From Liolophura sinensis (Eukaryota; Mollusca; Polyplacophora; Chitonida; Chitonidae), in assembly GCF_032854445.1 (NCBI RefSeq), contig NC_088301.1, positions 4,513,703 to 4,577,702 on the forward strand: DNA of 64,000 bases, read 5' to 3'. Below are positions 1 to 64,000 of this stretch, piece by piece. The notes below the pieces were generated by a model. It saw only the letters and a list, made by a program, of their open reading frames with translations. It made no database searches and was not told where the DNA came from. A program made the translations under genes and the position numbers. Position 1 is the stretch's first letter. The number at the start of each line of letters is the position of its first letter.

Positions 1-339
1 GACTGGGTGGAGCATTTTACAGGCGTTTAACAGTGAATGATTATGGCTTAATGCCACATCGGCCATTTTGTGGCAACATTAAGAAAATATGATGTATGGA
101 TGTGTGTGTACTGCAATTCTTCAACCTTTTTGCATGTTGCAAGCATATTCTGAAGGTGTTATTCTCTGTAGACTGATAAAATTATACTTTTTGTGAACCC
201 CTAAAGTTGGCAAACCCATATAATGTAGTTTTGTCTCAGAAATCAAATCAAAATTATGCATAAATTGCACTGGAAGCTGCTCTTTTAAATACAAAATGGT
301 TGAGGTATTAGGATATGCATGTGTGCTTGGGGTTTCACC

Positions 340-540
340 ATGTAAGTAACAATTTCTTTGTCATACGACGACAACGAGTCTTGTGGCAGGATGAGTCCAT
401 GCCACCAGTGCTGTCACCACTGAAGGATCATGCCAAAGACACCAGATATGACACCCCACCGAGCCAACCAGTCCTTAATTTTTTTTTTTTTGCTCTAACC
501 TCTAACTACTGAGCACCAAGCGAAGCAAATGGATGTATAA
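340..540 (+). repeat. Dispersed repeat, third family (GAGTC...GGCAGGRYGAGTC type)
   Basis: The segment CTTGTGGCAGGATGAGTCCATGCC... CACTGAAGGATCATGCCAAAGACACCAGA... recurs in diverged form at 43985-44225 and 47025-47260. The most complete copy ends in a GATTCCAGGTCTCTAACC block that looks like a tRNA B box read in reverse, so a SINE is likely. Confidence 0.5.
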
Positions 541-696
541 TCATAAGTGATAAAGATTGCATGCAAGATACACATGCCTTGTTAAATACATGATGTTTCA
601 GGGTGGAAGAGATGTACAAATGTTCAAACTGACTTTGTGAATGATTGCTATTAGCGATCATTGGTTGGAAAGTCAAAGACTGGAGAACAGTATCAT

Positions 697-1098
697 CATA
701 TGACTAAAATATGGTTTAGCACAAGCTGAGCAAGCAAGTCACACCACATGATATCATATGACTAAAATATGGTTTAGCACAAGCTGAGCAAGCAAGTCAC
801 ACCACATGATATCATATGACTAAAATATGGTTTAGCACAAGCTGAGCAAACAAGCCACACCACATGATATCATATGACTAAAATATGGTTTAGCACAAGC
901 TGAGCAAACAAGTCACACCACATGATATCATATGACTAAAATATGGTTTAGCACAAGCTGAGCAAACAAGCCACACCACATGATATCATATGACTAAAAT
1001 ATGGTTTAGCACAAGCTGAGCAAACAAGCCACACCACATGATATCATATGACTAAAATATGGTTTAGCACAAGCTGAGCAAACAAGTCACACCACATG
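697..1098. repeat. 58-bp tandem repeat, about 7 copies
   Basis: CATATGACTAAAATATGG recurs every 58 bp from 697 with few changes (AAGCAAGTCAC vs AAACAAGYCAC). Each unit carries a 10-bp palindrome ATGATATCAT directly before CATATG. Confidence 0.9.
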
Positions 1099-1680
1099 AA
1101 TGGACCGTCACAGTCAGTCCTTCACGACCTACCTGCCATTGTCTCAGGATAAATGTAGTCTTTTCACTTATCAAGCAATTGCATGAGATAATGACGTAAA
1201 GCTTAAAAACACACTGTGTACACACAAAATAATGTACGTCAGAATATATTTCATCACGGGAGAACGGGACAGTGCGTGTATAACCTACCATGCATCATCA
1301 ATATATTCCATCTTGATGATCAACAATTAAGTCATGGAAAAGTAAGTTTATTAATGCCTAATCTGTGTTTCTTTTACAGCTTGAAATAAATTCCTTTTTC
1401 ACATGATTGATGGATTTTGGTTTTCTTTTTACATTCCGTATTCCTAACGTGTCCCCACCATAATAGATGATGAGTAGACCGAAAAGAGTTATGACAAAAA
1501 AAAGGAGAAAGATGAAAGAAAGTTATTTCAGTGAGAATATGACGTACATTATTTGTGAAAGTGTCTGGACAAAAAATGTCAAACACATGGAGAGGTATTC
1601 TTGAATTACTCTTAAAGTTAAATCGTTAATTATTTTTAATAATTTAAAATTGAAAGCGCCTATGAAAAAGTGACGAATAA

Positions 1681-1740
1681 AGTTATCTCCCTTGTGTTAC
1701 ACATGACGTCACGTATTCGTTGATGGTCGATGTCAGCTCG
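1681..1740 (+). promoter_or_regulatory. Candidate syntaxin promoter and 5' noncoding exon
   Basis: A motif AGTTATCTCCCTT (1681-1693) is followed by a perfect cAMP-response element TGACGTCA (1704-1711) and a strong donor GTAAGT at 1741. A second possible donor, GTAAGT, lies at 1912. Either could splice to the acceptor TTTTGCAG ending at 2894, which starts the exon with the ATG. The transcription start is inferred only. Confidence 0.4.
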
Positions 1741-2894
1741 GTAAGTATACAGTTATGATATTTTGCTTGCGGAAATGGCCTGGTTTCTGACTTATTTTAT
1801 GGGATATCAACCAGCGAGTGTAAGGAATAAGCTTAGAGTAGTCTGGTGAAGTATCGGGTAGGTTGTCATAACTGAAGGGTACAGATTTTGCTGGAATATT
1901 TTCGTTTTGAAACGTAAGTAAGAACAGCACAGCACGTACTTCACCACCCATTTTTTATCACCTTCCCCTTACGTTTTGCCTGGCCATAGGTTATTCATCC
2001 CCTGGGTTTTATAGAGATTTCCAGGAAACTAACAATGATGTGAGCATTGTAATGTGTATATTGGTAATACGAATGTCTTTTGCACCCCATTAAGCCAGAC
2101 GGGGCCTAGATACAACAACGACATATCCATTCGATTCTGTAAATTGTAATGAGTCACACACCTGCTGTTGTGACACCTATAACTCTGTATTTATTTGTGG
2201 TGAATTATTAACGCTGAACCTTATTTATAGTTTATGAAAGCAGGTACGTTTCATTAGAAATAACTATAATGAAAAGGAATATAGCCTATCTCTTCACTAA
2301 AAATTGGACATGTAGGTACCGGTACAGGTAGATAATTGACTTCCACGTGCTGGTAATAGTTTGGAGAAAGTACATGTCTGCCGGGCAGGCTAAAAGCAGA
2401 TCTTCAGTCCAAGCGCCCAGGTGAAAACATATTTGTATGGCATTTGTTTATGCAGAGATTTAGGTAAGTTAAGGTGGGGACTCTTGCAAACTAACACAGC
2501 TCAAGGCGTGATTTTATGATATCTATTGGTGACACCATTGGGACGACAGATGGGATAATGCAAGATGTATATTCACTCTAGCAAGTCATAAAATCACGCC
2601 CTTCAGATGAATTAGTTTTCGAGAACCCCGACTCTATCTCATCCAAACCTGCGTGGACTCACAAGACGCCTGAAATGCTGATTCAGCTTATTTGGCTTGT
2701 TGTGCTCCTGTCAACTTGGATGCAACACCAGTCCCAGAAGTTTGGTTTGACTGGCACTGGGTGAGATACCTGGTGTCAGTATGCTTCTTAGGTTGTATTC
2801 GTGAGCATTATTGAAGAACAGAAGCTTTCAGTGAAATTCTTTACAAAGCATACGATTAAAATGAGATACATTGTTAAAAAATTTTCTTTTGCAG

Positions 2895-2989
2895 CTAATT
2901 GTCAGGTGAACACAACTTGATCACTTGAAGCATCTGACTGTTGACTGTGGCGATAGAAGAGATACGTGCTCTGAGTGACTGCTGTAATC
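2895..2989 (+). other. Syntaxin 5' UTR part of first coding exon
   Basis: A pyrimidine tract and CAG end at 2894, and 95 nt of noncoding sequence precede the ATG at 2990. An acceptor this close upstream implies at least one noncoding exon further 5'. Confidence 0.6.
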
Positions 2990-5900
2990 ATGGCATCGTA
3001 TGGGAGAGGAGAGCTAGACGGAGGGTATTCCTCCTACCAGTCAGGAGGATTCTCAGGCCAGTGTAAGATTAATGATACTGTACTTCCTTGTTATCGAAAA
3101 TGCTGTCAGAAAATTTTTCATGGGTTTATTTTTTTCTTCACTCTGTGTGTTTATGTGTACACATTAGGTAGGTGTATTATGACACAAGGGGGATTCCTGG
3201 ATATTCCATCGTTAATTCAATATGTACTTATTAAATGCTGTAAATTACTGAATTCATGACTTGGTGTTTGTGTATTTGAATCAGTGTTAAATAAAATTAA
3301 ATGTTATAGGTGGTATCTGAAAAAGTACTGCATGTATTGAGTTCAGGATTTGCACATATGTAGAGCACAATAGCGGGAGGTGGATATTACGGTAAATTAC
3401 TGAATACCTGTCTTAGTAAACCCAATCCTTACTATTCATTTTTCAGCCAGAGAAAATGAGTTTTCCCGCTTGTCACAAACTGTCAGCCAAACCATTCAAA
3501 AGATAACACAAAATGGTAAGTTCTTTTGTAAATGCTGGAATGAGTAACATTTCGTCCTAGATGTTTTCAGGCCCAAGCTGTGTTTTCTATGGTTCATTCC
3601 TGTGGAACGGCTTCCTGCACCTTCTCATCATCAGAGATTTAGAATGAATTTTCATTCATTGTGCGCACATGTGGGAATTGAAAAACAAATAGTTCATATG
3701 AACTCAGCATCATACAGTAATTGAATGTGTCTGAATGACACAGTTTTAATTCATGTAAAAATGCCATGACTAGTAATTTTATCAAATATTATTCTTTATG
3801 GCGAGAGATTGATTATGGAGTGAAATGCCAATTTGACACTGAATTGACTGTGTTTTATTGTTGTATCTTAGTCTCCCAGCTGCAGAGGATGGTGGGACAG
3901 ATCGGTACCACGGCAGATTCGGACCAGTTTAGGGAAAGAATGTAGGTGAACATTAAAATATCCTGATTATAAGTCAGCGATAGGAATTTGTTGTTTTCAA
4001 GATCTGCTCCATGATATGCCTAAGTTCTATTGATGAAAAGGTTCAGATGTCCTCAGTAAATAGTCCTACACGTTTCAGCTGTTGCCTATTGCATCAAGAG
4101 ATAGGAAAGGTCTGGTTACACCACAAAGCCAATTTCCGAGTTACCCAAAAGTTTACTTGATATATTTGATTGGTGTTCTACGTCGTACTCAAGAATATTT
4201 CATTGTACAGCGGCGGTCATCATTATGGTGGGATGGAACCTGGCAGAGCCCAGGGGAAAACTAAAACCATCCGCAGGTTGCTTGAAGAACTTCCCGATTA
4301 TGGCCAGAGAGGAAGCCAGCATGTTACCAGAAAGTGAAAGTGTAACTGAAGCAGTGTGGACAGACCAGAGAGATAGAGGGTTTAGAGGCGCATTGTTACT
4401 ACAACAAAGTGATATTACTCAATAGTGTTGTGATGTCTTCAGTTTTTGGCAGAGCAGACATCAGGTAGACTCAGCCCATGAAATTTGACATGTATATACA
4501 ACCTTAGCAGTTACCTAAACCAATTAATGGTCTAAGACTTTGTTCTCCAGTGGTACTGTGTGTTACTAACATATAAAAGCTCTGACATCAGTATGATTTT
4601 TTATACATGTGCCATCGTACATGTGTATTAGAGGTACACTTAAGTAGCCTTTTTGTGTGAAATATTCTTGAGTATTTATAAAACTTCAATGGAAGAAATA
4701 ACTAGGGCTATGCTCTCATAAAATAACCATGAAAACCATGTATTGTAACGTAGGTGAACAAAACTCATTTACATGCAGATGTAAGACAAAATGAAGCCTG
4801 AAGGTATGTCTTCGTGTTTTCTTTCTCCAGGCACCAGACAACCCACTACACAAACCAGTTAGCAAAGGACGCCAACAGAGATCTGAAGGAACTGATGCAC
4901 CTGCCTAACCCACCCAACTCCTCAGAACAGGTGAGTGCGGGGCTCAGGGGAAAAGGCCACGGGTCAAGGGACTTAGTCAGATCTATGCTGCGTCTTTTGT
5001 GGACAGTCGCAGACTTCAGGATTGGTGATGAGGGATGTTGTAGACTGTAATCAGTTGTCACCATCATATTTGCTGGGTCTAAAAGAGATGATCATTTGTC
5101 TATATTTCTTGAGCAAATTCTGTACATATGAATATATGTAGGTATTTCTTCTGTGTCTAATTGAAAGATATACATGTATATAGGGGCCCTCTGTGCCCTT
5201 GTGTTTTATACTGTGCTCAAGAATGTTTCATCTCATATGACAGTGGCCAGTATTATGGTGGGAGGGGAAGATAGGCAGACCCGAGGAAGTCCCACGACAA
5301 AGCATTATTCTTCTGTACAGCTTGAAACTCCAATCAAATCAAATATAAATTGAAAGAAATAAAGACCTGCTTTGAAGTGGTCTTTGTAAAAGTGGAAGAA
5401 TGTGTAGTGTTCTTATAAGATCTTATAAGTGTGCAGATTTGGTAGACCACCACTACGGTATCAGTGCCTGTAACAGTAGACTGATTAAGGTAGGCTTGTG
5501 ATTACCTACATTTCTCTTCCTTTATTTATACTGCGTTTTATAGTTTTTGTATCAACATCTCTTTGGTTTTCAGAGGCAGAGAAAAATGCTGAAGGAGAGG
5601 CTAACAGATGAATTTAGCAATGCTCTGAAGAACTTTCAAACAGTACAGAGAACTGCAGCAGAGAAAGAGAAAGCCAGCATCTCCCGAGCCAGAGCAAACT
5701 CCGGCTTAAATAAGGTCAGTAGTGAGTTCAAGTCCAGAGTTTGTTAGGTTTTCATTTGATGATCATCTTAATATGCCAGATAGCAGGTTAGAGTGAACAT
5801 GAAACATGCTGGTCTTATTGCACATGAAACATGCTGGTCTTATTGCACATGAAACATGCTGGTCTTATTACACATGAAACATGCTGGTCTTATTGCACAC

Positions 5901-8900
5901 GAAACATGCTGGTCTTATTGCACATGAAACATGCTGGTCTTATTGCACATGAAACATGCTGGACTTGTTACACATGAAACATTCTGGTCTTATTACACAT
6001 AAAACATGCTGGTCTTATTACACATGAAACATGCTGGTCTTATTGCACACGAAACATGCTGGTCTTATTGCACATGAAACATGCTTATCTTATTGCACAT
6101 GAAACATGCTGTTCTTATTGCACATGAAACATGCTGGACTTGTTACACATGAAACATTCTGGTCTTATTACACATGAAACATGCTGGTCTTATTGCACAT
6201 GAAACATGCTGGTCTTATTGCACATGAAACATGCTGGTCTTATTGCACATGAAACATGCTGTCTTATTGCACATGAAACATGCTGGTCTTATTGCACATG
6301 AAACATGCTGGTCTTGTTACACATGAAACATGCTTATCTTATTGCACATGAAACATGCTGGACTTGTTACACATGAAACATTCTGGTCTTATTACACATG
6401 AAACACGCTGGTCTTATTGCACATGAAACATGCTGGTCTTATTACACGTGAAACATGCTGGTCTTATTGAACATGAAACATGCTGGTCTTATTGCACATG
6501 AAACATGCTGGTCTTATTTACACATGAAACATGCTGGTCTTATTGCACATGAAACATGCTGGTTTTATTACACATGAAACATTCTGGTCTTATTGCACAT
6601 GAAACTTTGTGACATCTGTGATGACACTAACTCTAGCATACTTTTAAGTTAAAAGGTAAGAAAAATACACAAGCAAAAAACTAGAACTGAGAGGACTTCT
6701 GGGTTGTCTCGATGGTCTGTAATGTATCATACATGTAGGCATAAATTATCGTAATCTGCATCTGTTTGACTGCAATATGAATACTAATGGGTTCTCACAT
6801 CTGTAATCAGGCCCTTCAGAAGAATGTGTAGTGTTGTTTTCCTCATAGCTAGGCTTGTTTCTTACACAAGGTAACTTGACCACATTTACAGAATTAATAA
6901 TAATAAGCTTATACAAGCTAATATAACATAACAACAGTGAAATAAACAATTCCTTTGTAGATGGGACATGGTGTAATGTTAAATTTAAGGAAAACAGTAC
7001 TTGAAATTCCTAAGTATGGTATAAAGCACCAGTCAAGGTCTGAAATTCATTTACAGCTCGCAAACCATGGCCAGGCTTCATTCAAGCATTTATTTACTTT
7101 GTTACATATTACAGCTCTACTAATAAAAGACAAAGATTTTTCTTTGCTTCACTAATTTACTTTTTCTTCACAAAGTAAATTCTTTGTAAATGTGATATGG
7201 AATCCCCTATCAAGTCAGTCAAAACATTTGAACACGTCTACAGATTTATGCATTAATAGCATATCTTTAATGTTACAATCTTTATGTGTCAGTCCTCATT
7301 CGTCTTTAATTTTGCAATCTTCATGTGAAAGTCCTCATTCATCTTTAATGTTACAATCTTCATGTGGCAGCCCTCATTTGTCTTAAATGTTACATTCTTT
7401 ATGTTTCGTCCCCCATTTAGCTTTGATGTTTTAATCTTTACTTGTCAGTCTCCATTACATGTTGTAATCATGTGTCATTCCCCATTTGGCTTACATGTTG
7501 TAATCATATCTCTGTCCCCATTTGGCTTACATGTTGTAATAATATATCAGTTCTTACATGGTATAATCATGTGTCAGTCCCCATTTGGCTTACATGCTGT
7601 AATAATATCTCTGTCCCCCTTTTGGCTTACATGTTGTAATAATATCTCTGTCCCCATTTGTCTAACATGCTGTAATAATATCTCTGTCCCCATTTGGCTT
7701 ACATGTTGTAATAATATCTCTGTCCCCATTTGTCTAACATGCTGTAATAATATCTCTGTCCCCATTTGGCTTACACGTTGTAATAATGTATCAGTTCTTA
7801 CATGGTATAATCATGTGTCAGTCCCCATTTGGCTTACATGCTGTAATAATATCTCTGTCCCCCTTTTGGCTTACATGTTGTAATAATATCTCTGTCCCCA
7901 TTTGTCTAACATGCTGTAATAATATCTCTGTCCCCATTTGGCTTACATGTTGTAATAATGTATCAGTTCTTACATGGTATAATCATGTGTCAGTCCCCAT
8001 TTGGCTTACATGCTGTAATAATATCTCTGTCCCCCTTTTGGCTTACATGTTGTAATAATATCTCTGTCCCCATTTGTCTAACATGCTGTAATAATATCTC
8101 TGTCCCCATTTGGCTTACATGTTGTAATCATGTGTCAGTCCCCACTGGCTTTGACGTTATAATCTTGATATTTCAGTCCCCATTTGGATTTGATGATGAT
8201 GAGCGGAAGAGTGATGACCAGCTTGTTGGGTAAGTAAAATTTTGTCCACTTCTGATGGAAACCATGGAAGGTGTGAAAAAGAATCCACCAATCTAAGTAA
8301 GAGATATTAAATGCCCCATGGCAGGCCAGTGAATGGAATGTCAGGATAACTAGCCACAAAATTCTCTGATTTTCTGAAATTTAAAGAAGGTATTTAAGTA
8401 AAGCCTTTTGTACAGATCTCTAAGCAATGTGAAAAGATGGTGAAGTCAGGACTTTTAGATGTAATTATATTTTCATGAATGCATTAAAGGTGAAGAAAAC
8501 ATGAAAATTATTTAAATTGTAGAATAAAGACTTTGAAAAGTTAATTATAAATATGAATTTCAATATATTTTAAAATTTTTCTTTAATGAGGAAAAGGACA
8601 TTTGAAAATAATTTTTGTATGGTGGGTATTTGGGACCAGGGGGTTAACCAGAATTATGAAAGAGGCTTTCCAAACATCTTTTTTAGAAACCATTTTCTTG
8701 TAACAGAGTGTCCAGATTTCATTTTCTACTGTCTCTCCCATGTTAAGAGTGCTGAAAACAGGGTGTCCAAATGGCATCAGTTTTCTGCACGTAGTCACTT
8801 TCTGTGAAATTATCCCTCATGAACTGCCTTAAGATCAGTCTAATGGTAAGTTTTAATAGACTTTAGACACTCAAAATAATGAGTGTAAATAATATAGAAA

Positions 8901-11900
8901 TCTTTTCGAACATCATATAAGTGAAATGTTCTTGAGTACACCATAAGACACCATCAAATAAATAAATAAATGTATCTACAGAGGTGGGGTTGGGTGCTGG
9001 GTACAAGTATGCCTCACGAAGCAGTGTACGAATGCCACTGTTCATATCCCTTTCTCTTTGTTTTTGGGCAGGTATGTGCTCATCACATACTTTGCAAAAG
9101 ACCAGGAGTGTGATTTGCAAGCTTAAATTAATTCTCTTCAGACTTTTGACTTTGTGAGGAATGTCTTACTAACACACGTAGACTTTGTTCCAGGAGTACA
9201 TTAGTTGTGGAGGTGTGATAGCACGCCTTAAATTTGGCAAAGACATTGGCATATTTTCTCTGGGCTGCTACAATACTTGTTGTCTCATATTTTCTTTTGG
9301 GCTTTTGCAATAAATCTGCCCCTTTTCAGGATGTATTTTCCAAATATTGAATGGATCGGTTGTCATTGAGCAGGTATTCCCAGACCAAACAGGTGTTACA
9401 GATGGAAGAGGATGTGGACTTAGAACTGATCAGAGAGAGAGAAGATGCCATCAAAAAGCTAGAGGTCAGGCTAACATCTCTTCTAGTAGAATTTTCACTA
9501 CGTCATGTGGCAGCACCGTTGATGGATAGGGACTTTGTGGATTTCCTTGACTTTCAGCCTCGTTATTTATTAATATAGTAAATGTTTGTTTGTTGAGGAC
9601 CAGTTGTCCTCCACCAATTATATGAATTATGTGTGTGTACCTGTGTGTCACAACTAAGAAAGTTTGTCAGTAACTTGCCAAAGCTTGATGGTTTTCCCTC
9701 AAGGTTGCCCTGTTTCCACTATGCTCATAAAACTGATAGTCTTCAGACATTTGAAGAATTCTTGAGTATGGTGTTCAACAACGTTCAGATAAATAAAAAA
9801 TTAATATCTTAGGAAATTAATATCCTAAAACTAGGTTGAGTTTACACTCACATTGTATAGATGTTGTGTAGACTGCTCTCTTGTCTAACATACTATAATT
9901 CCGGTTAGAAGGTGAATTTGTAGCCATTTTTCTCCTCTTTGTAGAGTGATATCATGGATGTGAACACAATATTTAAAGACCTTGGCATGCTGGTCCACGA
10001 ACAAGGGGAGGTAATAGGTAAGTATCTAGTTTTTGTTTAACCATTCACATGAACAGAGTAAACTTTCAGTCGCAAGTAAATATGTTTGTGTCTGCTAAAT
10101 TGATGTTAAATATTATGACATGAACTTTTCTAGAGTTTACAAGTAGAATCTATTTAAATTTGAAGATGTTTTATCCAAGGGAGTTAAATGTGTTGTTCCA
10201 AGACTGTTTTGATGTGGGGAAAGAGATTAACATGTTCTAATTGCAGACAGCATTGAAGCTAATGTAGAACAGACTCAGATATCAGTCCAGCAAGGTACCA
10301 GTCAGCTGCAAAAAGCTAAAGAATATCAGGTTGGTTTTTCCTCCAAGAAGGGGAGACAACTGCTCGTACTCTAATGGCTTAATACTCTGCAGCTTGTCTA
10401 CCAAACTCACCTATGTTGGGATTTCCTGTTTACACAGGCAGGTATTTGTATTGCTGTGCTCTGCCATCTCCGTTGGGGTCAGTCTTATTCCACTCTGTGT
10501 TTCTGTTCTGCTTTTGAAAATTAATGGTAACTTTAACAAAAATACTTAATAAATACAAAACATTCCCTAATTCCTCAACCTTTTCACATATGAAACAGCA
10601 ACTTTCGGTGCAATTTATGCACATTTGTAATTTGATTTTGGAGACAAAAGTATATTGATTGGATTTGCCAGTTTCAAGACTTGAGAATATGCCTGAATAA
10701 ACACTTTGCAAACATGCATAGATGGTTGAAGGATTACAGTACTAATGAAATTGCTGGTACTTTCATCGGTTTTTAAGCATTTCCTATTTACCAGTATCAT
10801 GTATTGAGTTGTTGGCAGTAAGGTCAACACTACAGTTCTAATTCTTGAGCTTTTCTGGAACTTTGTGATTTTTATCTTTTCTTCTTCAAATAAGTGAAAC
10901 ACAGAGTACATTTGGTGTGGCCATGGGTATATCCTTTCTGGTCCTAGGCCGTCTGCATGCTGCTGGTACAACCATTCCAACTGTAGGGATCATGTTACCA
11001 TGCTTACTGCACACTCATCGGGGTGTACTTTGTAACACTGTGACCTGAGCTTTACTATCTGAACATGGTGGAAGGCTAACACCAGCTAACAATAACAGGG
11101 GGGAGAGAGTAAAACAATAAAAAAAAACAATTAAAAATGAAACTCTTTATCATTAAAAGCCAAAATAAGTTGAGTTTGCTAAATAAAATTGTTACCATTA
11201 ACCAGTCTGCCAGTATTACATTTTACAATACTGTTTTTCTGAGTTTGGCATTTTTCAAATGACCAATTTTTGCTTGATTTTAATTGCTGCACCCATCTTA
11301 TAGGGCCACTTAAGTTTTGAAGTTTTTTTTTTTTTTTTTAGAATTTTGATAAGTTGCTTATCAGCCCTTAGCTAAATAGCACTGAGGTAGATAGTGCTTA
11401 CTAATAGATGGATAGCGCTTATATACATTCTTGATGTTTGAACACTGGCCTGACAGCATTTTCACATAGGAGTCAGACATTATTGTTATTTCTGTAAGGA
11501 ACTGCAGCTTGACAAAACTAAACCCATGAAAATAACTTTTGTTGTTGAAATCAATCAGAGTGGAGTCTAAGGCATTTTGCCATAATGGAAGATGGTGACT
11601 CTCCAGGTGATGGCAGAGCAAGCAGAAGTTACCTGGTCTTTCCCCCCGTCCTACAACCCATTACCCCCCCATATCACCCCCTTTTCCCCTTTTATCACCC
11701 CCTTCCCCTGTTTATTCCCATATTTCCCTACACATGCATCAACCATAAAGAGGTTTACATAGGCCTCCTCCATGTAACCCTTGCTCATAACTCGCCTGCA
11801 CTTGGCCCTATCCTTGTAGACAGCATAGAAGCTAACGTGGAGAGTGCTCACCTCAGTGTACAGGAAGGAACACAACAGTTGTCATCAGCTCGACAGTACC

Positions 11901-14900
11901 AGGTAATCACTGTCTGTCTGTCTGTTCCCAGGTTCATACCCACCTTGTGATAGTTTGTGTTATCGTCGTATTTATTGACAGCTTGCACAACAAACTTGAC
12001 ATTGAACCATCCATTTTAGGATTTTAATTTGTGCTTCTTCACTCTACATCCACAAAGCATCATTTTTAAATAGTACAGAAAAGGGATTTTTACAATTAAA
12101 CAACAGTTGAGACTTGTTACATTAAGATAACCTTTAGTCTAAGATATCCTAGGGCAGAGAATGAACCACTGTTGCAGACAGTAGATGGTAATAATTTTAA
12201 CAACATTTGAAGTAGAGTGAGCCTTACACACATAGATTAACATCACCTTATTGAAATGATACATGTCAGCTTGGCACATTTGTTGTACGGAAGCAAGAAT
12301 CGTGAGATGTTTCCTTGGATTTAAACTTATATTGAAGATTATGTCAATGTAGGAAAGTGATCCATAAATGTAACTCAAAAGTTTTCAATTTTTGGTGTGT
12401 ATTTTATGTCTCACAATTACCCCTCCATTTTGTGCATATTTTCCATTAATGGCGTGAAATTTTCAGAAATGAAGTCAGTGATGAATTTTCCCAGCTAAGC
12501 CCCACACAGCTGTTTAGTCAGCTTTCACTGTTGACGTCCCAACTACAGGATACTTACTTCATATTATTAGGAGGATTGTAGTTTAAAGTCCCCCCCCACC
12601 CCACCCTCCTTCGCCAAAGAACATGTCTTTTTTGTAGACCTACCTTTATATGTCAGGATAAGCACTAAGTTTGTATCAAAAAAAAAAAGTAGTATACATT
12701 TCATGTAACCTGTAAACCATATTTCAGTGAAAGAGATTTCTGATGGTCTTGCTTGAAGCCCATTGTTCCTGTTAAGACTTTTTGGGTTGGATGATGTGGA
12801 GTGGTTTGTTCAATGGTGTTCTTGTTTGGTGCGGTATGGCTTATGTTCATACTTCACATACACTTTGATTGCATTTTTGATACACAGCTTTTGATTGGAT
12901 CATATGGCATGATTTGTCACCTAACACTGGTTTTGATTGGATGATATGGTGTGGTTTGTCACCTGACACTGGTTTTTATTGGATGATAAGGTGTGGTTTG
13001 TCACCTAGCACTGGTTTTGATTGGAAGATACCATGTGTTTTGTCAAATAATGGAACACTCTTGTTCCTTGTGATGTTTGGAGAAAGAAATTTGAACATAC
13101 AGTTTATGACCTTTTGCCCTCAGATTTGATAAGTGTATCCCATGATTCATTGCGCTGATTGTTGTTCTTCTTGACTGGGTGCCATGGGAGGGCATCAGGG
13201 GTGGTCTGGGATTACATTGACAGTTCACAGATGTAATAAACAAGCTCACACTTCACTGAGCAGTCTATGCACCTACCACCAACAGTGGCTAATCACACTC
13301 TTCCGTCATCTTGCCACCAAATGTGACCAGACGAAAGTAAACGACAGTCGTGCATGGACCAAAGTTTACCTGTACAACATTTACTGGACATTGTATTTCT
13401 GCCATCTAGGTTAAAACAAAAGTAAACCAGCATTGAACTGTCACAGTACCCTATTTCTTTTACTGGCCCCAATAGCTCAGTTGGCAGAGTGTTCGCTTCA
13501 GGGGCGTTACATCCAGGATCAATCCGGGCCACACATGACCTTTAACTTGCTTAATTGTCCTCATTGAGTCGTCTCAGTGAAGCAGCACTAGATGAAAGAG
13601 TGGTGGAAATCTGCCCTGCTATAAGGCGCATTACATGCGCTCTAAGGACCACCTCATTGTCATATGACTGAAAAATTGTTAAGTTTGACGTTAAACTCCA
13701 AACACTCACTCACCCTATTTCCTTGACCTTTTCGCATATGAAAGAGGAATTTTCATGGCAAATTTTGCACATTTTTATTTTGATTTTGGAACTACAATTT
13801 TATAGGTCTGCACAGAAGAATACCTTTAGAATATGTTTGAATAGACATCTGAAAACATATGTGAAGCCCTTGCTTCACAAAATGCTACAAATCTAAAACT
13901 GTGAGTTGGCCACAGAGGACAGTTATTCGTGTTGAGGCACTTGTGAGCTGGTTTAGCTAAGGGTCATTGTCCTTGAGGCACTCTTTTGACAAAAGAGAAA
14001 AATGTAAAATGATACAGCCTGATTTCAAATTCTGACTAAATCTATGATTGCCAGTTTCATTTTGTCTTGTTTCGTTTCTTCAAGCAGATTTGTGTTTGGA
14101 GGATAACAAGTTACACATAATAGCCTTTTTACAGTCTGTCTTTTCCAGATGATCGATTCTAACATTTCTTGGTGATCAAAACCAGCATTGTTTCACAATC
14201 TATCATTTCCAGATTATAAAAACTAGCATAATAACACAATCTATCATTTCCAGTTGATCAAAACTAGCCTTGTTACACAATCTGTCGTTTCTTGGTGATC
14301 AAAACTAGCCTTGTTACACAATCTGTCGTTTCTTGGTTATCAAAACTAGCCTTGTTACATAATTTCACTATCATTGACCTTAAAACCTTAACAGACAAAC
14401 TATCTCTCATTTCCAAGAAGAATTATCTGGTAAAGTTAGCTTGGTCAAACAAACCATCATAGTCTAGACAATATAAATTATGCCATACAAGCTACCATTT
14501 GTGGTGATGTACAGTGCACGACCTTCTCCATGCATGTCCTGTACACATGTCTTGCATATCTTTACTTGCAGCTTGACGCAGCCTCTAACTGCATGCTTTT
14601 GCTGTTGTACTTTCTATTACAGTACACTGTATAATCAGTTACAACTGTTGTCAGTGACTTGCCAAGTTTATTCATAAATTGTACAAATGTTTAAGAAAGT
14701 CAGAGAAAAGACTTATTTCAGAAGCTGATGGATGTAAATAAAAGTCCATGAATCTTACATAAAAAGTATATATTTATTACAATTTTTGCAATTTGCATCC
14801 GTGAGTTATATTGCATGCATTTAGTTCTGTTGACTGAGCACATTAATGCACAGTTTTTGTATATCATTCTACATTTAACCTGTAACAAATGTATTTTCTG

Positions 14901-17728
14901 TCATGGTATAGACACCTGATTGTTTTATACACGTACTTTTACATTATGTTTTGTTTTTAGGTTTTTGTGGAGATTATGAGTTGTTTTAGTTCCTGTGGAG
15001 TTTGACATCATTGGTATTTTGTTGTTGTTGGTTTATTACAGTCCAAGGCACGCCGGAAGAAATGCTGCATTCTCATTATCGTCGTTGTTGTGCTTATCGT
15101 TATTGGAATTATCATAGCGATTGCAGTTCCAAAATCATGTACGTGGGCTTCTGTTTATTTATTTTGTTTTCCCCCAATCCCTGCACAAAATAAAGTGTAT
15201 TCTGTAACCCGAGGAGTAGAAGAATCTTACCATGACCAAAGACTGCAGTTTTAAGCTTGATAAACTGTGACTCACAGTGTTGTAGAGTGGGCAGTAAAGT
15301 CAGCAGGCTAGCCTTAGGGTTACAAGATTGACATTCCTTCTTCATGCAAAAGTGCTCAATGTAACATCAAACATATCCTTGTTGGCTGTGCAGACTTTCA
15401 TCATGTTGGGCAAAGATACGACACAGTCGACTCTATATTCCATTTATTTGACAGCAATGCTGGCAAGTAGGTGGAGCATCCGCTTTGGGAGCAGTAGGTC
15501 AATCCTGGGTCGAGTCCCACCTAAGACCTTAAAAAGAGGAAGTTGTAACTTCCTCACTTGGCGTTCAGGGGATAGTGCAATGACTGGTTTACCTCTATCA
15601 GTATAATGGCTTGGGCGGGGCAACTTACTTGCCTTTGGTAAGGCGTCTCAGTGAAGCAGCACTAGATAAAAGAGCAGTGGAAATCCGTCCTGGAACAAGG
15701 AGGCACATTACCCGTACATGCACCCTAATGATTCCTTCGTCGTCATATGACTGAAAAATTGTTTTGTACGACGCTAAACCCCAAGCACTCACTCACTCAT
15801 GCCATGCTGGCGATGCTGTCGTTAAATATTTAAAGACTATAGATCTATATAATAAAATATAGTTTTGTTGATATATACAGATAAATTCTCTATACATGTG
15901 ATTTTCTAGGTGATATGTTATGAAAATGTTACGTTTTGGGGGGTTTTAACTCAGGTTTGGTTCCTTTTAACTTGGTTTAAACATGTTCGTCTGTTTTTGT
16001 TTTATATTTGGTGTTTTCATTGTATTGAAAACCATTCACTGGCTCCTGTTTTAAACTTTTGCTGGTCACAATATGGCTGAAAAATTTCTGCTGTGGTGTT
16101 AAGCCATAATCAATCATTCATTCATTCATTCTTCATGCAAAAGCAGAACTGAATTATTATCTTCCAAAACCTTTATGCACAGGAAAAGCTGTTCAAAATT
16201 TGTTTTGGTAACACAAGTAAGAATATTTTGAAACTTAATTCATATCATAGTTTAAAAGAATAATGCAAGAGTGTGACTTTTTTAGTGCATGTTGCAACTG
16301 TTCTGACCTAATTCGTAGCTGATATATTGCTTCAAATGTATTACTATGGATAAAGGTAGGGGACTTCACTTGCAGAATCAAAATCAACAAAAAGTATCAG
16401 TTGACTTCAGTTTTGAATTCTTGTTGCCTGAGTATAAAAGGAAATGTCACAGAGCCATGTTACTTAAGTGCTCAGCAATTGACCAGGTGAGATCGTTTTC
16501 TCAGTCAAAAAGCTAAATGCAGATGATGTACATTTAGCTTAGGGGTGAAGCAGGTCATGTGACCAGTCATATGACCCCTTACATGGCTTATCAGAGGAAA
16601 TATGGCAGACTTGGATGATGTTGTAGAGTGGAGTGTACTCCTAATTTTATTGTTAAAACAGCAACATCATCGTTTACACAATTCTTATCGAAGAAAATGA
16701 GTGAATCCGCTGATAGATCAGTCATTTTGGACGCAATTTTGAACAAACCATGGGGAAAAGTCACATGATTTATTTGCGCATTTCCATTGGTCTGTGTATG
16801 TGGCTGAGCTGGGGGTTTATGTTCCTCGCACACGGTGAGGTTTTTCTCTCGCCTGCCTGAAAATATCAAACAGGCCAGAAACTGGACTCCCTGTCTTGCA
16901 AATCAAAACCTCACTAAACCTGCGCGCACACAATGAAGGTTTAGTTACTCGTGGTCACTAGCTGAGCATTTGGCTTTCGTCTGCATCAGTCTTTATGTAA
17001 TGATTGTGACAGTAAAGGTAATGTGAGGAGCATAGGTTTAGCCAGGGGGGTAACTCAGTGTGTGTGAGACATCCTATTCTGACAAAATTACATGGGAGGG
17101 ATAGGGCAAATAGGAGAAAATTGGAACTGAGACGGCCTACTTTCATATTTTGGCTATATTTATGTTAAGAAGTTGTGTGAACTGCTTTTTTTTTTTTTGA
17201 CTTATCATTGATTACTGTTTGTATTTTCTACAAGAATCTTAGTTGGAACCTGTCATTGTTTTTGGAGTACTGTTTGATGATGTTTATGATTTTGATTAAA
17301 AATAAGGTTTGTCAGTTTTACTTTGAAATGAATGACATGGTGGAAAGTAAGAAGAGAAAGTAAATGCTTGTATAACAGATGTATAATGCATTAGATATCA
17401 AAACAATATATTGGTGCCTGTAATTCAGCCATTCAAGGCAAGTTTTTGTAATGTATTTTGTATTCTTGTTTTGAGCCTTTTGTTACTCATAAATTGAATG
17501 ACTTAATTTGCAGACAGAAATTTTCTTTCGAAATTGTAGCATGTGCAAGGCAAGCCATACTTACATCGTTAATGTATGTTACATTCTTATTTAAATAGAA
17601 CTATAACTCTCTATTCCTTTTTCCTTTCACAGAAAAAATCCCGAAGAAGGCTGTGCATCATAATCACAATTGTAGTCATTATTGTTGCTGTAATTGCTAT
17701 CATTATCTGGCCTCAAGCTAAGCAGTGA
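2990..17728 (+). CDS. STX12: Syntaxin 7/12-like endosomal Qa-SNARE, ten exon positions, two of them duplicated
   Basis: Coding exons: 2990-3062, 3447-3515, 3872-3941, 4831-4930, 5574-5714, 8177-8229, 9374-9464, 9945-10017, then 10247-10329 or 11820-11902, then 15042-15138 or 17633-17728. All phases match and the product is 282 or 283 aa; human STX12 and STX7 are, from memory, 276 and 261 aa. Residues about 26-151 form the Habc bundle ([38 protein letters not shown]). Residues about 152-185 are an acidic linker. The SNARE helix runs from about 186 to 250 with the central zero-layer Gln at 219 ([10 protein letters not shown]). A basic juxtamembrane stretch and one C-terminal membrane helix follow. 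[14 protein letters not shown] and the KKSRRR before the anchor favour STX12 over STX7, but an invertebrate 7/12 ancestor is equally possible. Known role of the family: membrane fusion in early and late endosomes. The ATG at 2990 opens the conserved frame. Confidence 0.92.
4160..4322 (-). mobile_element. 5'-truncated tRNA-type SINE in syntaxin intron 3
   Basis: On the plus strand it reads GATTGGTGTTCTACGTCGTACTCAAGAATATTTC..., the reverse complement of the SINE tail and body seen complete at 40970-41236. It stops at GAGGAAGCCAGCATG, before the tRNA-like head. Confidence 0.7.
5796..6605. repeat. 25-bp tandem repeat, about 32 copies, syntaxin intron 5
   Basis: Units built on CACATGAAACATGCTGG plus TCTTATTG, with variants (TTACTT, GGACTTG, ATTCTGG) that recur in blocks, suggesting amplification of several-unit segments. 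Confidence 0.92.
7255..8176. repeat. About 35-bp minisatellite with 172-bp higher-order period, running into syntaxin exon 6
   Basis: Units contain CCCCATTTGGCTTACATG and GTAATAATATCTCTGT. A compound block starting TATCAGTTCTTACATGG recurs at about 7787 and 7959 (172 bp apart) and in longer form at about 7546. The left part (7255-7440) is more diverged. The array ends directly at the exon 6 acceptor, TTTCAG followed by TCCCCATTTGG, which resembles the repeat unit itself. Confidence 0.9.
8920..8975 (+). mobile_element. SINE tail fragment, first family
   Basis: ATAAGTGAAATGTTCTTGAG and CATCAAATAAATAAATAAAT match the end of the complete SINE; nothing else of it remains. Confidence 0.55.
10247..10329 (+). 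CDS. Syntaxin alternative exon 9a (C-terminal half of SNARE helix)
   Basis: This 83-nt exon starts in phase 1 after acceptor TTGCAG and ends in phase 0 before GTTGGT, a rather weak donor. It codes residues 225-251, beginning [13 protein letters not shown] and ending KAKEYQ. Its twin lies 1490 bp downstream with the same length and phase. Fitted to the syntaxin heptad register, this copy has Thr at layer +4 (residue 233). The other core layers encoded by the two copies are the same, so the differences are mostly on the surface. Confidence 0.85.
11820..11902 (+). CDS. Syntaxin alternative exon 9b (C-terminal half of SNARE helix)
   Basis: This 83-nt exon follows acceptor CCTTGTAG and ends at donor GTAATC. 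It codes residues 225-251, beginning [13 protein letters not shown] and ending SARQYQ, closer to vertebrate STX12 (EANVES) and STX7 (QQLS) than copy 9a is. Layer +4 is Ala. Joining 9a to 9b puts 9b out of frame and reads ACA GCA TAG within three codons, so only one copy can be used per transcript. Skipping both copies also shifts the frame. Confidence 0.85.
12889..13045. repeat. 42-bp tandem repeat, about 4 copies, syntaxin intron 9b-10a
   Basis: TTTTGATTGGATGATATGG followed by GTCACCTGACACTGG recurs at 12889, 12931, 12973 and about 13014. Confidence 0.75.
13458..13711 (+). mobile_element. Complete tRNA-derived SINE, second family, with 10-bp target duplication
   Basis: The head CCCCAATAGCTCAGTTGGCA resembles a tRNA A box, and a B-box-like GGATCAATCC follows. 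The tail reads GACTGAAAAATTGTTAAG then GACGTTAAACTCC and ends CACTCACTC. ACCCTATTTC flanks both sides (13448-13457 and 13712-13721). Confidence 0.75.
14140..14360. repeat. About 40-bp degenerate tandem repeat
   Basis: GATCAAAACTAGCCTTGTTA followed by CACAATCTGTCGTTTC recurs about five times with substitutions, in the syntaxin intron before exon 10a. Confidence 0.65.
15042..15138 (+). CDS. Syntaxin alternative membrane-anchor exon 10a
   Basis: The exon starts in phase 0 after GTTTATTACAG. It codes SKARRKKCC, then about 21 hydrophobic residues and AVPKS, and ends with one extra T before donor GTACGT. SKARRKK resembles the juxtamembrane stretch of plasma-membrane syntaxin 1, and the double Cys is a possible palmitoylation site (inference). 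Spliced to 17633 the leftover T joins AA to give TAA, so the protein ends PKS and exon 10b becomes 3' UTR. If the donor is ignored, the frame instead runs on to a TAA at 15252-15254, passing an AATAAA at 15189. Confidence 0.8.
15465..15803 (+). mobile_element. tRNA-derived SINE, second family, with short target duplication
   Basis: It shares the tail of the 13.5-kb copy (GACTGAAAAATTGTTTTG, GACGCTAAACCCCAAGCACT, CTCACTCACT) and the GTCTCAGTGAAGCAGCACTA block. ATGCTGGC flanks it at 15457-15464 and 15804-15811. The head holds a B-box-like GGGTCGAGTCCC. Confidence 0.65.
16060..16135 (+). mobile_element. Fragment of SINE tail, second family
   Basis: ATGGCTGAAAAATTTCTG and GGTGTTAAGCCATAATCAAT followed by CATTCATTCATTC match the tail of the SINE family seen complete at 13.5 and 15.5 kb. 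Confidence 0.5.
17633..17728 (+). CDS. Syntaxin alternative membrane-anchor exon 10b with stop
   Basis: The exon starts in phase 0 after TTTCCTTTCACAG. It codes [11 protein letters not shown], a hydrophobic helix ending IIIWPQAKQ, then TGA at 17726-17728. KKSRRR and LCIII match the anchors of vertebrate STX12 and STX7, so this looks like the ancestral last exon. It is used when 10a is skipped. The 3' UTR follows. Confidence 0.85.
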   Translation, partial: KKSRRRLCIIITIVVIIVAVIAIIIWPQAKQ

Positions 17729-17822
17729 CCTCCAGAGGCTCCTCCCACTGACCTTTGGAGACTCCTCCCAATGACCTTTGGAGACACCTCCCACTGACCT
17801 CTGGAGACACCTCCCACTGACC
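17726..17822 (+). repeat. 23-bp tandem repeat starting at the syntaxin stop codon
   Basis: TGA occurs at 17726, 17749, 17772, 17795 and 17818, each 23 bp apart, within units of the type TGACCTTTGGAGAC followed by CCTCCCA. Because 23 is not a multiple of three, the repeated TGAs fall in all three frames within 92 nt. Confidence 0.85.
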
Positions 17823-19480
17823 TCCAGATGTATTCACCAAACTCTTGCGATGGTGGTGCACATCTGCTCTTCACTTTCCAGATAAATGAAACTGAAGTGA
17901 AACATGCAACCAAGAAACGCAAGACACAACGGACATTGTCAAAATGATGATTGCAAAACTGAAAGTGATGCCCATGACAAATATAAGAGAGGGACACAAT
18001 CCAGTGTATTGTACATAAAAACATAACATGAATTATGTATAGATGTATAGGTCTATATTTGGTAGAGCTACCCTCACCGGAAAACAAACAGAAAAAAAAA
18101 AGAAAAGAAAAACATGAACTGTAATCTACAAAATTACATCTGTCAGAATCTGATTTTGGTACGGGTATGTTTAGTAACATACTTTTTGTTGTTGCTTTTT
18201 TCTTGTGTTTAATGATTTGAACAAAAAAAAAAAGGATACGGTACATTTGATGCTGCCCTTGATCACATACAGTGCTGTCATGATCATATGGCACATCCAG
18301 TAGTGGGTTTGTGGACTTCTGACATTATAAAGTTACAGGCTATAAGTGTTTGGACCAAAACAAAAACAGTATGGATATTAGCTCTGTATGTTTATTTGTA
18401 GAAAACTGGAATTACAACACGAAATATTTGTGATAAAAGAGTGTGTAAAGTGTCCGATGTGAGCGGGTGTTATCTTTCTAATGATGGACAGCTGATCTTT
18501 TGAACTAATGCCCACTTCTGTTTCTAACCTTCTGCTGGGATATTGCGTCAAGAATTAACAGATGCCATCTGGTGGTGATCTTATTGAAGAAATTAGGTCA
18601 TGGAAAACAGAATTTGCTTTATATAAAAGATATTTTATGGATAAACAAAGAAATTCCTTGCCCTGGCATGTGACGATTTTCATGCATTGAATTGGAACAC
18701 AGTGTTATTATTCACTTGGTTTCACTTCATATATTGTAGGGCTGCTACTAAATATGACAAATTACAAATTCTGTGAAATGTGCATTTAAGATTTGGTCAG
18801 ATTATAATGATATATGTAAAGGAAAATGTTATCGATATCAGTATACATGAATCATAATGACTTCCACAGCTATTGTGAAAATATACCCTTGAGATGTATC
18901 TTTAAGGAAATCATATGTTCTGAAGCAGTAAATGTCCACCAGCTTGCTAATGATTGACTACGTTTTATTCTTGCAGATTTTTACCTCAGTTTTAGAGTAC
19001 TTTATATAAGAGAGGGTCTGTACACAATTTTGTGCCTAGCTTGATAAGTTTTGTAAATATTGTCCTTAGTACTGGTACCCAGAATGACCATTATCACATT
19101 CAGATATCAATATCAAATTTTGTATATACTGGAACTTATATCTATTATTTTGTCATATTTTAATTTGCAATGTTTTATTATTGACACTGGAGATACCTTC
19201 AACCTGTACATGTATTTATTCTATTGTTTTCGTCTTTGTATGTTTTAGTAGGCTTATGCATACATCTACGCAATCCATTGTGGTATTGTATTTGGTGGTT
19301 TGAAATGCTGTTTCCATCAGTCTTAGTGACACTGAGGTAAGACATCTCTCGGCAAGGAACCTACCAAAGGGGAAAGGGCAAAAAGAAAAGGTTATTTTAC
19401 ATGATAGCTTCCTGTGGCTATTATGTGGGCATTTGTGTGGGCCATCTCATAACTCTGTGTATTAAAATAATCTTCAACTT
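17729..19480 (+). other. Syntaxin 3' UTR (end uncertain)
   Basis: This AT-rich stretch after the 10b stop has no further coding similarity. No canonical AATAAA was found; ATTAAA at 19461 is a possible polyadenylation signal. A 23-bp repeat opens the UTR and includes the stop codon. Confidence 0.3.
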
Positions 19481-20730
19481 GTCTGAAAATCAAAAGCATT
19501 CAAGGTCTGTGTGATCTTATGTATCAGTTGATATCTACACCTTTACCTTTAATCCACTGAGTTGAGTTTGTCTCCTCAAGTATCCCAGGTGGCGAGAAAG
19601 AAATTAAACCTTGCATATCAGTTGATGTCCTTCCCCTCCCCTCCCCCCCCCCCCCATTTTCTCTCATGGTGTGTGACAGGCAACCCAGTCATCAAAGTTT
19701 ACAAGTCTACTATAGGGTTGCTTTTGAATCAATAGAAGTTACGTAACATTGGTTTAGGATGTTTATGATTTAAGCTCTATGCGATGTAGATATGGTACGC
19801 AAAGAAGTTATGCCAAACAGTCTTAAAGTTTGCCATGTTAGACATATATGTGTTATCATTTGTTAATTTTACACAGCGGCAATTATTTTCTAACCGAACA
19901 AATAGCGTGTGTGTTGCAGAAACAACTTGGCCCAGTGGCCCCTAGATTTGACAGTGTCATTCTGTATTCAACCTTATGTATACCGCAATAACAACTTTAG
20001 GCCGTTGCAAACCATATAAGTTTTGCCTTTACTTCTTTTAAACTCATTGTGTTTTTCAATTTCATTGTGTTCAATTATCAGGACAGCATGGTCATACCTA
20101 ACAAGGTCTTCTCGCAACCTGCGGATAGTTCTGGGCTCTCCGGTTTCCTCCCACCATAATGCTAGCCGCCGTCGTATAAGTGAAATGTTCTTGAGTACGG
20201 CGGAAAACTGCCAAAACATACATTGCACTAGTTCAGTCCCTGTCCGATATTTCCAAACCATGACTACCTTCCGGTTGTATGCCCGTTGACTTTGGTTTAC
20301 ATGGAGTTTAGTGTAGATCACGTACTTGTAGTACCTAGATTTAGTTCACACATAACAAATTATGTCAGTAACTTGCCAAAGACCTGGGGTTGTTCCTGAA
20401 ACTCCGGTTTCCACTACCTTTCAAACCAACTGCCACTTTGTAAGTGGAAGATCCCGTTCACATAAATTATTCATTGTTTAATTTCTGTGGACAAAACGTA
20501 AAAGAAGAAGTCTACCATAAACAAATGTATTCAATATACAACTCGGAATGCGAGCTATTACTTCATTTTAATGCGATTGGAAGTTTAATGGTCTGCTTGA
20601 AGTATTTCACTTATGCGAACAAGTAAATGCCTAAATAACTTCCCCACATGGAAGGCAGAATTTTGCACAAAGAGCCATCTAATCATTTCATGCCGTTTTT
20701 TTTTTATACAAGGGAGGCTAGGCTTGACTT
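19480..20730. other. Intergenic DNA between syntaxin and the stathmin-like gene, left part
   Basis: AT-rich sequence with a poly-C tract (about 19641-19656) and a SINE body fragment at 20088-20215. No coding signal recognised. Confidence 0.5.
20088..20215 (+). mobile_element. SINE fragment, first family
   Basis: It contains CAACCTGCGGATAGTTCTGG, CCACCATAATGCTAGCC and GTATAAGTGAAATGTTCTTG, all shared with the complete element at 40970-41236. The tRNA head is missing. Confidence 0.65.
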
Positions 20731-20734
20731 GACT

Positions 20735-21275
20735 GATGGATACGCAATGTGTAAGATTTGAATGTCGACACATATGATGCCTCAGGCTTCCCTGATCGCA
20801 TACGTGATGTGTGAGATTTGAAGTGTCGACACATATGACGCACCGGACTTCACTGATAAAGTAAACGTGATGGGTAAGATTTGAATGTCGACACATATGA
20901 TGCCCCAGGCTTGCCTCATCGCGTACGTGATGTGTGAGATTTGAAGTGTCGAGACTTATAATATGATGCGCCAGGCTTCACTGATATCGTATACGTGATG
21001 TGTAAGATTTAAATGTTAATACACATGATGTGCTGGGCTTCACTGATAACGTATGTGTAAGATTTAAATGTCGACACACATGATGTGCCGGCCTTCATTG
21101 ATAACGTATGTGTAAGGTATAGGCCTAAATGTCGACACACATGATGTGCCGGGCTTCACTGATAACGTATACGTAATGTGTAAGGCCTGAATGTCGACAC
21201 ATATGACGTACCGGACTTCGTAAACGTAAGCGTGATGTGTAAGATTTGAATAACAACGTAAATGATGCCCCGGGC
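20735..21275. repeat. About 60-bp degenerate tandem repeat
   Basis: Units share GATGTGTAAGATTTGAATG, GTCGACACATATGATG and CCGGGCTTCACTGATAAC with many substitutions and small indels, pointing to an old array. Confidence 0.7.
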
Positions 21276-22039
21276 TTCATTGACAATGTACAATGGTTAG
21301 TGCAATTTGACATCAAGAGCGAACCAGCCAGGGGCATGCCATGATCCAGTTTTTAAACGCGTTGAACCAAATTTGGACGTCGACATACATGATTGTCTAT
21401 AGACATAACCGACGACACACGTTGATGGCTGACGGCATGGGCGATATATCCATAATCCATATCCAATAAAATAGCTACGATGGACATATTATAGGCTGTG
21501 GTCAAGTGAAACTTAGGCACATGCTGTTTATTACGAAAGCTTGAATGCCACCGATATGGGTTCTGATCAAATTCGGCTTGACCGAAAACTGCTTTGTCCT
21601 AATTTCCTACTTCATTTACTTTCTTATATTGTTTTGGTCGTTGTGATGAACGTTGTGTTGGAAATTGGCGCGTGCGATTACTGACCGGGAACGTCCATTG
21701 TGGTGGACGATTGGCATACGAATGATTAATATACAAATATATACACGAGGGGCCAGATTTGAACATCGGCATACTAGATCGATCAGGCTTAATGACAAGC
21801 TGCGACAGATTTTAATAAATAGACCTAACGCTATGAGTTACCAGTGCTGTCCGACAACATGCATAACCGATTTGGCGTTTCGATCATTGTTGACATACTT
21901 ATAAGTGTTCACGAGACGAAAGAGGAAGTGAAAAAGTTATCTGTCCTAAGGTGTTAAATTTGACCCTATTTTTATTTATACTGCACCCTCGTTCTTGCGC
22001 CATACCCATGCCACCGCGCATACATGACCCCCAATCCAA

Positions 22040-22555
22040 CCAGTAACTCTGGGCCAAAACAACCATGCATACGTTACCCCAAATCCAACCAGGAACTCCG
22101 GGTCAAATCCACCATGCATACCTGACCCCAATCCAACCAACCAGTGACTCCGGGCCAAAGGCATCATGCATACATGACCTAACTCCAACCAGGGACTCCA
22201 GGTCAAATCCACCATGCATACCTGACCCCAAATCCAACCAGTGACTCCGGGCCAAAGGCATCATGCATACATGATCTAACTCCAACCAGGGACTCCGGGC
22301 CAAATCCGCCATGCATACCTGAACTCAAATCCAACCAGTGACTCCGGGCCAAAGGCATCATGCATACATGATCTCGATCCAACCAGGGACTCCGGGCCAA
22401 ATCCGCCATGCATACCTGAACTCAAATCCAACCAGTGACTCCGGGCCAAAGGGATCATGCATACATGATCTCGATCCAACCAGGGACTCCGGGCCAAATC
22501 CGCCATGCATACATGACCCCCAATCCAATCAGTGACTCCAGTCCAAAGCCACAAT
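22040..22555. repeat. About 50-bp tandem repeat with about 100-bp higher-order unit
   Basis: Units contain AATCCAACCAGTGACTCC, GGGCCAAAGGCATCATGC and GGGCCAAATCCGCCATGC. Two alternating types (AGTGACTCC and AGGGACTCC) form a pair of about 100 bp. Open frames on both strands are a by-product of the period. Confidence 0.8.
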
Positions 22556-22751
22556 GCAGACGTGATCGCGAAGTCAGAGTGACTCTTGGCAGTTATGACC
22601 CCACAACAGTTTAGCTAGCTCGCTCAACACTCGGCCATGGGTTAAAAAAAAACAAAAACATATTCTTGATTGAATACATGTATTCCTATATATATACATA
22701 TAGACTGCTATCCATTGGAAGCGAATGACAAATACTTACATTATTCAAGGG

Positions 22752-22752
<1 letters not shown>

Positions 22753-22800
<48 letters not shown>
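22753..22800. repeat. (TA)n microsatellite
   Basis: Uninterrupted TA dinucleotides over about 48 bp. Confidence 0.95.
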
Positions 22801-22806
<6 letters not shown>

Positions 22807-23059
22807 ACCACTTCAATTTTCTATATGCATCAATTTAATAATACTGATATTATTTATATCCAAACTCCAAGTCTAAATACAATTGAAATATACAGTGGCC
22901 GTGATCATCGGCCTAATACTTAATGAACTCAAAGCATGCACCTGTTAAAACGTTTCGATTTCTGCTGGCGCGAAACCATTAGGAGAATGTGAGGTACTGG
23001 TTCGTTTGCTCATTTCGGTTACATTTATATGTTCTATAAATATGTAGCCACAATATTAT

Positions 23060-23530
23060 GTGGAAAGCCACATGACTTTTAATCATCGGTTCGATTAAAC
23101 ACCGATTGTTCTGTTTCTTCTATAATAGCAATGCACCATTTCACAATAGCAACATCCGTAGACTTCCTGCAAACCATTCAGAAACGTATTTAAAATCAAA
23201 CAGAAAGCGAAATAATGGTTCGCTAGAAGTACGGATATGTGAAAGTCCTCTTTTGATTCACTGGTTTCTCACATCTGTCTTATCGTCAACCACACGTCTT
23301 CAGCGATGGAAGGCTGTTAAACCCATCCCTTCACTGGGTTCCCGCATTTGCCCTTTTCCCACACAAATATTTTCTTTGCTGCCAACAAAACATCGCTATG
23401 TGAAGTCACTCCTATCAATCACATCTCCTATCACCATTATCACAGTACTCAAAATATCGAAAATAATTCAATGCATGAAATCGGCAAATTGTCCTATCAA
23501 CGTTCTTCTGTTTTGCTCCTGTAGCAAATT
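23060..23530 (-). other. Probable 3' UTR of the stathmin-like gene
   Basis: Sequence past the TGA at 23531-23533 is AT-rich and noncoding on the minus strand. An ATTAAA (minus strand) lies near 23080 as a possible polyadenylation signal. The end is a guess. Confidence 0.3.
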
Positions 23531-26500
23531 TCACAAACTCGGCTGTGAGACTGGTTCAACTTGTACGACGTTGTCGTTGTCAAAGCCTTCTCCAGTTTCC
23601 GCCGATCCCTTAGCCGCTAACGCCGCTGCTAGTTTTCGCTGACGCACTCGTTCCGCGTGCTCTGCCTTCTTTCGCATTTTCTCTTGAACTTCTTGCAACC
23701 GTTTTTCTCGTTTGTCTGTGACTTGGTCCATTTTTTGATGCACTTGACTTTCCAGCATCTCTTTCTTAGCCTGAGGACCCTCTGCCGCAGTCATATTCTC
23801 ATGTTTGCTCTCCCATTCACGAATCTTCTCCAGTTTGGATTGTTCCCGTTCCTGTTTCACATGCAGAAAATAAGACATAATCATGATTCAGAAACTGTGT
23901 AAAGGATGCTTTACAATACTGGTCAAGCATCTATACCTTACATTAAACCAATCATAATATTACTCTATACAGTCGTAGCTGCATGAACACCGAACCGGTG
24001 ATGATCGGCTGAATGGGGTGATAAAAGAATAAATACTCCATGGTAGTTTACGACCTAACGTCAGGCGTTGAAGGTTTTCACTCAAGGAAGTTTGAAAACA
24101 AGGAAAAGAATGCCTATGCTGTAACTTGCAGTACAAGCAAACTGCAATATATGAGTGCTCACTCCAGTTTGTCCCAACGCCACAAACCATCTCAATACAG
24201 TTTGGTGTATTTTCCATTCGAATATATTATGGCTTGTGGCCTTCTGATAGTACAAACTATATAGCGTGAATTTGGCTTCATGAGTAGCAAAACTGACGCT
24301 GATTGGCTATTGTACGGGTTAATATGCCACTAAAGAAGCTAGTTATGTTTTCACTATGTATACTTGTTATACATCTCAACCAATTTATGTGAAATCTTGA
24401 GAAAATACACACACCATATATTTGGGGATATTAATTACATACTGTTGCCTGAAAATAGATACTTTTAATTTGAATCATTATTTTTGAATAATGGAAATTT
24501 GCCTAAACCTTCGAAACTCATTATAATTCTGAGGATGGCAAAAACAAATGCCGAAATAATGAGTCACAATGAACTCTTCGTAGTGTATAACGTAAAGGTT
24601 TTCAGCGTTATCACAAGATTTTGAACACATACATATATGTGTCGGTAAAATCTAACTGTTTTTCCTACCTTTCTCCTTCGTTCCGCTCTCTCCAGTTTCT
24701 CTTTGATCTGTTCTTCTGTCAACACCTTCTTCTTCTTCTTCCTCTTCTCTAACTTGGCTAGACGTGCCGGGGGTCTTCGAGTGGCGTCTTCCGGTTTGTC
24801 CATGACCACTTCAAAACTGAGACCCCCGGCGGCCGATGACTTGGGTAGTGATATCAAGCCTTCCTCCCTCAAAGCTTGAATAATGACCAGCTCCTCGTGT
24901 CGCTTAGCTCGGGCACTTTGACGTCTGGGGCAGGCGACACCAACCACGCTCAGCTCTGTGAGTTAAAAAGAGGTGAATAGTTAGGTGATTGTTTAGCTGA
25001 TGGTTTGGCCGTTGATTGTTTGGTTGATTTTTAGTAGAATTTTCGGTTGGGGCAAGTATGAGGAGCCACATTGTAATTGTAAAGGGATGGTGGACAACCA
25101 GGTTAATGTATATGGGTATCTGGGTGTAGGTGCAATTCTTAATTCCAGTTCAATTTGTCTTGATTCATTTAGCACGCGAAGCCGTCTTTGGGATGTCAGT
25201 GCTTGCACGAATAAAGGTCGTGGTGGGAGAAAAGTTGGAGGGGGGGGGGGCGCAGTATGTTAACTCTAATCGCCGAGTTAAGTTATTCGCCTCTTATCCC
25301 AACAAGAGGACTGTACTGAATAACTGAATAACTGAATATCTGATTGCCCCCACACCCAACCCCCGCAAACTGAGGTCAGATTAAATGCCATATAAAAAAG
25401 GGAAACCGTGCATGACTTTGACAAATTATTTGTCACTGTATAAGGCCATTTGCCTTAAATCCAGTCAACATTTACTTCATGGTTGAGAGACGAAACGGAC
25501 CCACAGTTGGTATTAATGGTTAGTTAATCTCTTAATCCGTCTACCCCGCGGGTCCCCGCCGTGTCCTCAAGGGGGCTTAGTGGACAACGCAGCTATATTG
25601 CATATATACACCCATACACTAATATCCGTAAGTCTTATCACTATAACAGCGCAAATAATCCCGAAAACAGGTTTACATGGTAAACACATTTTCCATGTAG
25701 ACCCATTCCCATATAAGACGTTTTTTATATTTATATTACAAGAATAAACAGAAAATACTTTATGGGCATATGTTACACTTCAGCAAACATTTCTTCATCA
25801 AAGTTGGATCACAATGTGCTTCTTAATCGCTTCCGGTTTCAACATAACACGCAGGTCTTGTATTTGTTAATTACATTAATTTGTACATATAAAGGGCATG
25901 TTGATGGCTTGCGAATGTGGCAAAATAGCACTGATAATTGCAGCGAAAATCAATACTAGTATATATTCATCTGTAAATATTCATGAATATATTCTCTTCT
26001 GAGCTGCATTGTCTGCACATGGACCTATCTATCATATCCTACCCTAGCTACACATAGCGATCCGAGACCCGATGGGCTTCTTCGTTGTAAAGTACTGCAC
26101 AGGTGAATGTGTGTCGGAGGTATGTAGGCTACGCTCACATATATGCTTGCTTGACAGATATGCCCCTCAATTTAAGCAATATAAATTTACATTAACAGAA
26201 TTATACTGGGTATAAAACTGATTTGGTTTCTAGTGTTTGAATAACTCCTCTGCATATCACATGGTGTGCCGCGGTTCCTCTTGCTTTCAATACCTTGGAA
26301 TGATCCTCAATGTTTCTTACAACCGTTATTTCCTCACAAGTTCAGATATGATTAGATTCTGCTTAAACGTACGCTTGAATAATGGAATAATCATTTCGAA
26401 GTATCGTTTCCCTGAAAAGTTGCCAATTTTGTCCTTACCTAAATCTCTTTCTTGGAAGCTGTTCTCTACTTCTCTGACGGCATCAGGGTGGGAGTTCTCC

Positions 26501-26814
26501 GTAATCACAAAAGAGTAGTCTTCGGCAAGCCCCAGTCCCGAGTCCTGACTGTCATGAGAGCCTTTGGAACTGGCCGATCCCCCACGGTCTGATCCTTCTA
26601 GGGTCGGGTCTAGACCGTCCCTAGACCCCAAAGACCTGCCAGATTTGGATTTACGTTTTCGCTTCTGTAGAATCATGGACTTATCTGTCACGAACAAGTC
26701 CCCATCTTCGCCGGATTTTGTGAGATCTATCTTGCCGCTGTGGTTCCTGGTATCCCTCGTATTCCCCGGGCTGAATGGCTGAACACGAACGGTTTTACTT
26801 TCCTGACATCCCAT
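23531..26814 (-). CDS. STMND1: Stathmin-domain protein with N-terminal MGC lipidation signal (STMND1-like)
   Basis: Three minus-strand exons: 26814-26439, 24955-24669 and 23851-23531, total 984 nt including TGA, 327 aa. The start at 26814 gives MGCQESK: Gly2 fits N-myristoylation and Cys3 palmitoylation. Residues about 10-120 are polar and Ser/Gly/Lys-rich, probably disordered. FEVVM (exon 2) corresponds to the stathmin AFELIL stretch, and VLTEEQIKEKLERAERRRK to the conserved EEIQKKLEAAEERRK. Exon 3 continues the long charged helix (ESQVHQKMDQVTDKREKRL, EHAERVRQRK). Known role of stathmins: tubulin binding through this helix; membrane tethering is inferred from MGC. Human STMND1 is about 276 aa, so this form is longer, mainly before the helix. 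The order MGC leader then stathmin helix supports STMND1 over classical stathmins. Confidence 0.85.
24956..26438 (-). other. Intron 1 of the stathmin-like gene
   Basis: The donor GTAAGG follows ...GAGATTTAG at 26439 and the acceptor CTCACAG precedes 24955; phase 1. No array or recognisable mobile element seen. Intron 2 is 23852-24668 (donor GTAGGA, acceptor GAAACAG with a weak pyrimidine tract). Confidence 0.75.
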
Positions 26815-27665
26815 GGTAAAGGCCCGTTCTAATATCTCAACCACTCGTTTTACAACTCATACACTAAAAAGATGGTTGCTCGTTGGCGGTACTGGTGCCT
26901 TGTCCAGCGCTTGACGATTGTGCTATTGGTTTAAATGACCACCTCTTAAGTATACAGTGTTTATATCTGAAATGTCAGCGGTGATATTTACTGACTGTCC
27001 CTTTTGTTGTCCCGGTTATCCACAGCAGGCCTGACGTGCCGGTTACAAACAGCAGCACCCCGCTAACGATAGCGTTAAGCCAGAACTGTATGTCACCAAG
27101 TAAATAGTTGAACACCAGTAGTTAGGCCGCCATCTTGTAACTATAGACGCCCCCCCCCCCGCCCCGGGTAAACAGCCGTCGGAAACAGACGACAACTACC
27201 GAGGTTGTTCTCGGTTTGGACAGAGCTTGTTACACATAATCGCACACAGATCAATAACCGATCTACAAACCCTATCGTCCATTAGGTGGACGCCGTTGGA
27301 GAGAGCGAAGTGCGTTGCTTATAATCCCATACTGTTTCAAAGGCTTCAGTAGAACGTGATATACATACGCATATTTAAGCAGACAGGTAATTAAAGAGAC
27401 TTAATCAATGACTGAACATGCTATACATATATAAACAAACAATGAACGTGTCACCCTGGCCTTGTCAATCACACTTGGCATGGGACGAATGTCTGGCCGC
27501 GTCAAACCAAACACAGCAATTACTAGTTTTCAGAAATACATGCTTTTTTTCTTCATTCACGTATAGTTCTCTTCAGCAAAACTACCTCAACATGTTGTCA
27601 CAAATAAACTTCACTTACTTGATGAGCCTTTTTAGGAGATGTACAAAAGTGTTTGGTGAAAAAAA

Positions 27666-27719
<54 letters not shown>
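27666..27719. repeat. (TA)n microsatellite
   Basis: Uninterrupted TA dinucleotides over about 50 bp. Confidence 0.95.
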
Positions 27720-27720
<1 letters not shown>

Positions 27721-28134
27721 CAGGAAATAATTATAATGAAAAGAAAGAAGAAATAAAATGTAAATAATAAAAATCTAGCACAAGATGTAATAAGACTTGG
27801 ATATCATCTACATGTCACTGATTAAACGTGGGAATTAGCTTGTGAAGTGTATGTATTTATTTCTTAATAATTATGTCTGAACATTATTTTTTAGCCGGGA
27901 AAACAAGGATAAAATCTTCCGAGAGATATGGACTGGCCGAACATTGTGCATCGTCACATCATCAATTATTCAGTACAGATCATGCACCAGTTACGCAGGC
28001 CTACATGTGTGCACGCGCAAACAAAAATGCACTACAGCACGTCCGACAAAACCTATAAGGTTTAAAAAGGCCGTGGACATGATTTAACATACAGGTAGAT
28101 GTATATGCATGACAAAGCCTAGGAATAAACAACC

Positions 28135-28455
28135 ACTTCATTCAGTCCATAACAGGTATACGCGTATGCACAATTATGGATTGGTCTATTTATTTGATTT
28201 TACGCTGTATTCACGAATATTTCACATATACGACGGCGGAAATGCACAATTACAGATAAAATGCCATATACGCGTATGCACAATTACAGATAAAATGCCA
28301 TATACATGTATGCACAATTACTGATAATGTCACATACTCATATATGCACAATTACTGATATTGCCATATACCCGTATGCACAATCACTGATAATGCCATA
28401 TAGACGTATGGCCATATAGGCGTATTCACAATTATCGATACGACGATATAGGCGT
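28135..28455. repeat. About 32-bp degenerate tandem repeat
   Basis: TATGCACAATTACAGATA and ATGCCATATACGCG recur about eight times with substitutions. A SINE tail fragment (TCACGAATATTTCACATATA, about 28185-28240) lies inside the array. Confidence 0.65.
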
Positions 28456-29807
28456 AATCACGCTGAGGCAGTGGACCAAAAAATACACACTGAAAAGCCG
28501 GGATTGAGGCAGCACCGCGTGGACTCCTGGTCTCACACAACGCCCCTATCCCCTTGGCTAACAATCGTATATGGGAAGCTAATGCCAAGCCCAGACTTGA
28601 ACTTACGACCTCACTGGTCAGGACTGTGAAACAGTTTCTTGTGTCAGGCAGCTTGCTTACCAGCCTGAGCCATTTTGCCGTTAGTCTTTGTTATCAGCTA
28701 GTCTGACAGGATGTTTGTCACAACAAAACATTCAAACCATGCCACTTACCTCAGTGCTGACATCTTGAAAATATACAACTTGCGAAAAAAACATCAATAG
28801 TATAATTTCAGGTTTATTTATGTGGTATGATTGACGAACAATTAAAACCCTTTTATTGATTTCTCACTGCACCTGTATAGACAATAGCTTTTTAAAGATA
28901 ATTGTAATGTAACTAAAAAGTTGATTTTATGTAAATGTAATGCAATATATAAATTAAATAGTGTACATGTAATCATTATTAAAATATAATTAATCAGAGA
29001 ATATTAAACAATTCACATTTAAGGCACCAACAAAAATACCATTTATGATGGTTTTCAATTGCCTCTATACATGAACAATGACACATGATTTCCACTTTAT
29101 GTCATCACACTATTTATCAAGAGGGATAAATTTATAGAAAACATTCTATATGATACTACTTTAAATAATGTAAATTATTGAAAGTTTATAGCACAAATAC
29201 TACTTTTGATACTCAATGTTGTTGGTATAAATTATTTTTCACAAAATTTTGTAACAGTGCATTATTTATATATGTTTGTATATGGGAATTAGCAATGAAA
29301 AAATCAACAAATAAATGTCTATTTCCTCAACCCAGAGAGAAATACTTCACAACACTTGACTCGTTATTTTGTAAAATGTAAAAAGAAAATTTAGTCTAAA
29401 ACTTTGTTACATACAATAATAACCAAGCTTGTAAAATAGAACTGTCACAAAAATGTGGTCCATTTTCCCACGTATTTATTCATTTCATTTATGTTCAACG
29501 TTGTAGGCAAGAATTCAATTTTTACAATGGATTCTATCAATATACATGTAGATAAAAATGTATGTATAAAAATGCTCAGGCAGTACACATAATTGTCCAA
29601 CCACAGTTGGAAAATCTGTATAATTTGGACCTTCAGTTATTTCTTTGGTTGCGGTTTTACACTTCACTTGTATAAAAAAAATCTTTTTGTACAAAAAATA
29701 CATCATGGGCCATTCTTCTGTATGCCTTCTTGAAGTATACTGTATTTATCGTAAAAAAAATTGCATAATACATTTAGTACATTTTGAGAGGCAAATGGAG
29801 TTCGTAA

Positions 29808-30975
29808 AACATCATCCTTCCTTCCAAACCTTACATCATCCTTCCTTCCAAACCTTCCTTCCAAACCTTACATCATCCTTCCTTCCAAACCTTCCTTCCA
29901 AACCTTACATCATCCTTCCTTCCAAACCTTACATCACCTTTCCTTCCAAACCTTAGATCATCCTACATCATCCTTCCTTCCAAACCTTACATCATCCTTC
30001 CTTCCAAACCTTACATCACCCTTCCTTCCAAACCTTACATCATCCTACATCACCCTTCCTTCCAAACCTTAGATCATCCTACATCATCCTTCCTTCCAAA
30101 CCTTCCTTCCAAACCTTACATCATCCTTCCTTCCAAACCTTACATCACCCTTCCTTCCAAACCTTGCATCATCCTTCCTTCCAAACCTTACATCTCCCTT
30201 CCTTCCAAACCTTACATCACCCTTCCTTCCAAACCTTACATCATCCTACATCATCCTACATCATCCTTCCTTCCAAACCTTACATCATCCTTCCATCCAA
30301 ACCTTACATCACACTTCCTTCCAAACCTTACAACACCCTTCCTTCCAAACCTTACATCTCCCTTCCTTCCAAGCCTTACATCACCCTTCCTTCCAAACCT
30401 TACATCATCCTACATCATCCTAAATCATCCTTCCTTCCAAACCTTACATCATCCTTCCTTCCAAACCTTACATCATCCTACATCATCCTTCCTTCCAAAC
30501 TTTACATCATCCTTCCTTCCAAACCTTACATCATCCTACATCATCCTTCCTTCCAAACCTTACATCATCCTTCCTTCCAAACCTTACATCTCCCTTCCTT
30601 CCAAACCTTACATCACCCTTCCTTCCAAACCTTACATCATCCTACATCATCCTAAATCATCCTTCCTTCCAAACCTTACATCATCCTTCGTTCCAAACCT
30701 TACATCATCCTACATCATCCTTCCTTCCAAACCTTACATCACCCTTCCTTCCAAACCTTACATCATCCTACATCATCCTAAATCATCCTTCCTTCCAAAC
30801 CTTACATCATCCTTCCTTCCAAACCTTACATCATCCTACATCACCCTTCCTTCCAAACTTTACATCACCCTTCCTTCCAAACCTTACATCATCCTACATC
30901 ATCCTTCCTTCCAAACCTTACATCATCCTTCCTTCCAAACCTTACATCATCCTTCCTTCCAAACTTTACATCATT
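29808..30975. repeat. About 25-bp pyrimidine-rich tandem repeat, roughly 45 copies
   Basis: Units are CATCATCCTTCCTTCC plus AAACCTTA, mixed with short CATCCTA steps. The plus strand is strongly C/T and A rich with almost no G over nearly 1.2 kb. The array lies 0.8 kb beyond the 3' end of the GCKR-like gene. Long open frames inside it are periodic artefacts. Confidence 0.92.
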
Positions 30976-31149
30976 TTAACTCTCAGAATCAGACAAAACG
31001 AGTCAGTCATATTCAAACATTTAGGTCACATTCAATAATCCATGAAAGTTCCAGTCTTGTTTCCATGATGTGTACAATTGCTTCCGAAACAACTTTTAAT
31101 TAATGACCTTCTTAAATGAAGAACTTCCAATTGCATAATATTTGTTAAT

Positions 31150-31771
31150 AAATTTATTTATTGGCTTTTTTGTATTATACAAGATTATTTCTTTTGTATT
31201 ACAGTGGTAAGGTTTATGTGTGGGGAAAACCTCTCCCCTCTTCACAAAACTGTCTGACATAAACAAAGCACCTGTCAATCCTGCTCCCGAGGCCATAATT
31301 ACAAAGCGCTTTATGACTTATGTCAAGAATTCAAACACACCTTCAATTACAATGTTTGCTCTAGGAAGTTTAAAATTGATTCTGTTTATTTATTGCAAAA
31401 TGGATTCAGATTCTTTACTGCCAACCAAAGTACCAACCACAATCTGAGTTTTTTCCTGTTGCAAGTTTCACTTTTTAACAACTTGCAATTTATGACTAAA
31501 GTCTTACGTTGCTTCATAACAGATGATTTCAAAAAGCAATCTTAGACTTGAGTCAAAAGTTTAAAACTCTTATTGCTCATTTGACAAGGTCGAAATATTG
31601 TTTCATAACATGAATTCTGGGTAAGTTATTGTGCAACAAAGTTCAACCAAAATGATAGAAAGGAACATACCAAATTTAATGATTGAAATGACCCTGAGGC
31701 CAGGCTGTCATAGAGTAGTCACAGGCTGTGATGCACCATAGATCTAGTCAGGGTCATCATTGACAGATGTT
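31150..31771 (-). other. Probable 3' UTR of the GCKR-like gene
   Basis: The sequence after the TAG at 31772-31774 is noncoding. AATAAATAAA on the minus strand near 31153-31162 could be the polyadenylation signal, giving a UTR of about 0.6 kb. Confidence 0.35.
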
Positions 31772-34700
31772 CTAGGAGTTTTCAGTTGACCGGTGGTCAG
31801 TCATGACCTGCAGAATAGCAGTTCTGATGACAGGTGAGCTGGCTAGTCTCTCTTTAGCTTCTTGCACACCACAGTCAGTAAAGGCCTGAATCAGAGCCAC
31901 AGGGATGATCTGCAAAGACAAGATGGTACCTCATGACTTGATGTCAACTACATGAAACAATAACTATAACACAAAAACAGGAGTGAATTTCACTGACACT
32001 GCATGTCTCCACATGAAATGTGCTCTGGACAGACATGGTGTACATACAGTCAGACTGACCTTGGGTTGTGGACAGGCATGTTGAATGTGAGCCATGATGC
32101 TGGCAGACTTCTGATCAGAGGTCAAGAGGTCACAGTTGTATATGCTTCTTAACAGAAACTCTTCAGCTTTGGCTGTGGAACACTTCCCAAACGTCTGAAA
32201 CATATCCCCATTGCTTTATATATAGATTTACTCCAGAAATTCTGACAGTGTTTCTTTCTTACAGTGACAGCCCGCATTGTTATGTGACAGGTATGATCAT
32301 CACAAAATGCTACATTTATTGTTTTTGATTTAGGTTTTACACCGCGCTCAAATATTTCACACTTTAGATATCACAGCCATCTTGTTTATGGAAGAAGAAC
32401 ACTGGCGTGTATGAGCATACTTAAATCACTGCACTTTGCTGGGTACCTCCTGTATTCAGGCACTAGCCTGATCAATCACAGCCATACTGGAGATTACCTT
32501 ATATCCTTACTGGGCTAACCAGCTACTGCCACACCAACAGCATGGGCCTGACACACAATAAAGTATGTCACATTCCCTTGCCTCACAACCACTGGGCAAT
32601 GGAGAGATGCAAGAATGTAGATTTCCTCGCAACAGATATTTACGATTTCAAATATGGTACAACCAACCAAAATAATGGCTATAGATGAGGGATATGTTTG
32701 TTTTACAACTGACCTGTATAATGCTAATCCCACGGTGATACAGTTTGTTGTTGCTACAAAATAATGATAAAGGAGCAGTGCATTAAAAGTACACATAGAA
32801 ATAATGGAAAAGTTAAACAGCAACCCTCGATGGGCTGGGTAATCAGGTACTGATAGACAATCGCTTACATGTGATTTTTTATTGACTTCTTGTTTGTTTT
32901 GTATTTGTCGCTCATATCTGGATTATTATTTCATTTTCTTGTTTCTGGATTTGACAGACACTCCAACAGCGAAGTACCTGATTCTCACATCCACCATCAG
33001 ATTGTTGAAGACTTTCCCACTGATAATATGAGCTCCCGTTGACACAGCATTGTAAACCAATTTTACAGCAAGCTCCCGAACAGATGGACAGAAAGATGAA
33101 GGGACACAGATATTGACAGAAATGTCAGCTCCTTCAGACATCTAACAATGATAAAATCATTTGGGAAACAAACAGGAAAATGTTAGTTCAGTTAAAATGG
33201 GAGTACAGTTTTGTTTCCATAAAATCCTTCTGATTTTACATGCAAGGATCTTGTTTATATGTGGTTATCCTTCATCAGGAAAGCAAATGAGAATGAAGGT
33301 ATTATAAGATTTAGTCTCCCAACCATGACATCATTACTTTCACTTAAATAACATAAAAACCTGATCAGATTTGTTGAAAACAACAATTTATCACAAAAAA
33401 AAAACTGTTTGACACTCTGACCTACCAAATACATTTTTCTACCAAACTTACCGAGCAAGGACGATCTGCTTCGCCAACAATTCTGACAATGGCCGTCTTG
33501 GCACAGCTGGAGGGGACTGAAGCCTTCATATCTGTACATGGAAATCAAACACAAAACTGTGGTGTAGGAATGACAAGGTGAAGAATTGTAGAACAAGTTT
33601 ATTGTTTCTGTAACATCCAAAAAATGACCAAAAATGTCACCTATGACTAAGTTGTGCATTTTTCCTGATTCCTGAGAGTTCTACTGGTATTAGATATTGA
33701 TAATATAATATGTTTTGTGGTTTATTTGGAAGGTAGGATGATAGCCTATTGGCTAAATGTATGTTACAGCACCAAAAGTATTACATATTTGACGACATTT
33801 ATTTGCCTCTAAAAGCTCTTTTCAGAGGAAAATGTTACCTCATTTCATATTACCCAGCCACTTATTCATGAGTTATATTAACACCTTTGAGTCATATATG
33901 ATCAGCAAACAAATGCTGTTCAATCTCTTGTATACCTTGGTGATGAAAATAAATGGAGATCTAATCAGCAGATGTAACCAGTTAACCAAAACAAGGATAA
34001 TCAGGGTATCAAATACAGTGAAGTGTTGCCAGAAATCACCATGATCACAGAGGAGCAGATCACAACATGGCTTCCATATTCCTGGTCTCTAGAAAGGAAA
34101 GCCATTTTCATAGACCGTGGTCATCTTGGTAATAGAAAAGTCTTCATCCAAGTTTATAAGATTTCCACCCCTTCTAGAGAAGGTTTGTAAACCCCTCTGA
34201 TATTACTGTAAATGTTTGCAAGGTGTTTATTCAAGCATATTCTGAAGGCATTGTTCATTGTAGACTGATTATATTTTTTGTGAAGCCTAGAAATTAGTCA
34301 ATCCAACCAATGTAATTTAAAATTTAAAATGTACATCAATTGCCCTGAAAGTTGTTCTTTCATACATGTCATACGCAAAAAGATTGAGGAATAAGTGTAA
34401 TGTTTGGGGGGTAAACAGTAACTAGTTTACTAGTGAGATATGGCTTGTCAAAAGCTCTTCAGTGCAACAGAAGAAGAAAGACAAAGAGAAAAGTAATCAG
34501 CATAACTGAGTCAAAGTTTTTTACCTGGATTGCAGTAGATGACAAGATCTCTGTCTGTAAGTGATGAAAATATCTCTCTCTGGAAGTCAGTTGTCGAAAT
34601 ATGATATTCTTCACCCTTATTCCCAGAAAATTAAAAAAGAAAAAGAAAAAACCGAAAGAAAAAGAATAGTGTACAGTGTTTATTTATTTCTTTCACTGAC

Positions 34701-37700
34701 ATTTAACAAGAATTATCATGCTGAGAAAATGTAAGGCGGAGTGTATAATTAACAACAGCATGATCAGGGTGGGACAATCCACAATGGCCCCCAAAATGAA
34801 GAGAAATCTACACAACAAAAGTTTTCCCAAACCAAAGTTCATAAGAGTTTTCATTTGACAGGGTGCTCACCAGTTGGGAAAGGTCTCCATCGTTGTTGCC
34901 AAGGGTAACAAAACCTCCATCCACAAAACCCCGAACATCGTCCAAGGCTGAAATAGTAACAGTTAATATCTTGAATATTTTATATGAAGAAGTACAGGTA
35001 GACATCCTTTGACTCCATCATCCTAGACTGTAACCCAACTGACACAACCCACTAACTCATAAACTTGTGTATTTTATATGAAGAAGTACAGGTAAACATC
35101 CTTTCACTGCATCATCCTAGACTGTAACCCAACTGACACAACCCACTAACTCATAAACTTGTGTATTTTATATGAAGAAGTACAGGTAGACATCCTTTCA
35201 CTGCATCATCCCAGACTGTAACCCAACTGACACAACCCACTACCTCATAAACTTGTGTATTTTATATGAAGAAGTACAGGTAGACATCCTTTCACTGCAT
35301 CATTCTAGACTGTAACCCAACTGACACAACCAACTAACTCATAAACTTGTGTATTTTATATGAAGAAGTACAGGTAGATATCCTTTGACTCCATCATCCT
35401 AGACTGTAACCCAACTGAAACAACCCACTAACTCATAAACTTGTGTATTTTATATGAAGAAGTACAGGTAGACATCCTTTCACTGCATCATCCCAGACTG
35501 TAACCCAACTGACACAACCCACTAACTCATAAACTTGTGTATTTTATATGAAGAAGTACACGTAGACATCCTTTCACTGCATCATCCTAGACTGTAACCC
35601 AACTGACACAACCAACTAACTCATAAACTTGTGTATTTTATATGAAGAAGTACAGGTAGACATCCTTTCACTGCATCATCCTAGACTGTAACCCAACTGA
35701 CACAACCAACTAACTCATAAACTTGTGTATTTTATATGAAGAAGTACAGGTAAACATCCTTTCACTGCATCATCCTAGACTGTAACCCAACTGACACAAC
35801 CAACTAACTCATAAACTTGTGTATTTTATATGAAGAAGTACAGGTAGACATCCTTTCACTGCATCATCCTAGACTGTAACCCAACTGACACAACCAACTA
35901 ACTCATAAACTTGTGTATTTTATATGAAGAAGTACAGGTAGACATCCTTTGACTCCATCATCCTAGACTGTAACCCAACTGAAACAATCCACTAACTCAT
36001 AAACTTGTGTATTTTATATGAAGAAGTACAGGTAGACATCCTTTCACTGCATCATCCTAGACTGTAACCCAACTGACACAACCAACTAACTCATAAACTT
36101 GTGTATTTTATATGAAGAAGTACAGGTAGACATCCTTTCACTGCATCATCCTAGACTGTAACCCAACTGACACAACCAACTAACTCATAAACTTGTGTAT
36201 TTTATATGAAGAAGTACAGGTAGACATCCTTTCACTGCATCATCCTAGACTGTAACCCAACTGACACAACCCACTAACTCATAAACTTGTGTATTTTATA
36301 TGAAGAAGTACAGGTAGACATCCTTTCACTGCATCATCCTAGACTGTAACCCAACTGACACAACCAACTAACTCATAAACTTGTGTATTTTATATGAAGA
36401 AGTACAGGTAGACATCCTTTCACTGCATCATCCTAGACTGTAACCCAACTGACACAACCCACTAACTCATAAACTTGTGTATTTTATATGAAGAAGTACA
36501 GGTAGACATCCTTTGACTCCATCATCCTAGACTGTAACCCAACTGACACAACCCACTAACTCATAAACTTGTGTATTTTATATGAAGAAGTACAGGTAGA
36601 CATCCTTTCACTGCATCATCCTAGACTGTAACCCAACTGACACAACCCACTAACTCATAAACTTGTGTATTTTATATGAAGAAGTACAGGTAGACATCCT
36701 TTGACTCCATCATCCTAGACTGTAACCCAACTGACACAACCCACTAACTCATAAACTTGTGTATTTTATATGAAGAAGTACAGGTAGACATCCTTTCACT
36801 GCATCATCCTAGACTGTAACCCAACTGACACAACCCACTAACTCATAAACTTGTGTATTTTATATGAAGAAGTACAGGTAGACATCCTTTCACTGCATCA
36901 TCCTAGACTGTAACCCAACTGACACAACCCACTAACTCATAAACTTGTGTATTTTATATGAAGAAGTTGTTACGACCCAACTTTAAACAAGGTTTATCAG
37001 TCACAATAGGATTAACCATTAATTTGTCACCAGCAAGATCATTACCAAGTAGTAGATGAATTCCTTTAAAAGGCAAAGTAGGCCTAATGCCGACAGTAAC
37101 AGGACCCAAAATAATATCTGATGACAAGTAAGCTTTGTGAAGAGGCACAGATTCAAATTCAGCAGAGCTTACACCTCTAATTAATACATTTGATCCAGAA
37201 TATGACTCATCAGAAAATGGCAAAACATCTTGTAACAATAAAGACTGAGAAGCTCCAGTATCTCTTAATACCCTGATCTTTGTATCACAAGACATGTCAC
37301 TTTTAAGTGAGACTTTACCGTATTTATTCAAAAATAAATGGCTCAAAAACCTTCATAACATTATCCTGTGAATTCTGTGTACAATCTACTGGTGGAGTCT
37401 TAACATAATCAAATGCATCAACATTGTTCACTATGTAAGACTTTTTAGCAGTAACACACAAACCAGTAGGCTTGGGGCCACCCTCCTGTTCTTGCCTTCT
37501 CTTTAAAGCATAACAATTTGACATGACATGGCTTGGCTTCCTACAATAATTACATGTAACCCTGCTAAACTGTCTATCAGTAAATGTATGGTCAGACCTT
37601 CGTTGAGTAGTGTTCGAATTAACAGGGCTTCTTTGCTCACCTGATTTGTCAAAATTTTGAGTCTGTTTCAGTGGGCCTGAATTTGAGTTAAATGAACCGC

Positions 37701-40700
37701 TGGAAAAGGGTTGAGGCTTTCTAAATGCAGACGGCTTTTTCTGAAATGCGACCTTATGTGTGACCATGTAAGTATCGGCCATAGTGGCTGCTGCTTCTAA
37801 TGTATCAGCCTCTTTGTCCTCAATGAAAGTTCTGACATCATCATTAATACACCTTTTAAAGTCTTTAATCAGAATGATCTGTTTTAACTTTTCATAATCT
37901 TTATCTACACTTTTAGCATAAAACCACCGCTCAAACAATTGTTCCTTCTGCCTAGGAAATTCAATGTAAGTCTGATCTCTTTTCTCAAAATTTCTAAATT
38001 TCTGCTGATAGGCCTCTGGCACAAGTTCATATCTTTTTAAGATAGCATCTTTCACAAAATCATAATCTGCTGCCTGTTCTGTTGATAACTCTGTGTATAT
38101 ATCCATAGCTTTGCCAGTTAACACACTCTGTAAAAAGGTAGTCCAAAACTTTTTAGGCCACTCAAAATTTTGAGCAATCTTCTCAAACTGTAGAAAATAT
38201 TTATCTACATCAGTCTCAGGAAATTGTGGCACCAATCTTATGTTTTTAGCGACGTCAAATTTTGGAGGCATATCAGAAAAACTTAAGCCAGACCTATCTC
38301 CTTCCAGTCTCCTTGCTTCAATTTTGCTCTGAAGTCTCAATTTCTCCAATTCGAACACTCTTTCATTTTCCCTTTCTCTAAACAACCTTTCTTTTTCATT
38401 TTCATTTTCCTTAAACAATCTTTCTTTTTCATTTTCTTTAAACAATCTTTCATCTTTCTTTTCCTTTTCTTTAAACAATCTTTCATTTTCCTTTTCTTTA
38501 AACAATCTTTCATTTTTATTTTCTTTCAGTTCTAACTCCTTCAGTCTTATTACAGTGGAATCATCAGTTATACTGATGTAATTCTACCAAACATTTAGCA
38601 ATATTAAACTGCATATCTTTCTTGCGTAAGGATCTTTTGATATTAAGATTCAGGTACTTGCTTAAAGCATACAAATCATTCTTATTTAACACATCAAAAA
38701 TGTCCTGATCTGGCGCTTCCATAAACTCGTCGGGCTTAAAATCCGACATGATGAATAAAATCTGCTGGCAAAATTTAGTACAAAGTCAAAGACTAGAAAA
38801 ATGACACAACTTACACAAAATCCTTTCAATTCAAATTCAAATTCACTTCCCGGACAAGCGCCCAATTTGCTACGACCCAAACTGTCTGTATTATAAAGAG
38901 ATGGCTTGTTCGAAATACGAGACAGTTTAGCCACACAAAAGAGTAACCAAAACCAGCAGATTTTATTTTACAACAATTTATAAGGCTTAACAAGAACAGA
39001 TAACAAGACTTTTACAAATACTAAAGTACTTAAGTTTAACAAGAAAGGATAGCAGTATCTATACAAATACGAAAGTACCTACATATACAACAGTGTCAAG
39101 TCCAAACGGACGCATATATTCCACAATGCAGAAAAACATCCAGGCATAAATGCACAAATAAGAGGGAAAATCCACAGTATAACTGAGTGTATGACGAAAT
39201 ATACACAAAATTCCACAGACAGGGTCCGTGTACTAATAAGCACTGTGTACACAAGAGCACAATTTAAATATACAAGTTCAAACTGAACAAGTGCTCGGTG
39301 GAAATATGACATAACAAAGCCAGAGGCTATAGAGACACCAAAATTCAGCACAAAAGGCCTACTAAAGTAATACACAGCAAAAGCATCCAAAACTCTCAAT
39401 AATTCTCCTTTCTCCTCTTTTGACCTGCTTTCATAGGACTTATACAGACTGGTGGAATTTTCTAGAATAAGAAAATTCTTGAACACTTGTAAACAAACAG
39501 GCCCCGAAATGAGCATATTCTGGAACATTCTAAGGCAGAGGCAGACAGCAGGCCCTGAACTCAGCATATGTAAACAGTGGCAAGCTAAATTTAGAAGCTG
39601 ACGGCAGTTGTGCACATAACAAAGTACAGGTAGACATCCTTTGACTGCATCATCCTAGACTGTAACCCAACTGACGCAAACCACTAACTCATAAACTTGT
39701 GTATTTTATATGAAGAAGTACACGTAGACATCCTTTCACTGCATCGTCCTAGACTTTAACCCAACTGACACAACCCACTAACTCATAAACTTGTGTATTT
39801 TATATGAAGAAGTACCGGTAGACATCCTTTCACTGCATCATCCTAGACTGTAACCCAACTGACACAACCCACTAACTCATAAACTTGTGTATTTTATATG
39901 AAGAAGTACAGGTAGACATCCTTTCACTGCATCATCCTAGACTGTAACCCAACTGACACAACCCACTAACTCATAAACTTGTGTATTTTATATGAAGAAG
40001 TACAGGTAGACATCCTTTGACTGCATCATCCTAGGCTGTAACCCAACTGACACAACCCACTAACTCATAAACTTGTGTATTTTATATGAAGTAGTACAGG
40101 TAGACATCCTTTCACTGCATCATCCTAGACTGTAACCCAACTGACACAACCCACTAACTCATAAACTTGTGTATTTTATATGAAGAAGTACAGGTAGACA
40201 TCCTTTGACTCCATCATCCTAGACTGTAACCCAACTGACACAACCCACTAACTCATAAACTTGTGTATTTTATATGAAAAAGTACAGGTAGACATCCTTT
40301 GACTCCATCATCCTAGACTGTAACCCAACTGACACAACCCACTAACTCATAAACTTGCGTATTTTATATGAAGTAGTACAGGTAGACATCCTTTCACTGC
40401 ATCATCCTAGACTGTAACCCAACTGACACAACCCACTAACTCATAAACTTGTGTATTTTATATGAAGAAGTACAGGTAGACATCCTTTGACTCCATCATC
40501 CTAGACTAACCCAACTGACACAACCAACTAACTCATAAACTTGTGTATTTTATATGAAAAAGTACAGGTAGACATCCTTTGACTGCATCATCCCAGACTA
40601 ACCCAACTGACACAACCAACTAACTCATAAACATTCACGTTTCATGCTATATAAGAGAATATTTAACCCCTCCGAATGGCAGCCTCCTCCCCCTACCACC

Positions 40701-43700
40701 TGCCAACCCACTAACGAGGATAATACAGTGCTCTGTATTACAGACCACTTGTGTTCGCTAAGACAGATGTCTGACCTCAATCCTATTATTTTAAACACCC
40801 TCACCTGCCCCAAAAGTGGGTCGACATTCAGAAGCATCCACCAGTCCCAGAATTCCACAGGTATCTTCCCCCAGGTAGTATATATGGCCACCGCTCTGGA
40901 GGCTGTTGTCACAAGAACACAATGTAGCTAAACTTATTTATTCACCTGATATTTATCTCAATCTGTACTAGGGCCTCCGTGGCTCAGTCGGTTAGCGCGC
41001 TAGCGCAGGGTAATGACACAGGAGCCTCTCACCAATGCGGTCGCTGTGAGTTCAAGTCCAGCTCATGCTGGCTTCCTCTCTGGCCATAAGTGGGAAGGTC
41101 TTCCAGCAACCTGCGGATGGTCGTGGGTTTCCCCCGGGCTGTGCCCGGTTTCCACCCACCATAATGCTGGCTGCCGTTGTATAAGTGAAATATTCTTGAG
41201 TACGGCGTAAAACACCAATCAAATAAATAAATAAATCAATCTGTACTGAAGAATAATTCATTTAAACTACAGTTGTACAGATGTCAGTTTCATGGGAGAG
41301 TAATATTTCAACATTAAATCTTTCTACTGGAATAATTTTTCATGTAAGTCAGAGCAGCGAAGTTTACAGATGGAGGAGTCCAGTATCTTTCAGCAGGTAC
41401 AATGTAACTGACAAACCATCCGTCACCAGGTACAATGTAACTGACAAACCATCCTTCACCAGGTACAATGTAACTGACAAACCATCCGTCACCAGGTACA
41501 ATGTAACTTACAAATCATCCGTCACCAGGTACAATGTAACTGACAAACCATCCTTCACCAGGTACAATGTAACTGACAAACCATCCGTCACCAGGTACAA
41601 TGTAACTTACAAATCATCCGTCACCAGGTACAATGTAACTGACAAACCTTCTGACTTAAAGCTGCAGCTACAGTTATATGTAAAATCAGCCAGAGCTGGA
41701 TTTGAGCCTGTGACCTGACTGGCCAGGAATGAGACCAAATGTTTCACCATAGTGTCCTCTCCCCTATAAAAGTACCTGGCAATTCTCCTGATCAAGTCCA
41801 GCAGCCAGTAAGCCAGCAGTAGGTGATTTTCAACATGCAGTCTCTTTGATTAAGGGTTCAAAAATCAGTATTCTCTGCAATTCCTGGCTTTATAACATTT
41901 TTTCCATCAGTCATTTCTATCAGATGCATGGACACCTAACTTTAGCTGTTTTACACCAATACGGTGTGCATGCCTCTACGTGGGACTGTTTGTCACTGAC
42001 ACTGTTCTAGGTGAAAAATTCTTGATTTAGTTATTTTTAATTAATTGGTATTTTATGACATACTCAAAATATTTCACTTATACGATGGCAGCCAGCAAAA
42101 TGGTGGAAGGAAGGCTGGCACAACCCGGGGGAACCTATGTCCATCCGCAGGTTGCCGACAGACCTTCCCACATATGGAAAAGTTGAAGTAAGAATACATC
42201 AATCTGCGCATCACAAATACGACTCACCTCTGACCTCCAGCTCGCACCAGCTGACTGAGGTCGTGACCTTTCTTGTACACACATCCAATCACAGTCTTGT
42301 ATTGGCAGATGAGGTCAGACACACTGCTGAAATACACACATCATATATGTACTGTTTTCAATTGTACTTAAATCTCACACAAAACACTTGGAGAAGCAAG
42401 CACAGCATTTATCTAATTATCTACATTCAATTTAATGGTGTAGCCAGCACTGAAAACAAGATAAACGAACAATGAAAATCTCACATGAATAATAGACAAC
42501 TGACTGCAAGGTATTATTGTGTATTACTTTGTCAACTACATTTTCAAGTACTTTTTCTGTGTGAAATATACCCACGACTACTGGCCTTATACAATGTCAG
42601 TTATGTTCATGGGTGGAGCAGTCTGGACTGATTGAGTATCTGGCAAAACTTAACAAGGCTAAACCCTGACAAAACTTTTCAAGGTCATGCCCTGACAAAA
42701 CTTTTCAAGGTTGAGCCATGATAAAACTTTTCAAGGTTAAACCCTCACAAAACTTTTCAAGGTTAAGCTCTGACAAAACTTTTCTAGGTCAAGATCTGAC
42801 AACACTTTTCAAGGTCAAGCTCTCACAAAACTTTTCTAGGTCAAGCCCTGACAAAACTTTTCAAGGTTAAGCCCTGACAAAGATTTTCAAGGTCAAGCCT
42901 GGACAAAACTTTTCAAGGTTAAGCCCTGACAAAACTTTTCAAGGTCAAGCTCTGACAAAACTTTTCAAGGTTAAGTATCATCTCCATGGTTTAGAAGTTT
43001 ATATCCAACACTTAATGACCTTGATTAAGAGTATAGGTCAACACTGATTTATAGTTTATACTAATGTATCTGTTCATTTTTCCCTGACATTTCTGCTCAT
43101 AAAAAGGTGGCCAGGATATGGTTTTAGAGAAAAATGTCTGAATGAAAGTTTTGTGTAAAAATGTACATTGTGCTATACTAACCAGACCTCTTGTGGATGG
43201 AATGCCTTCAGATGAGCACAGGTACAAATGACATCTAGTAAGATCTTTGTGGCAGATCCTCCCTTCATACGACTGGAACCTGTGATGGGTTCAGGCTGAA
43301 AAATAAATGAGGTTCAAGCTGAAACAGGGACAAGGCTGAGGTTGTAACAGGGATGGGGATCATACTGAAGAAGAGATGAGGTTCATGCAGAAATAGGGGT
43401 GAGGTCCCTGCTGTATTAATAGGGATGGGGCTTAGGATGAAGCAGTGATGAGGTGCAAGCTGTTCAGGATGAATTGGGGATGCACCTCAACCTGAAACAG
43501 GAGTGAGACTCATTTAAAATATTCATGAAAGCTGGCTGAAGCTGACATGATACAAAAGAAATCAGTCAAAGATTCAGGCTGAAAGAGAGAAATATTTTAG
43601 CTAAAATGAAGGTTCAAGCTGAGAAAGGGCACAATTTAGGCTGACGAAATCGAGGAAAACAGGGTTAAGATCAAACCGAAATGCAGTTCAAAACAACAGC

Positions 43701-46700
43701 TTCCAAAAACCATGAATGGTATCTTTTCTTCTGGACAAAAAGATTGTATGCACTTGTAAATTTTCATAAAAATATTATTATTAATAGATTATTAGCCGCT
43801 TTTATTGCAGAACTGAACTCACTCCAATGATGGGGTTGAGAATAAAGGCTTTACCCTCATGGCTGGCATCTGACAATCCTTTGGCAACTGTCAATAAGAA
43901 GTGAGCGGGACAACCTTAGACCTTCCAGCAGCACTAGTACCATGTATAAGACTATGTACGCTTGTTATTAGGTATGTGTACATAGACTGTGTCTTCTTGT
44001 GGCAGGGCGAGTCAATGCCATCAAAGGGCTGTCGCCGCTGAAATATCATGACGACACCAGACATGACATCCTAACCAGTCACATAATACTGACACCGAGC
44101 AACCAGTACTGCTACCTTGCTCTAACTGGTCAGTGCTGAACACCAAGCAAGGTGGCAGCAAGTACCGTTTGTAATGCCTTGGGTATGACCTGACCCAGGT
44201 TTGATTCCAGGTCTCTAACCTTTAGACCGGCAAAGTAGTTACCATGTATAAGATTTAACATGAATAAATGTAACCAGCGGTTCTAGAACCTGGACTGAAC
44301 CCAGGCACACAGCTGTGAGTGGAGGGTAGCTACCTGACCAAGGAATGAACGTTGTACATGTAAATGACTCTTGTTAGAGCATGAGTCCACATACATGTTG
44401 ACATTATTTACCAATGGTCATCAGGAAAAATGACAGGAATATGGAATAAAGCTTTGTCATTTGAACACTATGACATGTTCATGTTTGGTTCATGTTTGAG
44501 TGATGCAAAATACAACTTAATTGATCATAACTACCACCTAGCCTGGTATCCAAGTCAACCAGATAGATATTCTCATTTCAAAAATCTTCTATGGAAGTTA
44601 CAGTTACGGTAAGCTACATGTATACAACAATAATATTCTTTTCAACTGACATAAGTACACTTACCTTGCAAGAAAGTTTTATCCCATTTCTCAATAGATT
44701 TATTCCTTGATAGGAAAGAGAAAACAGAATTATTAAAACACACGCTAAAGGAAGAAATGTAAAATATGCAACACGTCTACCCTAAACAATAACAGAATGA
44801 TCAATCCAATGTCAAGACAAAGATATAAGGCATGAGTTAGATAGATTTGAATTTGAATTCCTTCTTTCAAGGACATATAAAACTAAATGTAGCTAGTAAT
44901 TATTTACACAAATTTTTAAAATTCCTAAACTGAATATTTTCACTTTTGTTATATTTGTTAATTATTACATAGTTTGTCATCATTCCCTTAAGTCATAACA
45001 ACTATCCCAGGCTAGCGTCACTTAAACAAATTTTTTACATATTTCCAAATATGACTGTCTCATGACATGACAAGTAAGATACTGAGTCTGAAATCTAAGC
45101 ATACATATACCTGGCCTGATGGATGTGATTAAAGCCAAGCAGCACAGGTGTGAAGGTATCCAGGTGTTGTAAACAGTGCTCCAGTTGCCCGGCAACAAAA
45201 GGGGCAGACAATCCACAGGTGATTCCGATATACAGCACTTGCTTCTTACCTGCACACACCTGATGGACAGATGGCATATAAATATCAAAATACATACAGT
45301 AAAACTAGCATTTTATAGATATATACATGTAAGACGACACCAAATATATTTTGTGTTTTACAGTACGGTGTGAAACACCAATCACATAAGTAAAATGTAG
45401 AAAGGAGGCAACACTAAAAAATCCCCAAATGGAATAAAATTAACTTGAAAATCCATTTCTTTATTTTGTTCAATCTTAATATTTTTTATGACTTTCCTGT
45501 TCTTCAAGGCTTTTAAATCAAATAAATACATCTTTAGCATGAACAATTGCTGGGACAGTCCATATTCCCACAAATTAGATGATTTTTCATTTTATCTTTG
45601 TACCCCCTCCAACATCGAAAACTATTCTCTGTCCGTAAAACAAAGATTTAAACTAGTGTGATTTAATATCACATTTGTTTATTTCTCACATTCTTTAAGT
45701 ATTGAATTACAAACTGAGCCTGATAGAAACTCTCCAGACACATGGTTAAATATTGAATTACAAACTGAGCCTGATAGAAACTCTCCAGACACATGGTTGA
45801 GTATTGAATTACAAACTGAGCCTGATAGAAACTCTCCAGACACATGGTTAAATATTGAATTACAAACTGAGCCTGATAGAAACTCTCCAGACACATGGTT
45901 GAGTAATGAATTACAAACTGAGCCTGATAGAAACTCTTCAGACACATGGTTAAGTATTGAATTACAAACTGAGCCTGATAGAAACTCTTCAGACACATGG
46001 TTAAGTATTGAATTACAAACTGAGCCTGATAGAAACTCTCCAGACACATGGTTAAGTATTGAATTACAAACTGAGCCTGATAGAAACTCTCCAGACACAT
46101 GGTTGAGTAATGAATTACAAACTGAGCCTGATAGAAACTCTCCAGACACATGGTTAAGTATTGAATTACAAACTGAGCCTGATAGAAACTCTCCAGACAC
46201 ATGGTTGAGTAATGAATTACAAACTGAGCCTGATAGAAACTCTTCAGACACATGGTTGAGTACGACGTTAAACCCCAAGCACTCACTCCAGACACATGGT
46301 TGAGTACAACATTAAACCCCAAGCACTCACTCCAGACACATGGTTGAGTATGACGTTAAACCCCAAGCACTCACTCCAGACACATGGTTGAGTATGACGT
46401 TAAGCCCCAAGCACTCACTCCAGACACATGGTTGAGTACGACGTTAAACCCCAAGTACTCACTCCAGACACATGGTTGAGTACGACGTTAAACCCCAAGC
46501 ACCCACTCCAGACACATGGTTGAGTACGACGTTAAACCCCAAGCACTCACTCCAGACACATGACAAACCTGTTGGTTAATGAACCAGTACAGATTTATCT
46601 CTCATTGTAAGCAAGCTACAATCTATCCGTCTTTAAGGCTGGTAAAGTGCACTGTAAGCTGGTTGATGTACCCTCATGAATAAGGTGAATGTGTTGCATA

Positions 46701-49700
46701 AGTTAGTTTCAAGTAAAACTTGCTATCATTTTCTAGATTAACGAAGGGGTATTCTTGTTTTTGGAGGGGGACATGTGTGTTTTTAAAAGAGAGAGAAAAA
46801 GTGTAAGACCTGATTCACAAATATGTAGGTATGTATGTAATACTGGGTTTTTGGGGCCACCATGGCTTCTGTGAGAAGCGTGCCAGCACAGTATGTGGAA
46901 AGGTCTTCCAGCTTTCCTCCCAACATATAAGAGAAATATTCTTCAGTACGGCATACAACACCAATGAAATAAAATAACTAAATAAATTATTGGGTTTTTA
47001 TGTCATATTTAAAAAAATTTTCAGTCATATGAAGACAGGGAGTCAATATCATGCTAAAGACACCAGACCCACCCACATTATACTGGCACCAGGATAACCA
47101 GTTATGTTTTCTTGCTCTTACCTCTCACACCGAGTGAGGCAGCAACAAATACCGATTTGGTATGACCCGACCCATCTTTGGTATCACCCAACCCAGGTGA
47201 TATCCCACGGTTTCCTGACTTGGAGGCAAATGCAGTAACCACTAGGCCATGGCAGCGGTTACATGTACCAGTATAAAGCTTGACCAACCCTGCTGATCTG
47301 TGTTACACTCACCTGTGTCAGCATATGAGCTCCATGAGTCGGGTCATCCTCATACAGTTCCTGTGAGGTCAGCAGCGCCCTGACCAACAAAATACATTTA
47401 TTTATTTGACTGGTGTTTTGCGATGGACTCAAGACTATTTCACTCCTACAAAATATACATACAATATAGGATATTATTCACAGCCCAAGTCGGGATCTTG
47501 GTGACAATATGTGGATGATGGTGCCTGTGTGTTCAGTTGTGCAATAAAACATTTGATCCAAATGAATTGTCTTCCACCAATATTATGTGCACAGTTATCA
47601 TATAATATTATATTATGTAAAAGTGGGATCTACAATGGTAATTCCAGTTTCCGTAACCCATGAAACTGACTGCCATCACATGACTGAACTATTCTTGGGT
47701 ATGGCATTAAACAACGATTCAATCAATTGTAAATAAATAAATACTGTTCAATTCACCCATTATGTAGGTGAAATGTGAATTCAGCTTAGCGAAGAATTTC
47801 TTCAGGACATGAGAATTGCTCATTTAACAGTATAAATGCAGGCCTTCAAGTTTTCACTCATAGTAAATCTTGATATCTGACTATTAAGCATTATTTTCCT
47901 GTTTTACATCTTTGGACTTGAGCAGTGGTTTGACTTACTTGTCACCTCCAGCAATGATGTACTGGTAACAATTCGACCTTCCACTGTTTTCAAGCTGTCT
48001 TCCAAATGTTCTCTGGAAAAAAAAGTGATGTTATTTCACAATTTCCATGGATCTAAATTAAAATCCATACATTTATTTGATCAGCGTTTCATGTCAAATT
48101 TTCAAATTCTGAAGACTATGTGCCTAATTTGTCTGTCAGTAGTCAGTGGGTGGAGTAAAACCACCCAGCTATACTTCATCACGTGTAAAGTATCTGACAC
48201 ACCCCCTGATGTAGTTTACTGTCAGTGCACATTCATCTGGCACACCCCCTGATGTAGTTTACTATCAGTGCACATTTCATCTGGCACATCTCCTGATGTA
48301 GTTTATGATCAGTGCATGTTGATCTGAGACACCTCCTGATTTAGTTTACTATCAGTGCACATTAATCTGACACACCCCCTGATGTAGTTTACTATCAGTG
48401 CACATTCATCTGACACACCTCCTGATGTAGTTTACTATCAGTGCACATTCATCTAACACACCTCCTGATGCAGTTTACCATCAGTGCACGTTGATCTGAG
48501 ACACCTCCTGATGTAGTTTACTATCAGTGCACATTACATCTGGCACATCTCTCGATGTAGTTAGCTGTCAGTGCACATTCATCTGACACACCTCCTGATG
48601 TAGTTTACTGTCAGTGCACATTTATCTGATACACCTCCTGATGTAGTTTTCTGTCAGTGCACATTCATCTGACACACCTGACGTAGTTTACTATCATTGC
48701 ACATTCATCTGACACACCTCCTGATGTAGTTTACTATCAGTGCACATTCATCTAACACACCTCCTGATGTAGTTTACTATCAGTGCACATTCATCTGACA
48801 CACCTCCTGATGTAGTTTACTATCAGTGCACATTCATCTGACACACCTCCTGATGTAGTTTACTGTCAGTGCACATTCATCTGACACACCTCCTGATGCA
48901 GTTTACTATCAGTGCACATTCATCTGACACACCTCCTGATGTAGTTTACTATTAGTGCACATTCATCTGACATGCCTCCTGATGTAGTTTACTATCAGTG
49001 CACATTCATCTGACACACCTCCTGATGTAGTTTACTATTAGTGCACATTCATCTGACATGCCTCCTGATGTAGTTTACTATCAGTGCACATTCATCTGAC
49101 ACACCTCCTGATGTAGTTTACTATTAGTGCACATTCATCTGACATGCCTCCTGATGTAGTTTACTATCAGTGCACATTCATCTGACACACCTCCTGATGC
49201 AGTTTACTATCAGTGCACATTCATCTGACACGCCTCCTGATGTAGTTTACTATCAGTGCACATTCATCTGACATGCCTCCTGATGTAGTTTACTATCAGT
49301 GCACGTTCATCTGACATGCCTCCTGGTGTAGTTTACTATCAGTGCACATTCATCTGACACACCTCCTAATATAGTTTACCGTCAGTGCACATTCATTTGA
49401 CACACCTCCTGATGTAGTTTACCATCAGTGCACGTTCATCTGACACACCTCCTGATGTAGTTTACCATCAGTGCATGTTCATCTGGCACACCTCCTGATG
49501 TAGTTTACCATCAGTGCACATTCATCTGACATGCCTCCTGATGTAGTTTACCGTCAGTGCACATTCATCTGACACACCTCCTGATGTAGTTTACTATCAG
49601 TGCACGTTCATCTGACACACCTCCTGATGTAGTTTACTATCAGTGAACATTCAGTGGTATACACATGTATGGATTAGAACAATCATGGACTTAAAGGAGA

Positions 49701-52700
49701 AGAAAATTTTTAAAATAGGCTGAAAAGAGCGCATTTTTTTCTTTTTGGTGGTGCCTGCTGCATAATTTTGTGATTTTTCCTTGCCATACACATAAAGCCT
49801 GAAAACGGGGAAGCTGGCATAAATCGCTGAGTCCATCGCGCCTTCCATCTTTAACACCCTGTAATTTATGCTGGGTGTGTGTTGCTTCTCAGCTAATGAG
49901 AATTGTTAAAACTGCTGGCTTATTTGTGTTAATTCGGAACTAGCGTCCAAGATTCTGGTTTCCCGATTGTCAAACCGAAATCACCGAAGCAACGTGAAGT
50001 ACCGGCGGTTGGCAGGTCACATACATTTTCTACCAGAAATGTACAAACTGTACTTTGGCGGTTTCCTACAGAAATTCTCCTCCTAACCCAGAAGACTTCA
50101 AGACTAGTTCTTAGGAAAACTGGAGATGCCCACAGCAGATTTTGGCACTGAATTTATTCATAATTTATCAACTTGAGCTGCATATTAGAATTTTTTATGG
50201 CATGTACATGTGAGGACATGCATACTCTTTTCAATGGTATTTGTTTGATATTTAAATTTTCTTCTCTTTTACGTGGTCAGTGGCTTGTGGCGTCCTCTTA
50301 GCTGTGGTCTGTGGCTTGTGGCGTCCTCTCAGCTAAATCCTACTTGCTGCAATAATGGTTCTCTGAGGACAAAACTTCAATCTGAGTCTCGACAGCTCAG
50401 ATTACAAATTAATATTGGCATCCCTCTGTTCACACAGCAGTAGATTTGGTTTCCCAGTCAGATTAGTGGTGCTAACAAACAGTTACTATCTATTCTCCTC
50501 GCACTTCGCTAAGGTACATATACTTACTGATGTCATAAAGCCTATCCTGCCAGATGTGCCACAACCACTGAACACGATAAGGCCATTATCCCCACCCTGG
50601 AAAATACCACAACACCTCATAACCTTACACATGTCACACAAAAATTATTTTCTGAAACTGTCTCCATTACTCCATTAAAGTTGTTTTCTAAAACATTTAA
50701 CAGCTTTGTCCAAAGGAGGAACATATTTCAAAACTATACGTGAAACTAATATCTTTGCATTTCATCTTTCACATTTAACAAAGAAAAATCATTGTGTTTA
50801 ATTGCAGTATATTTATTTATTTATTTCACTTGTGTTTCACACTATACTCAAGAATTTTTACTTCCTCAATGATGGTCAAGTTTTTGTGTGGAGGAAACTA
50901 GATTGCTCAGAATAAGCCACTGCTTTTGCCAAGTTAATGGCCAACTTTTGTGTAACATCATGAACATACTTTTTTAAAATTTTTTTTGATTGGTGTTGTA
51001 CGCCATACTCAAGAATATTTCACTTCTACGACGCTGGCCAGCATTATGGTGGGAGGACACGGGGCAGAGCCCGGGGAAACCCAGGACCATCCGCAGGTTG
51101 CTGTCAGACATTCCCACTTACGACTGGAGAGGAAGCCAGCATGAGCTGGACTTGAACTCACAGCAACCACATTGGTGAGAGACTCCTGGGTCATTACGCT
51201 GTGCTAGCGCACTAACCAACTGAGCCACGGAGGCCCCCATGAACATACTGTATATCATGTTACTCTTGCTTCTGGTCATTGTTACAGCTCCGTGCTACTA
51301 AGGTCTCAACAAAAATGGAAGTAGGCAAAAATGGCAAATTCCCTGTCCATGGGTGGGATTGAATCCATGCCGCAGGTGACCTGATGATTAAAGGACAACC
51401 ACCTTTGAACCAAGATGTGAGGTGTGCCCCCTACCTGTAGTATAGATGCCGCTACACTGGATATCTCTTCCACTGTGGATAAGATTTGCTGGCTCTGTAA
51501 TCCCTGCCAAGATACATGTAGGTGTACATAAAATACACAGGAACAGGGAGAGAAGTCATGAGAACTACTTAACCGAATTACCTCCCCTTGTCAATTCCTC
51601 AGACGGTGTGTTGACTGATCAGACAAGAAACAAGAAATATCTATTCACAAAGGGGTGCATGGAACAGATGAGACGATTAAATAAAATTAAAACTTAAGCT
51701 CAGCTGTCATGCCACTTTCTAGTTGTATGAGTGACATTGTTGCATGACCGCCAGCAATATCTTAGGCTGTGAGACATAGCAGTTATCAGCTGACTTGACA
51801 TGTTACAAAACGCTTTTACTCAATGTTATAACGAAACAGCCCAGTCACCTGAATGCAGTGCTGGCCCAAACTGGTTAATGACAGATTGTATGCTTTTCTC
51901 CAGTTGATGCTGAGTTAGACATACAGTTGCAAACATTTAAACACTGAAAAAACAGGACCATTTACATAGGTTCCACTGGTCATATTCAACACTGACAGTC
52001 ATACAATATACATACAGTTAACTGTAAAGTTTCCAGTAAGAAGCTGGATAAGTAAGATTTATATGATAAGATAAAAGTGGTAAGAAGACTGTGCCATCTT
52101 GAGTCACATAATTTGGGGACAAATCAAGGAATTGGTAAATGTGTCTAATATGAGACTAAATATACACCTTAACAGTAAGGACACTGATGCAGTGGTGAAC
52201 AGTAATATTAAATCACACATCAAATTAATCAAAAAGTAACAATTTTGAAAAATTTTGGTCTTATCTTAATTTAGAATTTTTTCCCTCAAAAACATCATCT
52301 ACTTAGGATTGCTAGTTTTAAAATACTGAAAAATTACATCACTGGAATATTAATAAAGAAAATTATTTGGAACTATACCTCAGCATTTTCATATCCTCCA
52401 AACATCTGCATATCACAGTTCTCAAGAAGGTGGACAAAATCTGCAAGAGTGAAACACATGGATGAGCCAAGTAGAGCTACTGTACAACAGAAATATGTGA
52501 ACAGGTAGCCTAATACCTGACGTTCATACACTCAAAGGGGCCGCCAGTGGCCAAGTGGTTAGGGTGTTAGGACAGTGCAGTGACAAAGGACATTTTCACA
52601 AATGCAGTTGCTGTGAGTTCCAGTCCAGCTCATGCTGGCTTCCCCTCCAGCCGAATGTGGGAAGGTCTGCCAGCAATCTGTGGATAGTCATGTGTTTCTG

Positions 52701-53745
52701 CTGGGATCTGCCAGGTTTCCTCCTACAATAATGCTGGCCACTGTTGTATAAATGAAATATTCTTAAGTAAGGTGTAAACCACCAATCAAATAAATAAATA
52801 AATAAATCATATACTCAAAGCACTGAAATATTTACTAAAATGCATCTGAAGTTCAGATGCAGTAAAAATCCATGGGTCGAAATAAAATCTAGTCGAAATA
52901 AAATCTGAGAATCAACACTTCAGTTTTGTTCCAGAGCTATATTACCTACATGTCTCTACAGCCATATAGTGCGTCACTTTAAGTACATGTAAGCATATGA
53001 TATAACTTTGGCACTCATCAGTTTTTATTCCTGGACGTCTGGCTACTAGAGATCTGTTTACTGTGATGTCACATTTGACACAATACCAAAGTCATCCATG
53101 TAACCTGGTGTATAAGCTAGGTGTAACATCTGACATGATACCAACGTCATCCATGTAACCTGGTGTAACATCTGACATGATACCAAAGTCATCCATGTAG
53201 CCTAGTGTATAACCTAGGTGTAACATCTGACACGATACCACATTCATCCATGTAACCTGGTGTATAAGCTAGGTGTAACATCTGACATGATACCAAAGTC
53301 ATCCATGTAGTCTGGTGTATAAGCTAGGTGTAACATCTGACACGATACCACAGCCATCCATGTAACATGGTGTATAAAGTAGGTGTAACATCTGACACAA
53401 AACCACAGCCATCCATGTAACCTAGTGTATAAGCTAGGTGTAACATCTGACATGATACCAAAGTCATCCATGTAGCCTGGTGTATACGGTAGGTGTAACA
53501 TCTGACACGATACCACAGCCATCCATGTAACCTGGTGTATAAGCTAGGTGTAAGCATGTAGGCCCATGTACTTTCCCACAATATTTATCCTGACAATACA
53601 GTCTATAATTATTATATATTTCACTTCCCCCACAAATACATACAATAAAAAAGAAAAAAAACTGAAAAGCTCACATACCTTGAGGACTGGCTATATCAAT
53701 GTTCGAGGTCAGGGGGTTTTGACGCTCAGTGATTGGTTGACTCAT
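31772..53745 (-). CDS. GCKR: Glucokinase regulatory protein-like, double SIS domain (GCKR-like)
   Basis: Nineteen minus-strand exons: 53745-53679, 52440-52379, 51503-51435, 50596-50528, 48012-47939, 47379-47313, 45259-45111, 44705-44665, 43887-43823, 43295-43183, 42326-42228, 40902-40805, 34947-34871, 34615-34525, 33531-33452, 33141-32978, 32753-32714, 32194-32060, 31909-31772. They total 1698 nt, 565 aa, all phases closing; human GCKR is 625 aa. PITERQNPLT (residues 5-14) matches the GCKR N-terminus. SIS1 holds GTSGR (79-83), IIAGGDK (to 114), GLSAPFVAGQ (152-161) and SSRMKGGSA (228-236). SIS2 holds GGHIYYLG (296-303), VDASECRPTFGA (313-324) and DDVRGF (327-332). The C-terminal part has STGAHIISGK (441-450). 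In vertebrates this nuclear protein binds fructose phosphates and inhibits glucokinase. Whether the mollusc protein does so, or acts on a sugar acid like bacterial MurQ, cannot be read from sequence. In-frame TGA TGA codons precede the ATG. Confidence 0.88.
34977..36967. repeat. 94-bp satellite, left block, about 21 copies
   Basis: Units carry GTACAGGTAGACATCCTTTC, TGTAACCCAACTGACACAAC and AAACTTGTGTATTTTATATG at a strict 94-bp spacing. Two variants alternate irregularly (TTTCACTGCATC vs TTTGACTCCATC; CCCACTAAC vs CAACTAAC). The block starts just upstream, in gene sense, of GCKR-like exon 34947-34871 and is cut at 36967 by the LTR element. Confidence 0.95.
36954..37346 (-). pseudogene. Retrotransposon aspartic protease, truncated
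   Basis: The frame lies +1 relative to gag and overlaps its end by 23 nt, with no ATG of its own. LRDTGASQSLLL holds the catalytic DTGA motif, and GIHLLLGNDLAGD is the flap-side ILG-type motif. After KPCLKLG the frame runs through the LTR terminus into satellite DNA and stops there, so polymerase domains are missing. Confidence 0.8.
37324..38570 (-). pseudogene. Main part of retrotransposon gag (nucleocapsid zinc knuckle)
   Basis: The open frame starts with a Lys/Glu-rich region of repeated NERLFKEKE-type units, probably a coiled coil. A capsid-like region follows (FPETDVDKYFLQFEKIA, LTGKAMDIYTEL, AILKRYELVPEAYQQKFR). A CCHC knuckle (CNYCRKPSHVMSNC) and a polar tail come next; the stop is TAA at 37324-37326. 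The capsid part resembles the SCAN-like gag of Ty3/gypsy elements. It is cut off from its ATG by the upstream frame break. Confidence 0.8.
38564..38749 (-). pseudogene. Start of retrotransposon gag, frame-broken
   Basis: The ATG at 38749 opens MSDFKPDEFMEAPDQD and a helical stretch, then meets TGA TGA after HQYN. The adjacent frame carries on with ITDDSTVIRLKEL into the main gag frame. A small indel near 38570-38580 has therefore split gag. No intact start is left for the larger part. Confidence 0.65.
38848..38867 (-). other. Putative primer-binding site
   Basis: TGGGCGCTTGTCCGGGA on the minus strand starts three bases after the LTR end and opens with TGG, the complement of a tRNA CCA end. 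The matching tRNA was not identified. Confidence 0.5.
38868..39621 (-). repeat. 5' LTR of the retrotransposon
   Basis: It runs from TGTTATGTGCAC (39621 downward) to GGGTCGTAGCA (ending 38868), about 754 bp. Only about 13 bases, TTGGGTCGTAACA, of the opposite LTR remain at the other end, with one G/A difference. A 178-codon open frame inside the LTR (39079-39615) resembles no protein I know. Confidence 0.7.
39622..40631. repeat. 94-bp satellite, right block, about 11 copies
   Basis: Continuation of the 34977-36967 array beyond the inserted LTR element, same period and same variants. Joining the two sides restores the repeat unit after removing one 4-bp duplication. Both blocks lie in the intron between exons 40902-40805 and 34947-34871. 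Confidence 0.95.
40970..41236 (+). mobile_element. Complete tRNA-derived SINE, first family, with 12-bp target duplication
   Basis: The head GGCCTCCGTGGCTCAGTCGG has a tRNA-like A box and GAGTTCAAGTCC (41048-41059) a B box. The body holds CAACCTGCGGATGG and CCACCATAATGCTGG. The tail is GTATAAGTGAAATATTCTTG, a GAGTACGGCG core and an AAATAAATA run. TCAATCTGTACT flanks it at 40958-40969 and 41236-41247. It lies in a GCKR-like intron against gene direction. Confidence 0.9.
41392..41655. repeat. 33-bp tandem repeat, about 8 copies, 99-bp higher-order unit
   Basis: Units start ACCAGGTACAATGTAACTGA. The third and sixth full units share AACTTACAAATCATCC, so a three-unit block repeats twice. The 33-bp length keeps a frame open (RYNVTDKPSVT); this is not a gene. 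Confidence 0.85.
42050..42178 (-). mobile_element. SINE fragment, first family, next to GCKR-like exon 42326-42228
   Basis: The plus strand reads CATACTCAAAATATTTCACT to GTCCATCCGCAGGTTGCC, reverse complement of the SINE tail and body; the head is absent. It ends about 50 bp from the exon. Confidence 0.65.
42643..42976. repeat. 26-bp tandem repeat, about 13 copies
   Basis: CCCTGACAAAACTTTTCAAG plus GTTAAG or GTCAAG, repeated in the intron between GCKR-like exons 43295-43183 and 42326-42228. Confidence 0.85.
43305..43640. repeat. Diverged 20-40 bp repeat beside GCKR-like exon 43295-43183
   Basis: GAGGTTCAAGCTGAAACAGG-like blocks recur with many changes and irregular spacing. Confidence 0.4.
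43975..44240 (+). repeat. Dispersed repeat, third family
   Basis: CTTGTGGCAGGGCGAGTCAA, CATGACGACACCAGACATGA and GGTATGACCTGACCCAGG occur here and, diverged, at 340-540 and 47025-47260. GATTCCAGGTCTCTAACC near the end resembles a reversed tRNA B box. Confidence 0.55.
45697..46262. repeat. 51-bp tandem repeat, 11 copies
   Basis: GAATTACAAACTGAGCCTGA plus TAGAAACTCTCCAGACACAT recurs every 51 bp. As 51 is divisible by three, frames stay open on both strands (168-217 codons); codons repeat exactly with the DNA, so these are not proteins. Confidence 0.93.
46255..46562. repeat. 44-bp tandem repeat, 7 copies, joined to the 51-bp array
   Basis: Units are GAGTACGACGTTAAACCCC, AAGCACTCACTC and CAGACACATGGTT. 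The first part matches the tail of the second SINE family and the last part is the end of the 51-bp unit. Confidence 0.9.
46855..46988 (+). mobile_element. Shortened SINE, first family
   Basis: A GGGGCCACCATGGCTTCTGT head is followed by GGAAAGGTCTTCCAG and a tail CAGTACGGCATACAACACCA with AATAAAATAACTAAATAAAT. The middle is deleted. Confidence 0.55.
47025..47260 (+). repeat. Dispersed repeat, third family
   Basis: GGAGTCAATATCATGCTAAA, CACCAGACCCACCCACATTA and a terminal CTAGGCCATGGCAGCGG match the repeats at 43975 and 340 in order. It sits just beside GCKR-like exon 47379-47313. Confidence 0.5.
48190..49650. repeat. 43-bp tandem repeat, about 34 copies
   Basis: ACACCTCCTGATGTAGTTTA plus CTATCAGTGCACATTCATCT recurs every 43 bp, filling most of the intron between GCKR-like exons 50596-50528 and 48012-47939. 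The central copies are most alike; the edges are more diverged. Confidence 0.93.
50971..51237 (-). mobile_element. Complete tRNA-derived SINE, first family, with 12-bp target duplication
   Basis: Reverse complement of the 40970 element: head at the right end (CTGAGCCACGGAGGCCC), tail at the left with an A-rich 3' end. CATGAACATACT is found at both 50959-50970 and 51238-51249, an exact duplication that suggests a fairly recent insertion. It lies in a GCKR-like intron, in gene direction. Confidence 0.92.
52538..52807 (+). mobile_element. tRNA-derived SINE, first-family variant, with 13-bp target duplication
   Basis: A different head, GGCCGCCAGTGGCCAAGTGG, is joined to the usual body (CAGTCCAGCTCATGCTGG) and tail (AAATGAAATATTCTTAAG, AATAAATAAATAAATAAAT). 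CATACACTCAAAG (52525-52537) and CATATACTCAAAG (52808-52820) are duplications with one change. Confidence 0.85.
53085..53560. repeat. 55-bp tandem repeat, about 8 copies
   Basis: CATCCATGTAACCTGGTGTA plus TAAGCTAGGTGTAACATCTG recurs at about 55-bp steps with one shortened copy. It lies in the first coding intron of the GCKR-like gene. Confidence 0.85.
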
Positions 53746-53757
53746 TTTTCATCAGAC

Positions 53758-55916
53758 CTGAAAAGATGACAACAATTTATTCTTTATCACATTTGTATTT
53801 ATCGAATTTGTGTCAAATGTTGTAGACCGACTCAAGAATTTTACACTTGTAGTATGAGACATCGAATCTGCTTATGAATAGAGGAAACTGGAGAATCCCA
53901 GCACTATCTGTGAAGTAGATGTACCCGATCATAAACTTCCTGACATAAAGCCACAGCCGAACCAGCCAGAACTGGATTCGAGCCGCCGACCTTAACAGCC
54001 AGAGGGCGATGAGCTATTGTAGTGTAATGTGTCAGCCAAGACATTCAAACGTTATGCAGGTGTACTTCTGACAGAACCATCTGGCTGTAGGCCTACTGGC
54101 AGTCTGCATTAATTCTTCAAAGATACATAACTTTAAATGGATTTTCTCTGTTATTGTCAACTTCAGATATAAATCATGATGATTATAACACTACCTGAAA
54201 CTAGCTTCGACATCACTTTTTTAACAAATGGGTATACTGCTTTTTTTTTATTATATTTAGGGATTATACGTAACACTATACTGTAGACCTAAGACCTATA
54301 GATGAGCATTGCCTGTGGGCCAGTTTTCGCGCACAGCAACACAAATATTTTATTTGACACGAGCTGCTCATGGCTGAAGACCTCACTTAACTTTCTAATG
54401 CTCTCTCCAATCTCACCAAAACTATTCCAACTCTTTCCATGAAATCCAACCGTTGATATCTTTAAATTTCCACTCTGAATGCGGCGAACTGTCATCCACA
54501 AAATAGAATTGGTAAGGGGAGGTCACTCTCAAGGAATGTTAATACTAACAGATAATATCTCCCATTGGATTTACTCCCTTTAAAGGGCAAGACCTCTAAA
54601 AATCGATGTAGGCATCACAAGATAGACCACTTAAAATTATCAATATACTTTCATATATTTTTTTAGAATTTCTTGCAAAGAGTTAAAGGTATTCAAACAT
54701 ATGAGTTCTAATGTGGCTTTATGGACCATAGTAACAGAGTTCACGAAGTCTGACGTCACAAGAAGTTTTTCAACTACAATCACGACACTGAATGTTGGAA
54801 TAACTCTTTTTACCCATGAGTAAAAGATTACAGAAATAATGTCCCCCAAAATTCCTACCTTTTGGTGAACATCAGGAAAAAAAGGTGATATGACGTCAGG
54901 ATTCCCAGGTACCGTCAGTATGGCTCTTAAAACCCACTATAGTATTCAAATATCTGAATACATTTCAACACTCTTCAAAAAATTCTGAAAAATACATAAA
55001 AGTATTTTCACGCATAGTTTTCAGTTGTCTGAATGATGAACCTTTACTTCATATTTTAGCTTTCTTCTACTTTAAAAATAAAGTTGATGTGAACTCTACA
55101 TGTTGGAACTCTGGAGTTTTTCATTTGCGTGATGACAGTGAGATGGAGGAAATCGGAATTCTCTAAGAAAACTACCGATCCTCGCCTGACAAGCTTCTGA
55201 CTTACTATGTCAACTCTACTTTTATCTCATATTTATAACCATTTCCTCTGGGCTCTGCTCGATTTCCTCCCACCATTGTGCGGTCGGCCCTCGCGTAAGT
55301 GAAACATTCTTTCATTCATGAAAGGCAATAACGTGTTTCTTATGTATCCACATACGCATGCGTACTCAGCATAGAAAAGTATTTCAATAATATGAATCAA
55401 ACTGTTGTATGCTGAATCGTTCTAAATACTTAATCGCTCAAAATCGAACCTCAAAAATACCCCTCACAACATGACAGCACGGCCGTGAATTATTGGATGC
55501 CGGAGTACGTGTAGTTATCTCCCTTCTCTTGCAATTTAGCAGTGTGGATAGATTACTCGTAATCTACATTCCTTACAGGTTCTCCATTATAATTATTCGC
55601 ATCATTAGCATTCACATAAGAGAGTATTGTTCACGAGGGTACACAACCAGTAATGTATATTGATGTGATGGGATATACATTGACCACCCAGAAATCACGT
55701 GCGGATGGGTGAATGTACAAATGGACGGACGGACGGACGGACGGACGGATTGATGGATGGGTGTCAGAATGGAACGATAACTCGATTGCTTGAATGACTG
55801 GTAGATGACCTGAAACAACAGTAGGAAACAACAAGGCTAAAATAACCGTAAATTTCAGAGGCAAATCACTGTATTCTTGGTTCCTAGGAAGAAGGCTGTG
55901 CGGTGAAAGCAACCTT

Positions 55917-55967
<51 letters not shown>

Positions 55968-56060
55968 TCCATTTCATTGTTGTTCAGCACCGTACTCAAG
56001 AATATTTCCAGTATATGACGGTGGTCTGGTTTATGGCTGGAGGAAATAAAAGTGAAGCCT
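53758..56060. other. Region upstream of the GCKR-like coding start
   Basis: The first coding exon is preceded by an acceptor (TCTTTTCAG, minus strand, ending 53758), so a noncoding 5' exon should lie here or beyond. A perfect TGACGTCA lies at 54751-54758 and AGTTATCTCCCTT at 55513-55525. GGAC tetranucleotides occur at about 55722-55748 and a (TTAT)n run at 55917-55968. A SINE tail fragment follows at 55955-56045. No exon could be placed. Confidence 0.45.
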
Positions 56061-56063
56061 TGT

Positions 56064-57325
56064 ATCTAACGGGATCCAGTTGAACAGGAATATCTAACGT
56101 GATCAAGATGAACGGGAATATCTAACGTGATCAAGTTGAACAGGAATATCTAACGTGATCCAGTTGAACAGGAATATCTAACGTGATCCAGTTGAACAGG
56201 AATATCTAACGTGATCAAGTTGAACAGGAATATCTAACGTGATCAAGTTGAACAGAAATATCTAACGTGACCAAGTTGAACAGGAATATCTAACGTGATC
56301 CAGTTGAACAGAAATATCTAACGTGAACAAGTTGAACAGCAATATCTGACGTGATCCAGTTGAACAGAAATATCTAACGTGATGCAGTTGAACAGGAATA
56401 TCTAACGTGATCCAGTTGAACTGAAATATCTAACGTGATCCAGTTGAACAGAAATATCTAACGTGACCCAATTGAACAGGAATATCTGACGTGATCCAGT
56501 TGAACAGGAATATCTAACGTGATCAAGATGAACAGGTCTATCTAACGTGATCAAGTTGAACAGGAATATCTAACGTGATCAAGATGAACGGGAATATCTA
56601 ACGTGAACAAGTTGAACAGGAATATCTAACGTGAACAAGTTGAACAGGAATATCTAACGTGAACAAGTTGAACAGGAATATCTAACGTGATGCAGTTGAA
56701 CAGGAATATCTAACGTGATCAAGATGAACAGGAATATCTAACGTGAACAAGTTGAACAGGAATATCTAACGTGATCCAGTTGAACAGAAATATCTAACGT
56801 GACCAAGTTGAACAGGAATATCTAACGTGATGCAGTTGAACAGGAATATCTAACGTGATCAAGATGAACAGGTCTATCTAACGTGATCAAGATGAACAGG
56901 AATATCTAACGTGATCAAGTTGAACAGGAATATTTAACGTGATGCAGTTGAACAGGAATATCTAACGTGATGCAGTTGAACAGGAATATTTAACGTGATG
57001 CAGTTGAACAGGAATATCTAACGTGATGCAGTTGAACAGGAATATCTAACGTGATGCAGTTGAACAGGAATATCTAACGTGATGCAGTTGAACAGGAATA
57101 TCTAACGTGATGCAGTTGAACAGGAATATCTAACGTGATCAAGTTGAACAGGAATATCTAACGTGATCAAGTTGAATAGGAATATCTAACGTGATCAAGT
57201 TGAACAGGAATATCTAACGTGATGCAGTTGAACAGGAATATCTAACGTGATGCAGTTGAACAGGAATATCTAACGTGATCAAGTTGAACAGGAATATCTA
57301 ACGTAATCAAGTTGAACAGGAATAG
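56064..57325. repeat. 28-bp tandem repeat, about 45 copies
   Basis: GAACAGGAATATCTAACGTG plus ATCAAGTT, with ATGCAGTT, ATCCAGTT and AACAAGTT variants. TGATGCAGTT copies are concentrated on the right side, showing local spread of one variant. Confidence 0.93.
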
Positions 57326-58559
57326 TAGGTGTGGTTTACATCACAAAAAATAATAAGAATATAGTCAACGAAGAAAAAATTACTCACACGGGAAAAGATT
57401 AATGAGTTACAACATATTGTACTAGATTTCTGTTTTCTTCGCTTTTTTTTTTTTTTTTTGAAATAGGAACAGAGCCAAATGGCTCGGACTGATACAGGGT
57501 TTTCTAGACCCGTGGGTTTGGCACAAAAGATAATTCGCCCCCGATTTGCATGGGTGATTGCGGTCAGACTCGAGCGTGTTCATGACTAGTCTGTTAATCA
57601 AGATCCGGAAAAAAATAACAACAATTTTATCTCTGATCACAGAGGTTTGTTAGTACATGGATAAATATAATATCCGGGAACTAGAACATGCAGGTGTCTT
57701 GTAAGAAGTTATCCTAAAGTCACGCCTTAATTTGACGAATGATTTCTTACATACATATATATATGATAGGCACGTGATTCATGTCCACTCTATACTTATA
57801 CAGCGAGTATTATTTGCTTATTTATAAACCTATAATTTTGTCGCTTTTTGTGAAAAAGAATCTAAAACTCATACTAAATACAGTCAAATACAGACAATAT
57901 AAATATATATGGGTGTGCTCATGCTATATACAGTGCCTTTGTGCTGTTTGTACTAATCTTCATTCATGAACGAGCTTTCCCTGCAAGTAGCGTGGGTTCA
58001 ACTTTGACTAAGGGCAATTTGGTCTCCATTATTACTATGAAATATGAAAGATGTTATCTTTAATCCGACTGTTAAATTCCAAGGACTACATGCCAACATC
58101 TTATATTAGCGGTATTCCACTTAAACCGAAAAATCGCTTTCGAGCAACGAACTACTGCCAGTATATAGAAGTAAGAAATTTCGGAACAGCCTGTCACTTT
58201 ACACTGAGTTTATAAGGACAACAGTTTCATATTTTAATTATTATTTATTTAGATTCTTAACTACGAAAGCACTGAAACATAAGAATGCATCGGAAACGTT
58301 TGAGACAAATACGCAAGGAAGATGTACGGGTGATTTATCTACCGATATCACGCAGTTTATGTCTGGGGATTTCACTTGTGTGAAACCTAGAAATCCAGCT
58401 TACATGTAAGCGACTGCATGACCTCCTCGCCATCAGTTGTCTATTCTCATCCGTATAGCAATTAGTATAACTATGAATATAGGTTTCAGTCGATTACATT
58501 ACAATCGGTAAAGCAAAAAAAAAAAAATAATAAAGTTTCCGCAAATTTTGCAAAAGCCA

Positions 58560-58885
58560 TATACAATCCCTATAACTGTATGCGCTAGATTCTGCCATGT
58601 GTTCATACAACTCCTATACTACTGTATGCACTAGATATTGTCACGTGTTCAAATAATCTCTACACCACCTGTATGCACTAGATACTGTCACGTGTTCTTA
58701 TAATCTCTACACTACCTGTATGCACTAGATACTGTCACTTGTTCATATAATCTCTACACTACCTGTATGCACTAGATACTGTCAGGTGTTCATATAACAC
58801 TACCTGTATGCACTAGATACTGTCCCGTGTTCATAGAACTCCTATACTACCTGTATGCACCAAATACTGCCACATGCTCATATAA
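58560..58885. repeat. About 46-bp tandem repeat, 6-7 copies
   Basis: CCTGTATGCACTAGATACTG plus TCACGTGTTCATATAA recurs with substitutions and one deletion. Confidence 0.75.
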
Positions 58886-61709
58886 CTACTTCCATGCTTC
58901 TGTGCAGTTTTGTCTGAACAATAAATCCTTAAAATGGAGATATAAAATCCCCAGAAAACTAACTATAGTTATTTAATAGTGGGACTTATACTTCACGAGC
59001 AGGTGAACTTATAGTAGTTACAGAACCGTAAAGATAAGTATACGCTCATGATTCAGGACTTTTTCTTCACCAGATGTACCAGTTATTGCTTGACGTGTGA
59101 AGACGACGGGAAAACTTTCTCAAAATTAATCTGATTATTCCCCATGACAGGATATTGCAATATATCCTTTGATCGATGACTACATGTCTTATTTTATTGA
59201 GCACTCGTTTTATAACTTATTCAGCTGATTCCAGAAAGAAGTTTGTCACAGCGTCTTCTGAAAAACGAGGCCATGACAGAAGTGAATGTGTGCGATATCG
59301 TGATGTAGTATCATTTGTGCCCGGCTTCTGAACGGAAGACCTAGCTCACACAAAAGCGGTATATAGCTTAATGCTAATTTATATAGAAGTATATGTGCAT
59401 AAGTCACATACAAATGGTATCTAAACATAGACAATGGGATATAGCACAGACAATAACTTACTGACGATATTTGAGAGGTACACTGTCGTAGGGTTTAATT
59501 AACACAATTCTTCAAAATATATAGCCTAGAGGATTGTTTTTAAATTGGACCCCTTGTTCACTAACGGATTTGAATGTACTAGTCTGTCAGACGATGCATG
59601 TCAGTTTTCAATGAACTTTTTTTCATTGTTAACCGTTCCTAGTTCATGCATCAGACGATTTGTGCTACGGGAAGAAAAGGATTCGTGAAAAGGAACTCTA
59701 AAATCAAAGGCTGTGGTTTTAAGGACCTGTAAATAGTTACACCAGAAAGTTCTTAAAATATTTCATATTTGGAGCACATTTTGTATCTCTTAATTGCCCG
59801 TTTATTTTCCGTCAGTGGTCGGCAATTTTCGAAAATGACGTCAACGCTGAATTTACCAACCTGGCAGACCAGGCTTATCAGACCATCCCCCCACCCCCCG
59901 CCACCACCATCCCCCTTGACGTCAAGATACAGTCTACTTCATTTCCAGACTGACTTCCATCTCAAGCCACTTCCTAAATCGCACATTAAGAAATAAAAAC
60001 CTGCCGTTTCATGTACCCTTGAATTCAAGCAAACGTTCATTCCAGATCCTACAAGTGACTTGCTATTTGGAAAACTACATGTATGTAAATAACTGGCTTA
60101 TGCCGAACCTATCGGTCTACATATGGATGCGGTATATGAACAGTGCAATTTGTGATGTCTGTAGGCTATTAGCTGAATGCAAATAGGTCACGCTGTTGAT
60201 TACGATTTGTAGAATTCGCATCGTGTGAAAGCGGCTTATGGAATACAGTTTGTTCTACTTTCCCCTCGACCGGCCTGAATGTGCGAATCGAAATTAACGA
60301 CAAACTAACGACAATTAAACAAAAATACTGATTTTTGGAGTGACTACATAACTGGTTCTTTTGAGAACCTGGTGGTTGGTTCAACCTTCATAACGGGTTC
60401 CTTGGAAAAGCCACGTAGTTACCATGTAAAACCTTTATACCTGGTTCTTTTAAGAACCTACACATATGTATACAATGGTCTATAACATATTGTTGCAGTC
60501 GGAAAATCATTAAGAATACTAGTACCGTATGTATGTTTGTTACCCACTCGCAATAGGTGTCTTCTTTTTCAAATGTATATACGCTGTACAAGTGCGTGTT
60601 TTAACAACGTCCGTGGAACACGGGAATACAGAGGAAGGTTAGACTAGTTTGGGTGCATCGAAAACAAGTTCGTTCGGAGTCGATATAAAAATGTGAATGT
60701 TGATAAAACGCAAAGATAATTTCACTTTATTTTATTTACTATATTTCTAAAATTTACCTGATTCATTTCATCTGATGACCTTTATACCCACAGCATCGGA
60801 AAAGCGCCCCACAGTCTGTGAGTAGGAGTAGGATTCGAACCCACCCCCTCGGAGACAGGAGACCCTGAAGCATGGACAACGAGACAAGAGACAAAAGAAT
60901 AAATATATATTTATTTCTGCACGTTTGAATGGAAATTCCTCTCTCTCACACACACACACATGCACACGCACACACACACGGATATGTCCCGAACGCAGTG
61001 AATGTAGGCTCTTCAATGGTAAATATAAAATATATTAATTAAACGATTTAAAGAATGTATATCGATATAAATAAAAAATACACATATAGATGTGTTTTGC
61101 TGTGCCGGTGTCCCAGGGAATGTGTGGGTCTACCACAGAGGTATGTGACGTGTGTGGTCGGCAACTACAAGGTAGATAAATTAGATTGTTACAAATGAGT
61201 TCATGGTTACATTGTATATATTCCAGATGAACTGAGAGGTTATTGATTAGGCCGGGTAAGAGATACGAGAGTAATTACAGCCAAGTTACAATAGCGCTTT
61301 AATTCCCTCCCTTTCTCCGAATTTCTAAACGCCTTGAGGCAGTACAGCATATTTCTTCTATTGTAGCATGTATACAAGTTTGTTGTCCCTTTTCCTTAAC
61401 TGACTCGCGTTTTGTTTCACAGCAGCCTCCGAGCTATGCAGGTGTTCTTCGCCTAGAGGAAGAAGAGAGCGAGAGAGAGAGAGAGAGAGAAGAAAAAAAC
61501 ACAATTTCCTCAAGGGGAAAAAAGCCCAAGTTAACAGGGTGCAAGTTACACATGCGTGAAAAGCTGAACTTAGCTTTTTAGATAGATATAGAGCCTGCAC
61601 TTGGAGATAGTTATCTTGAGCGCTTAATCATTACATACAAAAATGCATATACACAAACTTCAAAAAAGCAATTGCCTGATTCCGTTGCTAAGCCTTGTTG
61701 AAATGATCT

Positions 61710-61713
<4 letters not shown>

Positions 61714-61756
<43 letters not shown>
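61714..61756. repeat. (TA)n microsatellite
   Basis: Uninterrupted TA dinucleotides over about 42 bp. Confidence 0.95.
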
Positions 61757-61758
<2 letters not shown>

Positions 61759-64000
61759 CCAATTTATCAAACATTAACATTCTGTTATCTCCAAATGTAG
61801 GTCAGATTTACGAAATCATAACTATATATACATGTACATGCATGGACGGAGTTTCTTTCAGTGTTAATTTATTGACAATTCATGACTCTTCTGCTTTAAA
61901 AGTTTACTTATTTATTTATGTATTTATATATTTGCTTGGTGCCTTGTCAAGAATTTTTCCCTTATACGACGGTAACACAACAGGTATATGGGTGGAGCCA
62001 ACCGGAGTTGCCGGAGTATGTTGTGTAAAATGTGTTATTTACAATGCATACACATATACCGACCCTCAGTGGCCCATTTGTATAACACGTTGATCTCGAT
62101 TAAGCCGATCGACTCATGACTCGAATCTGTAGCACTCCCCAGTTCAGCTGCGACTTTAGATCAGGTTTGTCAGGTATCTAGTTTTAGAATAAAGGAACCT
62201 AACCGCCGTCCTGTGAAAAATTTCTCAAGTTCGCTGGGTTAACGGTAACTTATTAAAGGCACTGTTAAAGGAGGATTTTAGGGGCAAAAAGTCAGTCGGC
62301 GGAAATTCAGCCAAATTTTTGCCATTATCTCCCTTGTCTGGTCAATAATCGTTAAACAAAGTTTGTAAAATGTATGATGCGACACACTTTATAACTTTCT
62401 TCTCACTTTAGAGTCATTTTATCACTACATAAATAGAACAGGTGCGAGTGTGATATTTTTGAAGGGCAATAATTTAAGCTATTCTTGGCAAATAGAGAAA
62501 ATTTGGTGTGATTTGCGAATGCGAATTTTTTGGCCAAAAACGTTCGGTATAGCATCTTTAAGTAACATTAAATAAGTCAGATATAAGAGGTATTTTCGTT
62601 CTTTTTCTTCATACAAGGTTCCTGTTGGGTGCCGCCGTTTCCTGTCAAATAACACCTTCCGAAAAACTATCGTATACGTCAGACCGAGAATATGGGCATG
62701 TGTGCAAAAATTCAAAACCAACACTTATATAAATAGGCCTACGACATTTATGTTGAGGTATAAAAGGGTCCGGATAAGCAAGCAATATATTTATCGTGTA
62801 ACAAAAGGGTCCATTTATGTTCTCCATATATGGGGGGGGGAGGGGTCGGAAACTGTGGGTACTTACATGCGAGAACAGAATTTGTTATGCTATACCCACC
62901 TGTGCACAATTTAGTTCATGTGTTCCAAACAAACTTATACGGCTGATTTGTTGTGTTTCCAAACCGATGTGTATCGATACCTTGTACTTAAATGGACGCT
63001 TCTTAATTGTAATTTCCTTACAAAGATATGATTGTGGTAGTTTAATGTCTTAAAATAAACTTATAAATGTAACTGTATACCATTTCCGGGTTCATCGGGT
63101 CAATGCCCCGCCCCATAGATACAAAGATAAGTCAATCGATCTGTATACAGTAATGCTCTTTATTCCAATAGATCAATATTCGATTAGGAGCTATGATGAA
63201 CCATTCATCGGAACCAGGTTGTGTGGGAGATCTCCAGTTTTCTCATACATCGGTTTTACTTACCTTTTTGGCCTTAGGGTGTGTCCTTTTGGATCCTGTC
63301 CAACATTTTCTTTCTCACACGTCGTTGGCGATAATTAATTCTGACTCAAATATGCCCATTCACAAATTCGCTCACAATCCTGGGTCACGTGATCTGTTTA
63401 CCCTTGTCGTCTGCACCTGTCAAGTTCCGGTCAATGGAGTCCAGTTAAGCGACTAGTGTCAAATCACTGATATGATCTGACCAGTTTGTTCCGTTACCAT
63501 GAGTGCTGACGACTGTCCGGAGGCGGGGAGTGGAGGATGGACAATCCAGCCCAAAGCCAGTCCCACGGACTCATTGACCACTGATCATTTCTGGTGATAA
63601 TGATCCAGCAACTGCTTTAAGGTGATTCACATGATTACTAGTCCGCTACCGTCGTAATGCTGTTTAATGGTGATTTACAACATACAGCTAGACTTTCCCT
63701 CAGAGGATATTATTACAGATTAATATAAAATTGTATAAAATTTTAACGTGTTACAAACTGTTCATTGTTTCTCGACATTTGAATGAAACCAACATGATGC
63801 GAAATGTAAAGGGCACCTTGCAACTAGTAGGAAATCGTCCCACTTCAGTGCAGCAGTGCGGTGTTAATTTTTCCCGCAGAAAAAACAAGTAAAACTTACT
63901 TGAATGCGAGGTACAATTACTGAAGAACGTGTGTGAAAAATTGGAGTGATGCGATTTATACTTCTTGTTTTATCAAAGGGCAAAAGTAGGGTCAAAAGCA

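Follow-up and report, generated by a model that had tools for sequence, protein, structure and literature searches.

The 64 kb stretch of DNA analysed here (the window) probably carries a syntaxin gene of the STX7/12 class (endosomal Qa) whose 3' end has two splice switches, judging from domain matches and exon anatomy. The first switch is a tandem pair of exons, 9a and 9b, for the C-terminal half of the SNARE motif. The second, overlooked by an earlier sequence-only reading of this DNA, is a pair of membrane-anchor exons, 10a and 10b. With two twin pairs in a two-switch gene, four versions are possible, and the full-length forms would be 282-283 amino acids long.

Gene model and class assignment

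Exon borders were placed by hand, with the frame maintained and AG/GT respected, and the resulting gene model, on the forward strand throughout, contains no internal stops. Exon 1 (2990-3062) starts with ATG and has an open frame and the donor GTAAGA. It is followed by exon 2 (3447-3515), exon 3 (3872-3941), exon 4 (4831-4930), exon 5 (5574-5714), exon 6 (8177-8229), exon 7 (9374-9464), which has a GAG-CAG tandem acceptor, and exon 8 (9945-10017), which encodes the N-terminal half of the SNARE motif and carries the zero-layer residue Gln219. The N-terminal domain (residues 33-159), encoded by several exons, was identified as Pfam Syntaxin_2 (PF14523, 126 bits; PF00804, 29 bits), and its best PDB match was the N-terminal domain of syntaxin-12 (109.9 bits). 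The SNARE part matched syntaxins 7 and 13: in a comparison that took in solved structures only, the four isoforms scored 76.9-83.8 bits against 1gl2_B and 2nps_B, versus 52.6-66.3 bits against the best syntaxin 1A chain (2m8r). The 7/12 class proposed earlier is thus upheld by a Syntaxin_2-type N-terminal domain together with a SNARE motif closest to syntaxin 7/13. Pfam SNARE scores were 60.2-74.3 bits across the four isoforms (cut-off 26.8), so neither copy of exon 9 appears degraded. Assignment of 9a as syntaxin 13-like and 9b as syntaxin 7-like was considered and rejected, since the scores lay just 3.2-3.5 bits apart each way and position 239 pointed in the opposite direction in the alignment; it is left as a hint.

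Tandem SNARE exons 9a and 9b

Exon 9a (10247-10329) and exon 9b (11820-11902) are each 83 nt long, lie 1490 bp apart, run from phase 1 to phase 0 between AG/GT borders and share the start DSIEANVE, as the sequence-only reading had described. Identical residues number 18 of 28. Across core layers +2 to +8 the single difference is at +4 (Thr233 or Ala233), also as proposed, and because syntaxin 13 carries Ser at this layer in the alignment, Thr there is a mild change. In the accessible text of a study on a vacuolar Qa SNARE, layers +4 to +8 were given small residues to weaken the completion of zippering (PMC8143792). The two strands of the 64 kb window contain 68 (30 + 38) AG-83 nt-GT stretches that are open and phase-matched, among which 9a and 9b alone have more than 6 of 28 residues in common with 9a or 9b. 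An ungapped scan of the 64 kb revealed no third copy of exon 9 or 10 and no opposite-strand copy.

When 9a is joined to 9b, the frame runs into a TAG at 11826-11828, the third codon of 9b, and including neither exon shifts the frame; both consequences had been foreseen. The TAG sits 74 nt upstream of the next junction, a distance that fits the usual nonsense-mediated decay rule. When both exons are skipped, the stop falls in the last exon (products of 265 or 252 residues), so that decay is not an obvious fate for such RNAs. Synonymous sites between 9a and 9b are saturated (pS 0.76), dN is 0.33, and 18 identical residues were retained in 0 of 20,000 runs of a neutral simulation. These values, from a test of one exon pair in one genome, point to an old pair of exons, both apparently under purifying selection. 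The compared intron stretches flanking the two exons showed a likeness not above the best of 60 shuffles. The anatomy and the selection test are best read as mutually exclusive use, which would be enforced by the reading frame, and they support it in part. The earlier claim that exactly one copy must be chosen stands to this extent, but was incomplete in that it passed over the choice between 10a and 10b.

As to the exclusion device, the spacing of 1490 nt speaks against a steric one, and the GT-AG borders of 9a and 9b argue against U2/U12 incompatibility. Docking/selector pairing between introns found no support among 10 pairs from five 200-nt intron segments, which take in a minor part of the two long introns: z ranged from -1.7 to 2.1 and none fell below the lowest of its 25 shuffles.

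Anchor exons 10a and 10b

Exon 10a (15042-15138) encodes a juxtamembrane SKARRKK-CC and an anchor, and its last base is the T of a TAA completed by AA from 10b. Owing to this junction-made stop, 10a can be a cassette that both replaces the anchor and terminates translation. When 10a is skipped, the anchor of 10b itself (coding part 17633-17728; juxtamembrane KKSRRR-LC) is read to its own TGA. The two exons agree at 13 of 31 residues, a likeness equalled in 425 of 20,000 composition-keeping shuffles, so it is chiefly position, phase and domain that mark them as twins. The order along the gene, 9a-9b-10a-10b, contradicts a single duplication of a 9-10 block and speaks for two separate duplications. 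A 91-nt repeat (10565-10655 and 13713-13803) was rejected as a trace of exon duplication because its copies stand at unequal offsets from 9a and 9b. A sequence like this repeat, in reverse sense, was noticed by eye near 230-300 and likewise argues against such a trace.

Proposed mechanism and alternative explanations

We infer from this anatomy that at the first switch either 9a or 9b would supply the late-zippering half of the SNARE motif (layers +2 to +8), and that messages with both exons would meet an early stop and be removed by decay. At the second switch, inclusion of 10a would give the KARRKK-CC anchor, with the stop assembled over the 10a/10b junction, and its omission would give the KKSRRR-LC anchor of 10b and the stop of that exon; both kinds of message would use one common 3' UTR. 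Up to four proteins could result, with the N-terminal domain and zero layer in common and with variation in the late-zippering half (surface and +4 residues) and the membrane anchor. The most likely effect, in line with a proposal for syntaxin 3A/3B, would be tuning by cell type, of late zippering and regulator contact at the first switch and of membrane sorting at the second.

One of the exon 9 copies might instead be a relic or minor exon, surviving by chance or acting as a poison exon whose joining to its twin lowers syntaxin through decay. The double-inclusion stop 74 nt ahead of a junction would suit this, as would donors that are both under the gene's median, but the two copies retain an open frame, the layer residues and, despite synonymous saturation, identity at 18 of 28 positions (neutral simulation, 0 of 20,000), and a poison exon would not require SNARE-like sequence; we regard the explanation as improbable. 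That the second copy was placed by assembly error, or by allelic or paralogue collapse, could be suspected from a single assembly window. It is very hard to credit here, given unrelated sequence in the compared intron stretches, saturated synonymous sites and an exon order unlike the product of one block duplication.

Instead of being a cassette, exon 10a could be an alternative last exon that has a separate 3' end, as may be the case for the alternative exons 8a/8b of unc-64 (accessible text of PMC4946901). An AATAAA is present at 15189, yet in frame no stop is reached until the TAA at 15252, and cleavage at this signal would leave the message without one. Reading through past 10a would add 38 residues, unlike the usual short syntaxin tail, and the donor GTACGT stands at the end of the anchor, with an immediate TAA on joining to 10b. 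We therefore consider a separate 3' end for 10a unlikely. Coupling of the two choices into two main forms (such as 9a-10a and 9b-10b), like STX3A versus STX3B, is a possibility to be taken seriously, though we would not expect it. Against syntaxin 1A (2m8r), 9a-10a scored highest (66.3) and 9b-10b lowest (52.6), with the mixed forms 9b-10a (61.4) and 9a-10b (57.5) intermediate; the effects of exons 9 and 10 on this score are merely additive, however, and so give no sign of coupling. The best score for syntaxin 13 (83.8) was obtained with the mixed form 9a-10b, and STX3C differs from 3B by one exon according to the accessible part of PMC11476516, so that mixing does occur in STX3.

Comparison with known systems

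The sequence-only reading had implied that a swapped SNARE half was new in the 7/12 class. Among the papers listed in the literature searches, neither a switch in the STX7/12 class nor a junction-made stop turned up. The novelty is less than was implied, since the two-part swap as a kind is already known; its closest case is vertebrate syntaxin 3A/3B/3C, in which the C-terminal SNARE half and the anchor are swapped via exons 9-10. As in the present gene, exons 1-8 of STX3 are common and the two C-terminal parts vary, and a stop made at a junction with a shared 10b does not figure in the portion of the STX3 description available (PMC11476516). The present gene likewise has alternatives for both parts, its anchor pair being alike mainly in place and phase. 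STX3 serves exocytosis, whereas the present gene is of the STX7/12 class.

The Qbc SNARE SNAP25 lacks a transmembrane anchor, so a second, anchor switch has no place there. Its mutually exclusive exons 5a/5b, like 9a/9b, are tandem SNARE-protein twins, and differ at 9 of 39 residues (PMC2581893, accessible text) compared with 10 of 28 here. Exons 8a/8b of C. elegans unc-64, whose choice is governed by UNC-75/CELF in neurons, and the splice alternatives of mammalian syntaxin 2 resemble 10a/10b as spliced alternative membrane anchors, but in the accessible account the anchor alone varies (PMC4946901), whereas here the SNARE half would do so too. Two papers on human exon twins name no syntaxin in the main text available (PMC9741552, PMC5740500). 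Pattern searches for relatives in viral and prokaryote contigs (stray animal DNA) returned 12 and 125 matches, none confirmed.

If transcripts agree with the two-switch reading, an endosomal syntaxin would swap its fusion-driving half and its anchor around a constant N-terminal domain, providing a natural experiment on late SNARE layers and anchors in endosomal fusion, and a shared need would have been answered in two old syntaxin classes by duplication of the same pair of exons. It is a more speculative and rather doubtful extension that the late-zippering SNARE half and anchor were made switchable independently in two classes that parted long ago, exocytic STX3 and endosomal STX7/12, and that 10a may give a plasma-membrane-type form. 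Such a form could arise because 10a carries the syntaxin-1 motif KARRKK and a double cysteine; it might serve, for example, secretion by lysosome-like granules, and splicing would then replace the separate syntaxin genes of other animals.

Sequence features near the switch exons

On a donor scoring matrix, the donors of 9a, 9b and 10a scored 2.7, 3.2 and 1.7 against a median of 3.7 for the gene's 11 donors, and those of exons 1 and 3 scored even lower. The acceptors of exons 6, 7 and 8 are no better than that of 9a (62% pyrimidine, 18 nt without AG), which so gives no pointer to special regulation. The intron preceding 9b contains, at 11629-11735, a tract rich in C and in pyrimidines that is a possible regulatory element: no 100-nt segment of the window is richer in C than the one beginning at 11632 (49% C), and CCCC occurs 13 times in the 300 nt upstream of 9b, versus 0.83 at the window mean rate. 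Motifs were counted as consensus strings in seven stretches of 229-300 nt by the exons. Lesser excesses were five YGCY downstream of 9a (versus 2.4), a single CTCTCT upstream of 10b and, upstream of 10a, two TGTTGT (versus 0.21) inside the TTG-rich acceptor of that exon and a single TGCATG at 14812.

Twin exons for the SNARE helix and for the membrane anchor

The frame of the syntaxin gene was open without interruption through exons 1-8, either exon 9a or exon 9b, and the anchor exons, giving a protein of 282 or 283 residues. Exon borders were placed by hand, with preservation of the frame and AG/GT boundaries as criteria. Assignment to the STX7/12 class was supported by PF14523 and by syntaxins 12, 7 and 13 as the best matches among solved structures; no relative was found in the viral and prokaryote contigs scanned. 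Exons 9a (10247-10329) and 9b (11820-11902), which encode the C-terminal half of the SNARE helix, lie 1490 nt apart on the plus strand, and both are 83 nt long with phase 1 to 0. Identity between them is 52 of 83 bases at the nucleotide level and 18 of 28 residues in the encoded peptides. Joining 9a to 9b produces a TAG at 11826-11828, 74 nt upstream of the next junction. When neither is included, the frame shifts to a stop in the last exon, with a product of 265 residues (with anchor exon 10a) or 252; because of the position of that stop, this product may persist as a truncated soluble form. With Gln219 as the zero layer, the only difference between 9a and 9b in layers +2 to +8 is at +4 (Thr233 in 9a, Ala233 in 9b). 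Layer +6 is Gly in both copies and Ala in the aligned syntaxins 7, 13 and 1A. The re-derived model thus agrees with the earlier sequence-only reading on the position of both exons, on the consequences of double inclusion and double skipping, and on core layers equal except at +4.

That reading of the switch is the most likely one for 9a/9b and was incomplete, as the anchor exon is also doubled. The peptide of exon 10a (15042-15138, plus strand, 97 nt) contains SKARRKKCC plus a hydrophobic stretch of 22 residues and closes with VPKS. That of exon 10b (17633-17728, plus strand) contains KKSRRRLC plus a stretch of 20 residues and closes with WPQAKQ, followed by its own TGA. Both start in phase 0. 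The last base of 10a is a lone T and the first bases of 10b are AA, so the joined message carries a TAA spanning the junction and 10a can serve as a plain cassette. Inclusion of 10a would swap the anchor and terminate the protein, and its skipping would allow 10b to be translated. Decay of the 10a-containing message is not expected, because the stop sits at the last junction. Read instead as an alternative last exon, 10a would continue for 38 further residues, beyond an AATAAA at 15189, to a TAA at 15252, and this use is accordingly less likely. Thirteen of 31 residues are identical between 10a and 10b, a value matched by 425 of 20000 composition-keeping shuffles, and their likeness judged from sequence alone is modest.

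Several repeats were observed in the gene. Intron 5 contains a 25-bp minisatellite of 32 copies (5797-6605) and a 36-bp array (7455-8151). The introns flanking exon 10a each contain a copy of a dispersed short element (13550-13713 and 15624-15796); the copies are about 80% alike and, as judged by eye, resemble a tRNA-derived element. A 23-bp tandem repeat (17723-17837) starts near the exon 10b stop codon and extends into the 3' UTR. At the exon 7 acceptor (9368-9373), a GAG-CAG tandem would allow use of the upstream AG, adding one Arg (VGRYSQ rather than VGYSQ).

Conservation of both exon-9 copies

Open, phase-matched 83-nt stretches bounded by AG and GT numbered 68 (30 plus, 38 minus), and just 9a and 9b had more than six residues in common with either exon. 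Between the two, synonymous sites are saturated (pS 0.76, 17 sites) and other sites are not (dN 0.33). In simulations of neutral drift that started from 9a and ran to the observed nucleotide identity, the frame stayed open in 31% of runs, with a mean of 10.0 identical residues. At least 18 identical residues were retained in 0 of 20000 runs, a wide margin even for a one-branch, uniform model of a single exon pair. In comparisons covering 200 to 400 nt per side, intron likeness did not exceed that of shuffled sequence upstream of 9a/9b (score 15; maximum of 60 shuffles, 20), downstream of them (26; maximum of 60 shuffles, 34) or before 10a/10b (29; best of shuffles, 31). Pfam SNARE scores for the four possible full-length proteins were 74.3 (9a-10a), 69.9 (9b-10a), 64.5 (9a-10b) and 60.2 bits (9b-10b), against a cut-off of 26.8. 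Exon 9a matches the general SNARE profile slightly better than 9b, and neither copy looks decayed. Exons 9a and 9b are real, conserved twin exons within a larger two-switch 3' end, and they probably represent functional alternative splicing.

Control of exon choice

The distance between 9a and 9b (1490 nt) speaks against steric exclusion, and their borders are GT-AG. Tests of 200-nt intron segments, ten pairs in all, gave no sign of pairing as an exclusion device. By a donor-site scoring matrix, the donors of 9a and 9b scored 2.7 and 3.2 against a gene median of 3.7, with exons 1 and 3 lower still, and fell at the 95th-99th percentile among all GT sites in the window. The acceptors of exons 6 to 8 are no better than that of 9a, and splice-site strength therefore does not single out these exons. 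A C-rich tract (11629-11735), 85-190 nt upstream of 9b, contains the 100 nt with the highest C content in the window. Our preferred guess is regulation by C-tract-binding proteins together with decay of the double-inclusion product.

Possible function and known counterparts

Both exon-9 copies are presumably used in RNA. In a Qa SNARE, the segment encoded by exon 9 is the last to zipper. In the SM template model the N-terminal halves are described as aligned and the C-terminal halves as splayed (PMC6320071), and layers +4 to +8 of the vacuolar Qa SNARE were given small side chains as a means of weakening zippering completion (PMC8143792). With the core almost constant, the 9a/9b swap would change contacts at the surface and the late stage of zippering and not basic pairing, perhaps only to a small extent. 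The choice at exon 10 would alter the juxtamembrane stretch. KARRKK in 10a is the polybasic sequence of syntaxin 1, and in syntaxin 3B a single charge-reversing difference in this stretch is reported to affect release strongly (PMC11476516). Against syntaxin 1A (2m8r), 10a scored 8.8 bits over 10b and 9a scored 4.9 bits over 9b.

The direct counterpart is syntaxin 3 of vertebrates. As described in PMC11476516, forms 3A and 3B have exons 1-8 in common, while exons 9-10 give them different anchors and different C-terminal SNARE halves; a single exon separates 3C from 3B. The well-studied exons 5a/5b of SNAP25 are also twins in a SNARE protein (PMC2581893), and anchors are likewise swapped in unc-64 and syntaxin 2 (PMC4946901). 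Exon twins in the STX7/12 class were absent among the matches listed in the open-access literature; automatic mollusc genome annotations may well contain such isoforms. The gene is a new instance, in an endosomal-class syntaxin, of the design known from syntaxin 3.

Other genes in the window

On the minus strand, a stathmin-family gene (24567-24962; Pfam Stathmin, 30.8 bits) lies near a segment that is stathmin-like by eye, with no Pfam match (23531-23887). A 419-residue open frame (37327-38583, minus) matched the SCAN domain at 34.2 bits; with the adjoining frame (36957-37352), protease-like by eye and with no Pfam match, it is probably a gag-type retroelement.
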